Assembly: GCA_017432285.1 (NCBI GenBank)
Contig: JAFRJM010000043.1
Coordinates: 1-32,715 of the forward strand
Origin: Oscillospiraceae bacterium
GTDB lineage: Bacteria > Bacillota > Clostridia > Oscillospirales > Ruminococcaceae
Length of the DNA: 32,715 nucleotides
Direction: 5' to 3'
Position numbers and translations under genes: made by a program. The notes below the pieces were generated by a model. The model had not been told where the DNA came from. It searched no databases and saw nothing but the letters and a program-made list of their open reading frames with translations. This document shows positions 1 to 32,715 of this stretch, one piece after another; position 1 is the stretch's first letter, and each line of letters begins with the position of its first letter.

Positions 1-32
1 TCTACGCTCGTGCTATGGAGTTGTATAAGTAA
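1..32 (+). CDS. 3' end of an unidentified gene (partial)
   Basis: Reading from base 3, the plus strand encodes a short tail, YARAMELYK, followed by TAA at 30-32. A hairpin with a T-run lies about 30 bases downstream on the same strand, as expected after a real gene. Too little is present to identify the product. It would be convergent with the GH2 glycosidase gene that ends at base 91. Seen: an open tail plus a terminator. Inferred: that it is a real coding end. Confidence 0.4.
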   Translation, partial: YARAMELYK

Positions 33-63
33 TCCGCTGACTCCATTATAGCCGTTATCTATT

Positions 64-87
64 GGCCTGCAACTGTAGGTCTTTTTT
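64..87 (+). terminator. Intrinsic terminator for the gene ending at base 32
   Basis: GGCCTGC and GTAGGTC pair (with two G-T wobbles) around an AACT loop at 64-81, followed directly by six T. The T-run is on the plus-strand side, so it would stop a plus-strand transcript, supporting a gene ending at base 32. Confidence 0.5.
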
Positions 88-90
88 GGG

Positions 91-2292
91 TTACTCTTTT
101 ATCCTTTTAAAAAATGCTTGACAAACATTAGCAAGATTTGTCGGGACAGACTTTACCCAAAAAGCTATGTGCCCTCCTATTGGAGCAGTGTATTCAGGTC
201 CAATAAGCTCAAGATCCCCCTCTGTTACAAAATGAAATACAGTATTTATGTACTCACAGGGATTGCTATACTGATCCACTAATTTCACTTCAAATCTGCA
301 AGTATCTACTTCAGCTGTTGAAAGCACATCAGTCTCCTGTTTCACATTCATTCGTTGCAGATATGCATCCCTCGCATAACAGTACTCTGCCACTGGCTCG
401 CCATTTATATAGCCGATTACTTTTCCATCCTGCCATGGAATATTCCACATTGTACTGTCATCAAAAGTAACTTCTATCAATGGGTGAGGCAAACCGAAAA
501 ACTTATCGCTCGGATAATAATATCCAACACTTCTTCCATACATAAAGACTTCAATGTAATCGCAGTTAGTCGCCACTAAAAATGGCGTTATTCCATTGAG
601 ATCTTTCTCACCTCTTGCAAAATTAGTCAATGGTTGCAGAATTATCTCCTCAGATGTAGGTTTCTGTGAGCGGTATACCCATGCCGCATATTTGGGAATG
701 CGGAACATGTCAAAGATGCCATGATAACAGATCTTATCTCCGGAACCACAGTCTCCATGAGTATTGTAATCAAATGCACACCATCCAAATGAGCCAAGCG
801 AATCGCGCCTCAGCAGAGTCCTGGCAAGTATCCTTGCATGTCGGCGCGCGTGCTCGTCTCTTTTCTTCTCATTATCAAAAGGCTTTGTCGGAAATGTATG
901 ACCCATATACTCGGTAACCATGTACGGTACATCTCTATCCAGCCTTGTTACTTGACGCTGATCAAGCTGTACATTATCCAAACCAGGATCATCTGCGTGG
1001 CAAAAATCATTATATGTATATACATCTTCCAGAAAACTGCTTCCCTGCATATAACGCACACCGCCCGTGCTCCTTGACGGGTCAAAACGATGAGCAATCA
1101 TATTTGTTTTAGTATACAGCTCATCATCGTCCCCAGATTCGTTGAGACGTACTCCCCACATGAAAATCGAAGGATGATTGAAATCGGTTTCAATCATCGA
1201 CTTCACATCCTGAAGCACTACTTTTTTGAACTCATCACCTCCAAGATGACCCCATCCAGGAATCTCTTCGAAAACCAGTATCCCAAGTTCGTCGCATCTG
1301 TCCAGAAAATATCTGGACTGCATATAATGTGATGTGCGGACTCCGTTGAAGTTATACTCCTTGAGGATATCGGCATCCGCCTGCTGCGCTCGTCTGCCCA
1401 TGGCGTACCCAATATACGGATAAGATTGATGCCGATTCATTCCGACAATCTTTGTATATTTACCATTAAGGTAGAAACCATCCGGTCTACACTCCGTAAT
1501 ACGAAAGCCTACTCTGACATCATGACTGTCCAATTCATTCTTGTCATCGGTTATCCATGCATGAACATCATAAAGAATAGGTTTATCAACGTCCCACAAC
1601 TTCAGTCCCTCTAATTGATGTTTTGCCATTACAATAGTCGACTTACCTGATCTGATATCAAATGTCTGTGACTCGGTGTGGATGATATTGCCGTCGGAAT
1701 TAGATAACGAGTAGCACAGAGTTCCTTTGAAAGGAGCTCCATTGTTATCTATTACAAACTCCGGATAAGAATTTATCGTATCCCTTTCAATATCGTATCT
1801 GAAGAACAGATTGGCTATATATGCTGATTCTAGGCTGTAAAAGCTAACATCCCGATAGATGCCACCATATGTCAGATAATCTATGACGAAGCCGAACGGG
1901 GGAATATCATCTCGCTCATGAGAATCGACCACAACGATCATCGTGTTCTTTCCGGATTTGACAAAAGAAGTGATCTCCATATAAGCCCTGGAATAGCCAC
2001 CTTTATGTGATCCGGCATATTTCCCGTTAATATACAGATCAAAATATGCCATGACCCCTTCAAATTCCACGACTGACCTCTTTAAAAGCTCCTCATCGGA
2101 AAGGCAGAAAGATCTCTCGTATGTTGAAATCATCGCTGTAGCTTCATGACTGAAATAGTTATATGGAAGCTCTTTCACCGTATGAGGAAGATGTATCTCA
2201 GGTGCGCCATCAAAAAAGCCCTCAATCAGCATGTCTTCTGAAAAGCCTTCCGTAAAATGCCAGTGAAGATTCCATGACTCTCTGTTTTCCAT
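91..2292 (-). CDS. Glycoside hydrolase family 2 (beta-galactosidase/beta-glucuronidase-like)
   Basis: A 733-residue cytoplasmic glycosidase; there is no signal peptide. The order is an N-terminal sugar-binding jelly roll (about 1-180), an immunoglobulin-like sandwich (about 180-275), then the TIM-barrel. The barrel starts at the GMNRHQSYP segment that is characteristic of GH2. E385, in RLNES, is the expected acid/base, and E461, in VTEYMG, the expected nucleophile. The start is well set: GAGGTGA lies 7 bases before ATG. GH2 members hydrolyse beta-galactosides, glucuronides or mannosides; the sequence alone does not say which. It is 114 bp downstream of an MFS transporter, probably co-transcribed, which suggests uptake and hydrolysis of a small glycoside. 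The pairing with nucleoside-salvage genes upstream is notable and unexplained. Confidence 0.9.
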   Translation of the reverse strand: MENRESWNLHWHFTEGFSEDMLIEGFFDGAPEIHLPHTVKELPYNYFSHEATAMISTYERSFCLSDEELLKRSVVEFEGVMAYFDLYINGKYAGSHKGGYSRAYMEITSFVKSGKNTMIVVVDSHERDDIPPFGFVIDYLTYGGIYRDVSFYSLESAYIANLFFRYDIERDTINSYPEFVIDNNGAPFKGTLCYSLSNSDGNIIHTESQTFDIRSGKSTIVMAKHQLEGLKLWDVDKPILYDVHAWITDDKNELDSHDVRVGFRITECRPDGFYLNGKYTKIVGMNRHQSYPYIGYAMGRRAQQADADILKEYNFNGVRTSHYMQSRYFLDRCDELGILVFEEIPGWGHLGGDEFKKVVLQDVKSMIETDFNHPSIFMWGVRLNESGDDDELYTKTNMIAHRFDPSRSTGGVRYMQGSSFLEDVYTYNDFCHADDPGLDNVQLDQRQVTRLDRDVPYMVTEYMGHTFPTKPFDNEKKRDEHARRHARILARTLLRRDSLGSFGWCAFDYNTHGDCGSGDKICYHGIFDMFRIPKYAAWVYRSQKPTSEEIILQPLTNFARGEKDLNGITPFLVATNCDYIEVFMYGRSVGYYYPSDKFFGLPHPLIEVTFDDSTMWNIPWQDGKVIGYINGEPVAEYCYARDAYLQRMNVKQETDVLSTAEVDTCRFEVKLVDQYSNPCEYINTVFHFVTEGDLELIGPEYTAPIGGHIAFWVKSVPTNLANVCQAFFKRIKE

Positions 2293-2406
2293 TCTTTCAC
2301 CTCATTTGAATTTTATGCTCTTTTGCTGTTGTCATATGACTCTGATATTAATGCTGGATAAGCGTATTTATCTGTATCAAAAGGAAAACATCCAAGTAGT
2401 AATCAC

Positions 2407-3600
2407 TCACTTCTTTTCCACATAGACATACCTGTAAATAAAGAACGTGAGAAGTCCAAAGAAGATAGGTATCACCATCGCAATAAAGAAAGTAGTGTTA
2501 TCTGCTATTATGTTCATGATCGGCGTTGCCAAAAGGAACGCTATCCCTGAAGCAAATCCTCTTGCCGCACTAGCAGAAGAAGAGTTGTTTGGATACTCGT
2601 CACAGGTAAGGACTGTAGTCATAGTAAAACTGCTTCCACTTAGAATACCGCTGATAAACATCAGTACCATCCATATGACCGGTTTGTTCACAATAATACA
2701 GACTAAACTTGACAGTGAGCAGATAAGAGACTGTATTCTGAGATATCTTATTGGATTGATCAGTTTCGCCAAAGGTATGTACAGGAACCGGCTTATCATC
2801 TGTCCTACGGTGTAACAAGTCAGGATGAAGTTGCGCAACGCGAGCGTATATGTCTCCGGTTCGGTAAAACTAAAATATGTCGGCAGCATCGAGCTGAAAT
2901 ATCCATAAAACGCCATAGTGATGCCAGACAGGATAAGAGCAAGCATATTCCTGTTTCTGGCCAGTTCCATAACTGTAATCTTGCCTTCATTGATTTGTTC
3001 GCTTTCTTCTATCCGAACATCAGGCGTTCCCATCAGGAGAATGATGCCAAGATATGAGACAGCAGTGATCATCATAAAGAAACCCACTATCCTGTAGCTT
3101 CCACACCACTGCATCCCGAGATTTCCAAGCACGATAGTGTTGAAAGTCGGCGCAACGGCTCCGGCAACAGCAAATAAGGTATAAAGGATTCCAATATATC
3201 TGCCTCTGTCTTCGCCGTAAAGATCACTGACATAAGCAGTGGTTAGGTTGTCCATCCAATATCCTACCATACCATTTATGCAGTTCACTACCAGATATAA
3301 AGCCATAACTGGTGCAGAACTGATAAGAAGAAGTGAACAGGTCATGATGAGGCTCAGCACAGCGAGCATCTTACCTTTATTGAATCTGTCCCCTATCCTC
3401 ATTATTATGATATTTACCAACAATGTCCCGATGCTCGAAGAGATCGTGAAAAGAGAGGATTCGGTAAGAGATGTGCCATAATGATTGATGATATAAGGCG
3501 CAAGACTGCTGTACATCGATGATGATAAAGAAAACGTAAACATCATGACACAGCAGTAGAACATATATATTTTTATTTTCTGCGCATTGTTTTTTAACAT
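2407..3600 (-). CDS. MFS transporter
   Basis: About 397 residues with twelve hydrophobic segments and the major facilitator loop signature after the second segment (RIGDRFNKGK). It is an inner-membrane secondary transporter; the substrate cannot be read from sequence. The frame stays open to 3657, but ATG at 3600 is preferred because GAGG precedes it by 9 bases and the longer form would start inside a strong hairpin (3623-3664). Its downstream neighbour is a GH2 glycosidase, so a glycoside or the released sugar is a plausible cargo. Upstream is the class II aldolase of the pentose-phosphate operon, separated by that hairpin, so partial read-through from the operon is possible. Confidence 0.85.
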   Translation of the reverse strand: MLKNNAQKIKIYMFYCCVMMFTFSLSSSMYSSLAPYIINHYGTSLTESSLFTISSSIGTLLVNIIIMRIGDRFNKGKMLAVLSLIMTCSLLLISSAPVMALYLVVNCINGMVGYWMDNLTTAYVSDLYGEDRGRYIGILYTLFAVAGAVAPTFNTIVLGNLGMQWCGSYRIVGFFMMITAVSYLGIILLMGTPDVRIEESEQINEGKITVMELARNRNMLALILSGITMAFYGYFSSMLPTYFSFTEPETYTLALRNFILTCYTVGQMISRFLYIPLAKLINPIRYLRIQSLICSLSSLVCIIVNKPVIWMVLMFISGILSGSSFTMTTVLTCDEYPNNSSSASAARGFASGIAFLLATPIMNIIADNTTFFIAMVIPIFFGLLTFFIYRYVYVEKK

Positions 3601-3622
3601 AAGACTAGACCTCAATAAAATG

Positions 3623-3664
3623 AAGTACCTTGCTCGATTTGTTTTCAGATCAGACAAGGTACTT
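3623..3664 (-). terminator. Hairpin between aldolase and MFS genes; terminator or attenuator
   Basis: A perfect 10-bp inverted repeat (AAGTACCTTG / CAAGGTACTT) is separated by 22 bases. On the minus strand it is followed by a loose T-rich stretch (TTCATTTTATT). It begins 10 bases after the aldolase stop codon. The interrupted T-run suggests a weak terminator that would lower expression of the MFS and GH2 genes relative to the upstream operon. Confidence 0.5.
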
Positions 3665-3674
3665 CTTGCAAAAA

Positions 3675-4307
3675 CTAAAACAACTGATTGTAAATCTTTT
3701 TGATTTCTGCTTCGCTCAGTGGTTCTGACCCGCCATGGATCTCAGAAAGAAACACTGTCTTTGCTATACTTTCTGCTGCTTCAGCGCGATTGACTGCCTG
3801 CTCCAAATCATGGCCGACAATCAATGCGCCATGGTTCTTCAACAAGACAGCATGATGTTCTTTTAACAAATCCTGCAGTCCTGCATAGATCTTCTCCGTT
3901 CCGGGCTGACCATAAGGCAGCACCGGTATTTCTCCGAAGATCATCATGAGTCCTGTATATGACTTGGAAAAAACCGGCTTGCCTTGTATAGCATAGGATG
4001 TGAGATAAGGACTGTGAGTATGTACCACTGCCCCAATATCATCCCTCATGGAATAAACAGCTTTATGCATCTTGTACTCAGTTGTAGGGGCAAATATCCC
4101 ATGTACCTGGTTTCCATGAGGATCCATGACAGCAACACTGTCACATGTATATGTGGCTTTACTTTTTCCGGTCGGACTTACATATAAAAGATCATTATCA
4201 AGGACCGACAGGTTTCCCGAAAAAGCATCAACCAACCCTAAAGAATCCATACGTGCCGCAAAGCGAATCATCTGATCAATCACGTCAAAATTGATTTTTG
4301 GCTCCAT
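3675..4307 (-). CDS. Class II aldolase/adducin family; ketose-1-phosphate aldolase
   Basis: A 210-residue zinc-dependent aldolase of the fuculose-1-phosphate aldolase family. Visible landmarks are SGNLS (30-34), SPTGK, the catalytic glutamate E77 in TTEYKMH, the zinc ligands H96 and H98 in VHTHSPY and H159 in KNHGAL. Family members split ketose-1-phosphates into DHAP and an aldehyde. It sits 21 bases after an MtnA-type isomerase, the same pairing used in the 5-deoxyribose and methylthioribose DHAP-shunt pathways (established for R. rubrum, some Bacillus and E. coli). The likely substrate is therefore ribulose-1-phosphate or 5-deoxyribulose-1-phosphate (inference). ATG at 4307 has CAGGAG 9 bases upstream; a TTG six codons earlier has no good site. 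Confidence 0.88.
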   Translation of the reverse strand: MEPKINFDVIDQMIRFAARMDSLGLVDAFSGNLSVLDNDLLYVSPTGKSKATYTCDSVAVMDPHGNQVHGIFAPTTEYKMHKAVYSMRDDIGAVVHTHSPYLTSYAIQGKPVFSKSYTGLMMIFGEIPVLPYGQPGTEKIYAGLQDLLKEHHAVLLKNHGALIVGHDLEQAVNRAEAAESIAKTVFLSEIHGGSEPLSEAEIKKIYNQLF

Positions 4308-4328
4308 ATATAATGACTCCTGCAAAGG

Positions 4329-5393
4329 TCATTCTGCTTCCATCATCTTTTTGAGATTGACGTCGTAAGGCGGATAAACTATTCCCTTCTCAGTAACAAT
4401 AGCAGTGATGAACTCGTGCGACGTCACATCAAATGCAGGGTTATATGCTTTGATCCCTTCAGGCGCCATTCTCTTCTCATACCATTTTTCGCTGATCTCA
4501 TCTTGCGGGCGCAGCTCGATCTTAATGTCATCTCCTGTCGGACAGTTCATATCAATTGTCGATGTCGGTCCGCAGACATAGACAGGTACCCCATAGTTCT
4601 TTGCTACGATGGATAATGTGGAAGTGCCGATCTTATTCGCAGTATCCCCGTTTGCCGCTACTCTGTCGCAACCAACAAGACAAGCATCAATCCATCCGTT
4701 CCTCATGATCAGGGACACCATGTTATCGCATACAAGAGTGACATCGATACCAGCTTCATGCAATTCCCATGCTGTTAGCCTGGCCCCCTGAAGAAGCGGC
4801 CTGGTCTCATCCGCAAACACTTTGAAATTATAGCCTCGATCCTGTCCAAGATACATTGGACCCAAAGCAGTGCCGTACTTAGCTGTAGCTATCGTACCAG
4901 CGTTGCAATGTGTAAGAAGTCCCATTCCCGGTTTGAGCAATTTAAGCCCATTCTCCGAAATAGCTTTGCACATCTCCTCATCTTCATTTCTGATGGCATC
5001 AGCTTCGGCCTTCAGCAGAGCTTTTACTTCACTGACTGTCTTGCTGTAATTGTCTTTAAGGACTTTGTCCATGCGTCCCAATGCCCAGAAAAGATTGACC
5101 GCTGTAGGTCTGGAAGAAGCCAGATAGTCCTTGATCCTTGTTAATTCTGCGCAAAATACATCCATGCTCTCTGTGCAGAAATTTTTGGTTGTGAGGTAAA
5201 GGCCATATGCAGCAGAAATCCCTATTGCAGGTGCGCCGCGGACTCTAAGATAGTATATTGCTTCAAATATCTCCTCAGGTGTTTTCAGGTGCAGATACTT
5301 GGTTTCATTAGGCAAAAGCGTCTGATCCAGAAGTATCAGTTCATCCTTTTCGTCGTCCAGACGAACGGAAATAACGGAATCCACAACACTCAT
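4329..5393 (-). CDS. mtnA-like: MtnA-family aldose-1-phosphate isomerase
   Basis: A 354-residue member of the eIF2B-like isomerase family. It has the full MtnA signature set: VRGAPAIG (51-58), THCNAG with C163, [17 protein letters not shown] near 195-211 and [17 protein letters not shown] with D243. C163 and D243 correspond to the catalytic Cys and Asp of methylthioribose-1-phosphate isomerase. The family opens aldose-1-phosphates to ketose-1-phosphates. No other methionine-salvage genes (MtnB, MtnC, MtnD, MtnK) are nearby. Neighbours are nucleoside phosphorylases and a class II aldolase, so ribose-1-phosphate or 5-deoxyribose-1-phosphate is a more likely substrate than methylthioribose-1-phosphate (inference). 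GGAGG lies 7 bases before the ATG, and the previous gene stops 2 bases upstream. Confidence 0.88.
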
Positions 5394-5395
5394 AA

Positions 5396-6097
5396 TCAAA
5401 CCTCCAGTACTGCGTGCAAAGCAAATTTTACCACTTCATGAAAAGCTTCCTTTGCTTCTTCAGAGCTCATCTTCTCCCCTGTTGCAAGATTTTCAGTAAC
5501 TACAAGAACACCTGCACAAGGTTTATGGAAACGCTGTCCGGCGGTAAATGTCTGATTCATCTCCATATCAAGTGCAACAGCACCTCTTTCAGCAAACTTT
5601 TTGGCTATCTCCATTTCTCCCCTGTGCTCTATAGAAAGAACAGGACCGACTTTAACGGTTTTGCCATCTGCTTTTGCAGTTTCATATATCTTATTAAGTA
5701 ACTCAAAATCTGCAGCTGCCGGGAAAGTCATCCCTCCAAATCTTCTTTTATTGATATTGCTGGTAGTATGCGCAGTCTGCGGAAGAATAATCGTCCCAAG
5801 CGCAATATCAGCTTGCAGTGCTTTGCAGCAATCAACTTTTACGAGCACCTCAGGATCAAATTCCCCGGCAATCTCTACTGCATACATTGCAGCATTGACA
5901 GGTCCGATTCCTTCTCCCTGGAATGTGACGGGAACTCCTTTATATTTTCCCGTACAGCCTTTCATGTTACGGATTTCATTGTAGAAATATACATCTTCCA
6001 GCAGATTCTCTGCTGCCCACTCAACATTGAGAGAGTCATTTGTCAAAAATACAACATCCGCTACATCAGCAGCAGTGCCTGTTAAACATAAGCCCAT
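5396..6097 (-). CDS. Nucleoside phosphorylase-fold protein with altered phosphate site
   Basis: A 233-residue PNP/UDP family paralogue of the preceding gene product; the two align through the N-terminal LLED...YN...R.M.G.TG.YKG block. The residues that bind phosphate in DeoD enzymes are changed: the GDPLR motif becomes NDSLN (N20, D21, S22, N24), and RIGTCG becomes KVDCCK (K87, D89, C90). The nucleoside-contacting M178-E179 pair and R43 remain. The general acid Asp is replaced by E202 in VTENL. It could be a hydrolase (as in MTA/SAH nucleosidase, same fold), a phosphorylase for an unusual substrate, or a non-catalytic partner in a mixed oligomer with its neighbour. Its ATG overlaps the upstream TAA (TAATG), so the two are translationally coupled. 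Confidence 0.8.
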
Positions 6098-6849
6098 TAT
6101 GATCTCCTTTCGCTGTCAATTCTGTGAGCAGTCTCAAGTGCAACTTTCATCATATTTCTGTACGCTGTTTCTCTCTGTGCAAGAGGTGTGTCCTCATCGC
6201 GATAGATCTGGTGGTCACTGCATGTGACAAGCAGTGCAGCGCGGATACCCGGATATTTTGAGACAGCCACGAAAAGCCCTGTCCCTTCCATCTCACCTCC
6301 GACCTGATCATACCCGCCCATCGGGTTGGATATCCACGTCGGAAGCTTGTCTCTTTCCTCATAGAGTGCATCAGTGCAACCAGTAACACCAACATGAACA
6401 GGTATACCGTTCTCCTTTGCACTGTCATACGCAGCCTTTATCAGCTCAAAACTTCCTGTAGGGACAAAGTCGTAATTGCCGAACTCTGGGACAGTATTGT
6501 TTGAAACAGATGTGGAAGCTGTTGACAGGATAGTATCCCCAACATGAACATCAGGATCTCCCGACCCACAGGTTCCTATCCGGATCAGGTTCTTGCAACC
6601 ATAATCCTCTATCAGCTGATAGGCACACTCCATTATGCATGATGTTCCCATACCTGAGCCCTGAACAGATACCTTTGTGCCTTTATAATATCCTGTATAA
6701 CCGAACATCCCCCGAGTAGTGTTGTAGCACACCGAGTCCTCCAAGAAATTCTCTGCCAGATATTTAGCGCGCAGAGGATCCCCAGGAAGAAGGACAGTTT
6801 CAGCGATCGCACCGGGCTCGGTACAAATCATATCTTCTATCAATCTCAT
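6097..6849 (-). CDS. deoD-like: DeoD-type purine nucleoside phosphorylase
   Basis: A 250-residue trimeric/hexameric-type nucleoside phosphorylase. It cleaves nucleosides with phosphate to free base plus (deoxy)ribose-1-phosphate in the cytoplasm. Phosphate-site residues are intact: G23-D24 and R27 in LPGDPLRAK, R46 in TTRGM and R90 in RIGTCG. The ribose/base pair M187-E188 (GGEMEG) and the general acid D212 (CSDH) are also present. The start overlaps the permease stop by 4 bp (ATGA), with GGAGA upstream. The operon context (nucleoside-type ABC importer upstream, MtnA-like isomerase downstream) fits generation of a pentose-1-phosphate from an imported nucleoside. Purine versus pyrimidine preference is family-based inference. 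Confidence 0.9.
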   Translation of the reverse strand: MRLIEDMICTEPGAIAETVLLPGDPLRAKYLAENFLEDSVCYNTTRGMFGYTGYYKGTKVSVQGSGMGTSCIMECAYQLIEDYGCKNLIRIGTCGSGDPDVHVGDTILSTASTSVSNNTVPEFGNYDFVPTGSFELIKAAYDSAKENGIPVHVGVTGCTDALYEERDKLPTWISNPMGGYDQVGGEMEGTGLFVAVSKYPGIRAALLVTCSDHQIYRDEDTPLAQRETAYRNMMKVALETAHRIDSERRS

Positions 6850-7772
6850 TTTTTATCTCCTTTTCGCTTACCCGCTTTCCCAGACAAACTGCTGGAAACC
6901 ACAAGGCCAATCACTGTAACAACATATGGGATCATCGTGACAAATTCTCCCGGAATGCTAAGCGTGCTTAATGTAATGGCTATAGCATCAGCAGTTCCGA
7001 ACAGAAATGATGCCAGTGAGCCTCCTAGCGGAGTGTTCCCCCCCAATGTCGATGAAGCCATTCCAATAAAACCACGCCCGGCAGTCATACCTGACTGAAA
7101 CCAGGATACATAACCCATTGACATAAAGCATCCACCTATGGCAGATATACCGCCTGCAAGGCACATCGCAATCATTTTCATTTTCTGAGAATTTATACCT
7201 ACCGACTCAGCTGCCTGCGGATTCTCTCCCACAAGACGCAGTCTTAATCCAAACTTGGTCCGGAATATCAGGACATGGACAAAAATGACCATTATTACAG
7301 CTATATACGTCAGCAGATAGTGACCTGAAAAGACCGTGCCAATAAAGGGAATGTCCTTAATTATGGGAATATCCCATTTGGGAAGCACTTTGCTTTGAAG
7401 GTCATTGCTCATTCCTTTACTGCCAGTGACTAGATACAATATAAAAATCGTTCCGCCTTGCATCATAAGGTTAAAAGCAACTCCGTTCAACGATTCATCT
7501 GCTTTAAGGACGAATGCTGCATAACCAATCGCAAGAGACAGCAGAACACATCCTATGATCGCCAGAAGGAATCCCAGCCAGGCGCTTTTTGTCCATGTGC
7601 TGAAAAGCACTCCCAACAATGCACCAGTAAGCATCGTGGATTCTACGGCGAGGTTCATTACACCTGCACGGTTAACTATGACCGCAGCCAGCATTGCATA
7701 GATCAAAGGCGTGGTCATTCGTATTATCGTAGCAAGAAATTTCGGTGTGAAGATCAAACTGGCGACATTCAT
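6846..7772 (-). CDS. ABC nucleoside permease (NupQ/YufQ type)
   Basis: A 308-residue integral membrane permease of the BPD_transp_2 (RbsC/LivH-like) family with about 8-10 hydrophobic segments. It opens with LIFTPKFLATIIRMTTPLIYAML and a motif N-R-AGV-NLAVE typical of the second permease in BMP-type nucleoside importers. It also has the family motif G-ENPQAAESVGIN near the middle, the cytoplasmic loop that contacts the ATPase. It overlaps both neighbours by 4 bp (ATGA), so the four transporter genes and the first phosphorylase are one transcription unit. It would form a heterodimeric channel with the next permease. Confidence 0.88.
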   Translation of the reverse strand: MNVASLIFTPKFLATIIRMTTPLIYAMLAAVIVNRAGVMNLAVESTMLTGALLGVLFSTWTKSAWLGFLLAIIGCVLLSLAIGYAAFVLKADESLNGVAFNLMMQGGTIFILYLVTGSKGMSNDLQSKVLPKWDIPIIKDIPFIGTVFSGHYLLTYIAVIMVIFVHVLIFRTKFGLRLRLVGENPQAAESVGINSQKMKMIAMCLAGGISAIGGCFMSMGYVSWFQSGMTAGRGFIGMASSTLGGNTPLGGSLASFLFGTADAIAITLSTLSIPGEFVTMIPYVVTVIGLVVSSSLSGKAGKRKGDKK

Positions 7773-8836
7773 GTTTTATCTCCTCCCTCTGCGTTAGCTG
7801 TTGCTTCACGAACAATCTCTCTCTTCTCCCAATTCCCAAGGAATGCCCTTGCAGAGAGCAGGACAATAACAACACCCTGAATGATCGAAACTATTTCGTT
7901 CTGCACATCAGTCATCCTAGTCATGATATCTGCGCCTACCCTGATATATGCAAGGAAAAATGCACCTATCGGAACGAGAATAGGGTTGTTCTGAGCAAGC
8001 GACGCTATAATGACGCCATCAAATCCGTAACCGGGAAGCGCAAGCCATTTGAATGACTGGTACAATCCAAGAACCTCGCAAGCTCCTCCGATTCCACAAG
8101 CAAGCCCTGCAAGAGCCTGCCCGATAAGGATGGATTTAGTGTTATTGATCCCGGAATATTTTGAATAACCTGGGTTGCTGCCTGTCATTCGCATCCGATA
8201 GCCCCATCTGGATTTGAACAAATAGACCCAGAAAATAATTACAAGAGCAGCAGCAACTAGAAGACCAGTATGCACACGAGTCTTTGGAATAAGGATAGAC
8301 AATCTGGCTTGTTCCTGGAAATCAAGTGACTGAAGCTGACCGGTATCAGGGTTCCTGACAAATACACGAATCATGATAAGGCCTAGATACATCAGAACGT
8401 AATTCATCATTAGCGAAGAAACTACTTCACTTGCGCCGAATTTCAGTCTGCACACTGCAGGTATAAGCATGCAAATCATTCCAACTAGTCCACCTATTGT
8501 AATGCATACCATCGGGTCTATAACCTTAGGCAGATTAAGCTTGACAGCAAAAAGTCCAGCAACTGCTCCTCCAATGAAAAAGCATCCTTCAGATGCCAGA
8601 TTGAAAACACCTGTCCTCTGAATTAGTGACAATGACAATCCTGTAAACAGCAAAGGAAGCATCATCTCAACGACGTTCATCAACCTGCTGAATTTTTTAA
8701 CAGGACCAGTTATAAAATATATGATTGCTTCGACAGGGCTCTTGGATACAAGGAAAATAATTCCTATGGCAACTGCTAAAGCTATAGCAATTGCAAGCAC
8801 TGTGCGAATAATGGTAAATCTCTGGCTAATCCTCAT
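7769..8836 (-). CDS. ABC nucleoside permease (NupP/YufP type)
   Basis: About 355 residues, with a single N-terminal membrane anchor and then the BPD_transp_2 core. The segment RTGVFNLASEG is the first-permease counterpart of the motif in its partner, and TGSNPGYSKYSGIN is the ATPase-contact loop. ATG at 8836 is chosen because GGGAGG lies 9 bases upstream; a TTG two codons earlier keeps the same frame. The gene overlaps the end of the ATPase gene by 11 bp. The location is the cytoplasmic membrane, as half of a nucleoside importer channel. Confidence 0.88.
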   Translation of the reverse strand: MRISQRFTIIRTVLAIAIALAVAIGIIFLVSKSPVEAIIYFITGPVKKFSRLMNVVEMMLPLLFTGLSLSLIQRTGVFNLASEGCFFIGGAVAGLFAVKLNLPKVIDPMVCITIGGLVGMICMLIPAVCRLKFGASEVVSSLMMNYVLMYLGLIMIRVFVRNPDTGQLQSLDFQEQARLSILIPKTRVHTGLLVAAALVIIFWVYLFKSRWGYRMRMTGSNPGYSKYSGINNTKSILIGQALAGLACGIGGACEVLGLYQSFKWLALPGYGFDGVIIASLAQNNPILVPIGAFFLAYIRVGADIMTRMTDVQNEIVSIIQGVVIVLLSARAFLGNWEKREIVREATANAEGGDKT

Positions 8837-10421
8837 CTGCAACTGCCTCCCTTATCTCTGCTTCACTCTGCTCTTTCAATCCAAGCATATAAAGACCAAG
8901 CTCTTCCTCCGTGAGTTTTTTTACATCACGGAAGTAACCCACTATCTTTCCGCCATGCAGAACTATAAGGCTGTCAGACAAGTCCAGGACCTCATTCAGA
9001 TCGGATGTGATAAGAAGGACACCGCAATCATTCTCCCTTGCTTCAATAAGCGTTTTGTGAATCAGTTCAACTGCACCAACGTCAATTCCTCTGGTAGGCT
9101 GGTTAGCTATTATCACCTTAGGAGATACAGACAACTCCCTTGCAACAACAACTTTCTGCATGTTTCCGCCAGAGAGCATCTTAACCGGGACATCAGGAGA
9201 TTTGCAGAGCACTGAAAACCGTTTTATCAAGTCTTCAGCAAGACTGCGGATCTTTTTGCGATCCAGAAACAGTTTGGAGCCTAGGTCCGGATCCTCATTC
9301 CTTATAGAAATCAGATTCTCCTCAATGCTTTCATTCATTGCAGCGCCATAGGTCATCCGGTCCTCATGGATATGAGACATTCCATGCTTTCTTCTACCGG
9401 CTATATCCTCTTCAGTGATATCTTCGCCTTCAAAGAACACTTTACCTGAAAAAGGCGGAAGTAATCCGGTGATAATCTCACTCATTTCTTTCTGTCCGCT
9501 GCCTTCAACACCTGCTACTCCGAGAATCTCGCCCTTGTGCAGGCAGAATGACATATTGTTAACCACATGAACATTGTGCTTGTCATAGAAATTCAGTTCA
9601 TCAACCTTAAGAACCGTTTTCCCCATTGGATGATCTGGCTTCTCGATGTTCTGAATAACATCCCTTCCAACCATTAGTCTGGAAATATCCCTTGCCGTTA
9701 GATCGCTGATATCATAAGTTCCCATGTGGCGCCCTGCACGCATGATCGTCACACGATCACACAGCCGCATGACTTCATCGATCTTATGAGAAATAAAGAT
9801 GATGGTATAACCGTTATCCTTAAGCATCTTTAATTGCTCAAACAATTCGTCAGTCTCCTGCGGAGTCAACACGGCAGTAGGCTCATCCAGAATTATCAGC
9901 TGAGAATCTCTGAACAGGATCTTAAGGATCTCTGTTTTCTGTTTCTGGCAAACCGATATATTGCGAACCAGCTCATCAGCCTTGACATTAAAACCGTATC
10001 TCTCAGCAAGGCTGTTTACTATCTTTATTGCGTTGTCGCGGTCAAAGAACACTCCTTCATTGGGTTCTGACCCAACAACGATATTCTCGGCGATAGTAAG
10101 TGAGTCGGCCAGATTGAAATGCTGATACACCATGCCTATCCCAAGAGCGACAGCGGTCTTAGGAGAATCGATCGTGACTTCCTTTCCATCAAGGGTTATG
10201 GTTCCGGCATCTGGAAGTTCATTTCCGAAAAGAACTTTCATCAATGTGGATTTACCGGCTCCGTTTTCACCCATCAGGGCATGGATCTCTCCTTTTCTGA
10301 CCTCAAAATCGACCTGATTGTTCGCAAGAACTCCGTTTCCGTAGACTTTAGTGATTCCCTTCATACTCAAATAGATATCACCTATCTTAGTATTGGAAAT
10401 CTTTTGGACCTCTTCTTGCAT
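8826..10421 (-). CDS. Double ABC ATPase of nucleoside importer (NupO/RbsA type)
   Basis: A 531-residue protein with two fused ATPase domains. The first has Walker A GENGAGKST at 51-59, a Walker B ILDEPTAVLT and a signature reading ISVCQ. The second has the degenerate Walker A normal for this family (GVEGSGQKE) and a full LSGGNMQK signature, followed by the NQPTRGIDVGA segment. The family energises import of sugars and nucleosides with a BMP or ribose-type binding protein. In the first signature, the usually invariant Gly of LSxGQ is Cys (codon at 9948-9950). GGGAG precedes the ATG by about 8 bases. An inverted repeat lies between it and the binding-protein gene. Confidence 0.92.
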   Translation of the reverse strand: MQEEVQKISNTKIGDIYLSMKGITKVYGNGVLANNQVDFEVRKGEIHALMGENGAGKSTLMKVLFGNELPDAGTITLDGKEVTIDSPKTAVALGIGMVYQHFNLADSLTIAENIVVGSEPNEGVFFDRDNAIKIVNSLAERYGFNVKADELVRNISVCQKQKTEILKILFRDSQLIILDEPTAVLTPQETDELFEQLKMLKDNGYTIIFISHKIDEVMRLCDRVTIMRAGRHMGTYDISDLTARDISRLMVGRDVIQNIEKPDHPMGKTVLKVDELNFYDKHNVHVVNNMSFCLHKGEILGVAGVEGSGQKEMSEIITGLLPPFSGKVFFEGEDITEEDIAGRRKHGMSHIHEDRMTYGAAMNESIEENLISIRNEDPDLGSKLFLDRKKIRSLAEDLIKRFSVLCKSPDVPVKMLSGGNMQKVVVARELSVSPKVIIANQPTRGIDVGAVELIHKTLIEARENDCGVLLITSDLNEVLDLSDSLIVLHGGKIVGYFRDVKKLTEEELGLYMLGLKEQSEAEIREAVADED

Positions 10422-10439
10422 GTTTTTTCTCCCACTGTA

Positions 10440-10478
10440 ACTCTATAGAAGAGACCGATCAGGCCTCTTCTATAGAGT
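10440..10478 (-). other. Strong intergenic hairpin between lipoprotein and ATPase genes
   Basis: Arms of 13 perfect base pairs (10441-10453 with 10465-10477, extended by one A-T pair) close an 11-base loop. No T-run follows on either strand, so this is not a standard intrinsic terminator. Placed 25 bases after the binding-protein stop codon, it could protect the 3' end of the lipoprotein message and cause higher binding-protein than ATPase output, a common arrangement in ABC importer operons (inference). Confidence 0.6.
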
Positions 10479-10502
10479 AAAAGATATAATAATTAACCTC
10501 GA

Positions 10503-11645
10503 TTAGGGACGTGCTGCATCGATCTTCTCATGGACAACAGCGTCATCTTGGCCATAAGCGCTTTCAACTACGATAGTTCCGTCTTTGATCTTATCGCTGA
10601 GCTCATTGATCTTTTCAAGCATCCATGCAGGAACGTTCTTTTTGGTGAATTCGTTATCTGAGAGGCAGATAACGCCTGATGCTACACCAAGGTTCTCATG
10701 ATGTCCGAAAACATCCTCACCGTTCATATAGCGGGTAGCAACGTCAAGCAGGTTGATATCCAAGCTCTTCAGCTGGGAAGCAAGAATCAGGTTTGCTTTC
10801 TCTGGATCATCGGCGAACAGCATTGCCTGGTCGGAGTCTGTACCTATGGAATAAGTATGGTTCTCTTTTCCTGCTTCAAGGCATCCCATTCCGGCACCGC
10901 CGGCACCGTTGTAGACAAGGTCGCATCCTGCATCGATCATAATCTGCGCAAGCTCCTTGCCCTTTGCAGTATCACCAAAGCTGTTGGTGTATGATGTAAT
11001 AACTTTGACTTCAGGATCAATGTCGTGTGCACCCTGGATAAATCCAAGCACGAAGTCGTTGATCAATGTCATATCCATACCGCCGACCCAGCCGACAACC
11101 TTTTCAGGGTTCGCATATTCCATCTCTTCTGTATCTGTTGTGACCATCGCTGCAAGAGCACCGGCGAGATATGCGCCTTCATTTCCTTTGTAGTCTGCTG
11201 AATACACATTGGGATAACCTGCTGTGGAAGCAGCGTCAAACAGAACATAATGCTGATCAGGATATTTCTCTGCGCAGGCTTCAATGTATTCAACATATGA
11301 ATATGATGCAACTGCAATAATATCCCATTTTCCGTCTTCAGACAGGTCTTCCAAAGTCGGGAGCATCTTGGTTTCATCAGAACCAAACTCAATAACTTTG
11401 TATTCACTGCCAATCTCTGTTCCGCAAAGAGCGGCGCCACGTGCAAGTGATTCAGAGAAGCTCTTGTCACTTGCGTTTCCTACGACGACGCATACTGACG
11501 GAGGTTTAGGACCGTCATCTGCCGGAGCAGGAGCCGGGGCCGGAGTGTCCCCGCCAGATGGAGTTGGCTCTTCATTTGATCCGCCGCAAGCTACCAAACT
11601 AAAAACCAGTACCAACGCTAAAATGATTGATAGTAATTTTTTCAT
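10503..11645 (-). CDS. bmpA-like: BMP-family nucleoside-binding lipoprotein
   Basis: A 380-residue substrate-binding lipoprotein. It has a lipoprotein signal peptide (MKKLLSIILALVLVFSLVAC, lipidated C20), a Pro/Ala/Gly/Asp-rich linker to about residue 50, then the BMP (PnrA-like) fold. Typical segments are SFSESLARGA, YVLFDAAS, KGNEGAYLAGALAA and GWVGGMDM. Family members bind purine nucleosides and deliver them to a RbsA/NupO-type ABC importer, which is encoded immediately downstream. AGGAG precedes the ATG. It is divergent from a DeoR regulator across a 123-bp region, so this gene opens the operon. The substrate may be ordinary purine nucleosides or a 5'-modified nucleoside such as 5'-deoxyadenosine (inference). 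Confidence 0.92.
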   Translation of the reverse strand: MKKLLSIILALVLVFSLVACGGSNEEPTPSGGDTPAPAPAPADDGPKPPSVCVVVGNASDKSFSESLARGAALCGTEIGSEYKVIEFGSDETKMLPTLEDLSEDGKWDIIAVASYSYVEYIEACAEKYPDQHYVLFDAASTAGYPNVYSADYKGNEGAYLAGALAAMVTTDTEEMEYANPEKVVGWVGGMDMTLINDFVLGFIQGAHDIDPEVKVITSYTNSFGDTAKGKELAQIMIDAGCDLVYNGAGGAGMGCLEAGKENHTYSIGTDSDQAMLFADDPEKANLILASQLKSLDINLLDVATRYMNGEDVFGHHENLGVASGVICLSDNEFTKKNVPAWMLEKINELSDKIKDGTIVVESAYGQDDAVVHEKIDAARP

Positions 11646-11685
11646 TTTTCTTCTCCTTGTAAAAATGATTGTTTATTTTAATAGA

Positions 11686-11699
11686 CTGGATATCTCCAG
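11686..11699. promoter_or_regulatory. Inverted repeat in the lipoprotein leader, candidate operator
   Basis: CTGGA-TATC-TCCAG is a 5-bp perfect inverted repeat, about 40 bases upstream of the lipoprotein start and between the divergent genes. It is a plausible binding site for the adjacent DeoR-family regulator, but I see only one clear copy and the assignment is a guess. Confidence 0.3.
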
Positions 11700-11733
11700 A
11701 GCTATCTAATACAATAGAAACCAACACAAAAAG

Positions 11734-11742
11734 TGATATAAT
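11734..11742 (+). promoter_or_regulatory. Extended -10 promoter of the deoR-family gene
   Basis: TGATATAAT matches an extended -10 element exactly (TG, one base, TATAAT). No good -35 hexamer is seen at the usual distance, as is common for extended -10 promoters. It lies 26 bases before the regulator's ATG. Confidence 0.55.
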
Positions 11743-11768
11743 GGTCAAAAACGAAAGGAAACAGACAA

Positions 11769-12527
11769 ATGCTGCAGGTATCACGTATAAATGAAATACG
11801 GCGAACGATCCAGAAGAACAAAAGCGTTCTGGTTTCAGATCTTGCCAAAAAGTATGACGTCACTGAAGAAACGATCAGACGTGATCTCAAGCAACTGGAA
11901 AAGGAAGGAATACTCACAAGGGTATACGGCGGAGCTTACAGTCTGGAAGGAGTCCAGAATGATGTCACTGTGCGCCTGAGAAAGAACATCCTTAGTGACG
12001 AAAAAGACGTCATAGCAAACCTGTGTCTTTCTTTCATAAATGACGGAGACTCTATCTTCCTTGACGGGTCAACAACAGCATCCTCGCTAGCACATCTCAT
12101 ATTGGACAAGTCAATATCCGTAGTGACGAACTCTCTGATGATTGCTCAGATAGTTTCAGAAAGCACCTCCATAAATCTGTTTCTGATCGGAGGAAAATAC
12201 AACGGCAATTCAATGACATTCACAGGGACTTCAGCAACAGAAGCAATGAAGGACTACTACGTTGACAAAGCCTTTTTGTCTTGCAGATACATCTCCATGG
12301 ATAAAGGATTAACCGACGCTGACCAGGAACAGGCTCTAATACGCAAGACCGTCATACACAACTGCAACCATTCATTCCTGATCGCAGACCATACTAAGCT
12401 TGGTCATAACTCCTTTTATAAAGTTGCAGATCTGAGAGAGATCAATACATTTATCACCAACAGACCTATTGACAGCGACTGGGCAAGAACAATGGGAAGA
12501 AATCAGGTAGAAGTCATATTTCCCTGA
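11769..12527 (+). CDS. DeoR-family transcriptional regulator
   Basis: A 252-residue regulator. The N-terminal winged helix (about 5-57) contains the DeoR signature VSDLAKKYDVTEETIRRDLKQLEKEG and ends with RVYGGA. The C-terminal domain has the sugar-phosphate isomerase-like sensor motifs (FLDGSTTASSLA, VVTNSL, LIGGKYN, SFLIADHTKLG). DeoR sensors normally bind phosphorylated sugars, so a pentose- or ketose-1-phosphate from this pathway is a likely effector (inference). AAAGGA precedes the ATG by 8 bases. It is divergent from the transporter operon, and its last 25 bp overlap the end of the convergent RuBisCO-like gene, so it is well placed to control both units. Confidence 0.92.
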   Translation: MLQVSRINEIRRTIQKNKSVLVSDLAKKYDVTEETIRRDLKQLEKEGILTRVYGGAYSLEGVQNDVTVRLRKNILSDEKDVIANLCLSFINDGDSIFLDGSTTASSLAHLILDKSISVVTNSLMIAQIVSESTSINLFLIGGKYNGNSMTFTGTSATEAMKDYYVDKAFLSCRYISMDKGLTDADQEQALIRKTVIHNCNHSFLIADHTKLGHNSFYKVADLREINTFITNRPIDSDWARTMGRNQVEVIFP

Positions 12528-13705
12528 TCCATGTATGATCTTGAAATCTCTGTCACAGTACTATTGAAATATCTGCAGTTCTCTGCGAGATTATCACCGT
12601 GGCTGAAAAGTCCGCCGCCGATCAAGAGCATTACATCTATGCCATATGATTCAATCATTCCCGGAACTTTTTCTAATTTCATACCGCCTGCAGGGCATAC
12701 GAACATCGGCTTGATATCGCCGATGTTTTTCTTTCCCCGCTCAGCAATCTCAATGCAATCCTCTTTTGAGAACGTGAATCTTCCCCCATAATTGGGGAAA
12801 ATAGTTGCATCTGCTCCTGCTAGTCTCATAAGATAACCGAAAAACACCGGGAGGGAGATTCCCTGCCGTTCATTTACTGTCATGCTCCCCGAGAATGCAG
12901 GATGTGAAAAGATAGGAAGATGTATATCAGGATCATCAGCAAGAGATTTCATTGCATCAAAACCAACAAGTCCCGGTGCAACCATTATTCCGCCTGCTCC
13001 GCATTCCTGGGCATATAGTGCACGTTCCTTTAGTAGATACATAGGAGCCGTGATATTAGGAACATACAGTGCGTTGTGTCCGGATCTCGCATTTGCCTCC
13101 AAGACAGCGTCTGAACACATTTTCACTCTTTCTTTGAAAGGTGCGTATACCTGATCCGCGAGACCATGGTCATCCTTAATAATGTCTATCCCGTTCTCCG
13201 CAAAAACACCCGCAACCCTAGACAGATTCGCACTGGAGAGTCCCAAGGGCTTCAGCGCAGAGAATAGTACCGGTCTGTCATATACTCCGATCAAGGAACG
13301 GATTCCCGGAATCCCGTATTTAGGACCTTTGAATTGATCCAGTAAAACAGCGGGAAGAGAGATCTCAACAACCTGTACATCCGGTTTCAAGCTGAAGTTT
13401 CCAAAAACGATATTTAGAAATTGAGTGAAATCAGGCAATGAGTTCTCTATAGGAAAACTGACAACAGCTTCATACACTTCATCAATGATTTTGAGGAAAG
13501 ACTCAATGTGACCTACAATCTGATCAACTATCTCTCCGGGAGGAAGCTGATCAAAAGGAAACTCCACTGATTGCTCAACTGTTATTTCATCTGCAACACG
13601 ACGGCAATCCGCTTCAGTGCCAAACAATCTGTAAGTAACACTGAAACGTTCTCCACTGAGCTGACACAGAAGCTTATCGTTTTCAAAATCCGTAAAATGG
13701 TTCAA
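12503..13705 (-). CDS. RuBisCO-like protein (form IV, non-photosynthetic type)
   Basis: A 400-residue RuBisCO large-subunit-fold protein that cannot be a carboxylating enzyme. K152 (in ALKPLGLS) matches RuBisCO K175. K177-D178-D179-H180 (IIKDDHG) matches the carbamate/metal segment K201-x-D203-E204, with Glu replaced by His. H268 (SHPA), PNYGGRF (304-310), PAGG (338-341) and GGG (363-365) are the phosphate and loop motifs of non-photosynthetic RLPs. The second lysine of KPK is missing and the loop-6 GK is replaced by PNYGG. Relatives include the R. rubrum 5-methylthioribulose-1-phosphate 1,3-isomerase and the oxo-isoapionate decarboxylases. Next to nucleoside and transketolase genes, an isomerase acting on a ketopentose-1-phosphate is favoured (inference). 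The TTG start has GAGG 7 bases upstream. It follows transketolase by 20 bp. Confidence 0.88.
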   Translation of the reverse strand: MNHFTDFENDKLLCQLSGERFSVTYRLFGTEADCRRVADEITVEQSVEFPFDQLPPGEIVDQIVGHIESFLKIIDEVYEAVVSFPIENSLPDFTQFLNIVFGNFSLKPDVQVVEISLPAVLLDQFKGPKYGIPGIRSLIGVYDRPVLFSALKPLGLSSANLSRVAGVFAENGIDIIKDDHGLADQVYAPFKERVKMCSDAVLEANARSGHNALYVPNITAPMYLLKERALYAQECGAGGIMVAPGLVGFDAMKSLADDPDIHLPIFSHPAFSGSMTVNERQGISLPVFFGYLMRLAGADATIFPNYGGRFTFSKEDCIEIAERGKKNIGDIKPMFVCPAGGMKLEKVPGMIESYGIDVMLLIGGGLFSHGDNLAENCRYFNSTVTEISRSYMDQGNMTST

Positions 13706-13725
13706 TTTCCTACCTCAATCAAATA

Positions 13726-14733
13726 CTACAGTGCTTCCGGTTTGGCATCACTGAGATCAGCTGGAGTATATGTCTCCTCCAGATCCTCTTCCCTAATCCC
13801 AAAATGTTGTCCGACTATTGATTCAATCTTGGCTACAAGCGCCATTGCGTCTATATCGTTCTCACGCATCAGATATCTGTAGCTTGCCCCATGGACGAAC
13901 ACATCGTTCAGTCCCATCTTATAGAGTTTCTTGCTGCACCCGTATTTCGCCATCTGCTCGGCGATTATCGTTCCTAAGCCTCCAATTATGCTGTGGTTCT
14001 CCAGAACGATACATCCATACTTGCTTTTTTCAATCTTCTCGACTATCTCCGGATGATCAAAGGGCTTAAGTGTAGAAACATGATAGTGCTGTATATTAAT
14101 TCCATGATCCTCCATGGCTGAAACAGCTCTCATCCCCTCTTCGGTGCATATTCCTGAAGTAAGCAAAACTAGGTCATCACCTTCATGAAGAGTTCTTATC
14201 TTTCCCAAAACCATGGGATCATTTTTACTGAACAGCCTTGGTATCTCGCCCCGAAGGACTCTAACATATACAGGACCATCTACAGAATATGCAACATCCA
14301 GGCATGACTCCACGTCAGTAGCATCTCCGCATTCGATAATCGTCATATTGGGAAGAGAACGCATTACTGAGATATCTTCGATAGCCTGGTGAGTAGCTCC
14401 ACCCGGTGTCATAACTCCTGGAAGAAAACCAAACATCTTCACCGGAAGGTTCGGATAAGCTACTGACATAGAAATCTGGTCATATGCCCTGCGGTAAATA
14501 AATACTGCAAAAGTATGAACCATAGGGATCAAGCCTTCTCTTGCCATTCCTCCGGCAAAAGCCAACATATTCTGTTCCGCAATCCCCATAGAAAGGAATC
14601 TGTCCGGATACGCATCACGAAACAGGTGCGCTTCTACTGAGCTGGTAAGGTCAGCAGAAAGAAGGAAAGTATTTGGTTTATCCTTTGCCCATTCAACGAT
14701 GTTTTTAGCATGAACATTCTTTAGAATTTCCAT
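13726..14733 (-). CDS. tktB-like: Transketolase, C-terminal subunit
   Basis: A 335-residue protein with the pyrimidine-binding domain (about 1-165) and C-terminal domain of transketolase. MGIAEQNMLAFAGGMA carries the glutamate (E53) that activates thiamine diphosphate. TPGGATHQAIEDISVMR is the family segment that contacts substrate and cofactor. Split transketolases are common in Bacillota; similar pairs include apulose-4-phosphate transketolase. It needs the N-terminal subunit encoded just upstream, and the two genes overlap by 13 bp. AAGGAG precedes the ATG. Placed with an RLP that may deliver a ketopentose-5-phosphate, it would move a two-carbon unit from that sugar into central metabolism (inference). 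Confidence 0.9.
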   Translation of the reverse strand: MEILKNVHAKNIVEWAKDKPNTFLLSADLTSSVEAHLFRDAYPDRFLSMGIAEQNMLAFAGGMAREGLIPMVHTFAVFIYRRAYDQISMSVAYPNLPVKMFGFLPGVMTPGGATHQAIEDISVMRSLPNMTIIECGDATDVESCLDVAYSVDGPVYVRVLRGEIPRLFSKNDPMVLGKIRTLHEGDDLVLLTSGICTEEGMRAVSAMEDHGINIQHYHVSTLKPFDHPEIVEKIEKSKYGCIVLENHSIIGGLGTIIAEQMAKYGCSKKLYKMGLNDVFVHGASYRYLMRENDIDAMALVAKIESIVGQHFGIREEDLEETYTPADLSDAKPEAL

Positions 14734-15656
14734 CCTGCACTCCTTTCCTTCATCTTCTCATCATAATAATCCCTGTATCTCTGCCACTCTTCTTCGCTTG
14801 AGAACCTGACATAATGAAACTTTGTGCGCTCTCGGAGAATATCCATATGACGACATACATCTGTATCACAGAGTATAAATGTGGGCTTATCCGTCGGTTC
14901 TTCACACGCTTTCTGATATGTAGAAAGTATGAGCGGAATGTCATGACCGTCTATTCTGAATACTCTGCCACCAAACGCGCGAATCCTTTCATCGAACGGC
15001 TCTATATTCATAACTGATGTCATGATGCCGTCGCACTGGTACCCGTTAATATCGATAAACATGAGCATGTTGTTGAGTTTGTGGAAACTCATTGCCTGTA
15101 CTGCTTCCCAGAATTCTCCTGACTGGCACTCTCCATCTGAAAGGAATACAATGACTCTTCCGGAATCACCCCTCCTCTTGCGGGCAAATGCAATGCCAGC
15201 TGCCTGACTAATTCCCTGTCCAAGCGAGCCGGTTGTCACTTCCATACCAGGTGAGTGCTCTGCTCCTATCTGCTCAACAGAAGAACCATCAATGTTGTAG
15301 TTTTCCATGGCAACATTATCGAGTCTGCCTGTCTCGACCAGTGTGGCATACAAAGGAAGTGCGTACTGCGCTGGAGACAAAATGAAATTATCACAATCAG
15401 AGCGCCCATTACCGTTAAAGGAAGCTCCAGTCACAGCAGGATGATCCTTTGATGGAACTCCTGAAAAAGGACCAGGAACAAGAGGATGATCCAGATCATC
15501 TAATTTTAGAATTGATAAATACAGCGAAGCCAAAATATCTGCTGAAGAACATGCCTGACTAAGATACCCACCTCGTCTGTTCAAAGTGTGATCCAGTACA
15601 CGAAGGCGGATTCCGTCTGCAGCATAACTAATTCGGCTGACCAGTCTTTCGTCCAT
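14721..15656 (-). CDS. tktA-like: Transketolase, N-terminal (TPP-binding) subunit
   Basis: A 311-residue thiamine diphosphate-binding half of transketolase. TTGSLGQGISQAAGIA is the conserved cofactor-binding strand. SDGECQSGEFWEA, followed about 20 residues later by IDINGYQCDG, is the metal/TPP motif (usual form GDG...N, here SDG). Also visible are the early RRGGYLSQACSSADILASLY segment and HDIP near 232. The subunit alone is inactive in this family and pairs with the next gene product. It is the first gene of the transketolase-RLP operon, with GGAGG 6 bases before the ATG and a candidate promoter about 40 bases upstream. Confidence 0.9.
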   Translation of the reverse strand: MDERLVSRISYAADGIRLRVLDHTLNRRGGYLSQACSSADILASLYLSILKLDDLDHPLVPGPFSGVPSKDHPAVTGASFNGNGRSDCDNFILSPAQYALPLYATLVETGRLDNVAMENYNIDGSSVEQIGAEHSPGMEVTTGSLGQGISQAAGIAFARKRRGDSGRVIVFLSDGECQSGEFWEAVQAMSFHKLNNMLMFIDINGYQCDGIMTSVMNIEPFDERIRAFGGRVFRIDGHDIPLILSTYQKACEEPTDKPTFILCDTDVCRHMDILRERTKFHYVRFSSEEEWQRYRDYYDEKMKERSAGWKF

Positions 15657-16059
15657 TCAGTCCTCCTTTTTGTTTTATGTTGTTTTTTCCATTTTATCTT
15701 TGTTTGCTCAGCAATGTAAATGACGTAAATAGACAAAATATAAACCACGTTTTCGTTATTTGTTACTGTCATGTCAATATCGTGTGAGTTTATGAATAAA
15801 CTAATAATTCTGTAATTCCCTTTGTTTTCGGCTGTTTACGAGATTGTTCATGTTGCTTTTGTGTTGAAGCCGCCCAAAAAATACAACATTACAATTTAGT
15901 AACAATACAGATGTTTGATTATTAAGCCACAAACAGAAACCAACATAATCCAACATAATCAATTTCTCTTTTTTTGCCTTTCCATGAAAGACAACACGAA
16001 AAATATGATTGCAGAAACTAGGTGTATACTGTTTGGCAAAAAGAACCAAAAATGTTTAA
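15657..16059. other. AT-rich gene-free stretch upstream of the transketolase-RLP operon
   Basis: With the hairpin and tail to 16204, this is about 550 bases without a convincing gene. The part nearest the transketolase gene holds a candidate promoter. A perfect tandem 10-bp duplication (CAACATAATC twice) lies at 15941-15960. The only open frame of any length (15801-16049, 82 residues) starts with TTG, lacks a ribosome binding site and resembles nothing I know. Confidence 0.6.
15691..15720 (-). promoter_or_regulatory. Candidate promoter of the transketolase-RLP operon
   Basis: On the minus strand TTTACA (15715-15720) and TAAAAT (15691-15696) are separated by 18 bases, giving a leader of about 30 bases before GGAGG and the ATG at 15656. 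Each hexamer has one mismatch to the sigma-A consensus. Confidence 0.5.
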
Positions 16060-16095
16060 CATAAAGAAACAAGAGCGCTAATAATGACGCTCTTG
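16060..16095 (-). terminator. Terminator downstream of the gene remnant
   Basis: CAAGAGCG and CGCTCTTG (16070-16077 and 16088-16095) form an 8-bp stem with a 10-base loop. On the minus strand it is followed by TTTCTTTAT. It would end transcripts from the 16205-16661 remnant. Confidence 0.55.
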
Positions 16096-16204
16096 CTAAA
16101 GTGCTATTGGATCTCTATCTTTATTAATAAATCAATATCTGATTGTCATTTGACCATTCTTTACATGTCAGTTTTATCATAATTACAGCACGGTTATAGC
16201 GGTT

Positions 16205-16661
16205 TTATTCACTCATAACAGTCTTTGCCATATCAACTATAGACTGCAACTGCACTCCGGAAACATTTAAACTGTTCAGTGTTTTCCTTCTTTGCTCTTT
16301 AGAAAACTCGTTCTTCCAATATGCTTCCAGATAAATGCTGTAACTTTCTATATGCTCTCGCGTTCTTATAATATCCAACCATATAATGTCTAGCATGCCA
16401 TATAACAGTGACTCCATCTACATATGTCGAAATACGCGAAGCCTGCAAGTTCCTTACTATATCTATTGATTCTTTCGGTGCTCTTGCGTAACCATAATAT
16501 GTACCATAATAGTTCGTGAAGTTATTTAGTTCGTGTCCAATGTTAGTTTTATTATAGGATCCACCTCCACGCGGCCTTTCATAAGTGCTTCCATTATAGC
16601 TATTCATCCATCCTACATTGCAAATAATAATTTTGATGTTTTCTGTGTTTTTTATCATCAC
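16205..16661 (-). pseudogene. Frameshifted remnant with a GWM...GGGSY...GHE...NF domain
   Basis: Two overlapping minus-strand frames appear to be pieces of one protein. The first (16661 leftward) reads NVGWMNSYNGS, then RGGGSYNKTNIGHELNNF, YYGYARAPKESIDIVR and VIWHARHYMVGYYKNARAYRK before losing similarity. The second frame continues with ESYSIYLEAYWKNEF to a stop at 16205. The switch lies near 16340-16375. The GWM / GGGSY / GHE.NF / VGWYKNA pattern is one I recognise from an N-terminal domain in assorted bacterial proteins, some carrying nuclease-like C-termini. I cannot name the family with confidence. The remnant is about 150 residues, so the C-terminal part of such a protein may also be lost. 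A sequencing error would be the alternative explanation. Confidence 0.5.
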
Positions 16662-16680
16662 TTCATATCCGATAAGGTTA

Positions 16681-16686
16681 TATAAT
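16681..16686 (+). promoter_or_regulatory. -10 element of the carboxylesterase gene
   Basis: A perfect TATAAT lies 35 bases before the ATG, with AAAGGA between them as the ribosome binding site. A clear -35 hexamer is not seen. Confidence 0.4.
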
Positions 16687-16721
16687 AAGTGTATAACATA
16701 TTCGAAAGGAAACCAAACATC

Positions 16722-18263
16722 ATGATCAAGATTGCAAAAACTGAGGGCGGTCTGGTACGTGGCACCTATGGCCGTGACATGGCTATCTCAGTATTCAAAG
16801 GTATCCCTTTTGCAGCTCCTGCTGTAGGAAAGAATCGTTGGCGAGTCCCTCAACCCGTAGAACCATGGGAAGGAGTAAAGGATTGCCTAGAATTCGGTCC
16901 AGCCTGTATGACAGATTATTCTGTTGGCTATGGCGATTTCTATACAAAAGAATGGCATTGGGATACAGACTATCCCATGAGCGAAGATTGCCTGCAGCTC
17001 AATATCTGGACTCCTGCCAAAACTCCAGATGAAAAACTTCCTGTTATGGTATGGATCTATGGAGGCGGTCTTATCAATGGCTGCCCTGCTGAAATGGAAT
17101 TTAACGGAGAGAATCTTGCCCGCCGTGGTGTTGTACTTGTTTCTGTAAACTATAGAGCTAATGTGTTTGGATTATTTGCTCATCCTGAGATTACTGCAGA
17201 AAATGGCGGTAAACATTGCACTAACTTTGCACTATTCGATCAGAAAGCAGGTATCGATTGGGTAGAGAGAAATATTGCCAACTTTGGCGGTGACCCGACA
17301 AATGTTACTATCTTTGGTCAGTCTGCAGGCGGACGAAGCACACTGTGCCAGGTCATCTCCCCCCTTAACCGCAACAGTTGTATCACTAGAGCAATCACAC
17401 AAAGCAGCGCAGGAATAAACTTTGCTTTAGGCGGTCATGGCACTGACTATCTGACTCTTGAGCAGGCTGAGAAACAGGGAGATTACTTCTTCTGCAAATA
17501 TCTTGGTGTTACTACACTCGAAGAAGCCAGAGCTCTTCCAGCAGAATTCGTAAGAGATAAATGCTTTGAATTCCTAGCGAAGAGAGAAGGTCAGTTCCAA
17601 TTCGTTGTAGATGGTGACTTCTTAACTGATCAGCCTAACTATATGATGGCAAGAAATGACCGGAAGCAGATTCCTATCATGACAGGATATACTACAGGTG
17701 AGTTCTTCGATGTTATTACCGCAAACAGCCTTGAACAGTTTGAAGAAAGAGCACATATGCTCTATGGTCCATACACAGACGAGTTCCTGAAACTCTGTGA
17801 TTTCGAGAGCGGAGATTTGGACCACATCTTAAAGTTATCGAAAGTCAACGGCTCACCATTCGGTGTACGTCTTCTCCTTATGCGTGCTGTTGATGACGGA
17901 CTGCCTGCTTGGCTATATCAATTCTCTCCCACCATTCCTGGTCCAGATAACCCAGGTGTTTATCACTCCTCTGACTTGAACTTTGTTTTTGAAAATCTTG
18001 CAACATGCTGGAGACCATTTACTGGAAAGCATTATGATCTTGCAAGACAGATGTGCAATTACTGGACAAACTTCGCAAAAACAGGTGATCCTAATGGATT
18101 AGATCATGATGGAACACCGATGCCAAAGTGGGAACCTTTCACCGAAGACTATGGAAAACCAATCGTGTTCAACGAAGAGGGCGTACATATGTCTGAGGAC
18201 GAACTATCTCCATGTGTTAAAGGTATGTATCGCCTAGCTGCAGATCTTCTTTGGAGAAAATAA
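16722..18263 (+). CDS. Type B carboxylesterase/lipase family (para-nitrobenzyl esterase-like)
   Basis: A 513-residue alpha/beta-hydrolase without a signal peptide, so cytoplasmic. The nucleophile is S201 in FGQSAGG; WIYGGGLINGC provides the oxyanion hole. The acidic residue is probably the Glu of YTTGEFF, and the His is in GVYHSSDLNFVFENL. SEDCLQLNIWTP is the family's second signature. It hydrolyses carboxylic esters; the natural substrate is unknown. ATG at 16722 is chosen because AAAGGA lies 11 bases upstream; a GTG 33 bases earlier stays open but overlaps the promoter. It stands alone between the remnant and a strong terminator, and its codon use and composition look native. Confidence 0.92.
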   Translation: MIKIAKTEGGLVRGTYGRDMAISVFKGIPFAAPAVGKNRWRVPQPVEPWEGVKDCLEFGPACMTDYSVGYGDFYTKEWHWDTDYPMSEDCLQLNIWTPAKTPDEKLPVMVWIYGGGLINGCPAEMEFNGENLARRGVVLVSVNYRANVFGLFAHPEITAENGGKHCTNFALFDQKAGIDWVERNIANFGGDPTNVTIFGQSAGGRSTLCQVISPLNRNSCITRAITQSSAGINFALGGHGTDYLTLEQAEKQGDYFFCKYLGVTTLEEARALPAEFVRDKCFEFLAKREGQFQFVVDGDFLTDQPNYMMARNDRKQIPIMTGYTTGEFFDVITANSLEQFEERAHMLYGPYTDEFLKLCDFESGDLDHILKLSKVNGSPFGVRLLLMRAVDDGLPAWLYQFSPTIPGPDNPGVYHSSDLNFVFENLATCWRPFTGKHYDLARQMCNYWTNFAKTGDPNGLDHDGTPMPKWEPFTEDYGKPIVFNEEGVHMSEDELSPCVKGMYRLAADLLWRK

Positions 18264-18281
18264 ATAATTACTATGAAACTC

Positions 18282-18314
18282 AAAGGACCTCGTCAATACG
18301 ACGAGGTCCTTTTT
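18282..18314 (+). terminator. Strong intrinsic terminator after the carboxylesterase
   Basis: A 13-bp perfect stem (18282-18294 with 18300-18312, AAAGGACCTCGTC) with a 5-base loop ends in a run of five T. The A-run on the other arm means it can also end minus-strand transcripts, such as the Nudix remnant. Confidence 0.9.
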
Positions 18315-18327
18315 AGAATGTTACTAG

Positions 18328-18546
18328 TTACAGTCTGCTTGCTTTATAATCTAGAATTTTTTCTACAACTAATTTATCTGCTGGAAGCCAATCCACTGTT
18401 TCTAAGTCTTCAAAAGGAACCCACCTTGCTGCTTCGTGCTCCAAAAGAGTGAGCTTCCCTGATACCACTGTAGCCCAATAACAATCCATATCTAAGTGAA
18501 AATTGGGATAATCGTATTCGACTCTTAGATTCATTATGCTAAACAT
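18328..18546 (-). pseudogene. C-terminal fragment of a Nudix hydrolase (MutT/8-oxo-dGTPase type)
   Basis: 72 residues match the C-terminal half of small MutT-like proteins: YDYPNFHLDMDCYWA, LLEHEAARWV and VDWLPADKLVVEKIL. The Nudix box (GX5EX7REXXEEXG), which should lie just before this in a protein of about 130 residues, is absent. The 150 bases upstream do not encode it in any frame. The fragment is therefore inactive, cut at about 18546. It lies exactly at the left edge of the defence island, which suggests that acquisition of the island removed the N-terminal half (inference). Confidence 0.75.
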
Positions 18547-18619
18547 ATTTGATTAGTTTCTTTGACTACAGTATCCTAGGTATTCTGATTAGCCTAAAAA
18601 CAAGGGCTATCTGATGGGG

Positions 18620-18638
18620 CGTTGTCAAAACGTTGTCA
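18620..18638. repeat. Tandem CGTTGTCA repeat at the island edge
   Basis: CGTTGTCA occurs twice (18620-18627 and 18631-18638) separated by AAA. It sits between the truncated Nudix gene and the last gene of the island, so it may mark an integration or recombination junction. A matching copy at the other end would lie beyond the right edge of the window. Confidence 0.35.
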
Positions 18639-18701
18639 GAGCATTCTTGTACCTTAACAATTATTATTCGTGTTAGCTAGGTTATATCAATATTCAAAAT
18701 G

Positions 18702-21700
18702 TTAGTAATCAGAGATCTCTGATTGAATATAATCTTGTCTTCCCTCGCTCATATAGAACCTGCTCAGCCCTCGTAAAACATATGCACCGTGAGGGTAAAA
18801 CAGTTCCAGTTCTGAAGCATCTTTCTCAATTTTATCAGATAATGCTTTTCGATCTGCTCCATCAGTTATAGTCCTCACCTCCATCGCATTGATAATGCCA
18901 CTTAAAACTGCATTGTCAAATTCTACATTATCCACATGCTCAAGCAGTTCGCGTATTCTCTCATTCAGTCTTACGCCGTCTTCACCGCCCGGTATTTTTC
19001 CAATTATGCTACCTGCTAGGTTTACATTATTCGAGCTGATAAGTGTCTCTATAAAATATACCAGTACATCATATTCATCACAAGCATTTGCAGGTAAAGA
19101 AAACCTCCATTGTTCGGAAAATCGTCTTGAAGGATTCGCCGAGACATATTCAATATAATCGTGCGGGTTATGAAAGAAGAATACTTTCCCGCTTAAAGGC
19201 ATTTCCTGCACAAAGCCTTTTGCATATAGATTCAATGTAGCAGTCGCCCACTCGTCTGAATAGAATAATGAATCAATTCGTTTTACAATTTCAGATATAT
19301 AATACTCATCTTGTTTTACTCTAAAGGTGAAATCCCCCTCATTACTTAAGATTGAATTGATAACGGTCTTGGCCTGTTCAATTCTTGCTAATGGCTCTTT
19401 TTCCATTCGCTCATAGAAGTACATTAAAAGGCCTCGCGGATTATAGATCAAAAACTGTTCATAGCGTTCTTCACTGAAAGAAAGCATGTCTTTGTGCTTC
19501 CAGTATTCTTTCTTTTCCTCCTCAGTCTCTAACAGTTTCCAATACTCTTCACGAGATATAAAGGGGAGAATTGATAGTTTTAACTCACTTGAAAACCTGG
19601 AATAGATAGTTCTTGCACTATCTTCGCTTATTGCATCAATCATTCCACCAATTAATGCATATTTCCCATCTAAAGCTAATTCGTCAACTAATGTAAACAA
19701 GGAATCCCCGTATATTACTTCCGCTAATATGGAACCCCAATATGAGTGGTTTTCCATCCTCTTTATTAGACGAATAATCCCAGATGTTCCGCGTGTTTGA
19801 TATATATCCCTTAACTTATTGATTCTGATTATGCGTTCTTGCTCTTTTATTTCATAATAATCATCGTCTTTGTATTTCAGCAATATTTCCGAAGGGCACT
19901 CGTATGTTTTATAAAACAGCCAGTCATCCCGTTCTTCTTCTGAACATATCGACAGCAAAAGATTTTCCCAAGATTTAAGTACTTGTAAATATGGTTGCTC
20001 AGTTTCTATTTGGTATTTTTGTATCGAATACACCCTGTCTTTTAACTGAAATACAACAGGCAATAAATCTTTATCGATAAAAGCCCCGGCAGAAAAATAT
20101 TGCATTAGCTTTCCCAAGTAGTCTGGTCTTAAATGATGATATTGTTTTAAGAGATCTTGCAGAGCAGAAACATCACCACAAGAGACTAAGTGTTCAAACG
20201 CCACACCAGCTATGAATTCTGATGTTTCGATAATTTCTTGAATCGTCAGTTCTTCTTGTGCATCATAGTGGTGTTCCCCATAACGTATGCTTTTCCAAAA
20301 AGAATCCTTTCCTAAAAGCATACATATCAGTTTACATGTATGATATGGATCTTTTGTATTAAAAAATATTATTAACTCCCGTTTCTGTTGTATAGATAAT
20401 GCGACCTCAGTGTTGAACAAACATAAGGCTGTTAACAATGATTCTTCCGGTGAATTCAAAATCTTGTACTCATAATCCATCTGATACAGAGAAAAGAGGA
20501 CCTTACACGCTCTTATTGATGTGCTCCGGTATAGAGTTAATTCATCTATTGCTGATAATACGCCTGTGTATTCATGCGGATAATCGTTAGTACTGAAAAG
20601 TGAAAGAAGATATGACTCTTCATAGAGCGTCCTTTCTATAAAGGCTAAAGTAGCTGTAGGAGCAGCCTCTGCAAGAACTGCCATATTTTCAAGCAATAGA
20701 TTAGCAGTGCGTTTCTCTAGAGAATACTCCAATATTTCAGTTACAGCATCAGTGATTCTAGTTGAATCATCTGAAGAGAAGGAATAATACACATAGTTCA
20801 ACATGAGGTTCCGAACATGTTGTTTTATTATGTGTGTTTGTCCGAATCTGCCGGAATACAGGCCGTATTTTTGTATTTCTTCTAAAAGCCACTTAACACT
20901 CGAATGGAACCGGGCAAATGAGCTATCATCAACACTACACCCTAATACACTCCAAGCCTCTTCATAGTTCACGATGAGATAATTGTTTTCTATTCTCTTT
21001 ATTGGCGAGTCTTCTTTTTGCACTAATGCTTTATAGAACTCTTCAACGGTTTCAAAAGAAATATTTACTATTTTTTCTACTATTTCTCTATCAATGCTTG
21101 TGTTGATAGTGCGAAGAAAAACTATAGGCTCTAAAAGGTTCTTTTCTTCAATCCCAGCCCAATCTGGCATATGTTCATTTGTTGTGCCTGGAATACGTCT
21201 GACAAGTGCCCTCAGATTTCCGTGACAAAATGCGTACAATTCATGAGCTGCGCTCTCATTAATACCCATTTTTCGAAAAGCATTATAAAAATGCATTTTG
21301 GAATAAGGATTAAGTTGAATATCTGGCTTTATGCTGATTGCCTCTTTGTTGTAACACACAATAACACTGTTTTCTGATGGAACAATATCATGAGAGCTAA
21401 TATAGTTAAGTACGATTATCTTGTTTTTCGCGAGGTTAGAAATAGTCTGATATGTAGTCGAATCATATACAACGACGCATTTTTCCTGTAGTTCTCGATT
21501 CTGTTTCAGGGCTCCCAAAACAAAACCCATAGACTCCAGAAAAGAGTCAGACTTAATCTTTATCACCGTCTGCCTGAGTGATTTATGCAGAAGCTCAATT
21601 TCTTTTTCTCGATTCTCCAGAAACATTTCTAGAGAAAATGGAGGGTTCGTCTTTTGAGAAAACAGCTCCCATGCTTGATCGATTCCAGAAAAATCCGCTG

Positions 21701-22193
21701 TTGTATCAAATAATAACTCTAAAAGCCAACTAACAACTGTTGGCTCGCTGTTAATCCAATCACATAAAACTGACGCATCATAAACATGCACGGCTTTCCA
21801 GTCTGTATGTTCAGATTCCCATTGCGTTATTGTCTTTTGGAATGCCCAAATCTTCGGAGACACCAAATACAACGATGTTTGACTTTTATCTATACCTAAG
21901 GAATTCTTTGTTCTTTTGGCATAATCCGACTCTATCTTTCGCAGTGAATCATCACTTGTTCCAAACTCCCATACGCTAGTCCCTTCTGTTATATATGCAG
22001 TCCCTGTCACACAAGAAATCACACCGTCGAAGCCATTCGCCCAAATATCATTACCAGAAGGAATACGAAGACTGGTTAAATCACTAGTTCCTGAGATTAT
22101 CAGTTTTTTTATGATAAGCGGAAGTAATCCCTCAAACTGTCTCTTCTTTTCTGTATTCAACGCTTCTAACATGGATGCAGTTATCAATTCCAT
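18702..22193 (-). CDS. Large protein with restriction-endonuclease-like N-terminus, putative defence factor
   Basis: 1163 residues, no signal peptide or membrane segments. Residues 1-165 resemble an N-terminal domain found in large bacterial proteins of about 1200 residues. Landmarks are RIPSGNDIWANGFDGV (D56), TSVWEFGTS (E76), DYAKRT (90-95) and VYDASVLCDWI (about 136-146), a pattern compatible with a PD-(D/E)XK-like fold. The middle has a regulator-like layout (REKEIELL...) but no Walker A motif. The rest is helical repeat-like. I infer a defence role from position only, directly downstream of a type I restriction operon. GGAGGG precedes the ATG by 8 bases. Its base composition is AT-richer than the restriction genes, suggesting separate origin. 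The last codons lie in an 18-bp perfect palindrome (18707-18724). Activity is untested. Confidence 0.7.
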   Translation of the reverse strand: MELITASMLEALNTEKKRQFEGLLPLIIKKLIISGTSDLTSLRIPSGNDIWANGFDGVISCVTGTAYITEGTSVWEFGTSDDSLRKIESDYAKRTKNSLGIDKSQTSLYLVSPKIWAFQKTITQWESEHTDWKAVHVYDASVLCDWINSEPTVVSWLLELLFDTTADFSGIDQAWELFSQKTNPPFSLEMFLENREKEIELLHKSLRQTVIKIKSDSFLESMGFVLGALKQNRELQEKCVVVYDSTTYQTISNLAKNKIIVLNYISSHDIVPSENSVIVCYNKEAISIKPDIQLNPYSKMHFYNAFRKMGINESAAHELYAFCHGNLRALVRRIPGTTNEHMPDWAGIEEKNLLEPIVFLRTINTSIDREIVEKIVNISFETVEEFYKALVQKEDSPIKRIENNYLIVNYEEAWSVLGCSVDDSSFARFHSSVKWLLEEIQKYGLYSGRFGQTHIIKQHVRNLMLNYVYYSFSSDDSTRITDAVTEILEYSLEKRTANLLLENMAVLAEAAPTATLAFIERTLYEESYLLSLFSTNDYPHEYTGVLSAIDELTLYRSTSIRACKVLFSLYQMDYEYKILNSPEESLLTALCLFNTEVALSIQQKRELIIFFNTKDPYHTCKLICMLLGKDSFWKSIRYGEHHYDAQEELTIQEIIETSEFIAGVAFEHLVSCGDVSALQDLLKQYHHLRPDYLGKLMQYFSAGAFIDKDLLPVVFQLKDRVYSIQKYQIETEQPYLQVLKSWENLLLSICSEEERDDWLFYKTYECPSEILLKYKDDDYYEIKEQERIIRINKLRDIYQTRGTSGIIRLIKRMENHSYWGSILAEVIYGDSLFTLVDELALDGKYALIGGMIDAISEDSARTIYSRFSSELKLSILPFISREEYWKLLETEEEKKEYWKHKDMLSFSEERYEQFLIYNPRGLLMYFYERMEKEPLARIEQAKTVINSILSNEGDFTFRVKQDEYYISEIVKRIDSLFYSDEWATATLNLYAKGFVQEMPLSGKVFFFHNPHDYIEYVSANPSRRFSEQWRFSLPANACDEYDVLVYFIETLISSNNVNLAGSIIGKIPGGEDGVRLNERIRELLEHVDNVEFDNAVLSGIINAMEVRTITDGADRKALSDKIEKDASELELFYPHGAYVLRGLSRFYMSEGRQDYIQSEISDY

Positions 22194-22483
22194 AGCACAT
22201 TCCCTCCAAGGTTTTATGCTGGTTTATATGCACTGTTAAGGATAAGTACAGCTTCCCAGATGCGTCCGGAAAACGATTTTCAGTACTTGGCAAGCAGGGC
22301 ATGCTCGTAAGAGTATGCTTTTTTGTCTAGAACCGTCCATCGGTATTTGGCGAGCAGTGTTCCGATCCGGATCGGAACCACTTTCGCCAATTCTTACTCG
22401 TTGGGATAATCCCAAACCCTTATGATCGCACAAGTGCGGCTGCGCGTCTTTCGACGCTTCCCATGGGGCAATAGCACACGTTT
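22194..22483. ncRNA. Highly structured intergenic segment, candidate structured RNA or dispersed repeat
   Basis: 290 bases between hsdR and the large gene contain at least five hairpins. 22347-22390 is a long stem of about 20 bp whose core (22359-22378) is a perfect 20-base palindrome. 22401-22415 is TTGGGA/TCCCAA. 22444-22457 is GCGTC-TTTC-GACGC. 22427-22438 is CGCA/TGCG. 22299-22318 is followed by six T on the plus strand. A 13-base block, GTA(C/T)TTGGC(A/G)AGCAG, occurs twice (starting at 22283 and 22343). I do not recognise the family. It may be an RNA of the defence locus or a repeat element left by a mobile element. Strand is uncertain; the genes around it are on the minus strand. Confidence 0.5.
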
Positions 22484-25402
22484 TTAATAATACTGCTCCA
22501 CATAGCTGTACGCTTTATTGAAAACGTCCTGATCCTTGATCCGGTATTTTCTCATAACGATGTCACGGAGATTTCTGCTGACTTCCTTTCTGCCGGTAGA
22601 GGTATTCTGCCAGCCGGGGAATCGGACGATCTTCACGATACCGTCAATATCGTTTACGATACGCTCGACGATAACGGGCGTTTTTTCATTTCTGATGCTT
22701 TGGAAAAGTTCGGTTAGTGCAGCTTTTCCTCTGACCGTCGGTTCGTCATTTGTTACAGGCGTCTGCTTCATCATCTGCGCTGCATCCTTCGCCAATGCAA
22801 GGAGCGCTTTCAGGAATTGAATACTCGTCAGCAGCCCGGCTTCGTGCTCTTCGCGCAGTTTCTCCATCCGCTCACCCAGCGCAACGAACCTCGGATCATC
22901 ACGGTGCCCCAGAATAATCGCAGCTAGATCAATTTCGACCTTACGACGTTTTTTGTCCGGCAGCGCTTTGCCGGAAATGAATTTCTCAATAATCTGCGCA
23001 TCCATCGCTAGGATATCTTCTTCTTGGTCAACGCCGATGACAGACATATTTTCATGAACGAGCTGCAGCGTCTTCGGACCAAGTGCCGCCCAGATCAGCT
23101 TGCCTCGTTCGTCAGTCGGCCTAATCGAATCATACACCTTCGACAGCCATTTATACTCCGCCTTATAAGGATTCAGGCAAGAATCCGGAGACAAGGCATT
23201 CCATACACGGTTTAGAGCACGGTAATTGGCGCCGAAAGCATCCTTCGTTTCATCGTCGGGCAGGCAGTCCTGCGCAGCGACTAGTCCTTCCCAATCATCA
23301 CGGGTGCGGTCAACGCCGGGGAAGAAGGCAATGCACGCTTCCACCATTTCCGGCACTTTGCCCTTCACGCTCTCGATATTAGAAATGACCTTCTCAACAG
23401 ACTCGGAATCGAAGAAAAGCGCTTTGGCCACATTATCGAAAATACCGATATAGTCAACGATCAGGCCATATGTCTTGTCCTGGTTGAATACGCGGTTCGT
23501 CCGGCAAATCGCCTGGAGTAGCGTATGGTCCTTCATTGGTTTGTCCAGATACATCGTCTGGAGGATCGGAGCGTCAAACCCGGTCAGCAGCTTACTGGTA
23601 ACGATGACGATCTGAAGGGGATTGTTCGGATCCCGGAAATCATCCAGGACCTTTGCCTCTTCATCCCGGCTGCGACGCCATTTTTTATACTCGTCAGCCT
23701 TATCGTTATTCGTATCCATAACGATCGTGGATGTGGCTTCGCCGAGCAGCCGGTCGAGTTCTTTTTTATACAGAACACAGCACTCCCGATCATAGCATAC
23801 GACCTGGGCCTTGAATCCGTTGGGGTTGACCTTGGTCATGAAATGGTCGGCGATATGCTCACAGACGGCGCGGATACGGTTAGGATCTTTCATAATGGCG
23901 GACATACGGACCCGCTGTGCCACTTTGGAACGTTCTTCCTCCGTCAGATCCGCTTCATCGGCCAGTTGCTTGAATGCCTCGTCGATGGCATCCTGATCCA
24001 CATGCAGCTTCACCGGAACCGGCTCAAAATGCAGTGGCAAGGTCGCTTTATCAGAAACAGAGTCCGCAAAGGAATAGCGGCTCATGTATCCGGTGCGATC
24101 CTCCGCGGCGCCGAACGTGGCAAAGGTGTTCTTGTCCAGCTTGTTGATCGGAGTACCGGTCAGACCGAAGAAGAACGCATTGGGCAAAGCCATACGCATA
24201 CGCGCACCCAGGTCTCCTTCCTGCGTGCGATGCGCCTCGTCCACCATAACGATGATGTTATCCCGGAAATTGATCGCTTCTGTGATCTTGGCAAACTCAA
24301 AGATCTTCGTAATGATGACCTTGCGGGTATCTGCCTTGAGCAGTCGGGTGAGCTCCGCGTTGGTATCAGCCGGAACCAAATTCGGCACGTCGGCCATAGA
24401 GAATGTACCGAAGATCTGTCCGCTCAGATCGATACGGTCGTTTACGATGATGACCGTCGGAGCGTTCAGCTCTTTCATCATACGCAGTTTTTGCGCCGCG
24501 AAAACCATCAGCAAAGATTTGCCGCTGCCCTGGAAGTGCCAGATCAGGCCTTTCTTCGGATATCCGGCTTTTACACGGTTGACAATGAGATTGGCGCCTT
24601 CGTACTGCTGATACCGGCAGACTACCTTAATTTTGCGGTTGTGCTTATCCGTGGAAAACAGGGTGAAATAGCGGAACAGATCCAGGATGACCTCTTTCCG
24701 GGTTATGGAGGCGACGCTTTTCTGTACCTTGGAGAAATCGCCCTCTGCGTGTGGGATATCCGCGTACCAGGGGCCCCACAAGGTCACGGGAGCATTTATT
24801 GCGCCGTAGCGGAAGCATTTGCCCTCCGTTGCAAAGTTGAAGATATTGGTCACGAACATCTCCGGGATAGACTTCTCATAATCGAGAATATCCCCAGCGC
24901 CGTCCATCCAGCTGATTGCCGGACGCACGGGAGACTTCATTTCACCGATCGACACAGGGAATCCGTTGATCAGCAGAACGACGTCCAGCCGCTTTCCGCC
25001 GACAGCTTGCGGGTATACCCACTGATTGGTTACGACAAAAAGGTTGTTCTCCGGGTTGTCATAGTCAAAAAAGCGGATACTGATGGAACGCCCGTCCTTA
25101 TCGAACGGAAAGCTGTTTTCCTCAAAGATTAGCTTTTTGAAACGCTCATTCTGCGTCACCAGATCATGAGGCCTTACGGTGGAGATCAATGCTCGCAGCT
25201 TATAAATCACAGTATCCGCATGGGCAGGATTTGCCGCAATACAGGGATTAAAACGAATGAGAGCATCCTTGAGATGGGATTCAACTAAAACATCAGACTC
25301 TGCACGAGGTAATTCGACAGCAGGAATATACTCCCAGCCATTGGATTGTAGGGTATGGATGATCATATCTTCAACGTTCTGTTCACTAAAACTATTCGGC
25401 AT
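22484..25402 (-). CDS. hsdR: Type I restriction enzyme, R subunit (HsdR)
   Basis: A 972-residue motor-nuclease subunit. The N-terminal nuclease domain has the PD-(D/E)XK pattern RLDVVLLINGFP...GEMKSP. The SF2 translocase follows: Walker A in FQGSGKS (K295), DEAH in MVDEAHRTQEG, GLTGTPI, then a second RecA-like domain (VIVTSKLLTGFDAP, LLQAICRTNR). The C-terminal helical part binds the methylase core. It cuts unmodified DNA at a distance after ATP-driven translocation. ATG at 25402 has GGAGGG upstream; the frame stays open for 10 codons more without a site. It is 65 bp after the HsdM-HsdS fusion. No frameshift or missing motif was noticed, so it appears functional. Confidence 0.93.
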   Translation of the reverse strand: MPNSFSEQNVEDMIIHTLQSNGWEYIPAVELPRAESDVLVESHLKDALIRFNPCIAANPAHADTVIYKLRALISTVRPHDLVTQNERFKKLIFEENSFPFDKDGRSISIRFFDYDNPENNLFVVTNQWVYPQAVGGKRLDVVLLINGFPVSIGEMKSPVRPAISWMDGAGDILDYEKSIPEMFVTNIFNFATEGKCFRYGAINAPVTLWGPWYADIPHAEGDFSKVQKSVASITRKEVILDLFRYFTLFSTDKHNRKIKVVCRYQQYEGANLIVNRVKAGYPKKGLIWHFQGSGKSLLMVFAAQKLRMMKELNAPTVIIVNDRIDLSGQIFGTFSMADVPNLVPADTNAELTRLLKADTRKVIITKIFEFAKITEAINFRDNIIVMVDEAHRTQEGDLGARMRMALPNAFFFGLTGTPINKLDKNTFATFGAAEDRTGYMSRYSFADSVSDKATLPLHFEPVPVKLHVDQDAIDEAFKQLADEADLTEEERSKVAQRVRMSAIMKDPNRIRAVCEHIADHFMTKVNPNGFKAQVVCYDRECCVLYKKELDRLLGEATSTIVMDTNNDKADEYKKWRRSRDEEAKVLDDFRDPNNPLQIVIVTSKLLTGFDAPILQTMYLDKPMKDHTLLQAICRTNRVFNQDKTYGLIVDYIGIFDNVAKALFFDSESVEKVISNIESVKGKVPEMVEACIAFFPGVDRTRDDWEGLVAAQDCLPDDETKDAFGANYRALNRVWNALSPDSCLNPYKAEYKWLSKVYDSIRPTDERGKLIWAALGPKTLQLVHENMSVIGVDQEEDILAMDAQIIEKFISGKALPDKKRRKVEIDLAAIILGHRDDPRFVALGERMEKLREEHEAGLLTSIQFLKALLALAKDAAQMMKQTPVTNDEPTVRGKAALTELFQSIRNEKTPVIVERIVNDIDGIVKIVRFPGWQNTSTGRKEVSRNLRDIVMRKYRIKDQDVFNKAYSYVEQYY

Positions 25403-25467
25403 AATCTTGCCCTCCGATATAGATTGCATCACGGTGCCAACTGGTATTACTCATCAGTCTCGTTAGA

Positions 25468-28095
25468 TTATTCTGTGTCCAACTGTTGCCGCATTAGAGT
25501 TTTCTGTGATGCGGTGATATACTCCAATGCTTGCTGAGCTTCAAACTTTGATTTATCGCTCTGCTCAACAAATGCTGCAAAGTGCTCCTGATCCGAAATT
25601 GGCGGCAAGAGGACCGGTAGTTTCTTCATATCGCCCTGTGTGAGTTTGGCCCTTGTTGTTCCATTAATAAGGCTCGATATATCAAGTAATCGAAATAGCT
25701 CGTTCCCATACACCAGATTACATGTTTCCTTTGGCACTAGTACATGGGCGTGATTGTTAACCCAGGCCTTCCCTCGAATAATATATGATGATGCTTCTCC
25801 AGGGCCATAAGCTCCACAGTCTTCTGCCAAACAGAGCGCATTATAATCAGCGAGGTACTCATTGATTGCATCTACTTGGCCATTCGCCCCATAATAAGGG
25901 AATAAAGTTCCCGTGTGCATTGTGGCTCGAGCCGATTCATTCAATGGTTTTCGTAGATCGTCTCTGATAAAAAAAGCTTCCGTTAGTGGTACTGTTTCCT
26001 TCGCAAAATTCGGGTCCCCGAACATCTCGATAAATTGCGATTTCACCAAGTCATCAGTTTTAGCAATAAGTTCCCTGTATGCGTTCTTCACACGCTCCAT
26101 TGCCCACAACACATTTACGATTCTTTGCTGCTCAGCTTCAGGCGGCAAATAGAATTCATAATCTTTGAGCTGGTTCCACTTAATCCGCCTGGTTAGGGAA
26201 CCGGTTGAATTTGAGACGATAAACTTCCAAAGTCGTTTGCTATACAGGACGGCAATTAGATAGCCGTCGACTATTGCACCAGGTTTTTCGCGAATGGTCA
26301 ATATATCTGCAGAACAGATACCGTCAAAATCCACTCTGGGTGCTCTTTCGCGGAAATCACTGCCGTATAGACTACGTCTTACAAGAAGATAGTCTCCTGC
26401 TTTGAAAAGCTTCTGTGCAGAGTGAATCTTCTTCGCATCTTGCTTCCGTGAAATCTTAAAAGCAAATCCGTCTATGCAATCTGAGCCTATATACCACTCA
26501 TATTTAGAATTGGCAGGATCATCAATTCTCTCGGAGTATTCTTCAGCAACGTCACTAAGCCTGACCTTTCTCCAACTCTTTACATCATAGTCTTCGAAAG
26601 TGATTGTCTTTCCCTGCAGCGGGCTTTCTTCTAATCCATCATCAATCAGCTGATACTGCTCTTGCGCAGTGACAGAAGCAGAGATAAAGGCATCCAGATT
26701 ATCAGTAAAGTCGCCGTCATCTATGTCTGCATCACTGTTGACGTAGAGTTTGATATTAAGATTACCGTCATTTGCCAGTATTTCATCAATCGGGACACGT
26801 TTTGAAAAGTCAGGAATATCGACATCGCTAAAGTATGCCTGCGTTATCCGAGCGATATCTTCGTCAAACAGGTAGTTTTGTGTTTGTACCTTGTGGGTGC
26901 ACTTTTCTGCTTCGATGAACAGAATTGAGCTCTTGTGTATTTCCGGTTTTCCTGTACGCAAAACCAGTATGCATGACTCAAGCCCGCTATTATAAAACAG
27001 ATGGCGGCCAAGCCCTATCACAGCATCTATGCATCCACTGGCTATGATTGCTTTTCTTATTTCCTTTTCCTCATTACGATTCAGCACGCCGTGAGGTAAT
27101 AGTATGGCGGCGCGTCCAGTAACAGGTTTCAGCGAGGAAATAATGTGCTGGATGAACGCATAATCTGCTCTGGACTGAGGCGGCGTACCATATGCGTTCC
27201 TGCCATATTTGTCGTTTTCGAATGCCGCACGATCCCACTGGCTAATCGAATACGGAGGATTTGCCAGCACAATGTCAAACCGTTTTATTGTTCCATGTTC
27301 AATAAAAGCAGGCGCTTTCAAAGTATCATCGTTTACGATATTGAAATCCTCAATTCCATGAAGGAACAGATTCATTTTCCCGATGGCACTGGTCAGTTGA
27401 TTGATCTCCTGCCCGTAGACCTGAAGATTTCGCCACTCTTTACCTTGATCTTTCAAATGGGCAATACAGGAAATGAGCATACCCGCACTGCCGCAGGTGG
27501 GATCATAGACCGATTCGCCGCTTTCAGGCTGCAAAATCTCGGTCATCAGGTGGACCACGGTACGGTTCGTATAAAATTCCTGTGCGGTATGGCCGCTGTC
27601 ATCAGCGAACTGTTTGATCAGGTATTCATAGCCCTGACCTAGCTCATCCTCCGGACAGTTTTCCAGAGAAAGATTACGTGAGGAAAAATGCTCCAGAAGA
27701 TCCCGAAGCAGCCTGTCAGGCAGACGGTTTTTGTTGGTCCAGGCACCGTCGCCGAAGATACCGACCATTTTTTCGCCATTGGCTCTTTCGATTTCACGGA
27801 ACGCGGAAACGATTGCTGCACCGACGTCTTCCGTTACCTGTCTGACGTCATTCCAGTGATGTCCTTTGGGAACAATAAACTTGTGCAGCTCCCGTTCCGG
27901 GTACAGTTCAATATCCTCACCGTATTCCTCAAGTGCCTTGGTAGTCTCTTCGTCGTATACGTCACAGATCCGTTTGAAAAACATCAGAGGAAAAATGTAC
28001 TGCTTATAAGCACCGGCATCGATATTCGTGCGGAGTAGGACAGCCGATTGCCAAAGGTAGGATTTCAGTTCGTCCAGCGTGATGCGGTTAGCCAT
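25468..28095 (-). CDS. hsdM-hsdS: Type I methylase-specificity fusion (HsdM-HsdS)
   Basis: 875 residues joining two normally separate subunits. Residues 1-480 are an N6-adenine methylase: HsdM_N domain (about 8-150), EFYTNR, SAM motif DPTCGSAG (198-205) and catalytic NPPY (279-282). From about 495 it is an HsdS: first target recognition domain (about 500-655), a coiled spacer ending in SQFIEMFGDP, a second domain (about 695-845) and a C-terminal spacer helix. The SAM motif has GSAG where most HsdM have GSGG or GTGG. The specificity half is visibly AT-richer than the methylase half, as expected if recognition domains were swapped. The ATG at 28095 has GGAGG 8 bases upstream and overlaps the preceding stop by 8 bp. 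Confidence 0.92.
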   Translation of the reverse strand: MANRITLDELKSYLWQSAVLLRTNIDAGAYKQYIFPLMFFKRICDVYDEETTKALEEYGEDIELYPERELHKFIVPKGHHWNDVRQVTEDVGAAIVSAFREIERANGEKMVGIFGDGAWTNKNRLPDRLLRDLLEHFSSRNLSLENCPEDELGQGYEYLIKQFADDSGHTAQEFYTNRTVVHLMTEILQPESGESVYDPTCGSAGMLISCIAHLKDQGKEWRNLQVYGQEINQLTSAIGKMNLFLHGIEDFNIVNDDTLKAPAFIEHGTIKRFDIVLANPPYSISQWDRAAFENDKYGRNAYGTPPQSRADYAFIQHIISSLKPVTGRAAILLPHGVLNRNEEKEIRKAIIASGCIDAVIGLGRHLFYNSGLESCILVLRTGKPEIHKSSILFIEAEKCTHKVQTQNYLFDEDIARITQAYFSDVDIPDFSKRVPIDEILANDGNLNIKLYVNSDADIDDGDFTDNLDAFISASVTAQEQYQLIDDGLEESPLQGKTITFEDYDVKSWRKVRLSDVAEEYSERIDDPANSKYEWYIGSDCIDGFAFKISRKQDAKKIHSAQKLFKAGDYLLVRRSLYGSDFRERAPRVDFDGICSADILTIREKPGAIVDGYLIAVLYSKRLWKFIVSNSTGSLTRRIKWNQLKDYEFYLPPEAEQQRIVNVLWAMERVKNAYRELIAKTDDLVKSQFIEMFGDPNFAKETVPLTEAFFIRDDLRKPLNESARATMHTGTLFPYYGANGQVDAINEYLADYNALCLAEDCGAYGPGEASSYIIRGKAWVNNHAHVLVPKETCNLVYGNELFRLLDISSLINGTTRAKLTQGDMKKLPVLLPPISDQEHFAAFVEQSDKSKFEAQQALEYITASQKTLMRQQLDTE

Positions 28096-30514
28096 CGATG
28101 TAGCCTCCTTCCTTCAACAGCTGCATAAGCGCAACCTCGCTCTCCTGAACCTCATTCAGTGCGGAAAAGAACTCCGCTCGGATCTTCTTCGGATCAATAG
28201 GCGGTGCAGGCGTTTTTTCAATATAGGTATTGACAGAGAGTGTGTAATCTTTTGCCCGAATCGTCGCCAGATCTACGATCGCGCATTTATCGATCACATC
28301 TTTGTAATCCTGCCACAGACGATAGACCTGATCGGTGTCCGCTTCTGTCATTATGTTTTTAGCCCGCTGTGCGGTATAGATATTCGTTGCGTCGATCATG
28401 CAGGTTTTCCCGCGGTGCGCCAGGGGCTTATTGTTATTCAGAAACAGGATGCATGCGGAGACACCGGCTCCGTAAAACAGATTGCCAACCAGCGTGATCA
28501 CACACTCGATACAGTCCGTTTCAATCATCTTTTGTCGGATGGCTCCTTCTCGTCCGCCGTGGAACAGGACACCCTGCGGCATTACAACAGCACAGCGGCC
28601 CTTTCCGGGACGCATGGATTTATACATATGCTGCAGCCAGGCGAAGTCTGCGTTGGAGTCTGTCGGGCTGCCCCAGAGGTTGCGGCCCCACTGATCACCC
28701 TCGAAGACATCTGCACCCCAGTGATCAAGGCCAAAAGGCGGATTAGCCAGGACACAGTCAAACTGCTGCAGCTGGCCATTGTGAATGAACATGGGCTTGC
28801 GGAGGGTATCCTCGCGAACGATCTTGAATTCCCTTGCCCCGTGGAGGAATAGATTCATGCGGGCGATAGCGGATGTGGACAGGTTTTTCTCCTGGCCGTA
28901 GATCTTGCCGTAAGAAGCTTTCTCATCATCCATATTGCGGATGGCCTCGATCAGCATACCGCCGGTCCCACACGCCGGATCATATACGGATTCGCCGGAT
29001 TTGGGCTGGAGCAGCCGGACCATCAGCTTGACCACAGAACGCGGGGTGTAGAATTCACCGGCATTCTTTTTACTCAAGTCAGCAAACTTTTTGATCAGAT
29101 ATTCGTATGCGTCGCCCATGACGTCGGCGGAGTAATTCCGGTTGCCGACAGGGAGGGAGGACATATGCTCGACCAGATCTCTCAAACGCTCATCGTCCAA
29201 TTTGGTTTTATCGGTCCAGTTGGCGTCATCAAACGAAGAGAATAGTCCTGCCAGCGTATCCGGGTTAGCGTGCTCTATGCCCATCATGGCATCAACTATG
29301 GCCTTGCCGACGTCCTCGCTGGTCTCCCGGACGTCTTTCCAATGGCAGCCCTCGGGAATCACAAAGGCGTGGAGCTCATCTTCAGGATAAAAGACGATAT
29401 CTTCACCATATTTCAGCTCGTTGTCGGCGGTCTCTTCGTCATAGACGTCAGACAGACGTTTGAAGAAGAGAATGGGAATCACATAGGACTTGTAGTCATC
29501 TTGGTCAATAGGACCGCGGAGGATATTACAAGCCTCATAAAGGTGACTGTAAAGCTGATTAGCCGTGGTCTCCCGATCAACGGTATCAGTGCTATGCTCC
29601 GCAGCGTCCGTTGCATCAATAGCGTCAAACAGGGACTGCTGCCGGTTTCCCGATACTGCTTTTTCTTCCGGCTTATAGCTCACAGGACGGGTCACATCCT
29701 TGGTGACAGCTTTTTCAACGACCATACCGTACTTGGCTTCAAATGCATTCAGTATATCCAGCTGGGTCTTGTCCAGGAATGTAAGGGCATGCTTGCGAAG
29801 ATCGGAAGTAATCCCATAATACGCCTCTGCAATTCCGCCGGTGATCGCCGCAATGGTATCACTGTCGCCGCCGATGGAAATAGCATTGCGGATGGCATCC
29901 TCAAATCCGGTCGATTCAAAGAAAGCCTCAAAGGCCTGTGGCACGCTACCCTGACACGTAACGTCAAAAGAGTATGTAGGGCGAATGCTATCCAGCGTAA
30001 AGTCGATTTTGTAGTAGTTGGCTTCGATATAGTCCCGGATCTCCAGCATGCTTTTTCCGCTTCTGGCCAGGAAGATTGCAGTAGACGTCGCTTCGGCAGC
30101 CTTCATGCCCTCCGGGTGGTTGTGCGTCACTTTCGTCACAGCGCGGGCCAGAGTAATCGCTTCATCGAGCGTGGATGCTGCAAAACCGCAGGGACTCACA
30201 CGCATAGCAGCGCCGTTGCCAAAGCTATTATACGGATGCGGATTATCTGCATAGATCCACTTGTGGAACTTACCGCCGTATCCAGCATGTGGATACTTTC
30301 TGCCAAGCTTCTGCATGCAGGAGACGGCCCGCTGCTCCAGCCCGGAATAGTCGCCATTACAATCCAGGATTGCTTTTGCAACAGCAAGGGACATGATACT
30401 GTCATCCGTCGGACGGCAGCGTCCCATGGTAGTGAGCAACTCAAAATCTTTGGTTTTTATATTGTGCCACTCAAAACGAGAGCCGGCGATATCGCCAATC
30501 AAAGCCCCTAACAT
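28088..30514 (-). CDS. ADP-ribosylglycohydrolase-HsdM fusion
   Basis: 808 residues. Residues 1-255 form a complete ADP-ribosylglycohydrolase (ARH/DraG) domain. It opens with GALIGDIAGSRFEW and has metal ligands TDDS (36-39), NSFGNGAAMRVSP (96-108), THNHPEG and GGDSDT (215-220). Such enzymes remove ADP-ribose from protein, and in some families from nucleic acid. A Lys/Asp-rich linker (about 260-315) leads to an HsdM: N-terminal helical domain, EFYTPR (487-492), DPACGTGG (512-519) and NPPF (591-594). All catalytic motifs are present. The methylase half is a clear paralogue of the HsdM half of the next gene. I know no characterised type I subunit with this N-terminal domain. ATG at 30514 overlaps the upstream TGA (TGATG), so translation is coupled to the HTH gene. 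Confidence 0.9.
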   Translation of the reverse strand: MLGALIGDIAGSRFEWHNIKTKDFELLTTMGRCRPTDDSIMSLAVAKAILDCNGDYSGLEQRAVSCMQKLGRKYPHAGYGGKFHKWIYADNPHPYNSFGNGAAMRVSPCGFAASTLDEAITLARAVTKVTHNHPEGMKAAEATSTAIFLARSGKSMLEIRDYIEANYYKIDFTLDSIRPTYSFDVTCQGSVPQAFEAFFESTGFEDAIRNAISIGGDSDTIAAITGGIAEAYYGITSDLRKHALTFLDKTQLDILNAFEAKYGMVVEKAVTKDVTRPVSYKPEEKAVSGNRQQSLFDAIDATDAAEHSTDTVDRETTANQLYSHLYEACNILRGPIDQDDYKSYVIPILFFKRLSDVYDEETADNELKYGEDIVFYPEDELHAFVIPEGCHWKDVRETSEDVGKAIVDAMMGIEHANPDTLAGLFSSFDDANWTDKTKLDDERLRDLVEHMSSLPVGNRNYSADVMGDAYEYLIKKFADLSKKNAGEFYTPRSVVKLMVRLLQPKSGESVYDPACGTGGMLIEAIRNMDDEKASYGKIYGQEKNLSTSAIARMNLFLHGAREFKIVREDTLRKPMFIHNGQLQQFDCVLANPPFGLDHWGADVFEGDQWGRNLWGSPTDSNADFAWLQHMYKSMRPGKGRCAVVMPQGVLFHGGREGAIRQKMIETDCIECVITLVGNLFYGAGVSACILFLNNNKPLAHRGKTCMIDATNIYTAQRAKNIMTEADTDQVYRLWQDYKDVIDKCAIVDLATIRAKDYTLSVNTYIEKTPAPPIDPKKIRAEFFSALNEVQESEVALMQLLKEGGYIDG

Positions 30515-30738
30515 CAGCAATCACCATCCTGTAAGTCATCCGGAATGAAATCCATGATTTGGTCGCTTGTCACATTAAGAGCAACGCATATGGCCCCTAT
30601 AACGTCGGTCGTAACATCTTTATCATTTGCCAGTTTGCACATCTGATAATGCGTGATCCCGGCCAACTGCTCAAGATCCTTCTTTTTCATGTTCCGATCA
30701 ATTAAAATATGCCACAACTTTTTGTATGTTACTGCCAT
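30514..30738 (-). CDS. Small Cro/CI-type HTH protein, likely regulator of the restriction operon
   Basis: 74 residues that are almost entirely a helix-turn-helix domain: YKKLWHILIDRNMKKKDLEQLAGITHYQMCKLANDKDVTTDVIGAICVALNV. Its C-terminus is acidic. Small XRE proteins before a restriction-modification operon commonly delay or balance expression (controller-type function), so autoregulation is likely (inference). ATG at 30738 has AAGGGG 7 bases upstream; an ATG two codons earlier is too close to that site. Its stop overlaps the start of the ARH-HsdM fusion by one base. An extended -10 promoter lies about 45 bases upstream. Confidence 0.88.
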   Translation of the reverse strand: MAVTYKKLWHILIDRNMKKKDLEQLAGITHYQMCKLANDKDVTTDVIGAICVALNVTSDQIMDFIPDDLQDGDC

Positions 30739-30782
30739 GTTCATTCCCCTTTAGAGAAAGTCTTTTCGATACTATTGAGCAA

Positions 30783-30791
30783 ATTATATCA
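30783..30791 (-). promoter_or_regulatory. Extended -10 promoter of the HTH/type I operon
   Basis: The minus strand reads TGATATAAT, an exact extended -10 element, about 45 bases before the HTH ATG. It is identical to the element before the DeoR-family gene. A -35 hexamer is not evident. Confidence 0.55.
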
Positions 30792-30884
30792 CTTTCACTT
30801 AAATATCTCTATTTTAGTTCGATATTCTTTACCTTTGTCTGCAAAATCAATTGCTATTCCCTTTTTTCAGAAAAAGGCAAAAGA

Positions 30885-32715
30885 TTACCCAACTACTAAC
30901 TTGTTTGTTTTCTTTAAGAACTTAGCAGGGATCGGTTCATCTAGTTTCCATATTATGTTCATTGGTTTACTACCATCATGGCTTATATATTTAGCAGTCC
31001 CAAGATAGGAATATGCTTCTGCCCCATTCGAAATTCTGTCTTCTTTAAATTCACGAACGAACAGCAACACCTTACTTCCTCTCTCTTGGTGATTAATATA
31101 TCTTTGCCCGGTTGGTGAATTTTCCGATGTAGTGCTTTGGCTCTGCCAATGAAACAATGTTTCATCAATTGAATAGTCATTGTACATAGTCGTTGGAGAA
31201 TAGTCTTTATCTGACTTATTAAGTGTAATAAAAAACACATCCAGTTTTTTTTCTGATAACCACTTGGCACCTTCACGTATCGTTGAAGGTCTCATATAAT
31301 CCATAGCCACTAAAACCTGGTTACGTGTATAGGTACAATGCAAGTCAAGCGGGCAATCAAATCCCACATCTACTGTTGAATCGATAAAATCGATATTATC
31401 ATATCGATACCTCAATAGCTCTACCAATTCATCTAACATAACCGTGCTCTTAGCAAGCTCGTGTATTTCGTCTTCTGCCTCTTGATTAGTCCAACCTTCA
31501 GAGTCACTTCCCCAAATCGTTATATAGAACATCCTAAGCATTCTTAGGTCTCGTTCAGAAAGGCTGCCAATCTCTATATTGGCTAGCTTAGGTATAAGTT
31601 CAAGGAGAAAAGAAATCCACTTTCTCGAATCGATCATGGACAATCTTGCCATTGCCTTGGTAAGGATCTCCTCAAGAGGATCCGAGAAATCATCTATTAA
31701 ATCAGCTCTAGCGCACAACCTAGAAAATGATGCAAATTTATATATGCTTCTTGGGTCCAAGTGGTAGTAATCCAAGAATCTCGCTAAACTAATTTTCTCA
31801 CCTGTATCTTCTTCAAAAGAAGCAACTCGTGCGACTAATGCTGCCGTATTACCATAAGAAGCTCTAATATTATCCAGAATATATTGAGATGCTTTCTTTT
31901 CTAACTGAATATAACATCCCTTAGGCACAGATATAAATCCATCTTTAATCTCTCTGGAAACACTACGTGAAGTATTAGAAAGAAGAGCAGCAAACCTATC
32001 CTCGAAGTTATATCTTTTATTTGCCTGTCCCACGAAATCTAAAACTGTAAGGCACTCCTTTCCCTCTGACAACCTAAGCCCTCTCCCTAATTGTTGTAAA
32101 AAAATAGTCAAAGACTCTGTCGGTCTCAAAAAAAGAACTGTATTGACCTCAGGTATATCTACACCTTCGTTATATATGTCTACAACGAAAATGAAACGAA
32201 CGTCACCAGACACTAAGCTTTTTTTTGCACTGTATCGCTCGCTATCAGGAGAGTCTGATGTAAGATACATTGCAGGAATATGGTGAGCATTAAAATAACT
32301 GCTCATGAACTTTGCGTGCTCAACAGAAACACAAAAACCTAACCCTTTAACTTCATCAATATCTGTCACATATTTAAGCAAAGACATTATAATAAGATCA
32401 GCGCGCCGTTCTGCTACCAATCCACTGAAAGCATAGACATTTGTTAGCTCATTTTTATCATATCCTCCTACAGTCCATCTCAACGTGTTCAAGTCTACAG
32501 TATCTGTCACACCAAAATACTGGAAAGGACAAAGCAATTTGCGGTCGATTGCTTCAGGCAAACGTATCTCAGCTGCGATTCGATTATCAAAGTAACTAAG
32601 AATGTTTTTCCCATCTTTTCGCTCAGGTGTAGCTGTTAAACCAAGAAGAATTTGTGGTTGATAATAGTCCAATAGCCTTTGATATGTTGGAGCGGCAGCA
32701 TGGTGAAACTCATCA
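30885..32715 (-). CDS. DEAD/DEAH-box helicase with DUF3427-type C-terminus (5' end outside window)
   Basis: About 609 residues are present; the gene runs off the right edge. The edge starts at DEFHHAAAPTYQRLLDYY (motif II), followed by GLTATPERKDG (motif III region), VDIYNEGVDIPEVN (motif V) and QQLGRGLR (motif VI). The C-terminal 350 residues match the region found in DUF3427 helicases, with REFKEDRISNGAEAYSYLGTAKYISHDGSKPMNIIWKLDEPIP near the end. The N-terminal Walker A, and possibly a PLD-like domain typical of these proteins, lie outside. These ATP-dependent helicases are frequent in defence islands, though not only there. A 140-bp gap with a promoter separates it from the HTH gene, so it is probably a separate unit. 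Confidence 0.9.
   Translation of the reverse strand, partial: DEFHHAAAPTYQRLLDYYQPQILLGLTATPERKDGKNILSYFDNRIAAEIRLPEAIDRKLLCPFQYFGVTDTVDLNTLRWTVGGYDKNELTNVYAFSGLVAERRADLIIMSLLKYVTDIDEVKGLGFCVSVEHAKFMSSYFNAHHIPAMYLTSDSPDSERYSAKKSLVSGDVRFIFVVDIYNEGVDIPEVNTVLFLRPTESLTIFLQQLGRGLRLSEGKECLTVLDFVGQANKRYNFEDRFAALLSNTSRSVSREIKDGFISVPKGCYIQLEKKASQYILDNIRASYGNTAALVARVASFEEDTGEKISLARFLDYYHLDPRSIYKFASFSRLCARADLIDDFSDPLEEILTKAMARLSMIDSRKWISFLLELIPKLANIEIGSLSERDLRMLRMFYITIWGSDSEGWTNQEAEDEIHELAKSTVMLDELVELLRYRYDNIDFIDSTVDVGFDCPLDLHCTYTRNQVLVAMDYMRPSTIREGAKWLSEKKLDVFFITLNKSDKDYSPTTMYNDYSIDETLFHWQSQSTTSENSPTGQRYINHQERGSKVLLFVREFKEDRISNGAEAYSYLGTAKYISHDGSKPMNIIWKLDEPIPAKFLKKTNKLVVG

Follow-up and report, generated by a model that had tools for sequence, protein, structure and literature searches.

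Gene content and order of the locus

The window is a stretch of 32,715 nucleotides from a gut-type Oscillospiraceae bacterium (contig JAFRJM010000043.1). It contains the following genes of interest.

2407..3657, minus strand: MFS transporter (PF07690), terminal gene of the order shared with locus L042, about 30% identity
3675..4325, minus strand: class II aldolase of a DHAP-shunt-like branch (PF00596, 147.8 bits)
4329..5399, minus strand: MtnA-type aldose-1-phosphate isomerase (NF004326, 452 bits, cut-off 271; TIGR00512, 413.6 bits, cut-off 279)
5396..6097, minus strand: second DeoD homologue, lacking the GDPLR phosphate motif and either degenerate or altered (PF01048, 98 bits)
6097..6849, minus strand: DeoD-type nucleoside phosphorylase (NF004489, 240.9 bits, cut-off 230)
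6846..7772, minus strand: ABC importer permease 1 (PF02653)
7769..8842, minus strand: ABC importer permease 2 (PF02653)
8826..10421, minus strand: ABC importer ATPase (PF00005, two stretches)
10503..11645, minus strand: BMP/PnrA-like substrate-binding protein of the importer (PF02608, 155.8 bits)
11769..12527, plus strand: DeoR-family regulator (PF00455, PF08220)
12503..13705, minus strand: RuBisCO-like protein, RLP (PF00016, 104.5 bits, above cut-off)
13726..14733, minus strand: TktC, C-terminal half of the RLP-linked split transketolase (PF02779, PF02780)
14721..15656, minus strand: TktN, N-terminal ThDP-binding half of the RLP-linked split transketolase (PF00456, 68.4 bits)

The genes named in the initial annotation are all present as open frames where it placed them, and scores against NCBIfam and Pfam profiles agree with the names. 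The BMP-type ABC importer occupies 6846-11645. A DeoD-type phosphorylase is present as had been claimed, but there are two DeoD homologues rather than one. The deoR gene, described earlier as divergent, is so with respect to the importer operon; it is convergent with the RLP operon and overlaps its last 25 bases.

The complete 13-gene order recurs at locus L042 of a sister genome (G637), with 51-73% identity for 11 genes and about 30% for the aldolase and the MFS transporter. Because the same order is found there, the gene order of the window is more than chance, and the recurrence of the entire locus bears out the earlier view that both operons are parts of one whole. These are real genes that make up a single unit. 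The deoR gene also adjoins the RLP in L040, L042 and L108. Within the taxonomic order to which the window belongs, kin at E 1e-80 were found in one of 245 sampled genomes, which is the window itself, and the locus is therefore patchy in that taxon. The window genome (G000) is only 54.6% complete.

The RLP and its relatives

The best solved chain for the window RLP is 3QFW (254.8 bits), which we take to be the R. palustris enzyme, followed by 4NAS (194.4 bits) and 3FK4 (175.5 bits). MtnW-type chains score 157-173 bits, below 3QFW. Residues K152, K177, D178, D179, H180 and H268 are conserved at 97% or more across the RLP set, and no fixed sequence difference separates the 48 transketolase-linked (Tkt-linked) RLPs from the 10 cupin-linked ones. 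Judged from its sequence, the window RLP is kin of the cupin-linked DeepYkr-type ketopentose-1-phosphate 1,3-isomerases, with predicted activity on 5-methylthioribulose-1-phosphate. According to the accessible text of PMC5893883, the cupin-linked RLP1 of R. palustris isomerises this compound, and an RLP of this kind moves the carbonyl of a ketopentose-1-phosphate. The earlier assignment of the RLP to a kind known for this shift is supported by the 3QFW match and the cupin-linked kinship (PMC5893883, accessible text), and the RLP product could therefore feed a transketolase. At three conserved sites the window RLP deviates, with V336 (Pro in 83 of 84 sequences), Y130 and Y187; these changes were counted against the pathway proposed below.

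A dedicated split transketolase with an altered active site

PF00456, PF02779 and PF02780 all score over cut-off, and the N, pyrimidine and C domains of transketolase are thus present in the window pair. TktN and TktC each fall below all NCBIfam transketolase cut-offs, as expected for single halves, and TktC is also below the NCBIfam dxs cut-off (TIGR00204, 159.6 bits vs 465.95). The RLP-linked TktC clade forms one side of a tree branch with support of 100/95. TktC kin are 52-75% identical, and other TktC-like sequences reach 40% or less. Such other TktC-like genes coexist with the dedicated TktC, for example G000:C19 and G000:C2.

The nearest solved chain for window TktN is the N half of 6YAK; the active site of the enzyme is situated between the chains. 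The equivalents of His100 and His26 are Gln129 and Tyr31 in TktN, and those of His461 and Asp469 are Leu104 and Gly111 in TktC, so that the His100 donor contact typical of transketolase is absent in the window enzyme. Among 47 linked TktN sequences, the His100 position holds Met in 42, Leu in two, Gln in one, Ala in one and a gap in one; the residue counts include this gap row and two gap rows at His26. All 20 ordinary transketolases compared, a selection from the lower TktC-search matches and not all such matches, have His at this place. The Gln of window TktN could restore a polar contact, which was counted against the proposed pathway. In the accessible text of PMC7661550, DXP synthases have Phe at this position, and the substitutions H100F and H100L raised the activity of one transketolase with pyruvate. 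The ThDP motif of the window enzyme is SDG instead of GDG, an exchange reported to be functional in the M. tuberculosis enzyme (PMC3352088, accessible text).

Transketolase or cupin beside the RLP

In 84 other non-redundant RLP loci, a dedicated TktC adjoins the RLP at 48, a cupin at 10 and neither at 25, and at one (L110) the RLP lies beside another split transketolase. Loci L053, L061, L064 and L080, which are on the same contigs as L032, L033, L035 and L039, were left out before the locus, residue and tree counts. The dedicated TktC was found in none of the genomes of the 10 cupin loci. A cupin orthologue was absent from all 16 Tkt-type genomes tested, in which no more than four weak matches to a cupin turned up (28-35% identity, lowest E 2e-10), and was present in all three cupin genomes, where the cupin methylsulfurylase matches were 53-100% identical. 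No match to this cupin was found in G000 (54.6% complete) or G637. Since each partner is missing from the genomes of the other type that were searched, the dedicated TktC and the cupin appear to be alternative ways to continue from one RLP reaction. The 25 loci with neither partner were counted against the proposed pathway. The RLP-transketolase gene set is kept in Clostridium ljungdahlii, C. drakei, heliobacteria, Chloroflexota, Nitrospirota, Spirochaetota and others.

Phosphorylases, isomerase and aldolase

The second DeoD homologue (5396-6097) is under every NCBIfam cut-off and over the Pfam PF01048 cut-off, and alignment with the L042 copy showed that its GDPLR phosphate motif is lost. In the phosphorylase at 6097-6849, the N-terminal His of DeoD is replaced by Met (Met7), with Leu in L042 and Ser in L186; all 15 other DeoDs compared, of which the window's genome supplies three, have kept it.

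MtnA is found on 11 of 49 RLP loci with a transketolase vs 0 of 35 others (p 0.002), and on loci of at least 15 kb the association weakens to 8 of 24 vs 0 of 11 (p 0.037). As a marker, the mere presence of MtnA was rejected, since 304 of 398 genomes of the phylum sample and 53 of 59 of the RLP clade have a copy above cut-off; because it is so common, only its closeness to the RLP counts. MtnK lies on 9 of 48 Tkt-type RLP loci and in none of the eight near-group genomes of the phylum sample (five Tkt-type, three cupin-type). It was thus rejected as a universal partner; MtnP, which adjoins MtnA in G231 and G050, or DeoD stand in. The commonness of MtnA, the weaker association on the longer loci, the identity of only 36% at one of the 11 MtnA loci (L107) and the lack of MtnK in these eight genomes were counted against the proposed pathway.

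For the aldolase subfamily, every NCBIfam match shown falls below cut-off. The MtnA-type isomerase and the class II aldolase lie in one operon, as in the DHAP shunt.

Microcompartment-associated loci

In Treponema (L059/L188), an operon contains MtnK, MtnA, an aldehyde dehydrogenase of the acetaldehyde-dehydrogenase-like type, a PduL-like gene, shell genes, a fused transketolase and an RLP, with no aldolase among its frames. Its TktC groups with the window TktC in the tree. A resemblance to the SPU microcompartment system in the accessible text of PMC8217296 is that the RLP and transketolase lie near shell-type genes in L059, L103, L081 and L112, and in L059 and L103 also near acetaldehyde-type dehydrogenases. 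The differences are that the frames scanned in L188 include no DeoC and that the window locus is without shell genes. Shell genes were not found in G000 or G637 (no PF00936), nor in G665, another genome that has the importer, the phosphorylase and MtnA, and this was counted against the proposed pathway.

Proposed pathway and alternatives

Cells with radical SAM enzymes or polyamine synthesis have to clear by-products such as 5'-deoxyadenosine and methylthioadenosine, and what becomes of the sugar part has been worked out in only a few organisms. The locus is probably (at a likelihood of slightly under 60%) a catabolic or salvage unit for nucleosides imported by the BMP system whose 5' carbon bears no hydroxyl, acting via the RLP and the ThDP enzyme. 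Candidate substrates are 5'-deoxyadenosine, 5'-methylthioadenosine or relatives. After import, the DeoD-type phosphorylase would yield 5-deoxy- (or 5-methylthio-) ribose-1-phosphate, which MtnA would convert to the corresponding ribulose-1-phosphate. From here, two branches are conceivable. The class II aldolase may release DHAP and acetaldehyde or methylthioacetaldehyde. In the other branch, the RLP may shift the carbonyl, which would turn the ribulose-1-phosphate into 1-deoxy- (or 1-methylthio-) xylulose-5-phosphate. The two-part ThDP enzyme dedicated to the RLP would then split the C2-C3 bond to leave glyceraldehyde-3-phosphate and a C2 unit, which could be freed as acetaldehyde or passed to an acceptor; in the methylthio form it could lose methanethiol and become an acetyl unit. 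Gene content and order, the dedicated clade of the enzyme and its active-site changes are read from the sequence itself; the substrates, the cleavage and the fate of the C2 unit are what we infer.

Counted in favour were the conservation in L042, the alternation of TktC and cupin, the lack of a fixed RLP difference, the linkage to MtnA, MtnK and MtnP, the losses of His100 and of the DeoD N-terminal His, and the Treponema operon. More tentatively, and with slightly less than even confidence, the RLP and the ThDP enzyme may constitute an undescribed C-C cleaving module for 5-deoxy- and 5-methylthio-pentose phosphates, a lyase of 1-deoxy- and 1-methylthio-xylulose-5-phosphate, that can replace both the DHAP-shunt aldolase and the isoprenoid-shunt cupin and is widespread in anaerobes, in some lineages inside a microcompartment.

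The initial annotation had instead proposed a bypass of phosphopentomutase, in which ordinary nucleosides give ribose-1-phosphate, ribulose-1-phosphate (MtnA) and xylulose-5-phosphate (RLP) for transketolase, and the aldolase forms DHAP and glycolaldehyde. The combination of a BMP importer and a DeoD-type phosphorylase typically serves ordinary nucleosides, which favours this route and was counted against the preferred one; further, window Gln129 could contact the C1 hydroxyl, and the aldolase matches a haloarchaeal ribulose-1-phosphate aldolase model, with 122 of 300 bits, far below cut-off. The initial annotation had suggested checking whether deoB is missing. In 11 of 37 Tkt-type genomes, among them G000 (54.6% complete) and G665, the search did not detect this gene, a point also held against the preferred pathway. 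Yet 33 of 45 RLP-clade genomes have a deoB that scores over cut-off. They comprise 26 of 37 Tkt-type and 7 of 8 cupin-type genomes, and the sister genome in which the full locus recurs is one of them. On these counts the bypass was rejected as the driving idea, with G000 and G665 as exceptions. Xylulose-5-phosphate as an ordinary donor is also hard to reconcile with a transketolase paralogue tied to the RLP that has lost His100 in nearly all kin. All three linked phosphorylases are without the DeoD N-terminal His, and the partners elsewhere are MtnK and MtnP, so the ordinary-nucleoside route is unlikely. Overall, the earlier interpretation is partly supported, and the part that fits best is its aside on DXP as the RLP product of a 5-deoxy substrate.

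A route for sulfur salvage only has distinctly low odds. Here, the ThDP enzyme would act on 1-methylthioxylulose-5-phosphate and expel methanethiol from the bound C2 unit to leave an acetyl unit, much as phosphoketolase expels water, and methanethiol would be used for methionine. The replacement of a methanethiol-releasing cupin by transketolase, MtnP beside MtnA in G231 and G050, and L066, where MetX and a cysteine synthase come after the trio, all agree with it. However, among clustered neighbours the cysteine-synthase group occurs on four cupin loci and just one Tkt-type locus (L066), no phosphoketolase family is among the matches listed for these proteins, and microcompartment operons with acetaldehyde-type dehydrogenases suit a deoxy substrate better. 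That the RLP and a divergent housekeeping transketolase are adjacent and serve separate pathways is very improbable. Adjacency by itself is no proof, at 25 of 84 loci the RLP stands near neither partner, and in 4 of 7 of their genomes searched the TktC clade was not found; against this, the adjacency is maintained across several phyla, one transketolase clade is tied to one RLP type and absent from the 10 cupin genomes, and other TktC-like genes coexist with it.

Relation to known systems

The DHAP shunt for 5-deoxyribose and methylthioribose consists of a kinase or phosphorylase, an isomerase and a class II aldolase. The window likewise combines a phosphorylase, MtnA and a class II aldolase within a single operon and differs by the extra RLP-transketolase branch, which would yield glyceraldehyde-3-phosphate instead of DHAP. 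The MTA-isoprenoid shunt of Rhodospirillum rubrum and Rhodopseudomonas palustris comprises MtnP, MtnA, a DeepYkr RLP and a cupin (PMC5893883, accessible text). Like the window, it has MtnA and, after it, the same type of RLP; in the window, the dedicated split transketolase takes the place of the cupin methylsulfurylase, and import plus a DeoD-type phosphorylase that of MtnP. In the sulfo-TK pathway, as far as the accessible text of PMC11659671 describes it, the split transketolase SqwGH acts on sulfo-sugars and transfers an ordinary ketol unit. It too is a two-gene transketolase for an unusual sugar, paired with an isomerase, and leaves a substituted acetaldehyde. The substrate is different, and SqwGH has a changed phosphate-site motif, whereas the window enzyme also has a changed His100 donor contact.

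No paper on the pairing of an RLP with a dedicated transketolase was found in the literature searched, which was mostly open-access. The word "transketolase" is absent from PMC6302742, PMC6079011, PMC10986504, PMC5893883, PMC8217296 and PMC4207490, and PMC7895386, which contains both terms, deals in its accessible text with transketolase alongside genuine Rubisco of the Calvin cycle. The pairing seems to be undescribed, and to recur in several bacterial phyla. Only one in vivo role is known for this RLP group according to the accessible text of PMC5893883; if the proposed pathway is true, the transfer from a Rubisco relative to a transketolase-like enzyme would be a second. It would also explain why the gene set is kept in the two Clostridium species and the other lineages named above, and it yields directly testable substrate predictions.

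Regulation

There are weak indications of a putative operator shared by both operons. The motif CCAACAYAA was chosen after comparing the two promoter regions, and all three of its window matches fall in these regions (0.60 expected). For the window promoter regions, the best 16-base match was reached by 0 of 40 shuffles, the 20-base match by 20 of 40 and the 24-base match by 3 of 40. For the 20- and 24-base matches in L042, the corresponding figures are 14 of 40 and 9 of 40. L040 and L108 have no match even with the looser CYAACAYAA, and L042 has one match to CCAACAYAA, in its DeoR promoter region.

Gene content and conservation of the locus

The window lies in contig C18 of a 2.13 Mb genome that is 54.6% complete. 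Open reading frames and family scans bore out each gene named in the initial annotation, with two corrections. The features most relevant here are as follows.

5396-6097: DeoD homologue, under every NCBIfam cut-off, without the GDPLR phosphate motif
6097-6849: DeoD homologue, above the NF004489 cut-off, GDPLR phosphate motif kept
12503-13705, minus strand: RuBisCO-like protein (RLP)
13726-14733, minus strand: TktC, C-terminal transketolase half
14721-15656, minus strand: TktN, N-terminal transketolase half

The phosphorylase is indeed DeoD-type, but two homologues are present instead of a single copy; 5396-6097 may be an accessory chain completing the active site of the adjacent homologue. The DeoR gene is divergent relative to the importer operon, as described, but convergent with the RLP operon. 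The motif CCAACAYAA has only three matches in the window (11721-11729, 15940-15948, and 15950-15958), all in promoter regions, namely that of the importer/DeoR pair and, 10 bases apart, upstream of TktN; these are possible DeoR boxes, as candidates from a motif picked post hoc.

The 13 genes listed below occur in identical order in L042, a locus of a MAG named Candidatus Fournierella pullicola.

Table. Identity between L042 and the window
TktN 69%; TktC 73%; RLP 51%; DeoR 52%
BMP 59%; ATPase 65-67%; permeases 62% and 66%
Phosphorylase 72%; paralogue (5396-6097) 53%; MtnA 70%; aldolase 30%; MFS 30%

The aldolase and MFS genes may have been replaced, not inherited. In G665 (Vallitaleaceae), TktN-TktC-RLP with a convergent DeoR (L108) and MtnA-BMP-DeoD-ATPase (L186) lie on separate contigs, and DeoR also adjoins RLP on the short contig of L040. 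Among 245 genomes sampled from the window's order, this RLP was found at E 1e-80 in only one, the window's own. Elsewhere in the window, a 1163-residue protein beside restriction genes (18702-22193) matched no family in Pfam or NCBIfam at E 0.001, and a single frame (28088-30520), adjoined by more type I restriction genes, combines an ADP-ribosylglycohydrolase domain with an HsdM-type N6 methylase.

A dedicated transketolase beside the RLP

RLP was detected at E 1e-30 in 46 of 398 sampled phylum genomes, where a near group consists of the window and eight others at 47-55% identity, and the remaining matches reach at most 37%. Scanning named genomes turned up 371 relatives, the best 80 of which were taken as loci and, with further loci and minus four duplicates, gave a comparison set of 84 other RLP loci. 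A dedicated TktC adjoins RLP in 48 of these (Tkt-type), a distant split transketolase in one (L110), and a cupin resembling the one in the MTA-isoprenoid shunt in 10, while 25, many on short contigs, have neither partner. The genomes of seven of these 25 were searched for TktC. Two (G680 and G682) carry a whole clade TktC on another contig (75% and 74%) and one (G683) a partial copy; three (G681, G684, and G686) had no match at E 1e-30, and G685 had matches of 29-38% only. A frame of about 332 residues recurs at three RLP loci (L094, L102, and L119) and by eye is dihydroxyacetone kinase subunit-like.

The clade TktC is present in 36 of 45 RLP-clade genomes, including that of the window, to which the others are 52-73% identical; the next match is that of L110 at 40%, followed by those of at most 38%. 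Two more TktC-like genes of the window's genome match at 33% and 32%. None of the genomes with the 10 cupin loci carries the clade TktC. A cupin orthologue was found in 3/3 cupin genomes and in 0/16 of the Tkt-type genomes searched for it; weak cupin matches occurred in four of these 16. In a tree of 70 TktC sequences, the 50 linked ones fall on one side of a branch with support of 100/95; L110 has a long branch and its placement is unsure. The window clusters with L040, L042, and the Treponema locus L059 (100/99).

Substrate-contact positions are altered in the linked enzymes compared with 20 ordinary split transketolases, chosen among clade-external matches in RLP-clade genomes. Residue numbers follow E. 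coli transketolase.

Table. Active-site residues in ordinary and linked transketolases
His26: ordinary 16/20 (4 gaps); linked Tyr 45/47, 2 gaps
His100: ordinary 20/20; linked (n=47) Met 42, Leu 2, Gln in the window, Ala in L110, gap 1
His461: ordinary 19/20; linked Leu/Ile 50/50
Asp469: ordinary 17/20; linked Gly/Leu 50/50
His473: retained in 50/50 linked
Glu411 (putative): retained in 49/50 linked, 1 gap

DXP synthases have Phe at the place of the donor-contact residue His100, and the substitutions H100F and H100L increased the activity of a transketolase with pyruvate (PMC7661550). A hydrophobic residue here fits a donor whose C1 bears CH3 or CH2SCH3 in place of CH2OH. The window, with Gln, departs from this pattern; Met is found in the loci closest to it, L040 and L042.

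Predicted substrates and relation to known pathways

The RLP reaction is probably identical in Tkt-linked (48) and cupin-linked (10) loci, because no alignment column separates the two groups at above 70% fixation in each. Chain 3QFW, the best solved match to the window's RLP, is the R. palustris protein. For the cupin-linked kind the reaction is already known: RLP1 of R. palustris isomerises 5-methylthioribulose-1-phosphate (PMC5893883).

With L110 counted as Tkt-type, MtnA occurs at 11/49 such loci versus 0/35 others (p 0.002), or 8/24 versus 0/11 among loci of at least 15 kb (p 0.037); partnerless loci are shorter on average, and one of the 11 matches (L107) has only 36% identity. MtnK is found on 9/48 Tkt-type loci, with the copies of L065 and L188 above the MTR kinase cut-off, and MtnP adjoins MtnA in two genomes (G231 and G050). 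Thus, in several genomes the RLP-transketolase pair accompanies enzymes of methylthioribose or 5-deoxyribose metabolism. Genome-wide presence of MtnA says little (53/59 RLP-clade versus 304/398 phylum genomes); MtnK is above cut-off in 19/398 phylum genomes and in 0/8 genomes of the RLP near group. In the window, the supplier would be the DeoD-type phosphorylase. An N-terminal His, the residue that in E. coli DeoD contacts the 5'-hydroxyl, is present in 15/15 other DeoDs, three from the window's genome; in its place the window has Met, L042 has Leu, and L186 has Ser.

The initial annotation had proposed a nucleoside route bypassing phosphopentomutase. This was not supported, as DeoB is above cut-off in 33/45 RLP-clade genomes (26/37 Tkt-type and 7/8 cupin-type), and a deoB-free route was rejected on the basis of the sister genome G637, which has both DeoB and the full locus. 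DeoB was not found in the window's incomplete genome, G665, and nine other Tkt-type genomes. Use of 5'-deoxy- or 5'-methylthio-nucleosides, with a ThDP enzyme predicted to cleave the RLP product, is the best explanation. In function the locus resembles a DHAP shunt extended by the opening half of the MTA-isoprenoid shunt, a dedicated ThDP enzyme taking the cupin's place; membership of the latter shunt was rejected, since the cupin was searched for and not found. SqwGH, a dedicated split transketolase for sulfo-sugars, is analogous (PMC11659671), and a Synechococcus transketolase with 5-deoxyribose as its acceptor is a related but different case (PMC8102628). In the literature covered, including PMC7895386 and few subscription papers, none was found that links a DeepYkr-type RLP with transketolase.

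Microcompartment loci

No BMC domain was found in the window's genome, G637, or G665. In Treponema, L059/L188 carries an operon whose frames run in one direction.

Table. Gene order in L059/L188
ATPase, permease, MtnK, MtnA
PduL-like PTAC (217 bits, cut-off 209)
EutN-type gene
EutE-like aldehyde dehydrogenase (NF011927, 626 bits against a cut-off of 403)
RnfC/Nuo51-type frame
Two BMC shell genes
TktN-TktC fusion, RLP

In L188, from a MAG, the natural fusion is one 659-residue frame (7556-9535) adjoining the shell genes. The operon frames include no aldolase, nor did any of four queries with class II aldolases find a match within L059 and L188, the sequence covered, beyond which the contig runs on for 5 kb. 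If L059 truly lacks an aldolase, the aldehyde must originate from the RLP-transketolase pair; this is the strongest hint of such an output.

At L103, TktN-TktC-RLP occurs with BMC and EutN-type genes and a gene resembling acetaldehyde dehydrogenase (TIGR02518, 560 of 620 bits); the same contig carries a class II aldolase together with MtnA and MtnK at a distance of 12-17 kb (L185). This aldolase may be the encapsulated enzyme at L103, because its N-terminal part resembles a stretch within the shell genes (54% over 61). EutN-type frames also occur at L081, with aldolase and MtnK, and L112 has a EutN-type match. At L066, TktN-TktC-RLP is followed by MetX and cysteine synthase, which hints at methanethiol use.
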